Origin: an uncultured Erysipelotrichaceae bacterium
GTDB taxonomy: Bacteria > Bacillota_I > Bacilli_A > RFN20 > CAG-826
DNA: 49,753 bases
Reading direction: 5' to 3'
Assembly (NCBI GenBank): GCA_902797795.1
Contig: CADBUF010000078.1
Coordinates: 1-49,753 of the forward strand
In this document: in pieces, positions 1-49,753 of the stretch
Layout of the letters: each line of letters begins with the position of its first letter
Position numbering within the stretch: position 1 is the first letter of the stretch
Notes under the pieces: model-generated
Database searches by the model: none
Seen by the model: only the letters and a program-made list of their open reading frames with translations
What the model was told of the DNA's origin: nothing
Made by a program: the position numbers and the translations under genes

Positions 1-86
1 GTTGTCAGTTATTTTTGTTTTGGTTTAAGGTTACCAACCGCTGCAGATAAAGCCCTGCCAATCTCCGTCGAATCCAATACGACCCC
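1..86 (-). ncRNA. ssrA: tmRNA (ssrA), 5' part, cut by window edge
   Basis: Trans-translation RNA that rescues stalled ribosomes. Read on the minus strand from 86, the sequence begins GGGGTCGTATTGGATTCGAC, which is the conserved tmRNA 5' end (GGGG... TGG.TTCGAC) of the tRNA-like domain. Near the window edge it reads AAAAATAACTGACAAC, matching the conserved segment before the resume codon (AAATAACTG in Bacillus). By that alignment the tag would start (A)-Asp-Asn, but the rest of the tag and the 3' half lie outside the window. The resume-codon placement is inferred by analogy; the identity of the gene is well supported. Confidence 0.9.
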
Positions 87-113
87 AGGAGTTACCTATC
101 TCTAGGTGAATAG

Positions 114-142
114 ATTTTAGCAATTTACATGTAGGAAGTTAA
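114..142 (-). promoter_or_regulatory. tmRNA promoter
   Basis: On the minus strand TTAACT (142-137), a 17-base spacer and TAAAAT (119-114) form a sigma-A type promoter. TGC directly before the -10 makes it an extended -10 element. Transcription would start near 107, leaving a leader of about 20 bases to be trimmed to the mature 5' end at 86. Confidence 0.6.
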
Positions 143-238
143 GTATTTTCGTAATTTTCTATTAAAAAGGTAATAGTTAAAGTTTGAAATTATTTCAAAA
201 ATCGATATTAATGTAATAATTCATTTTTAGTATTTATC

Positions 239-267
239 TTTACAATATGTTCAATAACATATAAACT
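239..267 (+). promoter_or_regulatory. Probable promoter of the 306-1475 gene
   Basis: TTTACA at 239-244 is followed after 17 bases by TAAACT at 262-267 (or TATAAA at 260-265). Its start point would lie about 30 bases before the ATG at 306. AT-rich sequence makes chance matches common. Confidence 0.35.
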
Positions 268-305
268 TTATCTTGCTATTGCAAACAATAGGATAGGAAT
301 TACAT

Positions 306-1475
306 ATGGCAACAAAATTAAAAAAGGTAAATAAGAATAAGGGAATGTCCCCTAGAACTAAAAATGTCATCAGCAATACCTTTAGGGGTATTATTTCAAA
401 CCGTGCTTGTGTTGATAATGGACGTGAAGCTCCATGGTGGCTTGCTATTTTATTCTTCCTTTTTGGCGCAATTATTCCTTTAATTCCTAATCACGTTTCC
501 ATGAACAAAGTTTATGGTGCCTCTTTCTTTAATAATGGTACCTTTGACTTTGCCGAACAAATCACCAAAGCCTCAGTAGAAATGAGACAAGACAATATCA
601 AATATGATAATGGTGATACAACAGTTACAAAAAGACAATTTGTCATTACTGGACCAACATTAACATATTGGGAAAACAACGCTCCTAAACCAATCGTTGG
701 CGATGTTGGCGGAAATAACGAAGTTTATAGCACAACCAATATCGTTACAAAAGAATATGGAATAAGAATATTCTATAGTCCAGATGATGGAGAAGCCTTT
801 GATAATACATGTTTACGTCTTAGTTATCAAAAATTCTATTCTGGAACACAAAAGCCTGTTGATTGGGCTGAATGGTATTCTAAACCAGTTTATGATAGAG
901 AAGCCTTTTATACACCAAATTTGCTTATCTTAGGTAAATACACCATGAAATTAATCCTCTATAAGAGAGCAATTACTGGTGGAAATAGTAATACAGTTGC
1001 TCAAACCTCTCCTGCTGGCATCCACTGGGAAGGTCTTTGTGATGGAGATATGATTGGTATGTCCACATTATATATTCCTGGCATTGAAGGACTTAAGTCA
1101 GATAACCTCAATTTACAAGTATGCACTCTTGTTTATGACTACTGGAAAGGTGTATTCACTATTGGTTATAATGCTGAAAAGAATGTTAGAAAATGGAATT
1201 CAACATTAATCTATTTAGGTGTCTATGGTGGGCTTATCATTTTCTTAGGATTCATGGTCTTCTTATTAACAAGAGGTAAGAACAATCCATTTAGTTCTCT
1301 TAACTTATGGCACGCTGAAAAGATTGCGTCCTTCTTAAGTTTCACTCCGGCATTGCTTGCGATGATCTTCGGATTTATATTCGGAGGAAATATGATTGGT
1401 CAGATGGCCTTCATTATGCTCTTGTCACTACGTGTCATGTGGGCGTCGATGAAAACACTAAGACCTATTCAATAG
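306..1475 (+). CDS. Membrane protein of unknown function, 4 predicted TM segments
   Basis: I do not recognise a named family. The 389-residue protein has a basic N-terminus, one hydrophobic segment at about residues 44-62, a large polar domain of about 235 residues, then three hydrophobic segments at about 300-322, 340-360 and 362-385. The polar domain is rich in aromatic residues and Asn/Gly and is probably extracytoplasmic. The layout resembles DUF1189-type membrane proteins, but this is by topology only. The ATG at 306 follows AGGATAGGAA at a usable distance. The gene stands alone, divergent from tmRNA, and ends at a bidirectional hairpin terminator. Confidence 0.75.
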   Translation: MATKLKKVNKNKGMSPRTKNVISNTFRGIISNRACVDNGREAPWWLAILFFLFGAIIPLIPNHVSMNKVYGASFFNNGTFDFAEQITKASVEMRQDNIKYDNGDTTVTKRQFVITGPTLTYWENNAPKPIVGDVGGNNEVYSTTNIVTKEYGIRIFYSPDDGEAFDNTCLRLSYQKFYSGTQKPVDWAEWYSKPVYDREAFYTPNLLILGKYTMKLILYKRAITGGNSNTVAQTSPAGIHWEGLCDGDMIGMSTLYIPGIEGLKSDNLNLQVCTLVYDYWKGVFTIGYNAEKNVRKWNSTLIYLGVYGGLIIFLGFMVFLLTRGKNNPFSSLNLWHAEKIASFLSFTPALLAMIFGFIFGGNMIGQMAFIMLLSLRVMWASMKTLRPIQ

Positions 1476-1480
1476 AAAAT

Positions 1481-1503
1481 AAGAACCCATTTGGGTTCTT
1501 TTT
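1481..1503. terminator. Bidirectional intrinsic terminator
   Basis: Perfect 9-bp stem AAGAACCCA / TGGGTTCTT with a 2-base loop, followed by a T run on the plus strand. It serves the plus-strand membrane gene and overlaps the stop codon of the convergent minus-strand operon, whose T run on the other side (ATTTTCT) is weaker. Confidence 0.8.
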
Positions 1504-1840
1504 AATCTCCGTAATCGCTACCGCGACTTTTGTCTTCAACAAATATTTGTAAGGAATCTGTAATATCAATTAATTCAGAATAAACATATCCATCTTTTTC
1601 AGTGAAATAATTTTCGAAGTCACCTACATAAATGACTTTCTTTAATTTCATTACTTTATCCAACATCGCTTTAATGATGAGATGATATTTATCAGGATGC
1701 CTTTCTTTAAAGCCATTTAATTGGGTGAAGACCACAGGTTCCACATAAAAATCATGTTCATCATCAATAATAAAGTGAGGAGTAAATGGATTAGATGGAT
1801 CTTTTTCTAATTTATAATCTTTGAAATCTTCGTACATCAT
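1502..1840 (-). CDS. Small acidic hypothetical protein, last gene of the gdpP operon
   Basis: 112 residues, no signal peptide or membrane segment, rich in Asp, Glu, Tyr and Phe; I do not recognise the family. The start codon overlaps the TGA stop of rlmH (ATGA), so translation is probably coupled. Its place at the end of the gdpP-rplI-dnaB-walJ-rlmH operon suggests only that it is co-transcribed with core genes. The final codon overlaps the terminator hairpin region. Confidence 0.7.
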   Translation of the reverse strand: MMYEDFKDYKLEKDPSNPFTPHFIIDDEHDFYVEPVVFTQLNGFKERHPDKYHLIIKAMLDKVMKLKKVIYVGDFENYFTEKDGYVYSELIDITDSLQIFVEDKSRGSDYGD

Positions 1841-2313
1841 TTATGATAAGTCTCGTTATTAATAATTTTAAACGCTCGATATATTTGTTCAACTAATATT
1901 AATCTTGCTAGTTGGTGAGGGAAAGTTAATTTAGATAAACAAATAGAAGCATTAACTCTATTCTTTAGTTCATCACTTAACCCATAGCTTCCTCCAATAA
2001 CAAAGGAAACGCTACTACCGTTATTTACAATTTTATCCAATAAGAAAGAGACAAATTCTTCTGAAGTAAATTCCTTCTTATTGAGGTCTAAACCAATCAG
2101 AAACTCATTATTTTTAAGTAAAGCCAACACTCTTTTGCCTTCGTTATCAATCGCTTTTTTAATTTCTAAATCCGATGGCTTTTCACTAATTGATTCATCT
2201 TTGACTTCAATTACTTGAATCTTTGAATATCCACTTATTCTTTTAAGATATTCATCCACTCCATCTTTATAGAAGTCCTTAATTTTTCCAATCGCATATA
2301 TCTTAATTGTCAT
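1837..2313 (-). CDS. rlmH: 23S rRNA pseudouridine-1915 N3-methyltransferase RlmH
   Basis: SPOUT-class methyltransferase that uses SAM to methylate pseudouridine 1915 in helix 69 of 23S rRNA. The C-terminal half has the family knot: FVIGGSYGLS, then KLTFPHQLARLILVEQIYRA and the terminal YHK. I place the start at 2313 (MTIKIYAIGK), because GGAGG lies 5 bases upstream and the resulting 158 residues fit the family; a longer reading from 2325 would bury that ribosome site. The ribosome-binding site lies across the end of walJ, which overlaps by 11 bases. It stops with TGA, evidence for the standard code. Confidence 0.95.
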   Translation of the reverse strand: MTIKIYAIGKIKDFYKDGVDEYLKRISGYSKIQVIEVKDESISEKPSDLEIKKAIDNEGKRVLALLKNNEFLIGLDLNKKEFTSEEFVSFLLDKIVNNGSSVSFVIGGSYGLSDELKNRVNASICLSKLTFPHQLARLILVEQIYRAFKIINNETYHK

Positions 2314-3055
2314 AATTGCCTCCAATGAGAGGAACCCACTGATTAGCGCATCTTACTTTATATTTATCAATATTTATATGTTTATAAGCAAATATCTTTT
2401 TATAAGCACTTAAAGCAACTTCTGGATCATTTGCTTCTTCTGATAAATGAGCAAGTATTATTTCTTTGGTGTTATCACCAATAATTTCTAAAGTAGCAAA
2501 GGCACTATCTTCGTTACATAGATGTCCATGATCGGACATGATTCTTTGAATTAAGACTAATGGTCGATTCGTATGGAGTAACATTTGAATATCGTGGTTA
2601 CTTTCAATAATTAAATATGTTGGGTTTTTAATAAGACTTGTATTACTAGATAGATAAACACCAGTGTCGGTCATATAAACTAATTTTTCACCTTCATTTT
2701 CTAACATATATCCGCATGGATTAGTCGCATCATGACTGGTAGGAAAAGGGGTGATTTTAATATCGCCAATCATAAAAGAGGTGAGTTCTTTTGCAACATT
2801 ACTTAAAGACCCTGGAATTGTGCCTTCTAAAGCATACATCTTCTTAGGTGAAAAAGACTTTAAACTACGATAGTGATCACTATGATCATGAGTGATTAAA
2901 ATTCCATCGATATCTTTAATTGTTTTATTAAATTTAGAAAGTTCTTCTTTAACTTTTTCTAAAGGTAGACCAATATCAATTAAAAGAGTGGTCTTATTTG
3001 AAAACACAAGCGTTGCGTTTCCTTTAGAACCACTTCCAATAATATCAAAAAACAT
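2303..3055 (-). CDS. walJ: WalJ/YycJ-like metallo-beta-lactamase-fold exonuclease
   Basis: Metallo-beta-lactamase-fold protein of the YycJ/WalJ family, a 5'-3' DNA exonuclease linked to mismatch repair and cell-wall control in Firmicutes. The metal-binding motif THDHSDH is about 60 residues in, after the N-terminal IIGSGSKGNATL signature; further ligands are likely the Asp in MTDTG and the His in LAHLSEE. I choose the ATG at 3055 (MFFDIIGSGS), which matches where family members begin. An upstream ATG at 3100 would overlap dnaB and add a basic stretch not expected in the family. Ribosome-binding sequence is weak (GAAG), so coupling to dnaB is likely. Confidence 0.9.
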   Translation of the reverse strand: MFFDIIGSGSKGNATLVFSNKTTLLIDIGLPLEKVKEELSKFNKTIKDIDGILITHDHSDHYRSLKSFSPKKMYALEGTIPGSLSNVAKELTSFMIGDIKITPFPTSHDATNPCGYMLENEGEKLVYMTDTGVYLSSNTSLIKNPTYLIIESNHDIQMLLHTNRPLVLIQRIMSDHGHLCNEDSAFATLEIIGDNTKEIILAHLSEEANDPEVALSAYKKIFAYKHINIDKYKVRCANQWVPLIGGNYDN

Positions 3056-3060
3056 TTTGA

Positions 3061-4572
3061 TTAATCTTCGTTTGCGATGGCGTTCATCGCATCTTCCCAT
3101 TCTTTACTTGGAGAATCAAATCTCACATAGTCTTTATAGAAGAATAAGCGGGCTGTTCCAGTTTGACCAGCACGGTTTTTAGCAACAATTACTTCAGTAT
3201 ATGAGGCATTACCTGGAATTTCTGCACCTAAATCTTTTTCTTTTTGTGCTTTTGCTAATTCGAATTTATCATTAGCGGTTAATTGACCGCCTTTCTTATT
3301 GGCCGCACTTGTGGTCTTCTTATCAGCGTAATAGTCTTCACGATAAAGAAGAATAACAATATCAGCGTCTTGTTCAATATTACCAGAGTCACGTAAATCA
3401 GACATCACAGGACGTTGAGATTCACGTTTTTCAACCGCTCTAGAGAGTTGGCTAACAGCGATAACAGGAACTTTTAAGTCTCTCGCTAAAGCTTTTAAGG
3501 CTAAAGAGATTTGACGAACTTCTTCTTGACGGCTATCAGGTGAACGGCCATTCTTACTAGCAATTTGTACTAAGCCTAAATAGTCGACCACAATTAAAGC
3601 TAAATCAGGTTCATGAGCCTGTAGTTTGGTTGATTTAGTGATAATATCGTTAAGTTTAATAGATGGGGTATCATCAATATAAATTTTAGAACCCGCTAAA
3701 GTTTTAATAGAGTTAAGGACTTTAACTTTTTCAGTAGCGGAATTAAGCCTGCCACTATTGATTCTTTTAGCGTCAACACAGCAATCCATTGCCACTAAAC
3801 GATTAAAGAGTTGCTCTTTAGACATTTCTAGAGAAAAGATAGCAACAGCTTTTTTAGAGTGTGTAGCAATCTTATGAGCAAAATTTAAGCATAATGCAGT
3901 CTTACCAACAGCAGGACGAGCAGCGACAACGATTAATTCACCAGGTTTAAATCCTTGAGTGATTTGATTTAGTCGATCATAACCAGTAGAAACACCGATA
4001 ACATCACTATCACCTACTGCGTCTTGTAAGGTTTCTAAGTTTTCTTGAATTGTAGGAGCAATATCTCCAGTTGTGACAAAAGAAGATATATGACGTTTAG
4101 CAATACTTGCTTTAAATCTATTCTCGCTATCAAGTATAAAATCATTGATAGATTCGATTTCTTCATTTTTATATTCGCTATCGATTTCTCTAATAGTTTT
4201 AAGCATGTTTCTAAGAACAGAGTTATCTTGAATAATACGAATATAGAAAGTTAAGGTTGATGGGGCAACCATGGTGTTGGTACATTCTGCTAAATATTTA
4301 GCACCACCAATATTTTCAAGTTCTTTGAGGTTATCAAGTTCTTCAGCGACAGTTAAAACGTCTACATCAATACCTCTTACTGCTAAAGAAGCAATCGCTC
4401 TAAATATGATTTGGTGTTTACCAAGGAAAAAATCTCCTTCTTCTAAGGTATTAAGGATATCAAGGCAATAATCTTTTTTGAGCATGGCACTACCAAGAAC
4501 CACTCTTTCCGCATCGGCGTTATAAGGGAGCTCAGTAGCAACTTTTTTGTTTGTAGCTTTACGTGCTGGCAT
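3061..4572 (-). CDS. dnaB: Replicative DNA helicase DnaB (DnaC in Bacillus)
   Basis: Ring-shaped 5'-3' helicase of the replication fork. The 503-residue protein has the N-terminal DnaB domain (LPYNADAERVVLGSAM, residues 15-30 onward), Walker A ARPAVGKTAL near residue 215, a Walker B region ending VVDYLGLVQ near 330, then SQLSRAVEKR and RDSGNIEQDADIV, the arginine-finger region. A Lys/Ala/Thr-rich segment near residues 420-440 is a longer insertion than usual between helicase motifs. It sits two bases after rplI, an arrangement typical of Firmicutes. Confidence 0.97.
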   Translation of the reverse strand: MPARKATNKKVATELPYNADAERVVLGSAMLKKDYCLDILNTLEEGDFFLGKHQIIFRAIASLAVRGIDVDVLTVAEELDNLKELENIGGAKYLAECTNTMVAPSTLTFYIRIIQDNSVLRNMLKTIREIDSEYKNEEIESINDFILDSENRFKASIAKRHISSFVTTGDIAPTIQENLETLQDAVGDSDVIGVSTGYDRLNQITQGFKPGELIVVAARPAVGKTALCLNFAHKIATHSKKAVAIFSLEMSKEQLFNRLVAMDCCVDAKRINSGRLNSATEKVKVLNSIKTLAGSKIYIDDTPSIKLNDIITKSTKLQAHEPDLALIVVDYLGLVQIASKNGRSPDSRQEEVRQISLALKALARDLKVPVIAVSQLSRAVEKRESQRPVMSDLRDSGNIEQDADIVILLYREDYYADKKTTSAANKKGGQLTANDKFELAKAQKEKDLGAEIPGNASYTEVIVAKNRAGQTGTARLFFYKDYVRFDSPSKEWEDAMNAIANED

Positions 4573-4574
4573 AA

Positions 4575-5024
4575 TTATTCCTTTCCTGAGATATGGACAT
4601 TAACTTCACCGACTACACCTTTATATAACTCAATGCGTAAACGATACGCTCCAAGCATATCAAGTGGTCCTTTATCAATGAACTTTCTTTTATCAATTAT
4701 GATGTTATGTTTAGCTTTCATTTCCTCTTCAACTTGTTTAAGAGAAATCGATCCAAATAATTTAGAATCTTTACCAACTTTAGCGGTAAATTCTAAGGTA
4801 ATTCCCTTTAATGTTTCCACTAGTTTAATAGCATTATTTCTGGCGTTTTCTTCAGCAATTCTGGCATTTTCTTTCTGATTCTCAAGGATTTCGACACTTT
4901 TTTTACTAACTGGAACTGCGAGATGTTTTTTAAATAAAAAGTTATTAGCGAAACCATCACTAACATTAACAGTTTGATTCTTTTTACCAACATTTTTTAC
5001 ATCCGCTAAAAGAATTACTTCCAT
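4575..5024 (-). CDS. rplI: 50S ribosomal protein L9
   Basis: Large-subunit protein with the L9 signature at its start: MEVILLADVKNVGKK, then the SDGFANNFLF segment that binds 23S rRNA, a long helix rich in Lys/Glu/Ala and a C-terminal domain. The start at 5024 is chosen because it gives the family's usual first residues and about 149 residues, and because GGAGAGGA lies just upstream across the end of gdpP. A start at 5057 would add an 11-residue extension not seen in L9. One base separates it from gdpP. Confidence 0.95.
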   Translation of the reverse strand: MEVILLADVKNVGKKNQTVNVSDGFANNFLFKKHLAVPVSKKSVEILENQKENARIAEENARNNAIKLVETLKGITLEFTAKVGKDSKLFGSISLKQVEEEMKAKHNIIIDKRKFIDKGPLDMLGAYRLRIELYKGVVGEVNVHISGKE

Positions 5025-5025
5025 A

Positions 5026-7062
5026 TTACATGTCCTCTCCTTGCTTCCTAATACCATCAGTTTTGGCCTCGGATAAATACTTTCTAATCGTACTTAAAAG
5101 AATTTCTTCAACTTCACGAACATCACTCTTTAAGAAAGAGGCTGCAGCACTTGTGAAATGTCCGCCTCCACCCATGCGTTCACAAAGTTTAGAAACGTTA
5201 ATTAGTCCATCACTACGAGCCGAGATTTTAATTTCTTTATTGTTGGTTTTACCAATAACAAATGCAGCGTGGATGCCTTTCATTGCTAAACAAGCATTTG
5301 CGGCTTTAGCAATTGAAGAAGAATCATAGATTTTGTTTTCATCGGCAATCGCGTAGACCACGCCATAATCGGCAGTCTTAATATGAGAAACGATAGAAGT
5401 TGTTTCAATATATTCTTCATAATCATCTTTTAATAAATCATCAGCAACACTATTATCGGCACCATATTCTTTTAGAATAGTAGATGCTTCAAAAGTACGA
5501 ATACCAGTGTTTTTACTCTTATAGAAAGAACTATCTAAGAAAATGCCACTAAGCATAATAGTTGCATAAGTTGGATTAAGTTCAATTCTTGGTGAGATAG
5601 ACGCAAAACGAATAAATTCGGTAATTAATTCAGATGCACTACTAGCGGCAGGATCAATATAGTTAAAAACAGGGGATTCAATATATTCTTCCGCTCTACG
5701 GTGATGGTCGATAACAACAATCATATTAGTCTTATCTAAAACATCAGGGGCCATGACCATGCTAGGAATATGAACATCACAAACAACGACAAGAGTCTCA
5801 CTCTTAATCATACCCATAGCCTCTTTAGGAGAGACAATCAATTCTTCCATTTGTACACGGTTGAAGCTATTGGTAATTGCTGCTCTAGTTTTGGTTTCTG
5901 TAGCTTTAAAATCAACAACCAAACGTGCTTCAACATTCATTCTTTCACAAATTGCTTTAACACCTAAGCAGCTACCCAAAGCGTCCATGTCCATATTTGT
6001 ATGTCCCATAATTAAGACATTAGAAGCATTTTTAATTAAATTAATTAATGAGTCAGCAAGAACACGAATTTTAACTCTACTACGTTTTTCTTGAGCTTCG
6101 GTTTTGCCACCATAGAATTCCATTTCTTTGCCATATACAGAAACAACAACTTGGTCACCACCACGACTCATCGCAATATCTAAAGCTGCGCTAGCTAATT
6201 CATTTAATTTAACAACATCAGGAAAGTCTCTAGCAATACCAATAGAAAGAGTAAGAGGAATGTTTTCTCCAAATGAAACAGATCTAACTTTATCAACAAC
6301 TGAGAAATTATCTTCTCTCATCTTGGTGTATGCTTCATAGTTACAAAGCATCAAATAAGTGTTGTCTTTAAATCTTCTAAGAAGAATTCCATATGTTTTC
6401 GCGTAATCAAAGATTACATCTTTAGCTTTAGTAATCGTGTCATTATAGTCATCATCACCTTTAATAACTTCTTCATAGTTATCAATTGATAAAATACCAA
6501 CAACAGGGGCTTGTTGCTTTGAATAGGTATAAGCAGATTCAAAATCAGTAGTGTCTTTAAAAATCCATAAGCCCGCATCACTTAAGAATTTAACTTCGTA
6601 GTTACGATTGTTAATAACAATCTTTTTAACATTCGCGTTAACACTTTTCTCTTTAAGTTCTCTTAATTCTGGTTGCCAATCAAAAATATTTAAATCAATA
6701 ATTTCAATATGACGGTCTTTAAACAAGTCGTTATTCCAAATGATGACGTCATTTTCATCAGTAACAACTAAACCAATCATCGCAAAGTTATAGGCTTCTT
6801 GAACATCACTACCAATAATTTCAGCGGCCTTCAAATCGGTTTTGTGTCGATATGAAGAAATACGAGAAATAGCAATCCAGACAAATATAATATTAACCGC
6901 CACTAAAGAGACAGCCCCAATGCAAACATATTCAGGTAAACAAATCTCCGCGGTGTGGAAGAAATTATTGAAATAGAAGATCACAAAAGTAGCGATACCC
7001 GCCATTTCAAATAAAACAAGTAATAATCCAAGTACTCTAGTACGGCTAATTTTCTTTTTCAT
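5026..7062 (-). CDS. gdpP: Cyclic-di-AMP phosphodiesterase GdpP
   Basis: Membrane-bound DHH/DHHA1 phosphodiesterase that hydrolyses c-di-AMP to pApA. The 678 residues give two N-terminal membrane segments (about 10-32 and 42-64), a degenerate PAS domain, a degenerate GGDEF domain (SRGGDQVVV near 305), then DHH motifs MGHTNMDMDALGS near 350 and VIDHH near 450, and the DHHA1 signature RMGGGGHF near 630. The first catalytic motif has Thr-Asn where Lys-Asn-Pro is common, but the two Asp residues are kept. It is the first gene of the operon. No ribosome-binding sequence precedes the ATG and a TATAAT lies 10 bases upstream, so a near-leaderless mRNA is likely. Confidence 0.95.
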   Translation of the reverse strand: MKKKISRTRVLGLLLVLFEMAGIATFVIFYFNNFFHTAEICLPEYVCIGAVSLVAVNIIFVWIAISRISSYRHKTDLKAAEIIGSDVQEAYNFAMIGLVVTDENDVIIWNNDLFKDRHIEIIDLNIFDWQPELRELKEKSVNANVKKIVINNRNYEVKFLSDAGLWIFKDTTDFESAYTYSKQQAPVVGILSIDNYEEVIKGDDDYNDTITKAKDVIFDYAKTYGILLRRFKDNTYLMLCNYEAYTKMREDNFSVVDKVRSVSFGENIPLTLSIGIARDFPDVVKLNELASAALDIAMSRGGDQVVVSVYGKEMEFYGGKTEAQEKRSRVKIRVLADSLINLIKNASNVLIMGHTNMDMDALGSCLGVKAICERMNVEARLVVDFKATETKTRAAITNSFNRVQMEELIVSPKEAMGMIKSETLVVVCDVHIPSMVMAPDVLDKTNMIVVIDHHRRAEEYIESPVFNYIDPAASSASELITEFIRFASISPRIELNPTYATIMLSGIFLDSSFYKSKNTGIRTFEASTILKEYGADNSVADDLLKDDYEEYIETTSIVSHIKTADYGVVYAIADENKIYDSSSIAKAANACLAMKGIHAAFVIGKTNNKEIKISARSDGLINVSKLCERMGGGGHFTSAAASFLKSDVREVEEILLSTIRKYLSEAKTDGIRKQGEDM

Positions 7063-7072
7063 CGTAATTAAT

Positions 7073-7078
7073 ATTATA
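7073..7078 (-). promoter_or_regulatory. -10 element of gdpP, very close to the start codon
   Basis: TATAAT on the minus strand ends 10 bases before the gdpP ATG. A start point about 7 bases downstream would leave a leader of only 2-4 bases. The matching -35 (TTTCAT, 17 bases upstream) is weak. Confidence 0.45.
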
Positions 7079-7097
7079 CATACTCACGCGTATGAAT

Positions 7098-7127
7098 GAA
7101 AAGAAAAAAACAGGAAAAACCTGTTTT
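7098..7127 (-). terminator. Orphan terminator-like hairpin between divergent genes
   Basis: On the minus strand AAAACAGG, a loop of five T and CCTGTTTT are followed by a run of T and CTTTTC, a good intrinsic terminator shape. It lies in the 173-base gap between the divergent gdpP operon and the glycosyltransferase gene, where no minus-strand gene ends. It could end a short unannotated RNA starting at about 7130-7230, insulate gdpP, or act as an attenuator. Confidence 0.5.
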
Positions 7128-7235
7128 ACTATCAGTAGATAAATCTCTTAAGAAATAGTTAAGTTTTAAATAACAAAGTTATTTATATAAATATTTATGC
7201 ATGTAATTATATTAGTTTTATATAATTATTAGGAA

Positions 7236-8249
7236 ATGAAAAACACATTAAATGATGTCGTAATATTAATACCATCTTATGAACCAGATTCTTTATTTAT
7301 AAAGACAATTACTGAGTTACATAAAGAAGGCTATTCAATTTTAGTGGTTAATGATGGCTCAAGCGAAGAATACGATAAAACCTTTAGCGAAGTAAAAGAG
7401 ATGGTATCTTATATCAAACAAGAACCAAATAAAGGAAAAGGTGCGGCTTTAAAATTAGGATTTTCTAATATTTTAAAATTCTATCCTGACGCTAAATATG
7501 TAATCACTGCCGATGGAGATGGGCAGCATTCTCTTACCGATATCAATAAAGTTTATGAAAAGCTTAAAGAAACCGACCAATTAGTGTTCGGAGTTCGCAC
7601 TTTTAAAGGCGTTCCTTTTAGAAGCAAATTTGGTAATGATTTAAGCAAAATAACGCGTTCCCTACTTACAAAACAATATATAGGCGATGATCAATGTGGA
7701 TTAAGAGGCTTCCCAATTAGATATATTGATGAGTTAATGTCAATCAAAGGAAACAGATACGAATATGAGATGAATCAAATTGTTTTATTTCAAATCAAAC
7801 ACTATGAAATTGTTCCCCTTCCAATTGAGACGATATATCTAGAAGAAAATAGTAGCAGTCATTTTTCTCCTGTTAGAGATACGATTAGAATTCAATCAAG
7901 AATCTTGTCTCACTCAATAGTTGCTTTACTAGGTAATATTTTATTAATTCTAGGTATTTATTTTGGAATAAAAAACAACATCAATTCAGTCTTAACCGTA
8001 TCAGTGTCCTATTTAATAACAACAGCTTTGTATTTAGCGGTTATCTCGTTAGTCTATCCATCAAAAAAGCCCTTTAAAAGATTATTAAAAGAATGCGCAT
8101 ATATGCTAATGAGAATGTTATTAACTTGGGTGATTATATATTCCTTTGTTATTAACTTAAACTTACCAATTGAAGTCTTTGCTCCTGTTGCAGTTTTGTT
8201 CTCTGCTTCAATGAATGTTTTAATTTCATTTTTAGTAAGAAGAAAATAG
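7236..8249 (+). CDS. Family 2 glycosyltransferase with C-terminal membrane domain (DPM1/GtrA-like)
   Basis: Likely transfers a sugar from a nucleotide donor to undecaprenyl phosphate or another lipid carrier. Residues 1-225 are a GT-A domain of the dolichol-phosphate-mannose synthase type: VILIPSYEPD at the start, VVNDGSS near 40, NKGKGAAL near 68, and the metal-binding ITADGDGQH near 93. Residues about 228-337 hold four hydrophobic segments as in GtrA-type membrane domains, so this is a transferase-flippase style fusion. TATAAT ends 9 bases before the ATG and AGGA is too close to it (2 bases), so the mRNA leader is probably minimal. It is a single gene, not linked in sequence to the sugar locus further on. 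Confidence 0.85.
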   Translation: MKNTLNDVVILIPSYEPDSLFIKTITELHKEGYSILVVNDGSSEEYDKTFSEVKEMVSYIKQEPNKGKGAALKLGFSNILKFYPDAKYVITADGDGQHSLTDINKVYEKLKETDQLVFGVRTFKGVPFRSKFGNDLSKITRSLLTKQYIGDDQCGLRGFPIRYIDELMSIKGNRYEYEMNQIVLFQIKHYEIVPLPIETIYLEENSSSHFSPVRDTIRIQSRILSHSIVALLGNILLILGIYFGIKNNINSVLTVSVSYLITTALYLAVISLVYPSKKPFKRLLKECAYMLMRMLLTWVIIYSFVINLNLPIEVFAPVAVLFSASMNVLISFLVRRK

Positions 8250-8318
8250 TGATATACGCGATATATTTTGATTTAATCAATAAAGATATAAAATAATATT
8301 AGTATTTTAGGATGAATT

Positions 8319-9854
8319 ATGAAACGTATACTAACTATTTCAATACTCACAATTTTATTTGCGTCATGTGGAGGAGCATCTAATCCAGCTACACCTGTTA
8401 CTCCTACACCAGAACCTGCTAAAGGAAATGAACTTTTAATATATTACAATGGCACGTATTGGGTTATGGGCGCCATTATAAGAGACGATAGTCAAGTTGT
8501 TGTTCCTGGAAAATTTAATGATGGAATACATGGTGAAAAAGTTTTAAGAATCAACCAAACAGCGTTCCAAAATCAAAAGAATCTTAAGAGCATCAAAATT
8601 GATGGGGCTAGAATCGAAGGCGGATACGCTAGATTACTATTCCAGGGTTGCGACAATCTTGAACATGTTGAAGTAACAAGTTATAACCTCGCTTCTTATG
8701 ATGGGGTTATGTATTCAAGTGATTACTCCAGTGTTTTATATGTCCCACCTAAAAAATCAGGGATCATAACATTTAAGAAGGAAGCTAGTTTATCTTCACT
8801 CGATTTAACACATTGCAATGACATCACCGGTTTTGCCTTTGAAGATAACGAAAGCACACGTGGTTATCGAATTGAAGATGGAGTAATATATGGCGAAGAT
8901 GATTATATCGCTGCGGTAAGCCCTACAAGAACCGGCTCTTTATTTGTTAAAAATGTATCAACCTATTCATTTACAGGTTGTAGAAATATAAGTGAATATC
9001 AAGTAGATCCTGATAATAATACACTCTATGTAGAAAATGGTGTTCTTTATTCAAACTTTGGTGTTGATACTTATCGCCTAATGCGTTGCCCAAATACATT
9101 TGAGGGCAAATTTGAGGTCCCATCAAATACAGATAGTGTAATGATGCAAGCTTTCTTAGGCTGTAACAAAATAACTGAATTTAGCACAACCTCATATTTA
9201 ATGGATATCGGTCAATACGCCTTTAAAGATTGCACAATGTTATCGAAGTTAAGTTTTGGAGATAAAGTTACCAGCTTTGAACAATACGCATTCTATAATT
9301 GCCCTCAATTAACAAGCGTTAGCTGCGAATTAGAGAGTATCAGATATGATTCATTTTATAAATGTGATAATCTCACAAGCATTAATTTAGGAGCAAATTA
9401 TAAATTCACAAATAACGGAAAAGTCATAACATTAGGAGACAATTATGTTAATTACATTTTCCCTAATATCGGAGAGGAACTTCATTTAGGCGCTGGTGAA
9501 CAACGTTTCATCGATGAGAAAATGGTGTCTGAATATAAATCAATAAAGAGATTCACTGTTGATCCAGACAATACAAATTTGTACGAAGATGATGGAGTGC
9601 TCTATTGGAAAGAGACAAACGACTTATATAGAGTGCCAGCAGGAAAAGAAGGAACCCTTACTTTAAGTAAAGCTACAAAAAGTGTAGATATCAATTTCTT
9701 TGAAGGCTGTGACAAAATAACATCAATTGTTTATGATGGAACAAAAGAAGAATTCCAAAAAATTACAGGTATTATCTATATCACACAATATAATCACATC
9801 ACAGTCTATTGTTCTGATGGAACATTAGAAAATATAGTAATAGACGCTAAATAA
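8319..9854 (+). CDS. BspA-type leucine-rich-repeat lipoprotein
   Basis: Surface lipoprotein: signal peptide of 16 residues with lipid-attachment Cys17 in the FASC lipobox, then a Thr/Pro-rich linker (TPVTPTPEP). The rest is irregular BspA/LRR_5 repeats, for example AFQNQKNLKSI, AFKDCTMLSKLSF and AFYNCPQLTSV, each with the N/C-x-x-L-x-x-I/V pattern. Two segments repeat the motif VDPDNNTLYVENGVLY / VDPDNTNLYEDDGVLY. Such proteins bind host or glycan surfaces in gut bacteria; the ligand here is unknown. AGGATG precedes the ATG at a normal distance. A bidirectional terminator follows directly. Confidence 0.88.
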   Translation: MKRILTISILTILFASCGGASNPATPVTPTPEPAKGNELLIYYNGTYWVMGAIIRDDSQVVVPGKFNDGIHGEKVLRINQTAFQNQKNLKSIKIDGARIEGGYARLLFQGCDNLEHVEVTSYNLASYDGVMYSSDYSSVLYVPPKKSGIITFKKEASLSSLDLTHCNDITGFAFEDNESTRGYRIEDGVIYGEDDYIAAVSPTRTGSLFVKNVSTYSFTGCRNISEYQVDPDNNTLYVENGVLYSNFGVDTYRLMRCPNTFEGKFEVPSNTDSVMMQAFLGCNKITEFSTTSYLMDIGQYAFKDCTMLSKLSFGDKVTSFEQYAFYNCPQLTSVSCELESIRYDSFYKCDNLTSINLGANYKFTNNGKVITLGDNYVNYIFPNIGEELHLGAGEQRFIDEKMVSEYKSIKRFTVDPDNTNLYEDDGVLYWKETNDLYRVPAGKEGTLTLSKATKSVDINFFEGCDKITSIVYDGTKEEFQKITGIIYITQYNHITVYCSDGTLENIVIDAK

Positions 9855-9862
9855 AAAATAAG

Positions 9863-9895
9863 CCCTACCACACAAAGGTAGGGTTTAAATCTTTT
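9863..9895. terminator. Bidirectional intrinsic terminator
   Basis: Stem CCCTACC (9863-9869) and GGTAGGG (9877-9883) with a 7-base loop, followed on the plus strand by TTTAAATCTTTTT. It ends the LRR lipoprotein gene and overlaps the stop codon of the convergent dehydrogenase gene. Confidence 0.75.
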
Positions 9896-10521
9896 TCACC
9901 GTTATCAACAAGGACATTTTGTCCTGACATCGATTTGTTGACTAATGTTAAGAAGATAATCCAATCAGTAGTTTCTTCTAGACTCATCCATTTTTTAAGT
10001 GGGGTCACTTTCATTATTTGTTCCCATTTAGTTTTATTTTGGATAACAGGCTTGTTTGAATCTGTAAGAACTCCACCAAAAGAGATTGCATTCACTGTTA
10101 CTTGTTGAGGCGCTAATTTAATAGCAATATTTTTCATATAACCAACAATACCAGCTTTACTGGCGACGTATTTATCGAATTCTTGACCAGTAATAGAAGA
10201 GCTTGAAGCATTGAATAATATAGAATTTATATCTTTATTATTTAACCCATATTTTTCAGTAACATTAATCGTTCCAATTAAGTTGTTTTCAATGTCATCA
10301 TCACTATTTTGTAGACCAGCGTTATTAAATAAGATTTCAATGCCTTCAATATCTGGAAGAGTGGACTTCCTACTTATATTGCACACAAAATGATGATATT
10401 TAGGATGATTGATTTTTGACTCTAACAAATCTAAACCATATACTTCATGGCCAAGTTCTAGATATTTTTTTGCGGCTTCTAAACCTATCCCACTAGAGGA
10501 ACCACTAACAAGCACTTTCAT
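9865..10521 (-). CDS. Short-chain dehydrogenase/reductase
   Basis: Classical SDR oxidoreductase using NAD(P). The Rossmann motif SGSSSGIG is at residues 6-13, NNAG near 85, and the active-site set Ser...Tyr-x-x-x-Lys appears as NASSSSITG followed by YVASKAG near 140. The C-terminal NVLVDNGEKDL matches the family end. Substrate cannot be told. ATG at 10521 is chosen over TTG at 10527; GGAAAGGA lies about 11 bases upstream. It overlaps the end of the transporter gene and is probably co-transcribed with it, hence may respond to the same riboswitch. Confidence 0.88.
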   Translation of the reverse strand: MKVLVSGSSSGIGLEAAKKYLELGHEVYGLDLLESKINHPKYHHFVCNISRKSTLPDIEGIEILFNNAGLQNSDDDIENNLIGTINVTEKYGLNNKDINSILFNASSSSITGQEFDKYVASKAGIVGYMKNIAIKLAPQQVTVNAISFGGVLTDSNKPVIQNKTKWEQIMKVTPLKKWMSLEETTDWIIFLTLVNKSMSGQNVLVDNGEKDLNPTFVW

Positions 10522-11236
10522 ATTCAAAGTATTCCTTTCCTACTCCCTCTGACTTCCATTTTTTACAAACATAATATCCAAATGGTGAGAAGATGATTTC
10601 CATTACAAGTTCTAAAGACGCTCCAATTAATGAACAGGTCACACATTGAATAAATGTCCAAGAGAATCCATCCCAGAAAATCGGAGCAAAAATAGTAAAT
10701 GTAAAGATCGCGAAGATCAAATTATCTACAAACTGAGCGACAAATGTTGATACATAGCTTCTTATAAAGAACGCTAATTTTCCATCTGGATTATTTTTAA
10801 AAATTCTTCCTATTGACCAATTGAGGACGTTGTTTAATATTGCTGACGCTAAAAAGGCAATCGTACTACTGAGAAGAATGAACCATGTTCCTCCAAAAAT
10901 CGTGTTAAATGAAGAATAATCGGTAGTAGGCGTAGGGATAATACTGATGATGTAAAAGATTAAACAGCACAATAGATTAACAAGCATTGCAAATACTGAT
11001 AGCTTATTGCTTGCTCTAGGACCAAAGTGTTTAGTCACAATATCCATACATAAAAATGAGAGCCATGAAACAAATATTCCCCCATCAATTGCTAGATATT
11101 CACTTTGATATATAGTCTTATTGGCTAATAAGTTCATTGTGATAACAGAAACAGTGAATAAGGCAATCACTATTCCTGGTATGCTTCGGAAAAGTAACTT
11201 CGTTTTAGCGTACTCTCCCACTAACCATGTTTTCAT
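10505..11236 (-). CDS. yhhQ: VUT-family (YhhQ-type) queuosine precursor transporter
   Basis: Integral membrane protein of the vitamin-uptake-transporter/COG1738 family that imports preQ0/preQ1-type queuosine precursors. Six hydrophobic segments are visible. Family signatures are ANKTIY, DGGIFVSWLSFLCMDIVTKHFGP near residue 50-72 and RSYVSTFVAQFVDNLIFA near 165. AAGGAG lies ahead of the ATG inside a probable preQ1 aptamer, so expression is likely turned down when precursor is plentiful. The gene pairs with a short-chain dehydrogenase that overlaps its 3' end. Confidence 0.88.
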   Translation of the reverse strand: MKTWLVGEYAKTKLLFRSIPGIVIALFTVSVITMNLLANKTIYQSEYLAIDGGIFVSWLSFLCMDIVTKHFGPRASNKLSVFAMLVNLLCCLIFYIISIIPTPTTDYSSFNTIFGGTWFILLSSTIAFLASAILNNVLNWSIGRIFKNNPDGKLAFFIRSYVSTFVAQFVDNLIFAIFTFTIFAPIFWDGFSWTFIQCVTCSLIGASLELVMEIIFSPFGYYVCKKWKSEGVGKEYFEYESAC

Positions 11237-11244
11237 AAAAAAAT

Positions 11245-11294
11245 CTCCTTGGTTTTATTTTTTAATGCGAAGGATTTAGAGGCCGAACTCCGCA
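11245..11294 (-). promoter_or_regulatory. Probable preQ1-I type riboswitch
   Basis: On the minus strand a 7-bp stem TGCGGAG / CTTCGCA (one G-T pair) encloses a loop starting TTCGGCC, followed by an A-rich tail TTAAAAAATAAAACCAAGG that contains the ribosome-binding site. This is the plan of the small preQ1-I H-type pseudoknot (stem, loop with UUCG..GC.C, A-rich strand, then a tail that includes the ribosome site). The CCT in the loop could pair with AGG of the ribosome site, giving translational control. The downstream queuosine-precursor transporter supports the call. The loop is longer than the classical examples. Confidence 0.6.
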
Positions 11295-11335
11295 TGAAAA
11301 TAATATAGCAATAATATGGTTATTAAAACTATTTT

Positions 11336-12226
11336 TTATTTATTATTAATGAAATCGAAGAATATTTTTCGATATTCATCAGTGCATTTAAGATAGCATA
11401 AGCCATGCTCAATGCCTTCAAAAATTTCCACTGTGACATGCTCTTTATTGCAAGCTTCAACACGTAGGCTTTCTTGATATGGAACTGCTCGATCATAACC
11501 GCTATGGATGATAAGAATTTTGTTATTTGAATTCCTTACATAATCAGTCACATCATATTTCAAATATGTATGACAAAAAATAAGAGCAGATAATAATGTA
11601 AGCGGATAGAAGATAGCAACACTTTTTTTCTTACCACGTATGATAAGTTTAATAATCTGTTTAGAGGAAATATAAGGGGAATCTGCGATGATTTTCACGC
11701 GATCATCATTAATTTTATCGGACGCCATTAAGACTGAGGCAGCGCCCATAGAAACACCAACAATTGTAATCTTTATATCTTCTCCAAAATGTTCTTTTGC
11801 AAAATTGATCCAAGATAAAACATCATATTGCTCTTTCTTACCTAAGGTGATTTTATGGCCTTCACTTTGTCCATGTCCTCTAAAATCTACGAGGATGACA
11901 TTCTTATGTTCTTTTAATAAATCCATGGTTAAACCAGAGAAACTTCTTCTCGCAGTTCTTCGATATCCATGGAACATGATGACATATTCATTTGAACCTT
12001 CGCTTTTATAAAAATAGCCATGAAGTTTAAATCCTTCTTTAGATTTTGTTTCTAAATCTTCATAAGGAATCTTAAGCATCACTGCAACACATTCATTAGC
12101 CTTATTAGCAACACCTTGATAATTTAATCCTTGAGCAAGATTAAATTCATTGTTTTGACCTTTAATAGGACTATAAAACGCTCTTTTGTAAAGGATGTAA
12201 GCAAGAATTAATATTAAACAAATCAT
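11336..12226 (-). CDS. Membrane-anchored alpha/beta hydrolase
   Basis: Serine hydrolase with a hydrophobic N-terminal anchor (residues 1-12, then YKRAFYSPIKG). The core shows the oxyanion region MFHGYRRT, VDFRGHGQSEGH, the nucleophile elbow GVSMGA, the acid Asp in HSGYDRAVP and the His in GIEHGL. A second hydrophobic stretch lies near residue 205-222. It resembles BAAT/YqkD-like peptidase-type hydrolases; the substrate is unknown. No ribosome-binding sequence precedes the ATG and TATAAT ends 12 bases upstream, pointing to a near-leaderless mRNA. Confidence 0.85.
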   Translation of the reverse strand: MICLILILAYILYKRAFYSPIKGQNNEFNLAQGLNYQGVANKANECVAVMLKIPYEDLETKSKEGFKLHGYFYKSEGSNEYVIMFHGYRRTARRSFSGLTMDLLKEHKNVILVDFRGHGQSEGHKITLGKKEQYDVLSWINFAKEHFGEDIKITIVGVSMGAASVLMASDKINDDRVKIIADSPYISSKQIIKLIIRGKKKSVAIFYPLTLLSALIFCHTYLKYDVTDYVRNSNNKILIIHSGYDRAVPYQESLRVEACNKEHVTVEIFEGIEHGLCYLKCTDEYRKIFFDFINNK

Positions 12227-12238
12227 ATGTCGCTAATT

Positions 12239-12244
12239 ATTATA
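12239..12244 (-). promoter_or_regulatory. -10 element of the alpha/beta hydrolase gene
   Basis: TATAAT on the minus strand, 12 bases from the ATG at 12226, with no purine-rich ribosome site between. The expected leader is about 5 bases. Confidence 0.4.
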
Positions 12245-12288
12245 TTATTTTTTATCTTTTTGTTTAATACTGTTTGTATTATTAAATT

Positions 12289-12326
12289 GTTTACAAAGTT
12301 TACCAATATATTTACTAAAGTTTACT
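12289..12326 (+). promoter_or_regulatory. Four phased TTTAC repeats, candidate operator cluster of sugar unit A
   Basis: TTTAC occurs at 12290, 12299, 12311 and 12321, i.e. spaced 9, 12 and 10 bases, just ahead of the phosphosugar mutase -10 (TATAAT at 12348-12353). Three copies are preceded by AAG or TG. The same word recurs ahead of units B and C, suggesting one regulator, possibly the LacI-type protein at 17673. Evidence is pattern only. Confidence 0.4.
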
Positions 12327-12375
12327 ATTGATTATTTTTCTTAAAGTTATAATCAAAGTGAAAGAGAAACATAAT

Positions 12376-14058
12376 ATGAGAGAAACATTATCTATTTTTA
12401 ATATTTGGCGCACGTACGCGGTAGAAGACAAAGACTTAGTTTCTGAATTAAAAGAAATGGAAGGCAAAAAAGAAGCGATTGATGATGCCTTTTATCAGGA
12501 ATTAGAATTTGGCACTGGCGGATTAAGAGGCGTAATTGGTGCAGGAACCAATAGAATGAATATTTATGTTGTTAGAAAGGCCTCTCAAGGATTTGCCAAC
12601 TATCTCAATAAGAATTTTTCCCATCCATCAGTGGCAATCAGTTATGATTCACGTATTAAAAGTACCTTGTTTGCTAAAACTGCTGCCGAAGTATTCGCGG
12701 CCAACAATATTAAAGTTCATATCTATAAAGAATTGATGCCAACACCAAACCTTAGCTATGCAGTTAGAGAATTACACTGTTCAGGTGGTATTATGGTTAC
12801 CGCTTCTCATAATCCAAGTAAATATAACGGTTATAAGGTTTATGGACAAGATGGCTGTCAAATTACCACAAAAGCAGCAGCAGATATATTAAGTGAAATT
12901 GAAAAAGTTGACCCTTTTAATGACGTCGATTATTGCCAATTCGAATTAGCCTTACAATCTAATTTAATCTCGTATATAGACGACTCCCTACATGATAAAT
13001 TCATAAATCGCGTAGAAAAAGAGAGTGTTCTCTTTGGTGATGAAATCAAAAAAGACTTTAAAATTATTTATTCCCCTCTTAACGGAACAGGACTAAAACC
13101 AGTCACAACAATTTTAAAGAAAAATGGTTATAACGTTTTTGTTGTCCCTGAGCAAGAAAAGCCAGATGGACATTTCCCAACTTGCCCATATCCAAATCCA
13201 GAAATTAGAGAAGCGATGGAATTAGGGATTAAGTACGCAAAAAGAGAAAAGGCTGACTTATTTATCGCCACTGATCCTGATTGTGATCGCGTCGGAACTG
13301 CAGTAAGAGATAATAAAACTAATTCGTTTGTTCTTATAAATGGTAATCAAATGGGTATTCTTCTTCTTGATTATATTTGTCACCAAAGAAAATCACATAA
13401 TAAGATGCCCAAACATCCAATTGCAATTAAAACCATTGTGACTACCGATATGTCGTTTCCAATTGCTAAAAATTATGGCGTGTCCATTAAGGAAGTATTA
13501 ACAGGGTTCAAATACATCGGAGAACAAATCTTATTCCTTGAAGAAAAGCACCTTGAAAATCAATACATTTTTGGTTTTGAAGAAAGCTATGGCTATCTAA
13601 GTGGAACATACGTTAGAGATAAAGACGCGGTTAATGGGGTTTACCTCATCGCAGAGATGTATTCTTATTATAAAAATAAAGGAATTTCTCTTTCAGAGAA
13701 GTTAGAAGAATTATATAACGAATATGGATATTATTCATCTTACTTGAATTCCTATACTTTTGAAGGAATTGAAGGCGCTAAAAAGATGAAAGTTATCATC
13801 GAAAAATTTAGAAATAATCAAGTTGTGTTTCCTGAATTACACATTAGTAAAGTAATTGACTATCAAAATGGAATTGATGACCTACCAAAATCAAATGTCA
13901 TTAAAATCATATTTGAAGAAGGACACTCAATTGTGGTTAGACCATCTGGAACAGAGCCAAAAATCAAAATTTATTTCTCACTGATTGGCAAATCAAATGA
14001 AGATAATAATGCTTTATATGAAAATCTACTCGAAATAATTAACAAGGAGATTCAATAA
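12376..14058 (+). CDS. pgcA: Phosphoglucomutase/phosphomannomutase (PgcA type)
   Basis: Alpha-D-phosphohexomutase that interconverts hexose 1- and 6-phosphates. Visible motifs: GTGGLRG near residue 40, phosphoserine loop VTASHNPSKYNGYK near 140, metal loop ATDPDCDRVG near 300, sugar loop GFEESYGYLSG near 400 and phosphate loop RPSGTEPKIKIY near 525. The ATG at 12376 (MRETLSIFNIW) gives 560 residues as in the family; a TTG at 12328 would place the -10 inside the gene. In this locus it is the enzyme expected to turn GH130-derived mannose 1-phosphate into mannose 6-phosphate. First gene of unit A; its stop overlaps the next start by one base. Confidence 0.92.
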   Translation: MRETLSIFNIWRTYAVEDKDLVSELKEMEGKKEAIDDAFYQELEFGTGGLRGVIGAGTNRMNIYVVRKASQGFANYLNKNFSHPSVAISYDSRIKSTLFAKTAAEVFAANNIKVHIYKELMPTPNLSYAVRELHCSGGIMVTASHNPSKYNGYKVYGQDGCQITTKAAADILSEIEKVDPFNDVDYCQFELALQSNLISYIDDSLHDKFINRVEKESVLFGDEIKKDFKIIYSPLNGTGLKPVTTILKKNGYNVFVVPEQEKPDGHFPTCPYPNPEIREAMELGIKYAKREKADLFIATDPDCDRVGTAVRDNKTNSFVLINGNQMGILLLDYICHQRKSHNKMPKHPIAIKTIVTTDMSFPIAKNYGVSIKEVLTGFKYIGEQILFLEEKHLENQYIFGFEESYGYLSGTYVRDKDAVNGVYLIAEMYSYYKNKGISLSEKLEELYNEYGYYSSYLNSYTFEGIEGAKKMKVIIEKFRNNQVVFPELHISKVIDYQNGIDDLPKSNVIKIIFEEGHSIVVRPSGTEPKIKIYFSLIGKSNEDNNALYENLLEIINKEIQ

Positions 14059-14834
14059 TGAATATTTTGTGTGTCGGTAACTCGTTCGCCGTAGATGCTT
14101 CAACCTATGTTCATCAAATTGCAGAACATATTGGAGAAAAAATCGATATCCACGTTTTATACATTCCTGGTTGTCCAATAAACTTACACTGGAAAAATTA
14201 TCTTTCTAGAGAAAAAGCTTATGAATTCTATGTAAATGGAAGCCTTTCTCCTCTTATGTGGTGTGATATTTTTGAAGGACTTAGATACACAAAATACGAC
14301 TATATAACCTTCCAACAAAGAAGCGGAGATTCTGGTGATGCATCAACTTTTTTCCCAGAATTAACCCTTTTATCGGAACATATTAAAAAAGACTATCAAG
14401 GTCAACATGTATTGCATAAAACCTGGAGCTACGCGAAATCATTTTCACATGATAAATATGGTAATAACCCATTAGATCAAGCTGCGATGGATAATGACAT
14501 TAAGGAAGCTTATCTAGAAGTTAGTAAAAAAGCTAACATTAAGTATATCATCCCTTCTGGTGAGGCTATTAAATTAGCAAGACAGGTATTTGGTGATGAA
14601 CTCAATCGTGATGGATATCACCTTAACGAAAGAGGAAGATTATTAGTCGGAATACTGTGGGTGATGTATTTTTTAGGTAAAGAAAATATCAACTTAGAAG
14701 GCTTTGTTCCTCGTGGATTTACCTATGACGACAAAACCCCTGGAGTAGATGAAAAAGAGATACCAACACTCGTAGAAATCGCTCAGAACGCACTTAAAAA
14801 TAACAAAGGACACAATTTATATGCTCAAAATTGA
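14058..14834 (+). CDS. DUF4886 SGNH-fold hydrolase, cytoplasmic
   Basis: Matches the DUF4886 type of SGNH hydrolases: LCVGNSFAVDAS at residues 4-15 carries the nucleophile Ser, YITFQQRSG near 92-100 is the family block, and DGYHLNERGRL near 192 carries the Asp/His pair. No signal peptide, so it acts inside the cell, probably removing acyl groups from imported oligosaccharides (inferred from context). ATG overlaps the mutase stop (TAATG) with AAGGAG upstream. A second DUF4886 domain is embedded in the secreted protein at 36410. Confidence 0.8.
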   Translation: MNILCVGNSFAVDASTYVHQIAEHIGEKIDIHVLYIPGCPINLHWKNYLSREKAYEFYVNGSLSPLMWCDIFEGLRYTKYDYITFQQRSGDSGDASTFFPELTLLSEHIKKDYQGQHVLHKTWSYAKSFSHDKYGNNPLDQAAMDNDIKEAYLEVSKKANIKYIIPSGEAIKLARQVFGDELNRDGYHLNERGRLLVGILWVMYFLGKENINLEGFVPRGFTYDDKTPGVDEKEIPTLVEIAQNALKNNKGHNLYAQN

Positions 14835-15444
14835 AAAGAACGAATATCAAGGAATTAGATACTTACTTTATTATCCAAAAGACTTTAAAAAAGAGAACAA
14901 ATATCCAGTTGTATTTCATCTCCATGGAGCTGGTTCAAGAGGAAAAGATTTTAAAGAATTTGAAGGATCAGTAATACTTGATTTATTAGACAAAGAAGAA
15001 TCTCCTCTTAATGAGGCAATATGTGTTTTCCCACAATGTCAAAACGACACCTGGTTTGATTCGTTTACCGAATTATTAAACCTTGTGAAATACATATATT
15101 CTCAACCTTTTGTTGATCAAAAAAGATTTAACGCTTCCGGCATTTCAATGGGGGGATATGCGACCTATCAAGTCTTAATGTCACTACCAAAACTATTCAA
15201 TAAAGCACTAATTTGTTGTGGAGGCGGAATGTATTGGAATTCTGGCCGAATTAAAGACATAAAATTTAGAATTTTTCATGGTGAAAAAGATGTCGCAGTT
15301 TACCCAGAAGAAGCTAGACGAATGTATGCTCGATTAGTGGAAACAAACGCTGACGCTACCTTAACAATTTATCATGACTGTGATCACAACTGTTGGGAGA
15401 AAACATACCTAAATTTAGATAACCTCAAATGGCTCATTTCTTAG
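14821..15444 (+). CDS. Alpha/beta-fold esterase (carboxylesterase/feruloyl-esterase type)
   Basis: 207-residue cytoplasmic serine esterase of the polyhydroxybutyrate-depolymerase/phospholipase-carboxylesterase group. Oxyanion motif HLHGAGSRG is near residue 34, nucleophile in SGISMGGYAT near 108, acid Asp in FHGEKDVAV near 160 and His in YHDCDHNCW near 185. It overlaps the DUF4886 gene by 14 bases, so the two esterases are made together. Deacylation of imported sugars is the likely job; the acyl group is unknown. Confidence 0.82.
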   Translation: MLKIEKNEYQGIRYLLYYPKDFKKENKYPVVFHLHGAGSRGKDFKEFEGSVILDLLDKEESPLNEAICVFPQCQNDTWFDSFTELLNLVKYIYSQPFVDQKRFNASGISMGGYATYQVLMSLPKLFNKALICCGGGMYWNSGRIKDIKFRIFHGEKDVAVYPEEARRMYARLVETNADATLTIYHDCDHNCWEKTYLNLDNLKWLIS

Positions 15445-15472
15445 TTAGTGAACTTTTTATAAACTTTATAAA

Positions 15473-15514
15473 ATGTTTACCAAATTCAAATAATGTTTAT
15501 TAATTAAAAACATT
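15473..15514 (+). promoter_or_regulatory. Candidate operator of sugar unit B
   Basis: AATGTTTA occurs at 15473-15480 and 15492-15499 (19 bases apart). The second copy is the left arm of an imperfect palindrome AATGTTTATTA / TTAAAAACATT at 15492-15514. It lies in the 113-base gap ahead of the first lipoprotein gene of unit B. The GTTTA core resembles the repeats ahead of units A and C. Confidence 0.4.
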
Positions 15515-15557
15515 TTTCTCCTGGTTGAATGCAAAAATATTCATAGGAGAACTTTTT

Positions 15558-17660
15558 ATGTCTAATAAAAGAATTTGGTTATCAGCAGCCTCAATTTTGT
15601 TTTTAGTTGGCTGCGGAAGTAATAGCGGCAATAGTGGCAACGAACCTTACATTCCAGTAGTCACGCCTATTGAAGCTCCAGTAGTGAGCGTAAATGAAAA
15701 AGGTGATGGATTAATTTGGGAAGATGTTGCTAGAGCAACTTTATATGAAGTTGATATTAACGACGAAGAAACTGTCGAACTTGATGAACCAGAATATCTC
15801 TTCAGCAGTGTCGCTGGTGAATATAGTTTAAAAATTGTTTCTGTAGCGGCAAGTGGAGAAAAAAGTGAAGCCACTGAATTTGAATACGAATCACGTGCAA
15901 GCTCTTTATCCGAATTATATTGCGATGGAAGCAATGTAACTTGGGTAATCGGTTCATCTGATTATTACGCTCTCGAATATAGCGTTGATGGTGAACATTT
16001 TAGTTTGGTAAGTGAATCATACATCCCAGTAACTGTTAGCGGAGTTTATACAGTCCGTACAGTTAAAGGCTATAAGGAACAAGGAAGTATTTTCTATTCC
16101 ACTTCTGTTTCAAAATCAATTGTTGTCACTGAGCCAGCTGAATCAATGTATGTTTTAGAAGATGCTAGTGCAGAAGACAGTGCAACATTAAGTGAATCTT
16201 ACGAAAAATTTGTTTATAAAGATGGCAACTGGAAAGACACCACTTCTGAAGTTAGTTTAGATGGAAGTTATACGGATTACGTCGATGGTAACGCTGCCGA
16301 TTTCAAATACTGGTATCACAACAGCTACTTCTTATATGAAAAAGAGATAAGTCTTGATGGTTCATATAATGAATTTAGTTTCTCTGTTAAATCATACGAA
16401 TCTACCAATGCTGTTTTATCATTCCAAATCAAACAAGATTTAGTTATTAATGGCATTAATTTCAACGGCGTTTATATTAAATATGATGTCCCACAACTTC
16501 CAACCAGCTGGACAAAATATCGCGTTTCATTCAGCGATTCAAACTGGAAAGTTGTTTATGATAATCAACCATACGATTTCGCTACTATAGCAGCGTTTGT
16601 TAATAACTATGGTTTTAAAGTTCAAAAGTTAGAAGATTTCTTACCTTATTTTGATGTTTTCCAATTCAGATTAAGAGCAAGTTATCGTGATGGTGGACCA
16701 GTAGCACATACATATTTTGACAATGTGTGTTTATTAAATTCCGAATTAAAGAATACTGTCATTGAAACTATTATTCCTTCATTAAAAGCAAAAGAATCCT
16801 ATGCTTTCACTGGCAATTTATGTTCTGGGAAGATTAGTTTCTCTGAAGATGGTACTGGTTTACTTTCTGTATCTTCACCAATGGAACTTGACTTACCAGT
16901 TAAGCATGAAGTGGTTGAAGGAAAATTACATGTCTATTCAGAAGTAGAAGGAAAAGACTTTGATGCTTATTTAACTTCTAATGATGGCGGTACAAATCTC
17001 GTTCTTGAATCCGTAACTGGTACTTTTGCTACTTATATGCAAGGTATTGTTGCCGAAGCAGTTAATCTCTTAGATGATTTTGAATCTTACGAATCTACCG
17101 GTGTTGGTTTAGATAATGACCACCGCGATGAAAGCCAATTATCAGGACTTAGAGGTGCTTATTTTGCTGACTACTACACTGGTGGTAACGGCGATTCCCC
17201 AGTCGGAGGATCTAACTGGAGCTTAATGCGCTCAAGCGACTACAACGAATTGTCAAAAGACGTTTACCATACAGGAAGTCAATCTTTCAAATTAAAGAGC
17301 AACACTAATACCATGAGATTTATGACCTGGGGTTTAAAGGATGGAACCGCTACAAAAGGTTCTAAAGGTAAATATTTCTCATTATGGGCTAAAGGTGGAG
17401 ACGTTAGTAACATGACATTAAGAGTGTCTGTTTACGCGGTAAGCAAAGTTGATCCTTCTAATCAAGTTACTGACTCAATCAGAAAATGGACAGATTTCAC
17501 CGTTCCAATGAACAGTGGCTGGACAGAATACAAATTAGAATTAGATGAATCAAAAGAATATTATGGTTTCTCCATCACCACTAAAGATGGTGGAAACAAA
17601 CAATATGTCTACGTTGATGATATCTACATCTATAGCAGTATGTCTCCTTGGGGTAAATAA
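15558..17660 (+). CDS. Modular surface lipoprotein with carbohydrate-binding-like domains
   Basis: First gene of unit B. The 19-residue lipoprotein signal ends LVGC (Cys19). Next come one or two fibronectin-III-like folds (about 35-190), a beta-rich domain with the jelly-roll ending HTYFDNVCLL (about 195-400), a smaller beta domain (405-500) and a C-terminal module from LLDDFESYEST to YVDDIYIYSS (about 504-695). The C-terminal module is also found in the protein at 33882. No catalytic motif is seen, so it is probably a surface glycan-binding protein, the Gram-positive counterpart of SusE/SusF-like proteins. Start at 15558 is fixed by AGGAGA 8 bases upstream and by the signal peptide; a start at 15525 would add a non-signal stretch. 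Confidence 0.8.
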   Translation: MSNKRIWLSAASILFLVGCGSNSGNSGNEPYIPVVTPIEAPVVSVNEKGDGLIWEDVARATLYEVDINDEETVELDEPEYLFSSVAGEYSLKIVSVAASGEKSEATEFEYESRASSLSELYCDGSNVTWVIGSSDYYALEYSVDGEHFSLVSESYIPVTVSGVYTVRTVKGYKEQGSIFYSTSVSKSIVVTEPAESMYVLEDASAEDSATLSESYEKFVYKDGNWKDTTSEVSLDGSYTDYVDGNAADFKYWYHNSYFLYEKEISLDGSYNEFSFSVKSYESTNAVLSFQIKQDLVINGINFNGVYIKYDVPQLPTSWTKYRVSFSDSNWKVVYDNQPYDFATIAAFVNNYGFKVQKLEDFLPYFDVFQFRLRASYRDGGPVAHTYFDNVCLLNSELKNTVIETIIPSLKAKESYAFTGNLCSGKISFSEDGTGLLSVSSPMELDLPVKHEVVEGKLHVYSEVEGKDFDAYLTSNDGGTNLVLESVTGTFATYMQGIVAEAVNLLDDFESYESTGVGLDNDHRDESQLSGLRGAYFADYYTGGNGDSPVGGSNWSLMRSSDYNELSKDVYHTGSQSFKLKSNTNTMRFMTWGLKDGTATKGSKGKYFSLWAKGGDVSNMTLRVSVYAVSKVDPSNQVTDSIRKWTDFTVPMNSGWTEYKLELDESKEYYGFSITTKDGGNKQYVYVDDIYIYSSMSPWGK

Positions 17661-17672
17661 TTAAATATTGAT

Positions 17673-18689
17673 ATGTCAAAACGAGTAAGACTAGAAGACA
17701 TAGCAAAAGAATGCGGAGTAACAAAGGGATTAGTTTCTCGATCTTTAGCAGGAAAATACAATGTTGGAGATGAGAAGCGTAATCTTATCATGCAAAAAGC
17801 AGTCGAACTTGGTTACGATTTCAACAAACTGAGAACCAAAAAAACCAAAAATAGTTCAGTCGTTGTTATCGTTTCCCAGACAATACTGCTTAAAGAAGAT
17901 TTCTGGCAACCAATTTTGAAGAATATGTATGCTACACTTAACCGCGTTTCAATCAAGATGGAATACTTTGTCTTTGATTCAACAAATATTGATCTCGCTA
18001 GTGTGAAAGCTTTGAAAAGTAATCCATGTATTGCCTTTGTCATATTCCATCAAAATCCAGATGTCATATTTAAGGAATTGAAGAAGTTCAATAAACCTAT
18101 CGTGGAAGTTGATCCTAAATACATGCATTACACAGGAGTTACTCAAATCAAATATTCAAATTACACCTCGATTTATGAAGCAACTCAAAAGCTAATTGAT
18201 TATGGTCACAAAACTATATGTTTCTATGGAAGCGATTCCCACTCATATAGCTTTAGAGAAAGACACGAGGGCTTCCTAAGTTGCATTGACAATAATAAAG
18301 AAAAAGGAATACGCGGAGTTTCAATTCTGTTTGATAACAGCTCCCTTCAATACAGTGATAATGAGATGTTAATAAAAGCATTAAACAAAAATAAAGATAT
18401 CACTGCAATTATCTGCGCTAACGACATCGTCGCTCTTAATGCTTATAAAGTTATTAAAGGTTTAGGTAAACAAATCCCTGAAGATTATTCAATCATTGGA
18501 TTTGACAATGTTAGTTCTGGCAAATATTCATATCCAACTTTATCAACATTCAATGTTCCAAGGGAACAAATTGGCGATGAAATAGGATTATATATCGCTA
18601 GATTACGTCAGGAGGGAAAACCTCAATATTCAGAATTTACGATTAGATGTGATTTTATCGAGAGGGGTTCAATTACGAAATTGAATTAA
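17673..18689 (+). CDS. LacI/GalR-family transcriptional regulator
   Basis: Residues 4-55 form the LacI helix-turn-helix: VRLEDIAKECGVTKGLVSRSLAGK, followed by GDEKRNLIMQKAVELGY. The remainder is a periplasmic-binding-like effector domain (residues 60-338) with typical blocks such as CFYGSDSHSYSFRERHEGF and AIICANDIVALNAYKVI. Its place inside the sugar operon suggests it senses a product of the locus and binds the GTTTAC-type sites ahead of units A-C (inferred). There is no ribosome-binding sequence ahead of the ATG, so the protein may be made at low level from the long mRNA. Confidence 0.92.
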   Translation: MSKRVRLEDIAKECGVTKGLVSRSLAGKYNVGDEKRNLIMQKAVELGYDFNKLRTKKTKNSSVVVIVSQTILLKEDFWQPILKNMYATLNRVSIKMEYFVFDSTNIDLASVKALKSNPCIAFVIFHQNPDVIFKELKKFNKPIVEVDPKYMHYTGVTQIKYSNYTSIYEATQKLIDYGHKTICFYGSDSHSYSFRERHEGFLSCIDNNKEKGIRGVSILFDNSSLQYSDNEMLIKALNKNKDITAIICANDIVALNAYKVIKGLGKQIPEDYSIIGFDNVSSGKYSYPTLSTFNVPREQIGDEIGLYIARLRQEGKPQYSEFTIRCDFIERGSITKLN

Positions 18690-18697
18690 AGTGTTAT

Positions 18698-19681
18698 ATG
18701 AAAAATAAAAGTGATAACAAACTTATGAATATGCCTTGGGAAGAATGCCCAAAAGGTTTTACTGGCCCAATTTGGCGTTATTCTCTTAATCCAATAATTA
18801 ATCGACATCCTGCTGAAAACATTTCCCGCGTCTTTAATAGCGCCGCTGTTTATTTTAACAATGAATATGTTGGTGTTTTCCGCGGTGATAATCTCGATGA
18901 TATTCCTCATCTATATGTAGGTCATTCTAAAGATGGCATTAACTTTGAAATCAATAAAGATAAAATCGTCTTTGTGAATGAATCCGGTGAGGTTCTTGAA
19001 GATTCTGGATATCAATATGATCCAAGAGTCATTCCTTTTGAAGATTATTTCATCGTCGTTTGGTGTGATAATCTTTCAGGACCAACTATCGCGATTGCAA
19101 AAACCAAAGATTTCAAAACATTTGTCAAATTTGACTCGCCTTTCCTTCCATATAACCGTAATGGGGTTATCTTCCCAAGAAAAATTAATGGATCTTATTT
19201 GATGCTTTCTCGTCCAAGTGATTCAGGTCACACTGCGTTTGGTGATATTTTCCTATCAGAAAGCAAAGATTTAACATATTGGGGAAAACATCGCCTTGTG
19301 ATGAAATGTGGCTATGAATGGTGGTGCGCTTTAAAAGTAGGCGCTGGTCCAGTACCAATTGAATTAGATGATGGATGGTTATTATTTATCCATGGTGTTA
19401 ATCGCACATGTAACGGCTATGTCTATTCAATAGGTGGAATCATTTTAGATAAAAACGATCCATCAAAAGTTTTATATAGATGCAAGAATTTCTTACTCAC
19501 TCCAGAAGAGCAATATGAAACATGCGGTTTTGTTCCAAATGTTATCTTCCCTACTTCTGCGCTTGTTGATAAAGAAAACGGCAGAATCGCTATATATTAT
19601 GGTGCAAGCGACACATATACCTGTTTAGCGTTCACCACCATTGAGAGAGTTGTTAATTACATCAAAGAGCATTCTCGTTAA
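18698..19681 (+). CDS. GH130 beta-mannoside phosphorylase, subfamily 2-like
   Basis: Inverting phosphorylase that uses phosphate to release mannose 1-phosphate from beta-mannosides. The N-terminus MPWEECPKGFTGPIWRYSLNP, the catalytic block QYDPRV (Asp108), NGVIFPRKINGSYLMLSRPS, FGDIFLSES and GAGPVPIELDDGWLLFIHGV follow the GH130_2 enzymes such as UhgbMP, known to act on beta-1,4-mannosyl-GlcNAc and beta-1,4-manno-oligosaccharides. 327 residues, no signal peptide, so it works on imported sugar. It is followed within 6 bases by the importer genes. Whether it prefers Man-GlcNAc or mannan oligosaccharides cannot be decided from sequence alone. Confidence 0.9.
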   Translation: MKNKSDNKLMNMPWEECPKGFTGPIWRYSLNPIINRHPAENISRVFNSAAVYFNNEYVGVFRGDNLDDIPHLYVGHSKDGINFEINKDKIVFVNESGEVLEDSGYQYDPRVIPFEDYFIVVWCDNLSGPTIAIAKTKDFKTFVKFDSPFLPYNRNGVIFPRKINGSYLMLSRPSDSGHTAFGDIFLSESKDLTYWGKHRLVMKCGYEWWCALKVGAGPVPIELDDGWLLFIHGVNRTCNGYVYSIGGIILDKNDPSKVLYRCKNFLLTPEEQYETCGFVPNVIFPTSALVDKENGRIAIYYGASDTYTCLAFTTIERVVNYIKEHSR

Positions 19682-19687
19682 TAAGTT

Positions 19688-20653
19688 ATGGAAAAGCTTT
19701 TAATTAAGAGAAAACAAAGTTACGCATACTCATTCAAAAGAAGATTTAGTGCTTCTAAGTTTTTACTTTTGATGATTATCCCTGCGATTGTTTATTACGC
19801 GGTATTCTGCTACGCTCCAATGTATGGTGTTTTAATCGCCTTTACTAAGTATTCTCCTAAAAAAGGAATTATGGGTTCAGTCACAGATAACTGGATTGGT
19901 TTTGAAAACTTCAAATTCATTTTCAATTATCCAAGCTTCTGGACTGCATTTAAGAACACATTAATTATCGGTTCTTTAAAGATTATTATTTCATTTACAT
20001 CGGCGATTTTAGTGGCCTTACTCATTAACGAACTAAGAATGCGCTTCTTCAAGAAAGGTGTCCAAATTATTGTCACCTTCCCACACTTCTTATCATGGGT
20101 TGTTGTTGCAAGCTTGTTCCGGTTAACGCTGAGTGAGACGGGCGGAATAAGTTATCTGGTACAGCAATTAGGTGGTCAGCCGCTTAAATTCTTAAGCGAT
20201 GGAAAACTGTTCCTGTCACTATTATTTTCTAGTGACGTTTGGAAAGAAGCTGGCTGGAGTTCCATTATTTATATTGCCACCATGGCAGGTATTTCTACTG
20301 ACTTATATGAAGCAGCGAATATCGACGGTGCTAGCCGTATTCAAAAGATTTGGCACGTTACCTTACCAGGTATTCGACCAACCGCAATCTTACTCCTTAT
20401 TATGTCAGTAGGTGGCGTCTTATCTGCTGGATTTGATCAAATTTATAACTTAACTGGTTCTTTAAACAACGCAGTTGTTTTGGATTCAGTACAAATTATC
20501 GACGTCTTGATTTATCAAGGCACATTTGGTGGAGGTGGATTAACAATGGGTCAAACCACGGCAATCGGCTTATTCAAGTCGCTGGTTGGTTTCGTCTTAG
20601 TTATTACCACTGACCGTATAGCTAAGCTATGTGGAGAAAGGGGCATCATCTGA
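19688..20653 (+). CDS. ABC sugar importer permease, LplB type
   Basis: Inner component of a carbohydrate importer. Six hydrophobic segments, an LplB-like N-terminus (LLMIIPAIVYYAVFCYAPMYG) and the ATPase-contacting EAA loop EAANIDGASRIQKIWHVTLPG near residue 205-225. The LplB/YtcP pair usually carries complex oligosaccharides. Stops with TGA, which overlaps the next start by one base, so the two permeases are translationally coupled. Confidence 0.93.
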   Translation: MEKLLIKRKQSYAYSFKRRFSASKFLLLMIIPAIVYYAVFCYAPMYGVLIAFTKYSPKKGIMGSVTDNWIGFENFKFIFNYPSFWTAFKNTLIIGSLKIIISFTSAILVALLINELRMRFFKKGVQIIVTFPHFLSWVVVASLFRLTLSETGGISYLVQQLGGQPLKFLSDGKLFLSLLFSSDVWKEAGWSSIIYIATMAGISTDLYEAANIDGASRIQKIWHVTLPGIRPTAILLLIMSVGGVLSAGFDQIYNLTGSLNNAVVLDSVQIIDVLIYQGTFGGGGLTMGQTTAIGLFKSLVGFVLVITTDRIAKLCGERGII

Positions 20654-21561
20654 TGGCTAAAACAAAAATTGATAAACTTCCACTAGCGAGAAAAGAGCGA
20701 CCAGGACCATCTAATCGTTTTGGTGGTTTTGACGTTGTTCTTTTCATCATTCTATTGATATTTGCATTATTAATCATTTTCCCATTCTATTATTTATTTG
20801 TTGTTTCTATTACTCCTCAAGAAATTTACGTGAATAACCCACTTACTTTATGGACACCAAGAGTTACTTTTGATGCCTATAAATCAGTATTTAACGATTC
20901 ACGTATTTGGGGTGGATTAAAAATTACCTTAATCCTTCTATTTGGTGGAACTTTGTATCAAATGTTCTTCACTGTTATCACAGGTTACGCATTAAGCCGT
21001 AATAACTGGGTTGGTAAGAATTTTGTGATGAACATGATTTTAGTAACAATGTTCTTTGGCGGAGGATTAATTCCTTACTACATTTTGATTAAAACTCTCG
21101 GCATGATTAACACCATTTGGGTCATGATCATTCCTGGAGCTATTGATACATTTAATATGCTTTTGATGAGAAACTATTTTGCTTCTTTACCAAAAGAACT
21201 TGAAGAGAGTGCGAAGATTGATGGCGCTAACGATGTACAAATCTTTGTGAAAATCTTCCTTCCACTATCTCTTCCAATGTTAGCAACTGTCGGTCTATTC
21301 TTTGCCGTTGGCAACTGGAATTCTTGGTATAACGGTATGCTCTTTAACAGCAGCCAAAACTTAAAGACTTTACAACAAGTCCTTCAAGATATCGTCTATA
21401 CCCCAAGCAGTGGCATTCCAAACCCAGGCAAAATTAGAATCGACGATGAGAGTATGAAGATGGCCGCTATCTTCTTTACAATCATTCCAATGATGTTATT
21501 TTATCCATTCTTACAACGTTACTTCGTTAAAGGTATCGTTGTTGGCGCGATTAAAGGTTAG
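20653..21561 (+). CDS. ABC sugar importer permease, YtcP/AraQ type
   Basis: Second permease of the importer, with six hydrophobic segments and the EAA loop LEESAKIDGANDVQIFVKIFLP near residue 185-206. The C-terminal RYFVKGIVVGAIKG is the usual end of this family. I choose ATG at 20653 (MAKTKIDKLP), overlapping the upstream stop with GGAGAAAGGGG before it; a start at 20629 would add eight residues inside the previous gene. Confidence 0.93.
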   Translation: MAKTKIDKLPLARKERPGPSNRFGGFDVVLFIILLIFALLIIFPFYYLFVVSITPQEIYVNNPLTLWTPRVTFDAYKSVFNDSRIWGGLKITLILLFGGTLYQMFFTVITGYALSRNNWVGKNFVMNMILVTMFFGGGLIPYYILIKTLGMINTIWVMIIPGAIDTFNMLLMRNYFASLPKELEESAKIDGANDVQIFVKIFLPLSLPMLATVGLFFAVGNWNSWYNGMLFNSSQNLKTLQQVLQDIVYTPSSGIPNPGKIRIDDESMKMAAIFFTIIPMMLFYPFLQRYFVKGIVVGAIKG

Positions 21562-21573
21562 GAGGTATAACTT

Positions 21574-23166
21574 ATGCGCAAGAAATTTTATTTATTATTA
21601 GCAGCAACTGCTATCTCGTCAATTTCATTGACCGGATGTGGCGGAGAAGATGAGCAGAAAGAGGATGCTTATAGTGGAGATGGAAAATTAGCCATTTCCC
21701 TACGTAACCTCTATTTCGATGACTATCAAGGTGGAGATAGTTATATTCAAGAAATTGAAAGAAAATTCGGTGTTTCCTTATCATTTGAATCCTATTCTTG
21801 GTCTCAATGGGAGCAACAAGTCAGCGGTCAAATCAATGGTGGCAATCTTCCAGATGTCTTCCATGCGAATATTGATAGCTACAATTTCGCTCTTACTTAC
21901 AAATTCTGGGCTGAGGAAGAAATTATTAAACCTCTTCCATCAAATTTATCTTATTGGCCAAACATTCAAAAGATGATTTTAAACACCAGTAACATTCAAT
22001 CTCTTTACGTAAATGGACAATTATATGGTTTACCAATTGCTAAGAGTACAACCGATTATTCCACTACTTTCTCTCCATTTACCTATATCTATAGAAGAGA
22101 CTGGGCTAAACAATTTGGTGTTTATCAAGAAAATGATGAATACACTTGGGAGCAATTCATCAACTTACTTAATGTTTTCTCAACACAATTAGCAAGTTCT
22201 AATCGTTATGCATTAGGTGATGTTGAATGGGGTTATCCAAGTATTATCAACTTTTATAAACAAGTACCACACTGCTTTGCTTATAACGAAGTCACAAAAC
22301 AATACGTTAATAACTACACTACTCCTTTATATTTACAAGGATTAGAAATGGCGAAGAATTTCAGAAACTGGGGATTCTATTACCCAAGTCAAAACTCCGC
22401 CGCTGATGGACAATTAAATAAAGAATATTACGGAAACAAAATTGGTGTTCTTTACGAAAATCTTTCTTATAGCAACTATGAAACTTTAAAGACTATGCTC
22501 AAAAGATCCAATAGTAGCAATCCGTATTTCAATGTCGATGATGCGACCGCAATCATGAAAATCAAAGGTCCAGATGGAAAATATGCCTTAGAAGGTACCG
22601 ATAACTGGTTCTCCATGACTTTCTTTGATAATCGTATTAGTGACACAAAGATGTACAAAATCCTTTCAATCCTTGATTGGCTTTTATCCGAAGAAGGAAC
22701 AAGATTCTCAATTTATGGTTTTGAAGATTATGACTACATCATCAACGATGAAGGCGAAATCGAATTAGTCGAAGCTTATTGGCCAAAAGCCGATGATGGA
22801 TCTTATGCTCCAAAAAGAAATGGTGCGAAATATTTAAGATACCTCGCTTCTTTAGGCTATGACACATTAAATTATGATCCACTTACAAATAAAGAGTCTG
22901 TTGAATATCTCGAATCTTGGGAAAATGAAATGAAAGCCGCTCTTGATAGAGATGAACTCAAAGTTCTCAAAGAAAGACCACAAGTTATGTGGTTAACCAC
23001 TCAATTAAAGAGTCAGTTATCAGGATTAATGAGAACAACTGCCTTAAATAACGTTATGAAATATGTCTATGGTGAAATTTCTACATTAGATGAATTCTGT
23101 GGAAAATTTGGATATCCATGGCCAGATGTCTTAGCAGAAATTAATGGCGCAATAGGAGGTTATTAA
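21574..23166 (+). CDS. ABC sugar importer solute-binding lipoprotein
   Basis: Extracellular binding protein of the LplA type. Signal peptide ending LTGC (Cys22), then the opening sheet LAISLRNLYFDD and the QINGGNLPDVFHANI block shared by cluster-type sugar-binding proteins. 530 residues is normal for binding proteins partnered with LplB/YtcP, which take long oligosaccharides. GGAGG precedes the ATG. Ligand inferred from context: beta-manno-oligosaccharide or related. Confidence 0.92.
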   Translation: MRKKFYLLLAATAISSISLTGCGGEDEQKEDAYSGDGKLAISLRNLYFDDYQGGDSYIQEIERKFGVSLSFESYSWSQWEQQVSGQINGGNLPDVFHANIDSYNFALTYKFWAEEEIIKPLPSNLSYWPNIQKMILNTSNIQSLYVNGQLYGLPIAKSTTDYSTTFSPFTYIYRRDWAKQFGVYQENDEYTWEQFINLLNVFSTQLASSNRYALGDVEWGYPSIINFYKQVPHCFAYNEVTKQYVNNYTTPLYLQGLEMAKNFRNWGFYYPSQNSAADGQLNKEYYGNKIGVLYENLSYSNYETLKTMLKRSNSSNPYFNVDDATAIMKIKGPDGKYALEGTDNWFSMTFFDNRISDTKMYKILSILDWLLSEEGTRFSIYGFEDYDYIINDEGEIELVEAYWPKADDGSYAPKRNGAKYLRYLASLGYDTLNYDPLTNKESVEYLESWENEMKAALDRDELKVLKERPQVMWLTTQLKSQLSGLMRTTALNNVMKYVYGEISTLDEFCGKFGYPWPDVLAEINGAIGGY

Positions 23167-23175
23167 TAAAATAAT

Positions 23176-24750
23176 ATGAAAAAAGTAGAGAGATTTGGTT
23201 TATTAGGTCTTGCCACACTTCTATCTCTTTTTTCCTGTCAAAAAAATGAAGATCTTTCTTCAAACGTAAATCAAAATTCTTCTCCAACGCGTGCGGTTGT
23301 TGATACATCCTCAGTTGACAAATATCACATTGCCTTTGTTAAAGAAGATATTACTCAAAAAAACTTTGGTGGCTTAGGTGTCGAATGGGGCGCTTATGAA
23401 GACACCGATAAAATAGCTGAAGGTGGATGGGATAGAATCATCCATTATATGGATCACTTAGCCGCCGCTAGAATCCGTTTAATGATTAACTACGATTGGT
23501 TCTGCCAAAATTTTGATAACAAGGGAAACAGAGATCCTAGTGATGACACTTGGACTTATAATTTCACAAACAAATATGCAAAGAACATGATTGATATTTT
23601 GGAATATTGCCAAATTCATCATATCGATGTTGCTTTTGGAGCGTGGAATGTTATCGGTTCGCTTGAAGGTGATATTTGGAACATGATGGACCAAGTCACC
23701 AGCGATATACGTTGGGCTAAAATCACCAGCGATGTTTTAAATTTCCTTGTTAATGAAAAAGGATTCAGCTGTATTAAATGGTTTGTTAGCTCTAATGAGC
23801 CTAATTTTACCGGTAGTAAAGGATCATCCAAAAACTACAACAACACCTACCAAAAATGGGAACAAGGTGTTAAAAACGTTAGAAACGCTTTAGACGCGAT
23901 TGGCTTAAATAGAATTGGCATCATCGGAGGCGATACGACTGGTTTTGAAGGAACAGAAGAATATTTCACTGGCATTGCTTCAAATATCTCAAATATCGTT
24001 GCTGATTATGGTTACCATTTATACCTCAACAACATCGCTGTCGATAGAGGCGTGATGCTTGAAGAAATCAACAAATTACATACCAAAATCAAATTTATCG
24101 ATCCAAAATTCGGTAATAGTAAAAAAGTTGATATTTGGGAAGCTGGATTATTAGACGGTAAAACCATTTTGGACTGCCAAAAATTAATTAACACAGTCGA
24201 TTATGGAGTCAGAATGATGGATTACACCCTTCAATGTTTAGCGGGTGGAATGAATGGAGTTGTCTATTGGGATTTCGACGATGGAATGCACTTCATGTAT
24301 AGCTTAAATTCCACTACACCTAAAGAATGGGGTATGTTTTCCTCTCTAGCCGAAGCTAGCAGTGGTAAACAAGAATTAAGGCCTTGGTATCATTCTATTT
24401 CTTTACTTACACACTTATTTAAAAAGGGTAATGTTATTTATTCCCCATTACAAAACGACACGAGTATTGATAATACCTTTAGAAGTATTGCCACGATTAG
24501 TAAAGATGGCACTCAAGGTGGCTTTGCCTGTGTCAACGCGGGAGTTAGAACAACCACCAGAACATTCTACATGAATGATGAAGTTAAAGGCGATAAGCTT
24601 TATATCTATTATTTTGGAGAAGGTACATATCGTTTAGGTGAAGATGGTTTCATCGAACCTAACGATGTTATTGAAGGATCTTTAAATAAGAAAATTACTC
24701 TTACCATTCCTTCTAGATCTGGTGTTGTCGTCTCTAATACGAGGTTATAG
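23176..24750 (+). CDS. Lipoprotein glycoside hydrolase, clan GH-A fold (subfamily unknown)
   Basis: Surface-anchored (Cys21 after LFS) TIM-barrel hydrolase. The clan-A retaining pair is visible: acid/base Glu208 in SSNEPNF and a probable nucleophile Glu322 in VDIWEAGL, 114 residues apart, with GGLGVEWGAYE at strand 1 and VYWDFDDGMHF near strand 8. A C-terminal beta domain (about 400-524, ending TIPSRSGVVVSNTRL) resembles the side domain of GH30/GH39-like enzymes. It could be GH5, GH30, GH39 or an unassigned family. In this locus it is the best candidate for the endo-acting enzyme that cuts the polysaccharide outside the cell; that role is inferred. Confidence 0.75.
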   Translation: MKKVERFGLLGLATLLSLFSCQKNEDLSSNVNQNSSPTRAVVDTSSVDKYHIAFVKEDITQKNFGGLGVEWGAYEDTDKIAEGGWDRIIHYMDHLAAARIRLMINYDWFCQNFDNKGNRDPSDDTWTYNFTNKYAKNMIDILEYCQIHHIDVAFGAWNVIGSLEGDIWNMMDQVTSDIRWAKITSDVLNFLVNEKGFSCIKWFVSSNEPNFTGSKGSSKNYNNTYQKWEQGVKNVRNALDAIGLNRIGIIGGDTTGFEGTEEYFTGIASNISNIVADYGYHLYLNNIAVDRGVMLEEINKLHTKIKFIDPKFGNSKKVDIWEAGLLDGKTILDCQKLINTVDYGVRMMDYTLQCLAGGMNGVVYWDFDDGMHFMYSLNSTTPKEWGMFSSLAEASSGKQELRPWYHSISLLTHLFKKGNVIYSPLQNDTSIDNTFRSIATISKDGTQGGFACVNAGVRTTTRTFYMNDEVKGDKLYIYYFGEGTYRLGEDGFIEPNDVIEGSLNKKITLTIPSRSGVVVSNTRL

Positions 24751-24752
24751 TT

Positions 24753-27434
24753 ATGAAAAAGAGATGTTTATTATTACTTGCCTCGTTATTAGTTTTAGGA
24801 GCGTGTTCTGACTCTAGTGGCGGTTCAAGCACTCCTATTACACCAGTTAATCCAAGAACAGAAGTTGATTTCGATGAATTAGAAGATAACAACTATGTTC
24901 CATCAGAACAAAAAACTGGTGAAATTTCCTCTTTCTCACTCCTTTCACCTGCTTCTGGAGTTACTTTAGACGCTCTTGAAACATTTAAGTGGGAAAGCGC
25001 TGAAAACGCTGATAAATACACAATTGAAATTTGCTCAAGTGAATTATTTATCAACGATAACAGCATGATTGATTATTACATTCAAGAAAACATTAATGCG
25101 ACTAAATGGACAGTCACATCTACATTAATGCTTAAAAACACTAATTATTATTGGAGAGTTATTGCCTACAATAAATCTGATATTAAATATTGTAGCGAAG
25201 TATTCTCCTTCTATCACAAAGCTCCAGAAATTGAAGAAGTACATTTTGATGTTGGCGAAGCTGATGATTGGCAGCTCCACTCAGTTGGTTCTTACGCTGA
25301 TATCAGCATTGATAACTCTAACTTCTTTAAAAATAATCAACCATCATTAAAGGTATCATTTAAAGAAGAAGATACCCATCAAGGTATTCCTGAAAGTGAT
25401 GGATGGATTATTGTCTCTAAAACTATTGAAAAGAGTATCTATGGCACTGATGCTTTCTTATTCAACTTCTATTATGGTGGGCAAGATGCACAAGTATTCA
25501 TTCGTATGGTGGACCGTGATAATGAATATTGGTTTGCCCCTGTCATGATTTCTAATAACGCAAAACAACAAGTCATCTTAAAATTTTCTGACTTCGTTCA
25601 AAGAACAAAAGATGTTCCAGTTGGAAATATGGTGTTTGATTACGAAAGAATCAAGTATTTAGAAATCGTCTTTGAAAAAAGTTTTGGTGATGGCATTCTC
25701 CTAATTTCAGGTATGAAAGCCATTAAATTTGACAATTATCGTGACTTCTTTATTCAAAAACTTGATTTCACTTCTTATGAAGAAGAAAGATGGGTTAATG
25801 AAGGCTATAACTTTGAAAAAGAAGTAACTGAAGATGAATTAACCTTAAGATATTACGGCACTAATTCAGAAGGAAAGCCAAAAATTAATGGTTATGGTTT
25901 TGCTAAGATTTATGTCAATCAATATTTCTATGCAGGCGATGCGATTAAGATTAAGGTTAAATACACTGGATCTAAAGGAACTAACGCAGTCATTCGTATT
26001 TATGAAGAAGATACGGATAGATGGTCATATAAATTACCATTCAGTTCACTCGTAGCTGATGAATATGTGGAATTGATTATTCCATACGCTGCCTTTGCTA
26101 AAAGTGACACTCCTGGTGATGGAAAACGTCAATTCTATAACATCATCAACCTCCAATTTGGTCTAGAAGGCCAATATGGTGCTGGTACATTAAGTTATAA
26201 AGACTTTGAAATCGTTAGTAAGAAAGATTACAAAGAAGAATATGAAAGAATAGTCGGCCCTGATGGCTTAGTGGAAGATTTCAGCAATTACAAATATACA
26301 TCTGAATTATTCATGAGTTGGGATTCTTCTGAAGTCAACAAAGATGAATATATGTTATTAAATGACACTAACAAGATTGGTGGCGCTTCTAATCCATATT
26401 GTGGCCAATTTGAATATAAGAGCGATATGGAACCAGCTAGATACACTATTTCGACCTCTGTTGATTTAGGAACAAGTTTCTCCTCATTATCAATTTGGAT
26501 GAAAGACTTCTCTACTAAGAGTGGAGATTCTCGCTTTGGCTATCTCACAAATTATAGCGCATACGTAAACATCTATATTTATTTAAAGAGTTCAGAAATT
26601 TATCTCTATCCTTTAGGTTCAATTGATAGGGTTTGGAAGGAATACAATATTCCATTCTCCAGTTTTGAACTTACAAATCGTGATGAAGTATTACATATAC
26701 CAAATCCAATTACTGGAGGCGGTATTAGTAAAATCGAATTCACCCTTCAATATTTCTATTACACGATTCAAGGTGTTCCACTACCACAATACACGAATAA
26801 TAACCAAGTCTTTGTTGATAACATCTATTTAACTAACGATGACGTCTATTCTGAAGTCGAAAAAGAAAAGATTGTCAAAATGGATGGAGATATCGCTTTA
26901 GTTGATGATTTCGAAGACTATGAAGAAACTGAAGAACTTGAATATAACTGGAATGATGGTCGTGAACACGAATATCAACATAAAGAATTAAGTAATGTTG
27001 TTTCAAGTGAAGGCGATTCTCATTCTATGGCAGTTCAATATAAAGGAAACGCTGAATCTCCAGCATATTATATTGCTCCTGCATTTGCTTCTGATGTTAA
27101 AGGCAGAGCCTTAAAAGTTTCCTTATATAGTGAAAAATCAATGACTATCTACGTCAATATTTATCTCACTATTGGAACAAGCAACATTCAATATCGAGCA
27201 ACAATCTCTAACAGTGCGACAAATTGGACTGAATACGCTCTCGGCTTTAACAACTTCTCTGTTGTTTCTGGAACACAAAGAACATTAACAGCGAATGATT
27301 TAGTTCATATCACTCGTATTTCCTTTGGTATGGCATATTACGGTGATAATGATTTACATCAACTTTATATCGATAATTTAATGTTCGATTATTCGTTATC
27401 CTATAACACCAATACACGTCGTGTTATCGAATAG
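24753..27434 (+). CDS. Large multi-domain glycan-binding lipoprotein
   Basis: 893 residues with lipobox LGAC (Cys18). Domain order: a fibronectin-III-like domain (about 50-150), then four jelly-roll-like segments at about 160-325, 330-490, 505-700 and 715-885. The last two each open with LVEDFSNYKYT / LVDDFEDYEET and end QVFVDNIYL / QLYIDNLMF, the 'D-F-x-x-Y ... V-D-N-I' frame of CBM-like folds. No catalytic residues are evident. Probably the main surface polysaccharide-binding protein of the locus. I cannot assign a named CBM family. Confidence 0.78.
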   Translation: MKKRCLLLLASLLVLGACSDSSGGSSTPITPVNPRTEVDFDELEDNNYVPSEQKTGEISSFSLLSPASGVTLDALETFKWESAENADKYTIEICSSELFINDNSMIDYYIQENINATKWTVTSTLMLKNTNYYWRVIAYNKSDIKYCSEVFSFYHKAPEIEEVHFDVGEADDWQLHSVGSYADISIDNSNFFKNNQPSLKVSFKEEDTHQGIPESDGWIIVSKTIEKSIYGTDAFLFNFYYGGQDAQVFIRMVDRDNEYWFAPVMISNNAKQQVILKFSDFVQRTKDVPVGNMVFDYERIKYLEIVFEKSFGDGILLISGMKAIKFDNYRDFFIQKLDFTSYEEERWVNEGYNFEKEVTEDELTLRYYGTNSEGKPKINGYGFAKIYVNQYFYAGDAIKIKVKYTGSKGTNAVIRIYEEDTDRWSYKLPFSSLVADEYVELIIPYAAFAKSDTPGDGKRQFYNIINLQFGLEGQYGAGTLSYKDFEIVSKKDYKEEYERIVGPDGLVEDFSNYKYTSELFMSWDSSEVNKDEYMLLNDTNKIGGASNPYCGQFEYKSDMEPARYTISTSVDLGTSFSSLSIWMKDFSTKSGDSRFGYLTNYSAYVNIYIYLKSSEIYLYPLGSIDRVWKEYNIPFSSFELTNRDEVLHIPNPITGGGISKIEFTLQYFYYTIQGVPLPQYTNNNQVFVDNIYLTNDDVYSEVEKEKIVKMDGDIALVDDFEDYEETEELEYNWNDGREHEYQHKELSNVVSSEGDSHSMAVQYKGNAESPAYYIAPAFASDVKGRALKVSLYSEKSMTIYVNIYLTIGTSNIQYRATISNSATNWTEYALGFNNFSVVSGTQRTLTANDLVHITRISFGMAYYGDNDLHQLYIDNLMFDYSLSYNTNTRRVIE

Positions 27435-27445
27435 AGGTAGTAAGT

Positions 27446-28462
27446 ATGATTAAATTAGAAAAATATCAAAATAATCCTATCCTCGTTAAAAACAAAAAGA
27501 ACAAATGGGAAAGCCTCTGTGTTTTAAATCCTGCGGTGATTTATAACGAAGAAGAAAAGCTTTTATATATGCTATATCGTAGCGCTGGAAATGATAAACA
27601 ACATTATATCTATATTGGTTTAGCTACTAGCGAAGATGGTATTCATTTTAAAAGACAAAGTGATAAGCCATTAATTGCTCCCGATGTCAAAGGTGCGGAT
27701 GGAGGAGGAGTAGAAGATCCTCGATTAGTAAAAATCGATGATTATTATTTCCTTACTTATGCCTCTCGCCCATTTGCCCCAGGACAATATTGGAGAGAAG
27801 ATAAAGAATATTTTGGCTTCCAACCAAAAGCTGGTCCTAGAACACTTATTTATAACGATACACAAACCCATTTAGCGGTCTCTAAAGATCTCAAAAATTG
27901 GAAAAAACTTGGACGTATTACTGATTCTAGATTTGATGATCGAGATGTCATTATTTTTCCAGAAAAAGTTAACGGCAAATTTGTCAAAATCTCTAGAGCG
28001 ATGAATAAATGCGGGGAAGGCTATCAAAATAAGAAACCCGCCATCTGGCTCTCTTATTCAGATGATTTACTTGAATGGAGAGAAGAAGAACATCTCCTAT
28101 ATGAAGGAAAAGAATCTTGGGAAGATGAAAAAGTTGGTGGAAGTTGTCCTCCTATTAAAACAAGCGAAGGATGGTTATTCATCTATCACGGGGTTTCTTC
28201 TAAAGACAAGCAATATCGTGTCGGTGCGATGCTATTAGATTTAAAGAACCCGCTTAAAATCCTCGGACGAACTAAAGACTTCATCATGGAACCAGAATTC
28301 CATTTTGAATCAGATGGTTTCTATAGCGGATGCGTTTTCCCTACCGGTATCGTAGAAGTAAAAAACAAATATTACATCTATTATGGAGCAGGAGATCAAT
28401 GTATCTGCCTCGCTACCATTGAAAAAGAAAAATTATTAAAAGAATTGAAAGGAGGAAAATAA
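27446..28462 (+). CDS. GH130 family enzyme, second and divergent copy
   Basis: Five-bladed propeller enzyme. Family blocks: NPAVIYNEEEKLLYMLYR, IGLATSEDGIHF, GGGVEDPRL with catalytic Asp91, FPEKVNGKFVKISR, GGSCPPIKTSEGWLFIYHGV and IYYGAGDQCICLA. It lacks the PWEE-type N-terminus of the copy at 18698, so it is from another subgroup; members of such subgroups include 1,2-beta-mannoside phosphorylases and hydrolases. No signal peptide, so cytoplasmic. A second linkage or chain length is the likely target. Confidence 0.85.
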   Translation: MIKLEKYQNNPILVKNKKNKWESLCVLNPAVIYNEEEKLLYMLYRSAGNDKQHYIYIGLATSEDGIHFKRQSDKPLIAPDVKGADGGGVEDPRLVKIDDYYFLTYASRPFAPGQYWREDKEYFGFQPKAGPRTLIYNDTQTHLAVSKDLKNWKKLGRITDSRFDDRDVIIFPEKVNGKFVKISRAMNKCGEGYQNKKPAIWLSYSDDLLEWREEEHLLYEGKESWEDEKVGGSCPPIKTSEGWLFIYHGVSSKDKQYRVGAMLLDLKNPLKILGRTKDFIMEPEFHFESDGFYSGCVFPTGIVEVKNKYYIYYGAGDQCICLATIEKEKLLKELKGGK

Positions 28463-28467
28463 TAACC

Positions 28468-29805
28468 ATGAAAAAACGTTTAATGCTATTACTTCCAGTA
28501 GTCTCGCTATTATTTGCGTGTGGTGAGCAAAATAATAATCAATTATATGCTTCATCCATAAAAAGAGCGGGAAATGAAGAAAGCGAAGAATATGGCGATG
28601 ACCGTTATTATGCTTTATTCATGCTTAACTTTCCTCGTTCCACCTCCACTTCTCCTAATGGCTATGAAGAAATGGTGGAAAACACACTTTATCAAAAAGT
28701 GGAAATTGTTCCTGGACAATTAATTCCTAGACCAGAAAAAGATCCTGAAAGAAACAATTATGAATTCCAAGGATGGTTTAAAGAAAAAGCTTGCACTAAC
28801 GAATGGGATTTTGAAAATGACGTTGCTGTTGGTTCAACCATTTTATACGCCAAATGGGGTACTGGTGAGGAAGAAGAATATGTCGAACCAGAATACATCC
28901 CAGAAGAAAGGATTATCACTGATATGGATTATCGTGTCACTGGAATATTAAATAAGAGCGTTTACCCCGCAAATGAAGAAGGCGTGAATTATAAAGTTGA
29001 TCTTACTGCCGGCGGAATAAATCGTTTAATTAAACATAAAGAAGACGTCTCTTTTGCTGTTAATTATGAAAGAAGAATCGATGTCACTTTAACTAAGGCT
29101 ACATATGATGAAGAAGCTATGGCCATTCATCTAGAAGTCAGTAGCGGCAAATCTTTCAATATCTTAATTAATGATATTACTAGTTCTTTAAGTATCGCTA
29201 ATGTGTCTACATATTATGAACAAAAAGCTAGTAAGTATGAACAAAACGGTGCCGATATTGAAAACTATCACATCGCTTTAGGCGGTTCATCCTCAATGGA
29301 AAACTGGTCCACATCAACTGAAGATATGGCGCCAATTGTTTCCTTTAACCATGGTATTGGTGGCACAACCGTTCAACAATGGACCGATAAATTATTTGAA
29401 AGGTTAATTCTCCCATATTCACCTAAGGCAGTAGCCTATTATGTTGGTGTTAATAACATCATCAACTCTGGTGAAAAAGGCGATGAAACCGGACGTGCTC
29501 TTATCGATTTATTTAATAAAACACACGAATTTTTACCAAACGCCAAAATCTTCTATGTCCTTATTAACAAATTACCAATGTATGGTAGCTTCCAATCTGA
29601 ATTTGATATCGCTAACAATTACGCTTTAGAACACGCTAGTACACATGAATACTTAACATGTATTGATGCTGGTGTTGGCTTATTAAAAGAAAACGGACTT
29701 CCACACTTTGGCTATTTCTGCACTGATGGATTACATATGTCAAAAATTGGCTATGTTATCTGGGGCGCAGCTGTTAAAAAAGCAATCATGGATTGGTTAG
29801 GATAA
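28468..29805 (+). CDS. Lipoprotein with InlB-type repeat and SGNH esterase domain
   Basis: Lipobox LFAC (Cys18). Residues about 70-135 form one Listeria-Bacteroides (InlB B-type) repeat, ending FQGWFKEKACTNEWDFENDV and ILYAKWG. Residues 265-445 are a GDSL/SGNH hydrolase: ALGGSSSMENW with the nucleophile Ser, GIGGTTVQQW, YVGVNNI with the block III Asn, and DGLHMSKIGY with Asp and His. It is likely a surface acetyl esterase acting on the polysaccharide (inferred). Directly follows GH130. Confidence 0.82.
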   Translation: MKKRLMLLLPVVSLLFACGEQNNNQLYASSIKRAGNEESEEYGDDRYYALFMLNFPRSTSTSPNGYEEMVENTLYQKVEIVPGQLIPRPEKDPERNNYEFQGWFKEKACTNEWDFENDVAVGSTILYAKWGTGEEEEYVEPEYIPEERIITDMDYRVTGILNKSVYPANEEGVNYKVDLTAGGINRLIKHKEDVSFAVNYERRIDVTLTKATYDEEAMAIHLEVSSGKSFNILINDITSSLSIANVSTYYEQKASKYEQNGADIENYHIALGGSSSMENWSTSTEDMAPIVSFNHGIGGTTVQQWTDKLFERLILPYSPKAVAYYVGVNNIINSGEKGDETGRALIDLFNKTHEFLPNAKIFYVLINKLPMYGSFQSEFDIANNYALEHASTHEYLTCIDAGVGLLKENGLPHFGYFCTDGLHMSKIGYVIWGAAVKKAIMDWLG

Positions 29806-29806
29806 G

Positions 29807-30310
29807 ATGACTGTCGTAATCGATGTAGATAAATATAAAAAGAAGACAAAAATAAGATTCATTATTCACCTTATTTGCCTTTCCCTATTAATAGCAGGTG
29901 TTGTTATTGGGAGTGTCTTCTCTTTAATTAAATCTCCACTCGATTACCGATTAAACCTTATTCTTAATATCGTTATTGATTCTTCGCTTATTTGTTTCTT
30001 AATCTTTTATTTCTTCAACATTTTTCCAGTCGTAGTCCACTATTACAGGATCTTCAAAAATGCGAACCATGTCGCTTATGAACATCGTCGTCATTTGACA
30101 TATATCGAAGAAAAAAACATTAAAACAATTAGTAACATTAGATTTCGTACATTAAGTTTCTCATATAAGGAAGGGGAAGGAACATATCTAGACAATTTAT
30201 ATGTTTTAGATAGTGATATCGAATTAAAGAAGGGACAAAAATATTCGTTATACACATATCGCAATATCATCATCAAATTAGAGGAGATTAATAATGCAGC
30301 TATTAAATAA
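29807..30310 (+). CDS. Small membrane protein of unknown function
   Basis: 167 residues with two hydrophobic segments (about 18-42 and 50-72) and a basic, probably cytoplasmic tail. I do not recognise it. It starts one base after the esterase gene and overlaps the next gene by 17 bases, so it belongs to the same operon and is probably part of a three-gene membrane set with the next two genes. Confidence 0.7.
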   Translation: MTVVIDVDKYKKKTKIRFIIHLICLSLLIAGVVIGSVFSLIKSPLDYRLNLILNIVIDSSLICFLIFYFFNIFPVVVHYYRIFKNANHVAYEHRRHLTYIEEKNIKTISNIRFRTLSFSYKEGEGTYLDNLYVLDSDIELKKGQKYSLYTYRNIIIKLEEINNAAIK

Positions 30311-30938
30311 AGAAGCCTCTAAAAGGATATTTGCGCATACGTGGTATCTCTATCCACTATTTATTGGTATCATCACTCTACTTTGGTATTGGGGATTTCA
30401 AGCTTTTCATCTTCCAAGCGCCCATCAGCAATTAGTGATGTTCTTTGCAACAAATATCTATAATGAATCATTCGCTACTGATCTACAAAATTACTATTAC
30501 GCACCTGAAAGTTTAAGACAAGTAAGCGCGTTTCATTCTTTGCCAAGCGCGACCGGATATTATTCAAAATTGCAAATCTATTTGAACAAAAGTGACATCC
30601 TCGTGCTTGATAAAAAAACAATTGATGAATTTAAAGGATATCAAGACCGCTTCTTTGTAGAAATAAACGATTATGTGATTAACTATTATGGTTTGAGCAA
30701 TTATGAATATTATGAATACACTGATGCGAGTGAAGTGACACATAAATATGGCATCAAATTGAAAGGAAGAGAAGAAGAACACTTTTTGCAAAGATATATG
30801 ATGTTTGATGAAGGATATGACTATTACATCATGTTATCAATCAGTAGCGTCAATCTAGGCTTTGTCAATAGTATGGACAATATCTACTATGACAACGCGA
30901 TTACCTATATGAAACATCTATTAGAACTAAAAATATGA
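30294..30938 (+). CDS. Single-span membrane protein of unknown function
   Basis: 214 residues with one hydrophobic segment (about 17-37) and an extracytoplasmic-looking, tyrosine-rich domain. No recognised family or catalytic motif. GAGGAG lies before the ATG inside the upstream gene. It stops with TGA overlapping the YesL-like gene. Could be an accessory of the ABC importer. Confidence 0.7.
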   Translation: MQLLNKEASKRIFAHTWYLYPLFIGIITLLWYWGFQAFHLPSAHQQLVMFFATNIYNESFATDLQNYYYAPESLRQVSAFHSLPSATGYYSKLQIYLNKSDILVLDKKTIDEFKGYQDRFFVEINDYVINYYGLSNYEYYEYTDASEVTHKYGIKLKGREEEHFLQRYMMFDEGYDYYIMLSISSVNLGFVNSMDNIYYDNAITYMKHLLELKI

Positions 30939-31765
30939 AAAAAGACAACGTCAGAAAAACCGATTTTAAAGAAAATGAAAGGCCTCGAACAAGGTTCTTG
31001 CAGTTTTTTGATATTTTTAAACATCGCTTTGTAGAATTGATGAAAATATCACTCCTTCAAGCTGTCTTCAATATGCCTTTAATTGGCACGCTTATTTCCT
31101 TTTATTCTTTAGTTAGAAGCTCATCTGATATCAACTCCTTAATGACTGTTTTTATCATCACAAGTATCTGTCTATTAGTTAGTGTTATTTTCAGCATTGT
31201 TGGTCTAACAGGTTCGTTCTATTGTTTGAAAAAAATCGCTTATGCGGAAGGTGAATTTGCCTCTTCAAGTTATTTTGTCGGACTCGTTGAAAATTGGAAA
31301 AAGGCGGTATCTATAGGGTTTATCGCCGGAATTAGCTTATCAGTAACGATGATTGGGTCATTTTTCTTCTACTATAAATTATCAAGTGTAAACGCCGCTA
31401 TCGCTGGTTTTGGAATCGCCATTTTAGTAATTCAAGCGATGGTTGTTTTAATGATGAGTTATTACTCTATTGCGCAAATTGTCATTTACGAAAATAAGCT
31501 TAAATTTATTCTTAAAAATTCATTCATCTTTACCTTGATGAGATTTCAATTTAATCTCCCTGCTTTCATCATTCATCCTGGCGTCATTGTTGTTTTAACT
31601 TCAATCATGGAAATCACGATGTTTGTCGCAGTTGGATTAATTATTTTATTCGTTTCTATCGGCCACTTAATTTGGTTTTTAAATATCTTGAGTGGCTTCG
31701 ATAAATTTATTAATAAAGATTATTACCCTGATTATTACAAAAAGGGTTTATATAAGGAGGCTTAA
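30935..31765 (+). CDS. YesL-family (DUF624) membrane protein
   Basis: Six hydrophobic segments in 276 residues, and the C-terminal FDKFINKDYYPDYYKKGL closely follows the YesL/DUF624 ending. YesL-type proteins are commonly encoded beside LplB/YtcP-type importers in Firmicutes; their molecular role is not settled. It overlaps the upstream gene by four bases (ATGA) and sits two bases before the ABC ATPase gene. Confidence 0.8.
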   Translation: MKKDNVRKTDFKENERPRTRFLQFFDIFKHRFVELMKISLLQAVFNMPLIGTLISFYSLVRSSSDINSLMTVFIITSICLLVSVIFSIVGLTGSFYCLKKIAYAEGEFASSSYFVGLVENWKKAVSIGFIAGISLSVTMIGSFFFYYKLSSVNAAIAGFGIAILVIQAMVVLMMSYYSIAQIVIYENKLKFILKNSFIFTLMRFQFNLPAFIIHPGVIVVLTSIMEITMFVAVGLIILFVSIGHLIWFLNILSGFDKFINKDYYPDYYKKGLYKEA

Positions 31766-31767
31766 TT

Positions 31768-33657
31768 ATGGCTAGTCTATTATTAAAACACATCTACAAG
31801 GTTTATCCAGGAGGTGTAAGAGCGGTTAACGACTTCAATCTTAAAATCAAAGATAAGTCATTCGTTGTTCTTGTTGGACCATCTGGATGTGGTAAATCCA
31901 CCACATTAAGAATGGTTGCAGGTCTAGAAGGAATCACTTCTGGTCAACTCTATATTGATAACACTCTTGTTAATGATGTAGAAAGCAAAAATCGTGATAT
32001 CGCAATGGTGTTCCAAAGCTATGCTTTGTATCCACATATGACCGTTTATCAAAACATGGGATTTTCTCTTAAATTAAGACATGAAAAATCCGCGGTTATT
32101 AAAGAAAAAGTTCTTAAAGCTGCTGAAGTATTAGAGATTTCAGATTTACTCGATCGTAAGCCAAAAGAATTGTCTGGTGGACAAAGACAACGTGTCGCTT
32201 TAGGTAGAGCAATTGTTAGAGAACCTAATGTCTTCCTTTTAGATGAACCTCTTTCTAACTTAGACGCCAAACTTCGTGTACAAATGAGAACAGAAATCAC
32301 AAAATTACACGAAAAGCTTCAAACCACATTTATTTATGTTACTCATGATCAAACTGAAGCGATGACAATGGGTGATACAATCGTTGTCATGAATAAAGGA
32401 TTTATTCAACAAGCCGATTCTCCTGTCACTTTATTTGAAGACCCTGTTAATTTATTCGTTGCAACCTTCTTAGGTTCACCACAAATGAATATCGTTGAAG
32501 GTATGCTAGTTAAAAAAGAAGGTAAGATTGGTTTCGAACTTGAAATGAATAAAGAGAATGTTGTGTGGTTTAAAGAAGAAACCGCAAAACAAATTATTAA
32601 TAGTGATATTGACTTTGATAAACACTATCTCTTTGGTGTTAGACCAGATCATATCAAAATTTCAAATAAAGGCATTCCTGCTCATGTTGAAGCAGTTGAA
32701 CAACTTGGTGATGAAACAATTGTGTACACCAAAATTGAAGGTCATAAGAACAATGTTGTTGTCAAATCACCACTTCTTAACAATATTAACGTCAACGACG
32801 ATATTCATTTAGATATCTCAATGAATAGAGTGTATCTGTTTGACGTTTTAAGTGAGCATTCTCTTATCGGCATGCCTTCATTTAATAAGCTCCCATGCCA
32901 ACTCAAAGATAACAAAATCAAAGTCGGTAAATCCACGATTGTTATGGATAGTGAATTTATGTCTCATTTATTAGCGGGTGCGTATGAAAAAGACCGCTAC
33001 TTAGCAATTAAACCAGAGCATATCGAATTTGAAAAAAATGAGAGCAACGCTCCACTTAATGTGAGAGTTGATTTCATCGAAAAAAGAACAAACTACAACA
33101 TCATCTTTGCGGTAGTTGACGGGGTCAAACCATACCTTATTTTTAGAGCTAATAAAGATAGAAACATTAAGGTTGGAGATGAATTAGATGTTTATCTTCC
33201 TTTAGAGCACATTTCCATCTTTGACAAACATGATGATTCATATTATTCAAGAGAAATCGTCTATCCAAATAAGGCTATTGCAAAGTTAAAAACAAGAAAT
33301 GAAAAAACATATGTCTCAATCATTGGAGGAGAAACACTCGTTTATGATAATCTTCACCGCGAAGATGGAGAATATGAATTTGTTTTGAAGCAAGATAAAT
33401 GTAAGCCAGTATTCAAACATAAAGTGGCAAAAAATATCAAAGATCCATTAACAAAAGTGAACAAAGGTGAATATCTCAAAGTCTCTTGTTATGACGAAGA
33501 ACCACAACACAAAACCAACACTATTTTTGTAAAAATTAAGGGCTTCGAAGAATACGTAACGCTTAACATTAAAAACAATTTCTCTGTTTACAAAATGCCA
33601 ACTTTTAAAATCAAAGTTCCATTTGATGGATTTGAGTTAAAACCATTAGAGAAATAG
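31768..33657 (+). CDS. Sugar-importer ABC ATPase (MsmX/UgpC type) with long duplicated C-terminus
   Basis: ATPase that powers the LplB/YtcP importer. Residues 1-240 are a canonical nucleotide-binding domain: Walker A GPSGCGKST near 40, Q-loop MVFQSYALYPHM near 82, signature LSGGQRQRVALGRA near 135, Walker B FLLDEPLSNLDAKLR near 158 and H-loop VTHDQTEAMTM near 192. It is 629 residues, against about 370 for relatives. The regulatory OB/TOBE part appears twice, GVRPDHIKIS... (about 288-370) and AIKPEHIEFE... (about 411-495), followed by a tail of some 130 residues. Last gene of unit B. Confidence 0.93.
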   Translation: MASLLLKHIYKVYPGGVRAVNDFNLKIKDKSFVVLVGPSGCGKSTTLRMVAGLEGITSGQLYIDNTLVNDVESKNRDIAMVFQSYALYPHMTVYQNMGFSLKLRHEKSAVIKEKVLKAAEVLEISDLLDRKPKELSGGQRQRVALGRAIVREPNVFLLDEPLSNLDAKLRVQMRTEITKLHEKLQTTFIYVTHDQTEAMTMGDTIVVMNKGFIQQADSPVTLFEDPVNLFVATFLGSPQMNIVEGMLVKKEGKIGFELEMNKENVVWFKEETAKQIINSDIDFDKHYLFGVRPDHIKISNKGIPAHVEAVEQLGDETIVYTKIEGHKNNVVVKSPLLNNINVNDDIHLDISMNRVYLFDVLSEHSLIGMPSFNKLPCQLKDNKIKVGKSTIVMDSEFMSHLLAGAYEKDRYLAIKPEHIEFEKNESNAPLNVRVDFIEKRTNYNIIFAVVDGVKPYLIFRANKDRNIKVGDELDVYLPLEHISIFDKHDDSYYSREIVYPNKAIAKLKTRNEKTYVSIIGGETLVYDNLHREDGEYEFVLKQDKCKPVFKHKVAKNIKDPLTKVNKGEYLKVSCYDEEPQHKTNTIFVKIKGFEEYVTLNIKNNFSVYKMPTFKIKVPFDGFELKPLEK

Positions 33658-33686
33658 AGTGATTAAATAACATTATTTATAAATTA

Positions 33687-33704
33687 AAGAATACATGTAT
33701 TCTT
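33687..33704. repeat. Perfect 18-bp palindrome
   Basis: AAGAATACATGTATTCTT reads identically on both strands. It lies between the ATPase stop codon and the intrinsic terminator at 33717. It could be a protein binding site or part of the transcript end structure. Confidence 0.6.
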
Positions 33705-33716
33705 AATACAAAAATT

Positions 33717-33745
33717 CCCATCAGCAAATGATGGGTTTTTGTTTT
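33717..33745 (+). terminator. Intrinsic terminator of sugar unit B
   Basis: Stem CCCATCA / TGATGGG with loop GCAAA, followed by TTTTTGTTTTT. It ends the 18-kb operon that begins at 15558. Confidence 0.88.
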
Positions 33746-33773
33746 TATTAAATGAGGAAATATTTCATATTTG

Positions 33774-33845
33774 TTTACTTGTTTTTAATTTTGTTAACTA
33801 AGTAAAAATTTTCATTTCTTCTAGAGAAGGCAAAATAAAGTTAAC
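33774..33845 (+). promoter_or_regulatory. Candidate operators of sugar unit C
   Basis: TTTACTT (33774-33780) and its inverse AAGTAAA (33800-33806) flank a GTTAAC palindrome (33793-33798), and GTTAAC recurs at 33840-33845 in AAAGTTAACTGAT. A GATAAT -10 candidate lies at 33847-33852. The motifs resemble the GTTTAC words ahead of units A and B. Confidence 0.35.
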
Positions 33846-33881
33846 TGATAATAGAAATATTTTTCTATAAGGAGGAAAAAA

Positions 33882-36368
33882 ATGGCAAAGAAAAAAATAT
33901 CATTTTTACTAATCATGACATCTTGCCTTTTAGCAGTTGGATTAATTTCCACTGGTGTCGAATCTTCAATTTTGAAGGCTATGCGTGGTGCTAACCCAAG
34001 TAGCTACGATTTAGTCTTAAGTGGAAGTAACGCTCCATCAAGCTTAACATCATCATATCAAAACGAAGTCAAAGGTGCAGTTGTCACCGAATTAGGCAAC
34101 ACTGTCAATCTTACTTTCTCAGGTGCCAAATTAAATGGTGGCAATATCCAAATTGCAAATCATGGAAAGATTCACAATTTCGATACAGACAACTCCGCTG
34201 TTACTGCTGTTAATGGAGTCACACTCGTTGGTAGTGGATCGTTCTCCTTTAAACCAGCAATCTTAGACAGTGGTAAAGGTGCATTATTAGCCGAAGCCGA
34301 TCCAGTTACAATTAGCGCTGGCGCTGGCAAAGTTACTGTTCCAGCATGTGACTATTTCGAACTCGAAGCCGGAGATAGCGGCGCAACAATTACAAGTTTA
34401 ACTTTATCATTCTCTTGTGATCCAAGCGCTTATGATAACAAACTTATTAACGGAACATACACTGTTCTTGGTGTTGATACTTACACATACAAACTAGTAT
34501 TTAGTAATGGCACCGCCACTCTTACTTCACTTGATAAACCAAGCAATACAAGTACAAGTGGTACTGTTGCTCTTAGTGGCAGAACAAGTGGTACTGTTAC
34601 CCTTGGAAAATCTTCATATTCTTTAAGTAGTTATGACGGTTATTCCTTTGCTCTCTATAGCGGAGCATACACAAACTTTAATGGAAAAACATTTAATAAA
34701 GTCCATAAAGTTGAAAATTTCCAATCTTATTCCGCAACTGGTACTGGTTATGTCAGTGCTGATGCAAAATGGACAACAACTGGTTTAAGATCTCAAATCT
34801 ACGCTGATTATTACACTGGAAGCAGTTCTGGTGAAATCGGTGGTAGCGGTTGGCCAATCATGACATCAACTGATAACACAACCTTATTAAGTACCAAAGG
34901 ACATGACGGCACAAAAGGTGGTGCATTCAAATTCTCAAACGGCATGGGTATGAGATACATCTCCATGAATGAATTATATGGTGTCGAATCCATTATTGGT
35001 AAAGGTGCCAAATTATCATTATGGGCTCGTGGTGCTTATACAAACGCCAGTTTCAATACAAATCATGCTTCTGATACACCAATGAAAGCATACGCTTTCT
35101 ATGCAACTCCTCTTACTCCGTCAAATCAAACATCAGTAAGAGAGACATTTGATTTCACCGTATCAAGTGGTTCAACATGGCAACATTTTGAATTTGATTT
35201 AACAGCTGGTAGAAGATATTACGGTTTTGGTTTCTATGCAAAACAATCCAGTGGATCAACTCAATATGTCCCAATTGACGACGTTGAAATTTATACTGAT
35301 TCACCATACAAAGAATACGTTGCTCCTGTAGCCGTCACTGGTGTTTCATTAAATACTAACGCTCTTAACCTCGTTACTGGTGGAAGCGATTCATTAATTG
35401 CTACCGTTGCTCCAAATGATGCAACAAATAAGAATGTTACATGGTCAACCAGTAATTCAAGTGTTGCTACAGTAGCTGATGGCGTCGTTACCGCTGTTTC
35501 TGCTGGTAATGCCACTATTACTGTTACAACTGTTGATGGCGGATACACTGCAACATGTACAGTCACAGTTTCTGCTCCAGTTGCTTATTATCCAAGTGGT
35601 ACATTCTATGCCCCAGTTACAATTGGTAGTGCTTCATACAAATTAGTCATCGCAATTGGTACACAAGCCAATCAATTAGTTGGTGTTAAGATTTCAACAT
35701 ACGATGCATCCCCAACTGGTATTACATATAACAGTAGTAATAACACATTCACAATCACCACTACTGGTAGTGTTGGTGGATACACTGTTGGTAATATTAC
35801 CGGTAAATACGATTACGCTAATGATAGATTAACTAATGTTAACTGTTCTGGTCAAATCGGTGCAGCCGTTAGTAATCTCACATTAAATAGACCAACTGAT
35901 AGTTCAACTATGAAGTTCAACAACTGTGATGCTTCTACATCAGTCTTACAATCTACATTCAAACGTAGATATATGTCTGGAAGCTGGCAAGTTGATAGCT
36001 CTAACGCAGATAGAATTACCAGTAATACAACCGAATTTGCTGCTGGTTCAGGTTCCTTAAAACGTAGAGGATACTCTGGTGGCGCTGTTGCTCTTAACTT
36101 TAACAGTGACTTCTCCAGCGCTATTACCGTTGCTAATATTCAATTCTGGGTCTATAATCCTTCAAATTCTGACATTAGTTTGAGAATGTGGGGTTATAAG
36201 GCAAAGAGCTTTGGAAACAACTTTGAAACTGGTTCAGTTACTGCAAAAGCTAAGAGCTGGACTTATGTTGGAATGGGATTCTCCTCAGCCGCAATTTACA
36301 ACTGGCAAATTGCTGACTTCAATAACACTGGTGTATATCTCTCATTTGACGATATCTTCCTATTCTAA
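33882..36368 (+). CDS. Large secreted modular protein with BIG2 domain
   Basis: 828 residues with a strong ribosome site (AAGGAGG) and an N-terminal signal or anchor sequence (residues 5-25) without a clear lipobox. Domain order: N-terminal beta module (about 40-185), a small beta domain (190-270), the FESY/DFESY-type module shared with the 15558 protein (about 275-470), a bacterial Ig-like BIG2 domain (about 483-563; VTGVSLNTNALNLVTGG ... VTWSTSNSSVATV), then two C-terminal modules (575-680 and 685-828) shared with the next protein. No catalytic residues recognised; a cell-surface glycan-binding or scaffold role is inferred. Confidence 0.75.
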   Translation: MAKKKISFLLIMTSCLLAVGLISTGVESSILKAMRGANPSSYDLVLSGSNAPSSLTSSYQNEVKGAVVTELGNTVNLTFSGAKLNGGNIQIANHGKIHNFDTDNSAVTAVNGVTLVGSGSFSFKPAILDSGKGALLAEADPVTISAGAGKVTVPACDYFELEAGDSGATITSLTLSFSCDPSAYDNKLINGTYTVLGVDTYTYKLVFSNGTATLTSLDKPSNTSTSGTVALSGRTSGTVTLGKSSYSLSSYDGYSFALYSGAYTNFNGKTFNKVHKVENFQSYSATGTGYVSADAKWTTTGLRSQIYADYYTGSSSGEIGGSGWPIMTSTDNTTLLSTKGHDGTKGGAFKFSNGMGMRYISMNELYGVESIIGKGAKLSLWARGAYTNASFNTNHASDTPMKAYAFYATPLTPSNQTSVRETFDFTVSSGSTWQHFEFDLTAGRRYYGFGFYAKQSSGSTQYVPIDDVEIYTDSPYKEYVAPVAVTGVSLNTNALNLVTGGSDSLIATVAPNDATNKNVTWSTSNSSVATVADGVVTAVSAGNATITVTTVDGGYTATCTVTVSAPVAYYPSGTFYAPVTIGSASYKLVIAIGTQANQLVGVKISTYDASPTGITYNSSNNTFTITTTGSVGGYTVGNITGKYDYANDRLTNVNCSGQIGAAVSNLTLNRPTDSSTMKFNNCDASTSVLQSTFKRRYMSGSWQVDSSNADRITSNTTEFAAGSGSLKRRGYSGGAVALNFNSDFSSAITVANIQFWVYNPSNSDISLRMWGYKAKSFGNNFETGSVTAKAKSWTYVGMGFSSAAIYNWQIADFNNTGVYLSFDDIFLF

Positions 36369-36409
36369 TCTTTAAACAATTAGAATCATTTCGCCAACAG
36401 GTAGCGCTT

Positions 36410-39400
36410 ATGAAAAATAGTATAAAAATATTCGCAGGAATATCGATTACTGTTTTACTCGGTGCTACCGTTGGCGATTTATTTTACTCAAAAAAAGTCG
36501 TTTCAAGATTAGCGAGTGGTGATCATATTTATACTTTAAGACTTTCAGATGAAAGAATAACTGATACCACTAACTCCTATTCTTGGGAAATCTCCGCAAA
36601 CGTAAATACCGATTTAGGCAATTCAATTACTATTAAAGCCTCTGATGTCATTAAATATAATGATGGCTGGCAAACATTTTTACCTGGTGGGTATTTATAT
36701 AACCCTTTAACAAATAATGCAAATCATAACAAATTAAGTGGAATGTCTTCCATTACATATACTTCGTCTACTTCCAGTAATTTGAGTTTATATTACGGTT
36801 CCACTATTAATAATAATCAAATCATTTATTCTCATAAGGTTTCATTATCTTCAGGAGTAACTTATGACTTCAATAATGAAAAGCCTCAATATTTCTATTT
36901 AAAAAATGATGGAAACACAAATGTTAGCATCAATAATTTGAGTATTAATTACAGTTGTGAAGACACTGGTTATAGTAAGCAAAATCTCAATGTCTTGATG
37001 ATTGGTAATTCATTCTCAGACGACACAGTTTTTTATGCATCACGTGTCGCACGCGCATATGGAATTAATTTAAATATATATGACGCGTATATCGCGAGTT
37101 GCACTATTGCTACTCATTACAATAACTTAGTCAATAATAATAGCAATTATTCATATAGAAACATGTACACAGATGGTAGTTCTTATAGCTGGAACTATCA
37201 AGATAATAAATCACTCACTCAAATCCTTAACGATAAGAGTTGGGATATTATCACTTTTCAACAAGCTTCAGCCTCTATTGGTGATAAATCTAGTTACGCT
37301 AATTTGAGCTCTTTAGTCAATGGAGTTAGATCAATTGTTGGTTCTACATCAAAATTCTATTGGTATCAAACTTGGTCATATGATAGCCACTACACAGATG
37401 AAGGCTCTTCCATATACGCCTTCTCACAATATAATAACGACCCTAATGAAATGTATGAGGCAATCGTTGATGCCTATGAAGATGAAGTCGCTTCTTTAGG
37501 GGTTTTCGAAGGAATGATTCCTGCTGGAACCACGGTTCAAAATTTAAAGACTTCATACATGAATGAAACAATCACTAGAGACTTTAAACATATGTCTTCG
37601 GTCCATGGAAGATATCTACTTGCGTTAAATATGGTTTCTCATCTATTTAATATCGATTTAGATATGAGCAACTGCTCTTATTTACCTAACGAAGTTGATC
37701 CTTCTTATAAAACTGTTGCCTATGAGGCAATTAGAAATGCTTATAATCATCCTTTAGAAAGTACGAATAGTAATTACACAGTTAGAGAATTAAGTGGATA
37801 TGATTTATCTCAATATACCGAAATCGATGCTGAATTAGTTGGATGTTCATTATGGAATTCTACTGATTCCTCTAACTACAACAAAAGAATCTCTAATTCG
37901 TCTGGAACTTCAAATTATTACGTTTCCACAAAAAGATTCACTTCAAGCACACTTCCTGTTGGCTCTTTAGTGGTCATTGATGACGCTTTTGGAGTAAGGC
38001 CAGAAGCATGGGTCAGTGACGCTAAACAAGACACTAGACCAGGTGAAACATATGCTAATGTCATTGAAGTAGATTCTTCTTTCTTCTCTGGCTATTTATA
38101 TCGTGCCTTTAACATCTTTAAAATCGGAAAAAGCGATCCATTAAAAGGCCAATATGATCAAATCTTTGATGGGTTCCATATATATGTTCCTAATGCTTCA
38201 ATGGGCACATTAGAGCCTAAAGACCATAATTCTTATTATGATAGTGACAAATTACTTTTAAAAAATAATCTCATCAATATCGATGCATTTGAAAAATTGC
38301 ATTTAGACCCAATTACTGGTTTCTATAAATGTGATTCATACGCTGATTTGAATAATAGTTATGTCGATGATACTGCGAAGAAATTCATGTGTACTCGACC
38401 ATTCTATTCTTTCAAAAACGATTTACCAGAAAACACGGTTATCATTGTCGATTCTGGATATCAATGGAGAAGCGATTGTTGGACTGGTCACTGGACTTAT
38501 AGTCCTAGACCAAGTAATGTCTCCACTACTATTACAATTTTAGATTCTTCTTTCTGGAGTGGATTTAGAACTAGAACCTTTAATGTTTCTTCTACTTCTA
38601 GTAGTTATGTTAATCAAAATTATATCTCTTTCTTTAACCATATGAGAATATATGTCCCTGTTTCTGAGGATATTTATATCGAGCCAGAAGATAAAGTAAC
38701 AATGACCGCTTTAGGTCACGCTACATTAAGTGGAATGGCTTCTTCTTTATATGGAAAGAGCTCAATTCCTGTATTAATTACTTTACATGGTGACTCAAGA
38801 GAACACGTAAAAGTTGAAGTTGATGGCACTGATATTGGCGCTACTGAATATACATATAATAAATCTACAGGTGCATTAAGTATTACCACTACTGGTTCTG
38901 CTGGAGGATATTCCTATGGAACAGTGAGCGGTACTGTTAATAAAGATAGTGGCACTATAAGTAATTTGAGAGTTAATGGCTCTATATCTTCTTATATTTC
39001 CAATAATGGAAGTATTACATGTTCTGAATCGTGGCACGACCGTTGTAATTATTCAACCAATAGCGCCAGCCAATTAGTGTGGCAAAGATGGTATATGTCA
39101 GGTAGCTGGCAAGCTAATTCTGGATCAGGAGAATGGACAACCGCGAATAATGTCTATCGTATGGAAGAAGATTATTCAATGGGCCTTAGAATTGCTAATA
39201 GTTCATATAAGAAGACAAGATTCACATTAAAGTCTGACTTCAACAGTGGTTCTGGCTTTACACCTAAAGGTATTTCTGTCTGGTTATATAACCCTAATGG
39301 GGCAATATATTCATCATTTAGAATTTATGTTTATACTGCAAAATCATCTACAAGTGGAGACCATGCTGTTCCTAGTAGTTCATATACACAGGCCTATATC

Positions 39401-39541
39401 ACAAGTGATATCGGATCTAACGAATGGAAGAATATCAAACTTGGTTTAAATTATGGAACCATTTATAACATATCTTTCTATTTTGAAACCAATAGTTCTG
39501 CAACCACTTACGTTTATTTAGGACACGTTTCTTTCTATTAA
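36410..39541 (+). CDS. Secreted modular protein with DUF4886 SGNH domain and tandem repeats
   Basis: 1043 residues with an N-terminal signal-anchor (about 5-22). The N-terminal beta module (37-190) matches that of the 33882 protein. Residues about 191-450 are a DUF4886 SGNH hydrolase: VLMIGNSFSDDT carries the Ser, IITFQQASASIG the family block and FKHMSSVHGRYL the His. Two related domains follow (about 470-610 and 630-765; LPVGSLVVIDDAF / LPENTVIIVDSGY, each ending IYVP). The last 260 residues hold two modules shared with the 33882 protein, including ITTTGSAGGYSYGTVSG and WYMSGSWQ. Probably an extracellular deacetylase with several binding modules. Confidence 0.78.
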   Translation: MKNSIKIFAGISITVLLGATVGDLFYSKKVVSRLASGDHIYTLRLSDERITDTTNSYSWEISANVNTDLGNSITIKASDVIKYNDGWQTFLPGGYLYNPLTNNANHNKLSGMSSITYTSSTSSNLSLYYGSTINNNQIIYSHKVSLSSGVTYDFNNEKPQYFYLKNDGNTNVSINNLSINYSCEDTGYSKQNLNVLMIGNSFSDDTVFYASRVARAYGINLNIYDAYIASCTIATHYNNLVNNNSNYSYRNMYTDGSSYSWNYQDNKSLTQILNDKSWDIITFQQASASIGDKSSYANLSSLVNGVRSIVGSTSKFYWYQTWSYDSHYTDEGSSIYAFSQYNNDPNEMYEAIVDAYEDEVASLGVFEGMIPAGTTVQNLKTSYMNETITRDFKHMSSVHGRYLLALNMVSHLFNIDLDMSNCSYLPNEVDPSYKTVAYEAIRNAYNHPLESTNSNYTVRELSGYDLSQYTEIDAELVGCSLWNSTDSSNYNKRISNSSGTSNYYVSTKRFTSSTLPVGSLVVIDDAFGVRPEAWVSDAKQDTRPGETYANVIEVDSSFFSGYLYRAFNIFKIGKSDPLKGQYDQIFDGFHIYVPNASMGTLEPKDHNSYYDSDKLLLKNNLINIDAFEKLHLDPITGFYKCDSYADLNNSYVDDTAKKFMCTRPFYSFKNDLPENTVIIVDSGYQWRSDCWTGHWTYSPRPSNVSTTITILDSSFWSGFRTRTFNVSSTSSSYVNQNYISFFNHMRIYVPVSEDIYIEPEDKVTMTALGHATLSGMASSLYGKSSIPVLITLHGDSREHVKVEVDGTDIGATEYTYNKSTGALSITTTGSAGGYSYGTVSGTVNKDSGTISNLRVNGSISSYISNNGSITCSESWHDRCNYSTNSASQLVWQRWYMSGSWQANSGSGEWTTANNVYRMEEDYSMGLRIANSSYKKTRFTLKSDFNSGSGFTPKGISVWLYNPNGAIYSSFRIYVYTAKSSTSGDHAVPSSSYTQAYITSDIGSNEWKNIKLGLNYGTIYNISFYFETNSSATTYVYLGHVSFY

Positions 39542-39542
39542 T

Positions 39543-40442
39543 ATGGATAAGGTAGTTAAATTAATCCCCATCACCAAAGCGTATCTATGGGGTGGAACAT
39601 ATTTAAAAAAATATCGTAAAACCGACGAGGACGTTATTTCTGAGTCATGGGAACTTTCTATTAGAAAAGATAATAATGTCGCTGTAGAAGGCTCAAATAA
39701 GCCGTTAAATGAACTTTTAAGCGATAAGGACTTAGGAAGAAACTGTAAACGTTTTCCATATTTCCCTTTATTAATAAAATTAATAGATGCGCGTGATAAT
39801 TTATCAATACAAGTTCATCCAAGTGATGACTATGCTTTAAAAAATGAAAATTCATTTGGGAAAAGTGAGATGTGGCATATTATCGATGCCGAAAAAGATG
39901 CAGGTCTATATGTTGGACTAAATAAAGACTACTCAAAAGAGGAAATCGAAGAAAAACTTAAAGATAGCACGATTGAAGAATGCCTTAATTTTTATAAAGT
40001 TAAACCAGGTGATACCTTTATAATCAACCCAGGAACAATCCACGCAATTGGTAAAGGTGTAAGATTAATTGAAATTCAGCAAAATAGTGATCTCACATAT
40101 CGTTTATATGATTATTTAAGAAAAGACAAAAATGGTAATTATCGTGAATTACATATCGATAAGGCCTTGAAAGTAATTGATTACCATAAATATGAAAATA
40201 GACCAATTAAAAGCGATATCTTAGCGGATAACCAATATTTCAAAGTCATTAGAAAATCATTTGATAAAGAATTGAAGATATCTGCAAACGAAGGTTCTTT
40301 CCTTTCCTTTACTTTTATTGAAGGTAATGGACTAGTGGATGATATCCCATTCCATGAATATGACACGTTCTTCCTTCCTAATGGAAAAGAGTGTCTAATT
40401 AAAGGACACGGAGTAGTCATTATTTCAGGAGTCAATAAATGA
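39543..40442 (+). CDS. manA: Mannose-6-phosphate isomerase, class I
   Basis: Zinc cupin enzyme converting mannose 6-phosphate to fructose 6-phosphate. Zinc ligands appear in IQVHPSDDYA (near residue 80), SEMWHI (near 103) and PGTIHAIGKG (near 160), followed by EIQQNSDLTYRLYDY. 299 residues is the short Firmicutes form. It completes the route from GH130-derived mannose 1-phosphate to glycolysis and is the clearest evidence that the locus handles mannose. TGA stop overlaps the next ATG. Confidence 0.95.
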   Translation: MDKVVKLIPITKAYLWGGTYLKKYRKTDEDVISESWELSIRKDNNVAVEGSNKPLNELLSDKDLGRNCKRFPYFPLLIKLIDARDNLSIQVHPSDDYALKNENSFGKSEMWHIIDAEKDAGLYVGLNKDYSKEEIEEKLKDSTIEECLNFYKVKPGDTFIINPGTIHAIGKGVRLIEIQQNSDLTYRLYDYLRKDKNGNYRELHIDKALKVIDYHKYENRPIKSDILADNQYFKVIRKSFDKELKISANEGSFLSFTFIEGNGLVDDIPFHEYDTFFLPNGKECLIKGHGVVIISGVNK

Positions 40443-41383
40443 TTGCTATTGGAGTAGATATTGGTGGTACCTCAATTAAAGGTGCTTCAATAAATGACAA
40501 GGGTGAAATACTTGACCGTTTTTCTTTAAAAATGGATAAAGAAATCGAACCAGAAATATCCATCGGAAAAATGTGTGATGAGATTAATAAATTCATCAAA
40601 AATAAAAAATATAAAAGTAAAATAATTGGTGTAGGTTTAGGAGTTCCAGGAATACTAGATAAAGAAGCTGGAATAGTTAAAAGCAGTCCTAATTTACCGA
40701 AGTGGATTAACTTCAAAATCGCTGATTTTGTGCAAAAAAGGGTCAATTTGCGTGTAAAAATAGTAAATGATGCCTCAAGTGCGGTTCTTGGAGAGGCGCG
40801 ATTTGGAAGTGGCAAAAACTATCAAAACATTATCATGATTACCTTAGGAACTGGTGTCGGTGGAGGTATCATCATTAACGGCAAATTATATGATGGACTT
40901 GGTGGTACTGGCGCTCAGCTTGGTCATGAAGTAATTAGATATAATGGAAGGCAATGTAGTTGTGGAAGAAAAGGATGTTTAGAAGCTTATGCATCTGCCA
41001 CTGCAATCATTAAAGAAGCTAAAAATAATTTAAAAAAATATCCTGATAGCAAACTTAACAAAGAAGATGTAATAGACGCTAAAGTTATTTTTGAATTAGA
41101 ACGTCAAGGTGATAAATTGGCTAAAAAATTAGTTAAAGAATATGTCATCTATCTATCTGAAGGACTATTAGATTTCTGTAACATATTTAGACCAGAAATA
41201 TTCCTTCTTAGCGGCGGAGTTGCTAATGAAGGAGATTATCTTATCAAAAAGATAGTAAAATATATGAAGAAGAAACATTATGGTTATATAAACGCTCCTG
41301 AAATACCAATTAAGTTAGCATCTTTAGGTTATGATTCAGGAAAAATAGGAGCAGCATCCTTATTATTTGAACAGTATGAGTGA
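40439..41383 (+). CDS. ROK-family sugar kinase
   Basis: ATP-dependent kinase for glucose, mannose, fructose or an N-acetylhexosamine. Phosphate motif GVDIGGTSIKGASI is at residues 5-18, catalytic Asp in VNDASSAVLGEA near 105, LGTGVGGGIIING near 138, and the ROK zinc motif QCSCGRKGCLEAYAS near 178. The sugar cannot be told by eye; free mannose or glucose released from the glycan is the likely substrate here. Four-base overlap with manA; its own TGA overlaps the NUDIX gene. Confidence 0.92.
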   Translation: MIAIGVDIGGTSIKGASINDKGEILDRFSLKMDKEIEPEISIGKMCDEINKFIKNKKYKSKIIGVGLGVPGILDKEAGIVKSSPNLPKWINFKIADFVQKRVNLRVKIVNDASSAVLGEARFGSGKNYQNIIMITLGTGVGGGIIINGKLYDGLGGTGAQLGHEVIRYNGRQCSCGRKGCLEAYASATAIIKEAKNNLKKYPDSKLNKEDVIDAKVIFELERQGDKLAKKLVKEYVIYLSEGLLDFCNIFRPEIFLLSGGVANEGDYLIKKIVKYMKKKHYGYINAPEIPIKLASLGYDSGKIGAASLLFEQYE

Positions 41384-41831
41384 TTACATTAAAGACTTAA
41401 GAGAAAAAACAAATCACATGCCTCTACTTCTTCCTCATGCAGTAGTCGTCCTTTTTAATGAAAAGGGTGAAGTGCTTTTAGAAGAACGCGCGGATGATGG
41501 CTACTATGATTTTCCAGGTGGAGGAATAGATTTAAAAGAAGAGGCAAGTGAGGCCGCTAAAAGAGAATTAAAAGAAGAAACTAATCTAGAAGCCGTCAAA
41601 CTTGAATTATTTAAAGTCTATTCTGGAGAAATCACCCATTATGTCTATTTTAATGGAGATGAGATATACGGTATTGATCTAGTCTATATATGCAAGAAAT
41701 ATAAAGGCGACATGATTCCTCAAGAATCAGAAGTGAAGACTTTAAAATTCTATAGTCTAGATAATATGCCTAGTAAAATGTCGATAAGAAACAAGCAGAT
41801 AGTTATTGATTTAAAACATACTCTTAAATAG
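41367..41831 (+). CDS. NUDIX hydrolase
   Basis: Nucleoside-diphosphate-linked hydrolase. The Nudix box GGGIDLKEEASEAAKRELKEETNLEA begins near residue 49 and fits G-x5-E-x7-REUxEExGU except for Asn at the last glycine. It overlaps the kinase gene by 17 bases. Its job in a sugar operon is unclear; hydrolysis of a sugar nucleotide or housekeeping are both possible. Confidence 0.88.
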   Translation: MNSMSDYIKDLREKTNHMPLLLPHAVVVLFNEKGEVLLEERADDGYYDFPGGGIDLKEEASEAAKRELKEETNLEAVKLELFKVYSGEITHYVYFNGDEIYGIDLVYICKKYKGDMIPQESEVKTLKFYSLDNMPSKMSIRNKQIVIDLKHTLK

Positions 41832-41842
41832 GAGGAGCAAAT

Positions 41843-42778
41843 ATGAACAAAATCATTCGTTTATTAACTTTCGCACCACTACTATTCTCATTGATTGGTT
41901 GTGGTGAACAAAATCAAGAAGGAGGTGGGTCAACCGTGGGTCCAGTTGTTGTTAATCCAGTAGATGTCATTATTATTTCAGGACAATCTAACGCTGTTGG
42001 TTGTACTCGTTGTGAATGCATTTCCGATTCCATGGGAGATCAAAAATACTTTGAATATTATCAAGGCTTTGAATCCATTCAAATTGCGTTTGATTGTTGG
42101 ACCAAAGATTGGCCAATAACTGGAGGAGTAACATTCTATTCACAAAACATTTCTAGAGGAGACAGCTTTGTCAAAGTTTCTTTAGGCCAAGGTAATAGCA
42201 CAAATACCTTTGGACCAGAAATTGGTATCGCTGAAGAATTACATGAAGAATATGCTAATAAGCTTTTCTTAATTAAATTTGCTTGTGGAGCAAGTAATTT
42301 AAAAGATGATTGGCTACAAAAAGATTCAGAAATGTATCCTCGCTTAATTGAATACGTTAAAAAGCAAATGAATAAATTGGTAAGAAAAGGTTATACTCCT
42401 ACAATCAAAGCATTCTGTTGGATGCAAGGAGAAGGAGACTCTTATCAAGGATATTACCAATATTATCAAGATAACCTTAGACAATTTGTTGGTAATGTTA
42501 GAGAAGACTTAAAAGATTTAGCGGGCAATAAAGAAATTCCATTCATTGACGCAGGAATTAGTAATTCAAGTCAATGGCAATATTATAAACAAGTCAATGA
42601 CGCGAAAATTGCTTTCTCTGAAGAAAGTGAAAATAACATCTATATCGATACAATTGGAGAAGGGTTACACACAAACCTTGAACCAAAAGGAAGTCCTGAT
42701 ACAGCCCACTACGATTCTGAATCACAAATACAATTAGGACATCTATTTGCACAGAACTTCAAACAGTTCTTATCCTAA
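41843..42778 (+). CDS. Lipoprotein carbohydrate esterase, sialate O-acetylesterase (SASA) type
   Basis: Lipobox LIGC (Cys20). The SASA/SGNH domain fills the rest: IIISGQSNAVG with the nucleophile Ser, FGPEIGIAEEL, CWMQGEGD near residue 192 and DTAHYDSESQIQLG near 290 with the catalytic Asp/His. This family removes acetyl groups from sialic acids and, in plant-polysaccharide loci, from xylan and mannan. GGAGG precedes the ATG. Last gene of unit C; a terminator follows 5 bases after the stop. Confidence 0.88.
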   Translation: MNKIIRLLTFAPLLFSLIGCGEQNQEGGGSTVGPVVVNPVDVIIISGQSNAVGCTRCECISDSMGDQKYFEYYQGFESIQIAFDCWTKDWPITGGVTFYSQNISRGDSFVKVSLGQGNSTNTFGPEIGIAEELHEEYANKLFLIKFACGASNLKDDWLQKDSEMYPRLIEYVKKQMNKLVRKGYTPTIKAFCWMQGEGDSYQGYYQYYQDNLRQFVGNVREDLKDLAGNKEIPFIDAGISNSSQWQYYKQVNDAKIAFSEESENNIYIDTIGEGLHTNLEPKGSPDTAHYDSESQIQLGHLFAQNFKQFLS

Positions 42779-42783
42779 AAAAT

Positions 42784-42816
42784 GAGCGCACCGTTATAAA
42801 GGATGCGCTCTTTTAA
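42784..42816 (+). terminator. Intrinsic terminator of sugar unit C
   Basis: Perfect 7-bp stem GAGCGCA / TGCGCTC with a 13-base loop, followed by TTTT. Marks the end of the sugar region. Confidence 0.75.
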
Positions 42817-42871
42817 TTCACTTAGTTATTATTTTAATTTATCTTTTTGCTTCCATGGTTGCCATCGTATT

Positions 42872-43180
42872 TTATGCTATTAAATAATCAAATTTTCTGC
42901 GAGAATCTAAAATACGATATATAACAACAGCGTTGTCTTCAATTGCATATAGAGCTATATATCTTTTGTTGATAACAAATTTTCTAATAGTAAATGGAAA
43001 GGAATTTGGCATTTCAAAAATAGGATTTCGCTCAGGGAATGTTTTTAGTGATTCAATGGAAGAGAAAATATCATTAGCCAATGTGTAAGCAGATTCTTTA
43101 GAAACATTTAAAACAAAGCCAACACATTCCGATAAATCTGATTGAGCCTTTGAAGCAATAATGATTTTGAGTGTACCCAT
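42872..43180 (-). CDS. RelE/ParE-family toxin
   Basis: 102-residue type II toxin-like protein, either an mRNA-cleaving RelE or a gyrase-acting ParE. Family features: IIASKAQSDLSECVGFV at the start, the ESLKTFPERNP segment near 45 and the FVINKRYIALYAIEDNAVVIYRILDSRR end with the basic Arg-Arg tail. It starts two bases after the antitoxin gene, so the pair forms one operon in the usual antitoxin-first order. Confidence 0.85.
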   Translation of the reverse strand: MGTLKIIIASKAQSDLSECVGFVLNVSKESAYTLANDIFSSIESLKTFPERNPIFEMPNSFPFTIRKFVINKRYIALYAIEDNAVVIYRILDSRRKFDYLIA

Positions 43181-43182
43181 TT

Positions 43183-43449
43183 TTATTTGCCTTCGATAAG
43201 TTTGTTAATAAGACTTCTGGACTCATCCAATGAATAATCTTTTTCACCAGAAAGACGTGACGCAAGAGCTTCTAAAACGAGTTGTTGGGCATGCAATTCT
43301 TGTTCTCTTTTTTCAAAAGAAGCAATATCCATAACCACTAATTCGCCTTGACCATTTTTGGTTAAATAAACTGGTTGGCCGCTTTCTTTGCATTTTTCAA
43401 CGACGTCATTGTATTTTAAGCGAATATCCGCTGATGCCATAATTGTCAT
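43183..43449 (-). CDS. Phd/YefM-family antitoxin
   Basis: 88-residue antitoxin with the Phd/YefM N-terminal DNA-binding fold: MASADIRLKYNDVVEKCKES, then PVYLTKNGQGELVVMDIASFEK. The C-terminal part is the toxin-binding region. ATG at 43449 is chosen because GGAGGAAGG lies directly upstream; a longer reading from 43479 would run over it. Normally represses its own promoter, which is visible at 43484-43512. Confidence 0.88.
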   Translation of the reverse strand: MTIMASADIRLKYNDVVEKCKESGQPVYLTKNGQGELVVMDIASFEKREQELHAQQLVLEALASRLSGEKDYSLDESRSLINKLIEGK

Positions 43450-43483
43450 ACACCTTCCTCCATTACTAAATTTTGTCAAAATT

Positions 43484-43512
43484 ATTATAATATTTTATTA
43501 TCAAATGTTCAA
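43484..43512 (-). promoter_or_regulatory. Promoter of the Phd/RelE pair
   Basis: On the minus strand TTGAAC (43512-43507), a 17-base spacer and TATAAT (43489-43484), a near-consensus sigma-A promoter about 35 bases before the antitoxin ATG. Confidence 0.7.
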
Positions 43513-43604
43513 TAATCAGTCACTCTAAAACCGCTAATAGTATCATTTAAGTGGTTATGTATTTGTTACGTTGTATAATAAATTTATAAAGAGGACATAT
43601 AAAT

Positions 43605-44132
43605 ATGAAATTAAAGTTTTGCACAACTTTGTTAGCGGCCTTAATGCTCGCATCATGTGGAGGAAGTGAAGGCGGTTCACCTACACCTACTCCTACCCCA
43701 ACTCCAACCCCACAAGATACATGGGAATATTTAAACTTCTTAAGTGGAGAAAAAACAATTCGTTTTGATTTATTTAATATTGAAGAAGGCATCTTACTTA
43801 GCTATGGTAATAACTCATTAAGTCAATCTATCAATAACTTAACTCTTGACGCTAATTCTCGTGTCACAGTTAATAAGGACTCCACTAACGATAAGAGCTT
43901 CACTGCTATCTATATTCTTGAAGATGGTACTGGTTCATCAAGAAATCATGTACACGGTTCTATTGAAGGCGACCATATAAGTGAGTTCTTTAATGATCTC
44001 GCAAAAGATTACTTAGCAGATTCAAAATTTAAACGTGCTTATGTTGCTTTTTCAATGGATACATCTACTAAATGGACTAGAGGTTTGAATTCAAATCTTG
44101 ATGCCTATTTAGACGCAATATTAAATAACTAA
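43605..44132 (+). CDS. Small lipoprotein with Pro-Thr linker, function unknown
   Basis: 175 residues with lipobox LASC (Cys18), a GGSEGGSP stretch and a Pro-Thr repeat (PTPTPTPTP) encoded by near-identical 6-base units, then a beta-rich domain of about 130 residues that I do not recognise. AGAGGA precedes the ATG and TATAAT lies at 43574-43579. Single gene, ended by its own terminator. Confidence 0.75.
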   Translation: MKLKFCTTLLAALMLASCGGSEGGSPTPTPTPTPTPQDTWEYLNFLSGEKTIRFDLFNIEEGILLSYGNNSLSQSINNLTLDANSRVTVNKDSTNDKSFTAIYILEDGTGSSRNHVHGSIEGDHISEFFNDLAKDYLADSKFKRAYVAFSMDTSTKWTRGLNSNLDAYLDAILNN

Positions 44133-44149
44133 GCATCACCAAATTAAAT

Positions 44150-44176
44150 GGGCTGTTCTATGAACAGTCCTTTTTT
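44150..44176 (+). terminator. Intrinsic terminator
   Basis: 9-bp stem GGGCTGTTC / GAACAGTCC (one G-T pair), loop TAT, then six T. Ends the small lipoprotein gene. Confidence 0.88.
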
Positions 44177-44261
44177 ATATTAATAAGATTATATGTTCTA
44201 CTGGAATAATAACCTTTCTTTTATCGCGCATATATAATATAGTAAAGTTATGAGGTAAAAT

Positions 44262-46823
44262 ATGATGAAATCTAAAAAAATTTTGTTTTTAACTACACTT
44301 TTAGGATTATCGACATCTATTGTCTCTTGTGGAGGAAGCACTGACCAAGGAGGTGGAGGAAATATGCCCGCCCCTTATGTACCACCTACCACAAAATATG
44401 AAAAAGTGAAAACCGCTCTTAGTGGGGTTGAAGCTAGTTTCCAATATGCTTCTTATCATCAATTGAACGCTCCTAAAGTAAGAAGAAGTGATGAACAAGG
44501 ACTTGCTGATTTATTTGCTTTATTCACTAGTAGCGATATCCAAGGTACCTCAATTGAAGATTTATCTTATGATCAACCTCCAATGATCCAATTCCAATAT
44601 TTAAAGAAAGTTATTGAGACCGTTGGAGAATCATATTCCTTTGGAGAAAAATATTACGACACGATTACTGGTAGTGTCTATGTTGACATGGAAACAGGAT
44701 ATGAGGCTGAAGGGGAAGAAAATAAATATAATTACACTTTTGTACTTGCCTTAGAAGTTGATATTAATAACAACGATTTAATTACAGCGGATGTTTCTTT
44801 TGATATTACCTTAGCAAAGAATGAAAATCGTTATACATCTAAATGGTATGTTTCCATGTTGCTTGATTATGATATGGAGAAACAACTTCCTAACTATTCC
44901 TTAAAGATGATTACTGATAATGATGAAAAGAATCTCTCATATCGTGATGAACATGTTTATGAATATGACTATGTTGAAATGAAAGACAGCAGCATTAAAG
45001 AATGGAGAAAATTCTGTTTATCTGCGAGTGAGAGACTTGAAAGAAATCAAGCACATCCTACATTTGAATCCTACGTAGATGAAATCGAATATAATGTCGA
45101 TTGCTTTGCCTGGTATAAAAATGGTTATTTCTATAAAAACAATAATCTTAAAGATGAAAAGAGATTAGCCTTTGGTGAAGGTTTATTCTCTGGCTTATGC
45201 CTTAATAGTACGGATATTAATCCAGAAGCTTTCTTTAACAAAGAAGGTACAGTTAATTCCAAAATCAAAACCATCTATAACCAATTCAGTCAAATATATG
45301 GAAAAGACATCATCTATGATTTGGTGACTCGTGAAGAAGATGAAGGTGGAGGCGGTCAGCACGGGGAAATTGGCGACCTCGCTGATATTCACTGGACCAC
45401 TAACGATGAATCAGTTTGGAATTCCCCTAACTCTGTAGTTTTGGATACCAATATAAGAACATTATTCAATGAGCCAACTAGCTGGGCAGAAAATCTTTAT
45501 CCAAAATTTAAGTTTGTTGATGAAAACGGTGGAGAAATCATGACCACTAGTGATTTAACACTCTTCAACATGTACTTAATATTGGAATTTGGTTCTGGGA
45601 GCGGTGCTAAATATTACGAAATAGAAGAAGACACACGTGTTATCGACCTCTTTAAAGGTACAGCGCAAATGGATTTGTCTTTGTTCTTTGAATATAAAGA
45701 AGACACAAGTTTCACTCTTGAATTACCAATTAGTAATCGTATTACAGATACAAAATCATTCCCTGATTTCCCAAGCATCAAATTTGAAGCTTCTGGTTGG
45801 AGTGAATATTTCCCAGACATGCCTTATATTGATGAGAAATTCTTAATCGCACCTGGCTACACCAGTGGAGAAATGCAACTCTTAGACACCGCTAGCGAGA
45901 ATGAAAGCGTAAGTATCGTAAAAGCATACGCCACCAATTATATGGAAATGAGCCGTGCTTATAGCGATCTTCTTCATAGTCGTGGTTTTGAAGAAGGCGA
46001 GGAAAATGGCACTGCTACATCATATAAATACGATGAAGAGTTAGACGGAACATTTAAGGTTTATTACTTCTTTGATGTCGGAATGCAATGTTCAGAAATT
46101 CGCTTCACATTTAAGCATGGAAAAGAAGGCGGAGGCACTCCAGGTCCAGGTCCAGATGTTCCAACAAGATTATTAAAAGACGCAATTGCAGAACTTACTC
46201 AATATAGATTCACATTACCTGCTGAACTTGATGTTGATTATGTATGTACCGTTGAAGCAATTGAAATCACTCCTTACGGAATTGATTCAAGTGTAACAAG
46301 ATCAATCTTCACTAGTTTATTAGAATATGGTAGCCCTGCTCAATTAGTCTATAAAGAAAACGGTGATATATATGCTTTTGGCTATGAAGAAGGAATGTTT
46401 ACATTCACCTTCCTATATTTCTCAGACGCAAATAATACTATTAGAGTCTACAATAATTTAGAACTTGGACGAGAAGATGTCTACTTTATATGTGGTGATA
46501 TGACTACTTGGAATTTAGATAACCGTCAATATGGCTTCTATAGATTTACTAACGATGATGATGGAATTAGTTCTGAAATAACTCTTCCAATTGAACAAGG
46601 ACAAGGATTTAAGGTTGTTCATAATTCCTGGGAAGAAAACGGAGGTTATGGATATAAATCATTAAGAGGCAATGATAAAGGTTATTTCTATAATGGAAAT
46701 AATGAAAACATCACCGCAAATCAAAGTGGAACATACACCTTCAGAATCACTATTGACCTCACTAGTGAAAACGAGCTTATCTTCAGAAGCATTAAATTGA
46801 TTAATGCTCAAGTTGAAGAATAA
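44262..46823 (+). CDS. Large lipoprotein of unknown function
   Basis: 853 residues with lipobox IVSC (Cys23) and a Gly/Pro-rich linker after it. Residues about 50-620 show no family I know, with many Tyr, Asp and Glu residues and a Gly-rich patch near 365. A second linker (GGGTPGPGPDVP, near 625) leads to a C-terminal part; its end (about 739-853, DVYFICGDMTTWNLDN to SGTYTFRITID) looks like a starch-binding or SusE/F-like beta sandwich, though I cannot assign it. Separate transcription unit with GAGG before the ATG and a terminator after. Confidence 0.72.
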   Translation: MMKSKKILFLTTLLGLSTSIVSCGGSTDQGGGGNMPAPYVPPTTKYEKVKTALSGVEASFQYASYHQLNAPKVRRSDEQGLADLFALFTSSDIQGTSIEDLSYDQPPMIQFQYLKKVIETVGESYSFGEKYYDTITGSVYVDMETGYEAEGEENKYNYTFVLALEVDINNNDLITADVSFDITLAKNENRYTSKWYVSMLLDYDMEKQLPNYSLKMITDNDEKNLSYRDEHVYEYDYVEMKDSSIKEWRKFCLSASERLERNQAHPTFESYVDEIEYNVDCFAWYKNGYFYKNNNLKDEKRLAFGEGLFSGLCLNSTDINPEAFFNKEGTVNSKIKTIYNQFSQIYGKDIIYDLVTREEDEGGGGQHGEIGDLADIHWTTNDESVWNSPNSVVLDTNIRTLFNEPTSWAENLYPKFKFVDENGGEIMTTSDLTLFNMYLILEFGSGSGAKYYEIEEDTRVIDLFKGTAQMDLSLFFEYKEDTSFTLELPISNRITDTKSFPDFPSIKFEASGWSEYFPDMPYIDEKFLIAPGYTSGEMQLLDTASENESVSIVKAYATNYMEMSRAYSDLLHSRGFEEGEENGTATSYKYDEELDGTFKVYYFFDVGMQCSEIRFTFKHGKEGGGTPGPGPDVPTRLLKDAIAELTQYRFTLPAELDVDYVCTVEAIEITPYGIDSSVTRSIFTSLLEYGSPAQLVYKENGDIYAFGYEEGMFTFTFLYFSDANNTIRVYNNLELGREDVYFICGDMTTWNLDNRQYGFYRFTNDDDGISSEITLPIEQGQGFKVVHNSWEENGGYGYKSLRGNDKGYFYNGNNENITANQSGTYTFRITIDLTSENELIFRSIKLINAQVEE

Positions 46824-46846
46824 TTATTTATTTATTTAATATAAAT

Positions 46847-46875
46847 GAAGTCGTTCAAATGAGCGACTTCTTTTC
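46847..46875 (+). terminator. Intrinsic terminator
   Basis: 10-bp stem GAAGTCGTTC / GAGCGACTTC (one G-T pair), loop AAAT, followed by a short T run. Ends the 44262 lipoprotein gene; the opposing gene ends about 55 bases on. Confidence 0.8.
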
Positions 46876-46930
46876 AATAAATCTTAAAGTACAATTTAGC
46901 TTTTTTTGCACATTAAATTTTAATAATTCA

Positions 46931-47392
46931 CTATAAAAGCGTTAAGGAAACACTTTTTCCTAAAGCTCTAAAAAGTTTGTTGATCTTCGCAATTGTTGGA
47001 TTGCCAGTGCCTCTTTCTATTTTAGAAATATCACCTTGATCAATATGTGTCATTTTTGATAACTCAGTTTGTGTAATATTCATTTCTTCGCGAGTTTTTA
47101 GCAGCAAAGTTCCAATTTGTTGATTAATTGTGGTTTCTTCGTATCCCACCACTTCACCATCTTCATAAATACTACTAGTGTCGAAATCCAAATCTTCGTT
47201 CCAAATAATTCCATATCCGCCTGGATCTAAATGACCATGAATAAATAAAGCCCTATTTTTTCTTAATTCCTCTAATTGAGGGAATTTTAAAAACATAGTA
47301 GACATGTCATAACGAATAATTTTGCCATCTTGATAAGTGAGTTCTAATTTAACGTCATCAAGAAATTTTAATTTTGTCGCTGAAATGTGCAT
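46931..47392 (-). CDS. DUF2442 domain fused to XRE-type helix-turn-helix
   Basis: Residues 1-80 are a DUF2442-like domain (VKLELTYQDGKIIRYDMS ... DPGGYGIIWNEDLDFD). Residues 90-153 form a Cro/C1 helix-turn-helix (EMNITQTELSKMTHIDQGDISKIERGTG). Partner of the DUF4160 gene one base upstream. DUF4160/DUF2442 pairs behave like toxin-antitoxin modules, with this XRE protein as the DNA-binding antitoxin; that functional reading is inferred from the arrangement and the twin operators in the promoter. Confidence 0.85.
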   Translation of the reverse strand: MHISATKLKFLDDVKLELTYQDGKIIRYDMSTMFLKFPQLEELRKNRALFIHGHLDPGGYGIIWNEDLDFDTSSIYEDGEVVGYEETTINQQIGTLLLKTREEMNITQTELSKMTHIDQGDISKIERGTGNPTIAKINKLFRALGKSVSLTLL

Positions 47393-47393
47393 G

Positions 47394-47648
47394 TTAATCT
47401 AACCCTTTCAATTTCTTATATACTCCTGTTTCCCACATCTTCATTAATTCATCTTGGTATTTAAGAATAAATTCTTTAACCATTTTCATTGCTCTACTAG
47501 GAAAACTGCCTTCATATAATTCACCACTAGAAATATAAAAGGTTGCCGCTTCATTACCATAAAAAGCATGAATATGAGGCGGATTATGTTCTTTGTTTTT
47601 TAAATACATCATGATATAAATACCATAAAAGACACTAATTGTTGGCAT
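47394..47648 (-). CDS. DUF4160 protein, probable toxin of a toxin-antitoxin pair
   Basis: 84 residues with the DUF4160 core: FYGIYIMMYLKNKEHNPPHIHAFYGNEAATFYI, with the HNPPHIHA motif near residue 22. First gene of a two-gene operon with DUF2442-XRE, the toxin-first order. GAGG lies about 8 bases before the ATG. The activity of the family is not known to me. Confidence 0.85.
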   Translation of the reverse strand: MPTISVFYGIYIMMYLKNKEHNPPHIHAFYGNEAATFYISSGELYEGSFPSRAMKMVKEFILKYQDELMKMWETGVYKKLKGLD

Positions 47649-47674
47649 GTAGATGCCTCACTTTCTTCACTACT

Positions 47675-47703
47675 ATTATATGGTATTTACACCATATTTT
47701 CAA
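47675..47703 (-). promoter_or_regulatory. Promoter of the DUF4160/DUF2442-XRE operon
   Basis: On the minus strand TTGAAA (47703-47698), a 17-base spacer and TATAAT (47680-47675), close to sigma-A consensus. One operator copy fills the spacer. Confidence 0.75.
47680..47695. promoter_or_regulatory. Operator 1 of the DUF4160/XRE operon
   Basis: ATGGTATTTACACCAT, an imperfect palindrome with ATGGT/ACCAT arms, lying between the -35 and -10 elements. Binding here would block RNA polymerase. An identical copy lies 33 bases away. Confidence 0.7.
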
Positions 47704-47712
47704 ATAGTATTT

Positions 47713-47728
47713 ATGGTATTTACACCAT
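47713..47728. promoter_or_regulatory. Operator 2 of the DUF4160/XRE operon
   Basis: Second exact copy of ATGGTATTTACACCAT, just upstream of the -35. The 33-base offset, about three helical turns, would place two repressor dimers on the same face of the DNA. Confidence 0.7.
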
Positions 47729-47805
47729 TATTAATATTGATAAGTGTGAAAAAAGTCACCCCATAAGAGCAACTTAATTTTTCATTGATTTATAAAACTA
47801 TTTTA

Positions 47806-48012
47806 TTAGTTTTCTCTTCTTAAGATAACTTCAAATGATTTACCACAATTATGACAAACTGTAAATGTATGACTTCCACCATAAGAAGCGTGTGCGCCAC
47901 ACACTTTGCTCATCATGTCGACATGCATGCAGTATGGACATCTTGGTCGATAATCGACACTAAATCCGTCATCTCTAACAATAATTGCGTTAACTCCATA
48001 AGCTTGTCCCAT
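47806..48012 (-). CDS. Small zinc-ribbon protein
   Basis: 68 residues with two Cys pairs, CPYC near residue 25 and CHNCG near 53, plus an extra Cys in KVCGAHASYGG, a zinc-ribbon layout. No known partner. GTGAGGA precedes the ATG. It is 9 bases after the AlkD-like gene and is the last gene of that operon. Confidence 0.75.
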   Translation of the reverse strand: MGQAYGVNAIIVRDDGFSVDYRPRCPYCMHVDMMSKVCGAHASYGGSHTFTVCHNCGKSFEVILRREN

Positions 48013-48021
48013 AAATAATCC

Positions 48022-48705
48022 TCACTTTGTATTTATTCTTAATGCTTTTAAATATGCTTTATGTTCATCGCTAACGCGATATGATTCCACTGCTTTTTGA
48101 ATAGCTTTGTTATGTGTAAATGAATCAAATCTACGTTCTTCTATCACTTTAACAAAAGAATCATAATTCTTCGCTAATCCAGTAGCGAGAAACCACGCTA
48201 CCATCATTTTAATATAATAATCATCTAGATGAACTTCTTCGACTTTCTTTAGATGTTCTTCTTTAAAGTCTATTTCAAGATAATAATTCATCAAACATTT
48301 AATTGCATACCTAACTCGATATATTTCTTTGCTCTTTAACCACTTATATATTTCTTTGATAAGCCTATCCTTATATCTATTTAAATACTTATTATTTATA
48401 GCGTCACTTACTACCCAATTAGAGACATATGGAAGGAAAGCGTCAGCTAGTTCAATAAATTCATCATAGTCTTTAATAGTCGAAAGAATAAACGCATGTA
48501 ATACATTCTCTTCGTGATATTGATGAGGAAGCGACTTTAAGAATTCTTCTTTTTGCTTATCATCTAGTTCTTTTACATATTTTTTAATAACAGGAAGTCT
48601 AACTCCGATAAACGTTTTTTCATCAATATTAGGAATTAACGGCAAAGTAAAATCACGATATTTTTGATCGGCTTGAGATAATAAGAAAGATTGGATTTTG
48701 TTCAT
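48022..48705 (-). CDS. AlkD-like DNA alkylation repair protein
   Basis: HEAT-like repeat DNA glycosylase family that removes alkylated purines. 227 residues, mostly helical, with the family markers GVRLPVIKKYVKEL near residue 34, SNWVVSDAINNKYL near 95 and DDYYIKMMVAWFLATGLAKNYD near 165. No ribosome site is evident before the ATG and only 4 bases separate it from the upstream gene, so it is read from the same mRNA. Confidence 0.9.
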   Translation of the reverse strand: MNKIQSFLLSQADQKYRDFTLPLIPNIDEKTFIGVRLPVIKKYVKELDDKQKEEFLKSLPHQYHEENVLHAFILSTIKDYDEFIELADAFLPYVSNWVVSDAINNKYLNRYKDRLIKEIYKWLKSKEIYRVRYAIKCLMNYYLEIDFKEEHLKKVEEVHLDDYYIKMMVAWFLATGLAKNYDSFVKVIEERRFDSFTHNKAIQKAVESYRVSDEHKAYLKALRINTK

Positions 48706-48709
48706 ATAA

Positions 48710-49573
48710 TTATTTAATATCTAATGCGCTTAATATCCACTTTTTAATGAATTCTTTTTCTTCTTTGGTGTGCATATAATGTTCTGCACCTTGTTTAATT
48801 GTCAATTTAGCCTTTGGGTGTTTGGCGAGGAAATCAGCAATGTTTTCTATATATATAACATTATCTCTTTCTCCATACAAAATTTCGGTTGGCACATTCC
48901 AATTATCTTGATGATTTTGTAAACTCTTATAAAATTCGTAAGAGATTGATGTTTTATCATCTATTTTAATCACTCTTTCTTCTTTTAATTTCTCTAAATA
49001 AATATTCTTAGACATCATTATTCCAAGTAATAATTGGTGCATGTCCGCAACTGGAGAAATAAAGAAAGCTTGTTTAATGTTGAAATCACTAAGATATTCA
49101 TATGCATAAAAAGCTCCAATGGAATTTGCGATAACCACTACTTCTTTGTAGTTTTTAATTAGTCTTTCAAATTCTTTTCTAATCGTATCCTTTATTTCCC
49201 AAGGATTTCCATCTTGATAATCAAGCCCAACGACATCATATTCATCTTTTAAATAAGAATAGTCATTAGCCTCTTTAGCGGATCCATATAAGCCATGGAT
49301 ATACACCACTACTTTTTTATTCTTTCGTTCTTCCATCCTATAGGTATCTAATCGCTTATTGATATTTTCAACATCAAATAATTCGTTTGCATCTAACGCA
49401 TACGTTCTTAATAAAAGAAGAATCTTCTCATAAGTCATATCGGCGTCACCTTTTTCAATATGAGAGATGACTGATTTACCAGAGTAGCCCAAAGAATCCG
49501 CAAGTTCCTCTTGTGTTATCTTTCTTTCTTTTCTAAATTGTTTGATTTTTGGTCCAATGATTTCTTGTTTCAT
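48710..49573 (-). CDS. XRE helix-turn-helix fused to alpha/beta hydrolase
   Basis: Residues 1-65 are a Cro/C1 DNA-binding domain (IKQFRKERKITQEELADSLGYSGKSVISHIEKG). Residues 85-287 are a small alpha/beta hydrolase: VVVYIHGLYGSAKEA, nucleophile Ser in VIANSIGAFYAY, acid Asp in LYGERDNVIY and His in KQGAEHYMHT. A regulator whose effector part is an enzyme fold suggests ligand sensing by substrate or product, or a self-controlled enzyme. AGGAG lies before the ATG; its TATAAT (49598-49593) overlaps the divergent promoter at 49597-49602. Confidence 0.88.
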   Translation of the reverse strand: MKQEIIGPKIKQFRKERKITQEELADSLGYSGKSVISHIEKGDADMTYEKILLLLRTYALDANELFDVENINKRLDTYRMEERKNKKVVVYIHGLYGSAKEANDYSYLKDEYDVVGLDYQDGNPWEIKDTIRKEFERLIKNYKEVVVIANSIGAFYAYEYLSDFNIKQAFFISPVADMHQLLLGIMMSKNIYLEKLKEERVIKIDDKTSISYEFYKSLQNHQDNWNVPTEILYGERDNVIYIENIADFLAKHPKAKLTIKQGAEHYMHTKEEKEFIKKWILSALDIK

Positions 49574-49574
49574 A

Positions 49575-49602
49575 TTGAAGTATCTCCTAAATATTATATA
49601 AT
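49575..49602 (+). promoter_or_regulatory. Promoter facing the right window edge
   Basis: TTGAAG (49575-49580), 16-base spacer, TATAAT (49597-49602). The -10 shares the palindrome ATTATATAAT (49593-49602) with the -10 of the divergent XRE-hydrolase gene. Start point near 49609. Confidence 0.5.
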
Positions 49603-49608
49603 AATGTT

Positions 49609-49753
49609 AGCCAGTCAAAGTTATATCATTAGATAACCTCTTGATCTGGACGCTTTGTAAAAGAGCGGCGAAGAGAAGACAGGGCCCATAAAAAGGTACA
49701 TCTTCAAACGGTAGAGAATCCAAGGTGGCAATTGGAGCCCCGTTCGGTTCTCA
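49609..49753 (+). other. GC-richer, unidentified transcribed region running off the window
   Basis: From about 49645 the composition shifts sharply from the AT-rich background. No start codon with a ribosome site is present and several frames are open by chance on both strands. Pairable segments include GAGAATC with GGTTCTC at the very end (one G-T pair) and CCAA with TTGG inside it. With a promoter just upstream, a structured RNA gene or regulatory leader is the best guess; I cannot name it. Confidence 0.35.

Follow-up and report, generated by a model that had tools for sequence, protein, structure and literature searches.

A lineage-restricted beta-sandwich module in two predicted surface proteins of a conserved, probable mannoside-utilization locus of uncultured gut Bacilli

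An uncultured Erysipelotrichaceae bacterium carries, on contig CADBUF010000078.1, two genes whose products look alike over a single region of each. The stretch analysed here, positions 1–49,753 of that contig, is called the window. An initial annotation, made by eye, proposed that the shared region is an unnamed module of about 190 residues with a carbohydrate-binding fold, present in surface proteins of two different operons. Is the likeness one of descent and, if so, what would such a module do in this locus? Features given below between positions 15,558 and 40,442 of the window lie on the forward (+) strand, and proteins are named for their start positions.

The motifs behind that proposal are present in ORF 15525–17660, with its ATG at 15558, and in ORF 33882–36368. 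When the full proteins were compared by BLASTP, one strong match alone was obtained, in which residues 503–709 of the 15558 protein paired with residues 264–476 of the 33882 protein at 32% identity and 49% positives over 219 columns (84.7 bits, E = 5e-21); the remaining segments gave noise. Profile searches place the module, which we call A, at 17064–17657, the C-terminus of the 15558 protein (copy 1), and at 34704–35315, residues 275–478 of the 33882 protein (copy 2). The original placement was right, and its limits (17070–17650 and residues 275–470) were slightly too narrow. In the organism's own genome (1.17 Mb in 78 contigs) module A was found at exactly two sites, with E values of 1.2e-133 and 1.2e-23. 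Serine, glycine and tyrosine are abundant in both proteins, and one might ask if composition or convergence made them alike by coincidence. The BLASTP E value was obtained with compositional adjustment, however, a single profile and 57 intermediate sequences cover the two copies, and hhalign gave unrelated domains of these proteins probabilities below 2%. In these negative controls A showed no relationship to domain X, to the N-domain of 33882 or to modules C1 and C2 of protein 24753, all described below. Coincidence is thus extremely improbable as an explanation, chance similarity of the copies being ruled out by BLASTP and the hhalign controls, and the two modules are homologous.

The carriers are of two types, and family scans recognised no catalytic domain in either. 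Type 1, represented by the 15558 protein (15558–17660), comprises lipoproteins with Ig-like parts, a module M and one or two copies of A, each with an X domain. In the window this protein has a lipobox (SILFLVGC), an Ig-like region, M (16227–16733, residues 235–403), X (16764–17063) and the C-terminal A. A lipobox is present in 25 of the 29 lipoprotein-type carriers, and two of the remaining four are truncated by contig ends. Type 2, represented by the 33882 protein (33882–36368), is secreted, with a signal peptide and no convincing lipobox, and has an N-domain followed by X and A, often a Big_2 domain, and an X-like domain (X′) with a module B. In the window the X domain is at 34434–34703, Big_2, an Ig-like domain, at 35331–35564 (PF02368, E = 1e-12), and B, after X′, at the C-terminus (35919–36365). 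Only the 15558 type has all the features of a predicted surface lipoprotein that lacks a catalytic domain and is encoded together with the enzymes and transporter of the locus.

The X domain, of about 90–100 residues, lies directly upstream of A. It precedes every module A, so that the repeating element is a two-domain X-A unit. An X profile built from single-copy lipoproteins recovered X before A in 22 of 24 tandem copies, and a profile from the 33882 group did so in 21 of 24; between the 33882 and single-copy groups sensitivity was weaker, 3/17 and 6/17.

Diverged relatives of A were identified by hhalign between separately built profiles. Module M matched A with 97% probability (E = 1e-10), and B with 97% (E = 1e-11). 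A second B module, B2 (39053–39538), forms the C-terminus of the SGNH (DUF4886) putative esterase 36410 (36410–39541), which has the same N-domain as 33882; B2 matched B at 99.9% and A at 95%. The lipoprotein 24753 (24753–27434) has four beta-sandwich modules, C1–C4, of which C3 and C4 are weakly related to A and C1 and C2 are not; these modules form two pairs, C1/C2, of a different family, and C3/C4. The coupled X domain and the extra diverged copies, like the conservation of the whole as one locus, were overlooked in the initial annotation. Two unusual arrangements were seen in other genomes. L061:7988-11605 (genome G059) encodes a chimera in which an X-A unit of the first-tandem type is joined to the Big_2-X′-B tail typical of 33882-type proteins. 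At the same locus position in L112 (12478-15738), a lipoprotein with an M-type module and other beta modules replaces A, which suggests that modules have been exchanged at the locus head.

The module was called unnamed, and it is indeed covered by neither Pfam nor NCBIfam. Neither window copy scored above threshold against any Pfam, NCBIfam or PDB sequence family. This includes existing CBM families, and no Pfam CBM model matched either window carrier at E ≤ 0.1. The best sub-threshold family was MAM (PF00629), seen in 13 of 56 module A members with a best E of 6.5e-4; against its cut-off of 26.4 bits the 33882 copy scored 13.7 and the 15558 copy 13.4. CBM_4_9 gave sub-threshold matches in just two of the 56 (best E = 8e-5), and the gingipain-type cleaved adhesin domain gave a profile E of 0.89. 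As profile matches go, the MAM, CBM_4_9 and gingipain hits all appear to point to one fold.

A predicted structure agrees with this. An AlphaFold2 model of the X-A unit (298 residues, 26 sequences) had a mean pLDDT of 92.9 and a pTM of 0.88, and in it A is a beta-sandwich and X a seven-strand meander. In Foldseek and VIA-align searches the structural matches of A were mostly CBMs, mannan-binding ones included. VIA-align Z scores were 12.2 for CBM4 (CBM4-2), 12.0 for the CBM of the mannanase 1wky, 11.7 for CBM61, 11.5 for CBM11, 10.6 for CBM29 with mannohexaose (1w8u) and 10.5 for CBM16 with mannopentaose (3oeb), and CBM22 was matched in Foldseek. The carbohydrate-binding fold proposed earlier is therefore borne out by a confident model with structural matches to numerous CBM families of the PDB, and the prediction of a CBM-type fold holds because that model is a beta-sandwich with Z of about 12 to CBMs. 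Module A resembles the beta-sandwich CBMs (CBM4/9, CBM11, CBM16, CBM22, CBM29, CBM61) in overall fold, in domain size and in residing in extracellular multimodular proteins, with Z of 10.5–12.2 over 130–150 residues for CBM4, CBM11, CBM16, CBM29 and CBM61. It differs from them in its coupling to X, in a sequence identity of only about 5–19% with the window copies lacking any Pfam CBM match, and in that its ligand is putative. A V-D-D-I strand, emphasised in the initial annotation, is a general trait of this beta-sandwich fold and by itself weak evidence for specificity.

The match list also included MAM, CIA30-like, cyclase and gingipain adhesin structures, which are not sugar-binding domains. 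MAM, CIA30-like and cyclase domains share the fold, and so the fold alone is no proof of sugar binding. Module A might instead mediate adhesion or assembly between proteins, docking the surface proteins of the locus to one another or to the cell wall without binding the substrate, by analogy with the MAM-type or gingipain adhesin domains. Both are jelly-roll beta-sandwiches with weak profile likeness to A and are the best sub-threshold families; gingipain K2 ranks high among the structural matches (Z 12.0, 13% identity), and related modules are common to several proteins of the one locus. We consider docking unlikely, given that the structural matches are mostly glycan-binding CBMs, that the window copies fall under the cut-off for every family match, MAM included, and that a glycan binder predicts the tight linkage to catabolic genes described below.

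Module A is lineage-restricted within the samples searched. A search of the same family found it in 30 of 224 genomes, although in one of these the match was poor and incomplete. By profile it was present in 30 of 279 genomes of the order, 29 from the organism's own family and one (G243) from a second family. Evenly drawn samples of the class (395 genomes) and of the phylum (392 genomes) contained none outside this order, and their matches all came from the organism's own genus. In a contig search with a closer alignment subset, 15 of 16 loci were of Bacilli type by record title and one was titled Christensenella sp.; the matching records were labelled as uncultured Bacillales, Erysipelotrichaceae and Bacilli MAGs, including RUG isolates and a roe-deer omasum bin. 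Profile searches of the fetched loci, which came from the organism's own family and one sister-family genome, gave 57 distinct full copies of A.

Across 56 copies E7, Y9, G13, R30, W52, R85, G94, W153, L160, Y167, D185 and P195 are near-invariant. A maximum-likelihood tree, some deep forks of which are weak, clusters the copies by position (33882 type, single, first tandem and second tandem) and not by genome, and for this reason we regard the copies as old paralogs. These data bear on a further explanation, that A is mainly a structural spacer which extends other domains from the membrane and has no ligand of its own. Module A does always occur as one of several beta domains in a row (X, Ig-like, M), and part of a conserved C-terminal DD motif is gone from the second of two tandem copies. 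Yet six residues, R30, W52, R85, W153, Y167 and D185, are kept in at least 90% of copies, beyond the expected needs of a spacer, and the position-specific clades persist across genera. A spacer role thus appears rather less probable even than docking.

The genes around the carriers are conserved. The 15558 gene is the first of the series and is followed by a LacI-family regulator (17673–18689), the neighbour of the A-module lipoprotein in almost every locus. Next come a GH130 enzyme (18698–19681), by sequence comparison closest to TM1225 and beta-1,4-mannooligosaccharide phosphorylases, an ABC sugar importer of two permeases and a solute-binding protein (19688–23166), the GH clan A-fold lipoprotein 23176 (23176–24750), the 24753 lipoprotein and a second GH130 (27446–28462), closest to beta-1,2-mannobiose phosphorylases. 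As far as the 23176 gene, this order holds in nearly all fetched neighbourhoods not truncated by a contig end, and 24753 and the second GH130 follow in the fetched loci. In long-form loci it continues with a GDSL protein, three small proteins, an ABC ATPase, the type 2 carrier, the SGNH protein and manA, the mannose-6-phosphate isomerase gene (39543–40442; TIGR00218, above cut-off). A few loci deviate, some with inverted genes or with genes on separate contigs.

Module A (30 of 279 genomes) and the 23176 gene (32 of 279) occur together in 29 genomes, with a Fisher p of 7e-35 that overstates independence, since the genomes are related. Among the exceptions, G121 is truncated by a contig end, G033 stops inside an X-domain-bearing gene, G144 retains 23176 merely as a contig-end fragment and G074 has another multimodular lipoprotein at the same position. 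The claim that the two carriers belong to different operons can be defended at the level of transcription units: a terminator-like hairpin (33717–33735; 0.0 expected in shuffles) in a gap of 224 bp separates that of 15558 from that of 33882, and both nevertheless lie within one conserved locus. A shared operator palindrome was sought upstream of the 15558 and 33882 genes and not found. In seven other loci (L045, L053, L055, L057, L058, L063 and L064) a perfect palindrome, TGCATTATAATGCA, precedes the A-module lipoprotein gene by 9–71 bases; it is absent upstream of the window's genes and is a possible LacI operator.

What, then, is the substrate? The GH130 enzymes, ManA and the esterases agree with mannan or glucomannan, two of the glycans named as test ligands in the initial annotation. 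The pathway genes include a PMM/PGM-family mutase in addition to manA, and the locus encodes several putative esterases of SGNH, GDSL, SASA and alpha/beta-hydrolase types. Two of these are DUF4886 SGNH proteins, one (14058–14834) apparently without a signal peptide and the other (36410–39541) secreted and bearing B; they are possibly a cytoplasmic and surface esterase pair. Our best guess for the substrate is an acetylated beta-mannan or glucomannan. The two GH130 proteins are of differing type within one locus, beta-1,4-mannoside-like (18698–19681) and beta-1,2-mannobiose-like (27446–28462). Given the latter, the glycan might be something other than plant beta-1,4-mannan, perhaps a mannan that contains beta-1,2 links.

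The organism's own genome, which is 86% complete, yielded neither a GH26 nor a GH5 mannanase. The 23176 lipoprotein, present in nearly all module A genomes, is a probable extracellular depolymerase. It matches neither Pfam nor NCBIfam, and its model (mean pLDDT 76.5), a TIM barrel with a beta-sandwich, has a GH30 structure as its best Foldseek match (E = 5e-18). The N-E-P and W-E glutamates are conserved. From the model, 23176 is predicted to be a clan GH-A enzyme, and it is a candidate for a new GH family.

Module A is almost always beside the same mannan-digesting genes, and for this reason it probably grips a polysaccharide at the cell surface. Our preferred reading, which we hold to be probable, is that A is a lineage-specific CBM of the galactose-binding-like beta-sandwich kind, binding the substrate of a mannoside-utilization locus at the surface. 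The 15558 and 33882 proteins would most likely serve a beta-mannan utilization locus as its surface glycan-binding proteins, with the X-A unit occurring once or twice in the membrane-anchored lipoprotein at the head and once in the secreted protein at the tail. Module A would bind the locus substrate, probably acetylated beta-mannan or glucomannan, and B and M probably bind it too. The bound glycan would be held at the surface and handed over to the GH-A hydrolase 23176 and to the esterases, among them the module-bearing SGNH protein, and the resulting oligosaccharides would be imported by the ABC system. Phosphorolysis by GH130 would then feed glycolysis through the phosphomannomutase-type mutase and ManA. 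A bolder version, possible though short of probable in our judgement, is that the X-A unit defines a new mannan-specific CBM family restricted to a single order of uncultured gut Bacilli which, with an undescribed GH family represented by 23176, captures and cuts acetylated beta-mannan by a route free of GH26 and GH5.

The locus resembles the mannan loci of Roseburia intestinalis and Faecalibacterium prausnitzii, with which it shares the ABC importer, GH130 phosphorylases, SGNH-type esterases and a phosphomannomutase step (PMC6385246, PMC8262883). A LacI regulator is shared with the F. prausnitzii locus as reported there (PMC6385246, PMC8262883). The extracellular apparatus is different. Unlike those loci, this one has at its head a non-catalytic and presumably glycan-binding lipoprotein. 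It also has a GH130 of beta-1,2 type and a GH-A lipoprotein that is unclassified, and a scan of window ORFs revealed no GH26, GH36, GH3 or epimerase. The surface glycan-binding proteins of Bacteroidota, for example those with CBM112, are also non-catalytic, have Ig-like domains and a terminal binding module, and are encoded in a mannan locus (PMC13357471). CBM112, compared here by description only, has two ligand-stacking tryptophans (PMC13357471), and this locus differs from that type in being of Bacillota, with an ABC importer and no SusCD. Module A looks like a new and undescribed offshoot of a widespread fold within a system of known kind.

These results assign a likely function to a domain family absent from Pfam and NCBIfam, and tie that family to a conserved mannoside-catabolism locus of small-genome, uncultured Bacilli of the gut. 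Were mannan binding to be shown, it would define a new CBM family and favour the view that these bacteria degrade polymers as well as scavenging oligosaccharides. The GH-A hydrolase 23176, distant relatives of which occur within large proteins from a different family in its class (G552, G498), is conserved and secreted and belongs to no Pfam family. It is a concrete target in the search for a new mannan-active enzyme.

Follow-up and report, generated by a model that had tools for sequence, protein, structure and literature searches.

GHX, an unclassified clan GH-A lineage found beside GH130 genes in gut and rumen Bacilli, is a candidate beta-mannoside hydrolase

Here, we report that a window of 49,753 nucleotides (the whole stretch of DNA analysed) from an uncultured Erysipelotrichaceae bacterium encodes a putative hydrolase that, judged solely by Pfam and NCBIfam models rather than by dbCAN or CAZy, is an unclassified lineage of clan GH-A. 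We designate as GHX the protein encoded by positions 23176..24750 (+) of this window. On balance, we lean towards the view that GHX is a surface-anchored, retaining clan GH-A hydrolase with a GH30-like fold, which would cut a beta-mannosidic polymer for import and GH130-dependent phosphorolysis and would thus fill the slot of a GH26 enzyme. If this is right, a lineage of uncultured Bacilli from gut and rumen, whose genomes measure about 1-2 Mb, uses beta-mannosides via an enzyme that is missed or mislabelled by current family models, a new mannan-active family could be defined, and the NC-type group of GH130 proteins described below (GH130b) would gain a first functional handle.

The GHX gene and its relatives

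The GHX gene is an intact open reading frame of 524 aa with an ATG start, located exactly where the original prediction had placed it. The N-terminus is of the lipoprotein type (the window copy reads LLSLFSC), and a signal sequence ending in Cys was present in all 17 relatives examined. Thus, GHX is likely a surface lipoprotein, in line with the surface location proposed originally; its location is deduced from this lipobox. The relatives, 48-74% identical to GHX, come from metagenome-assembled genomes of Bacilli, many of which were obtained from rumen or other forestomach samples according to their record titles. In four pairs of GHX genes dN was well below dS, for example 0.061 against 0.697 in the L002/L016 pair; between the window copy and that of L001, dN was 0.20 and dS was near saturation. 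These substitution ratios point to purifying selection and, together with the conserved gene order described below, indicate that GHX is a real gene. Neither the protein nor its profile matched any PDB chain by sequence, and no description of the lineage could be recognised in the titles and abstract starts of the open-licence PMC literature.

Catalytic residues and predicted fold

The two motifs on which the original prediction was based, NEP and IWEAG, could be located at the residues given there: N207-E208-P209 (in NEPN) and W321-E322-A323-G324 (WEAG). N207, E208 and E322 were invariant in all 18 aligned members (window and relatives) and also in every one of the 10 rows of a more diverse set, which spans 24-74% identity and two phyla, Bacteroidota included. 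An AlphaFold2 model of GHX (mean pLDDT 80.8, pTM 0.84) showed an eight-stranded barrel (E66-70, E99-104, E151-156, E200-205, E248-255, E277-284, E318-325 and E361-364) followed by an all-beta region at about residues 420-520. In this model, E208 comes shortly after the end of strand 4, and strand 7 carries E322. This is the arrangement of clan GH-A, so the earlier assignment to this clan holds. From conservation and position, E208 is the putative acid/base and E322 the putative nucleophile. It should be noted that loops 209-211, 327-334 and 368-399 have pLDDT below 50, so the model gives no reliable view of the substrate-binding loops.

The predicted fold is GH30-like, with GH59 close. GH30 xylanases ranked first in a Foldseek search with the model, and GH39 and GH51 chains were also among the matches. 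In VIA comparisons, the GH30 enzymes XynC (3kl3) and Clostridium Xyn30A (4fmv) matched over the full length of the fold (Z 30-31, rmsd about 2.9, 354-365 residues; for 3kl3, Z 31.2, rmsd 2.9 and 354 aligned residues) at about 12% identity, and mouse galactocerebrosidase of GH59 (GALC, 3zr5) matched with Z 26.1, rmsd 3.1 and 374 aligned residues at 15% identity. GH26 and GH113 chains were not among the 50 VIA matches listed, which rules out nothing. The fold common to GHX, GH30 and GH59 does not give the substrate.

Family assignment

No Pfam or NCBIfam family passed for the window protein, the best match being a spurious one to WXG100 (E 0.19-0.25). None of the 18 members (window GHX and its 17 relatives) matched the Pfam models of GH5 (PF00150), GH26 (PF02156), GH30, GH39 or GH113 (PF22612) at E 0.5, and window GHX matched no GH30 model even at E 1. 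These results agree with the original view that GHX lacks the hallmarks of GH26 and GH113 mannanases. The same prediction had taken the C-terminal beta domain as a hint of GH30 or GH39. A GH30-like domain is indeed present in the model and in the fold matches; on the other hand, no member matches a Pfam model of either family, and GH39 appeared only among fold matches.

The best named Pfam model for the relatives was that of GH59, PF02057, which was weakly matched by 15 of the 18 members (best E 4.4e-8). When six relatives were scanned singly, two scored above its cut-off of 27 bits, with 30.9 and 31.6 bits; window GHX itself had no match. However, among 295 Bacillota genomes drawn, the GH59 model was matched mostly by proteins resembling GH30: six of them passed its cut-off with 32-55 bits, whereas their GH30 scores were 150-295 bits. 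By BLAST clustering, the PF02057 matches L047-L060 and L062 shared one cluster with PF02055 matches, L046 stood apart as GH59 and L061 was also alone. Since true GH30 proteins pass the cut-off of PF02057, it does not separate the two families, and membership of GHX in GH59 was dropped. That GHX is a true member of the galactocerebrosidase family is therefore highly improbable: the PF02057 matches and the GALC structures among the fold matches would favour it, whereas the same model is tripped by GH30 proteins, the window copy lacks a match, the HMM-HMM probability with one true GH59 protein was 34% (a weak figure, as it comes from a single sequence) and the locus context is different. As a separate observation, Bacillota proteins labelled GH59 on scores near 30-60 bits should be viewed with doubt, because PF02057 passes on several GH30 proteins.

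Profile comparison further separated GHX from both families. The HMM-HMM probability was 9.6% between GHX and 22 GH30 proteins (the set that remained after removal of duplicates and of L057, L058, L059 and L061, which gave 0.2-0.5% when tested apart), in comparison with 97% between GH30 and GH59 and 100% between GHX and its distant relatives in genome G476. GHX is thus further from GH30 and GH59 than these are from each other, which is why we treat it as an unclassified clan GH-A lineage; the original statement that it resists family assignment is borne out to this extent, and there is a fair chance that GHX represents a new glycoside-hydrolase family. These data also bear on the possibility that GHX is a divergent GH30 enzyme of the xylan, beta-1,6-glucan or beta-1,6-galactan type, located in a mixed hemicellulose operon whose GH130 genes serve another arm. 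Its best structural matches are GH30 xylanases, GH30 enzymes share its layout of a barrel with a C-terminal beta sandwich, and the NEP acid/base motif aligns with that of GH30 in the HMM-HMM alignment. However, the absence of all 18 members from the GH30 Pfam models, the low profile probability and the fact that no xylan, glucan or galactan enzyme could be recognised in the operon make this explanation quite unlikely.

Operon organisation and proposed pathway

GHX is part of an operon, the genes of which are given here in order; those with coordinates lie on the + strand. It begins with a phosphoglucomutase/phosphomannomutase (PMM, 12328..14058; Pfam PGM_PMM I-IV), for which a TTG start was called and the true start may be later. 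This is followed by a DUF4886 protein (14058..14834, by Pfam), probably an SGNH-type esterase, an esterase-like alpha/beta-hydrolase (14821..15444), and a 711-aa lipoprotein (15525..17660, likely start 15558) of unnamed fold and without a Pfam family, which is possibly glycan-binding and is kept upstream of the LacI gene in many relatives. Next are a LacI-family regulator (17673..18689), GH130a (18698..19681; GH130_2-type, motif YDPR), two ABC sugar permeases (A, 19688..20653; B, 20629..21561), an ABC solute-binding lipoprotein (SBP, 21574..23166; PF13416) and GHX. Downstream are a lipoprotein with a CIA30/CBM11-like domain (24753..27434; PF08547 with 35.9 bits, CBM_11 with 10.8 bits, below its cut-off), a candidate surface glycan-binding protein; GH130b (27446..28462; NC-type, motif EDPR); and a GDSL/SGNH esterase lipoprotein with a Listeria-Bacteroides repeat (28468..29805). 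The operon then continues with three small open reading frames without a Pfam family, a MalK/UgpC-type ABC ATPase (31768..33657), a Big_2 protein, a large DUF4886 protein (36410..39541), a type I phosphomannose isomerase-like protein (PMI, 39543..40442; PF20511 with 25.4 bits, cut-off 22), a ROK-family protein of the sugar kinase type (40439..41383), a NUDIX protein and a SASA-family acetylesterase (41843..42778). Five esterase-like genes thus lie in one operon region (14058-14834, 14821-15444, 28468-29805, 36410-39541 and 41843-42778), which suggests a heavily acetylated substrate. Upstream of the operon, the window also encodes a BspA-type leucine-rich-repeat protein (8319-9854).

Apart from the two GH130 enzymes, no glycoside-hydrolase family was matched among the operon proteins scanned, and no hydrolase family could be found in the surface proteins at 15525-17660, 33882-36368 and 44262-46823, which were searched for a second hydrolase. 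GHX is therefore the only recognisable extracellular chain cutter of the operon, as had been noticed originally; the accompanying suggestion that it sets the substrate of the locus is only inferred.

With GH130, ABC import, PMM and PMI genes beside a hydrolase, the locus fits the layout of GH130-based beta-mannoside utilisation. In the proposed pathway, GHX would act at the cell surface, cutting a beta-mannosidic polymer through a retaining double displacement with two Glu residues, E322 as nucleophile and E208 as acid/base. The oligosaccharides would be imported by the ABC transporter of the operon and phosphorolysed by the cytoplasmic GH130 enzymes to mannose 1-phosphate, which PMM and PMI could convert to fructose 6-phosphate, and acetyl groups would be removed by the SGNH-type esterases. 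Here the retaining mechanism is deduced from clan membership, the substrate from the neighbouring genes and the endo mode only from the slot that GHX would fill; catalysis, linkage and the direction of the pathway are likewise what we infer for the locus. Plant-type acetylated beta-mannan or glucomannan would be our first guess for the substrate.

The closest parallel considered is offered by the mannan loci of Roseburia intestinalis, where, in the sections of PMC6385246 available to us, a GH26 enzyme makes the first cut. Those loci, as described there, resemble the GHX operon in their LacI-type regulator, SBP and permeases, two GH130 genes, two SGNH esterases, Pgm and PMI. They differ in having GH26 in place of GHX and GH130_1 in place of GH130b; moreover, no alpha-galactosidase, GH130_1, GH3 or epimerase gene could be recognised in the GHX operon.

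Gene order and co-occurrence with GH130

The order SBP-GHX-CIA30 was kept in all 17 relatives. GH130a and GH130b were each seen in 15 of them, the contig ending before the gene in the other two cases of each. The conserved set comprises SBP, GHX and the CBM11-like gene in this order, the two GH130 genes, the ABC transporter and the GDSL esterase. In a family-wide draw of 196 genomes, GHX was found in 27, and GH130 was present in all 27 of these versus 13 of the 169 GHX-negative genomes (Fisher p 1e-23, a value that overstates the evidence because the genomes are related and not independent). One of these 13 genomes, G099, has an assembly gap exactly between the permease B and CIA30 genes, where GHX would lie. 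For the GHX-negative genomes, 13 stretches around GH130 genes from 9 of the 13 genomes were compared with the window proteins, and eight proteins were run on Pfam. In two genomes, G165 (L088) and G091 (L090), genes 45-48% identical to GH130b lay near GH94, DUF4838 or GH20 genes, with no visible GHX. Thus, GH130b does not require GHX, and members of its group seem to function in several different pathways.

A distant homologue of GHX (26-28% identity; AABK40_RS22115, annotated as a cellulase family glycosylhydrolase) was identified on plasmid pPP6 of Persicobacter psychrovividus (NZ_AP025298.1), the only record returned by a plasmid search. The homology is full-length (HMM-HMM probability 100%), and 60 bp separate the start of the gene from a preceding GH130 gene on the same strand, which is annotated as hypothetical, scores 184.9 bits for GH130 and is 50% identical to GH130b. 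In contrast to the window protein and its 17 relatives, none of which matches PF00150, the homologue scores 40.1 bits on this GH5 model (cut-off 23.5), and its locus differs in containing a SusCD pair, GH47 and GH2 nearby, together with a second GHX homologue. Of all the contextual evidence, this recurrence of the GHX-GH130 pairing so far from the Bacilli carries the most weight. The genomic context of GHX supports beta-mannosides, and mannan is a reasonable substrate to propose from the GH130 neighbours in Bacilli and on this one Bacteroidota plasmid. The stretch with the two homologues (L084:16828-19467 and 6813-8330 of NZ_AP025298.1) is also, in its own right, a candidate mannoside locus in a marine member of the Bacteroidota.

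GHX-type genes also occur in other settings. Genome G476 contains two neighbouring genes with the GHX-type catalytic domain and its Glu pair (L043:11036-15760 and L044:946-4560), which encode large multidomain surface proteins with CBM4_9/SpaA or Big_2/F5_F8 domains, and genome G420 contains a GHX-type gene with one in-frame TAA (L045:2619-5096). GH130 was found in neither genome, so the GHX lineage is not mannoside-bound throughout; the substrate of the G476 proteins is likely different. Of 395 genomes drawn from the class, four were matched by the extended profile, with no new member beyond those of G476 and G420, and a draw over the phylum returned the same 4, of 392 genomes.

The two GH130 proteins

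The solved chain closest to GH130a was TM1225 (1vkd), followed by RaMP2 of R. albus (5ayd), both of which are described as beta-1,4-mannooligosaccharide phosphorylases in the part of PMC8950772 at hand. The YDPR motif was found in 12 of 16 GH130a proteins (window and 15 loci; the crude motif search stopped at an earlier site in the other four). Loci L005 and L012 were left out of this count, since their GH130a lies off the contig and the search had picked up GH130b. GH130b carries EDPR, given as a marker of NC-type GH130 proteins in portions of PMC4264767 and PMC4599007. It keeps the basic residues of the K-x-G, YHG and YRVG motifs and hence is likely a phosphorylase, the mapping of these positions to the published phosphate-binding residues being our own.

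These features are relevant to two other substrates. First, GHX might act on beta-1,2-, beta-1,3- or mixed-linkage mannan, or on a bacterial or fungal mannose heteropolymer, with GH130b as the matched phosphorylase. The NC-type group includes beta-1,2 and beta-1,3 enzymes according to extracts of PMC4264767 and PMC8950772, the Persicobacter homologue of GHX is paired with an orthologue of GH130b, and GHX is unlike any named mannanase family. However, GH130a is close to a beta-1,4 enzyme, and GH130b is distant from beta-1,2-mannobiose phosphorylase: all 17 GH130b proteins (window, 15 loci and Persicobacter) read DDRD where four beta-1,2 enzymes read NKD. The Lys of NKD is only a candidate counterpart of Lys199 of BT3780, which is the beta-1,2 determinant in the portion of PMC4599007 consulted. 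We consider such a substrate unlikely on the whole.

Second, GHX might act on N-glycans or another GlcNAc-containing mannoside, with GH130a as a Man-GlcNAc phosphorylase. GH130_2 also holds enzymes of this kind, as reported in passages of PMC4264767 and PMC8950772, and a GH130b-like gene adjoins the GH20 gene in G091. Against this, no GH18, GH20, GH85, GH92 or GH125 match was obtained among the operon proteins scanned, and the several esterase-like genes argue for an acetylated polysaccharide. This possibility appears very unlikely to us, and cutting of a beta-mannosidic polymer remains the function that we favour for GHX.

Other mannanases in GHX-containing genomes

Mannanases fall into GH5, GH26, GH45, GH113 and GH134, as listed in the part of PMC10492685 seen; our searches of the genomes covered GH26, GH113 and GH5. 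GH26 had no match in 37 genomes, comprising 12 others and 25 of the 27 GHX-positive genomes (all except G130 and G148, where GHX matched partially). GH113 had none over the cut-off in 27 genomes (the 25 together with G476 and G420) and one sub-threshold match. For GH5 (PF00150), five of the 25 GHX genomes gave a match over the cut-off, a strong one in a single case, and these five may contain another mannanase. No GH5 match over the cut-off was obtained in the window's own genome, which is 85.7% complete, so that absences in it are not proof.

A broader proposal, which we regard as tentative and less probable than not, is that GHX founds a new retaining clan GH-A family of gut Bacilli and marine Bacteroidota. 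Its members would depolymerise a beta-mannoside that is possibly not beta-1,4-linked, would form a matched pair with the DDRD-type GH130b and, in gut Bacilli with small genomes, would take the place of mannanases of GH26, GH5 and GH113. A precedent is offered by GH164, a clan GH-A beta-mannosidase that was found as a new family, with one Glu of the pair on strand 4 and the other on strand 7, as described in the available sections of PMC7105311.
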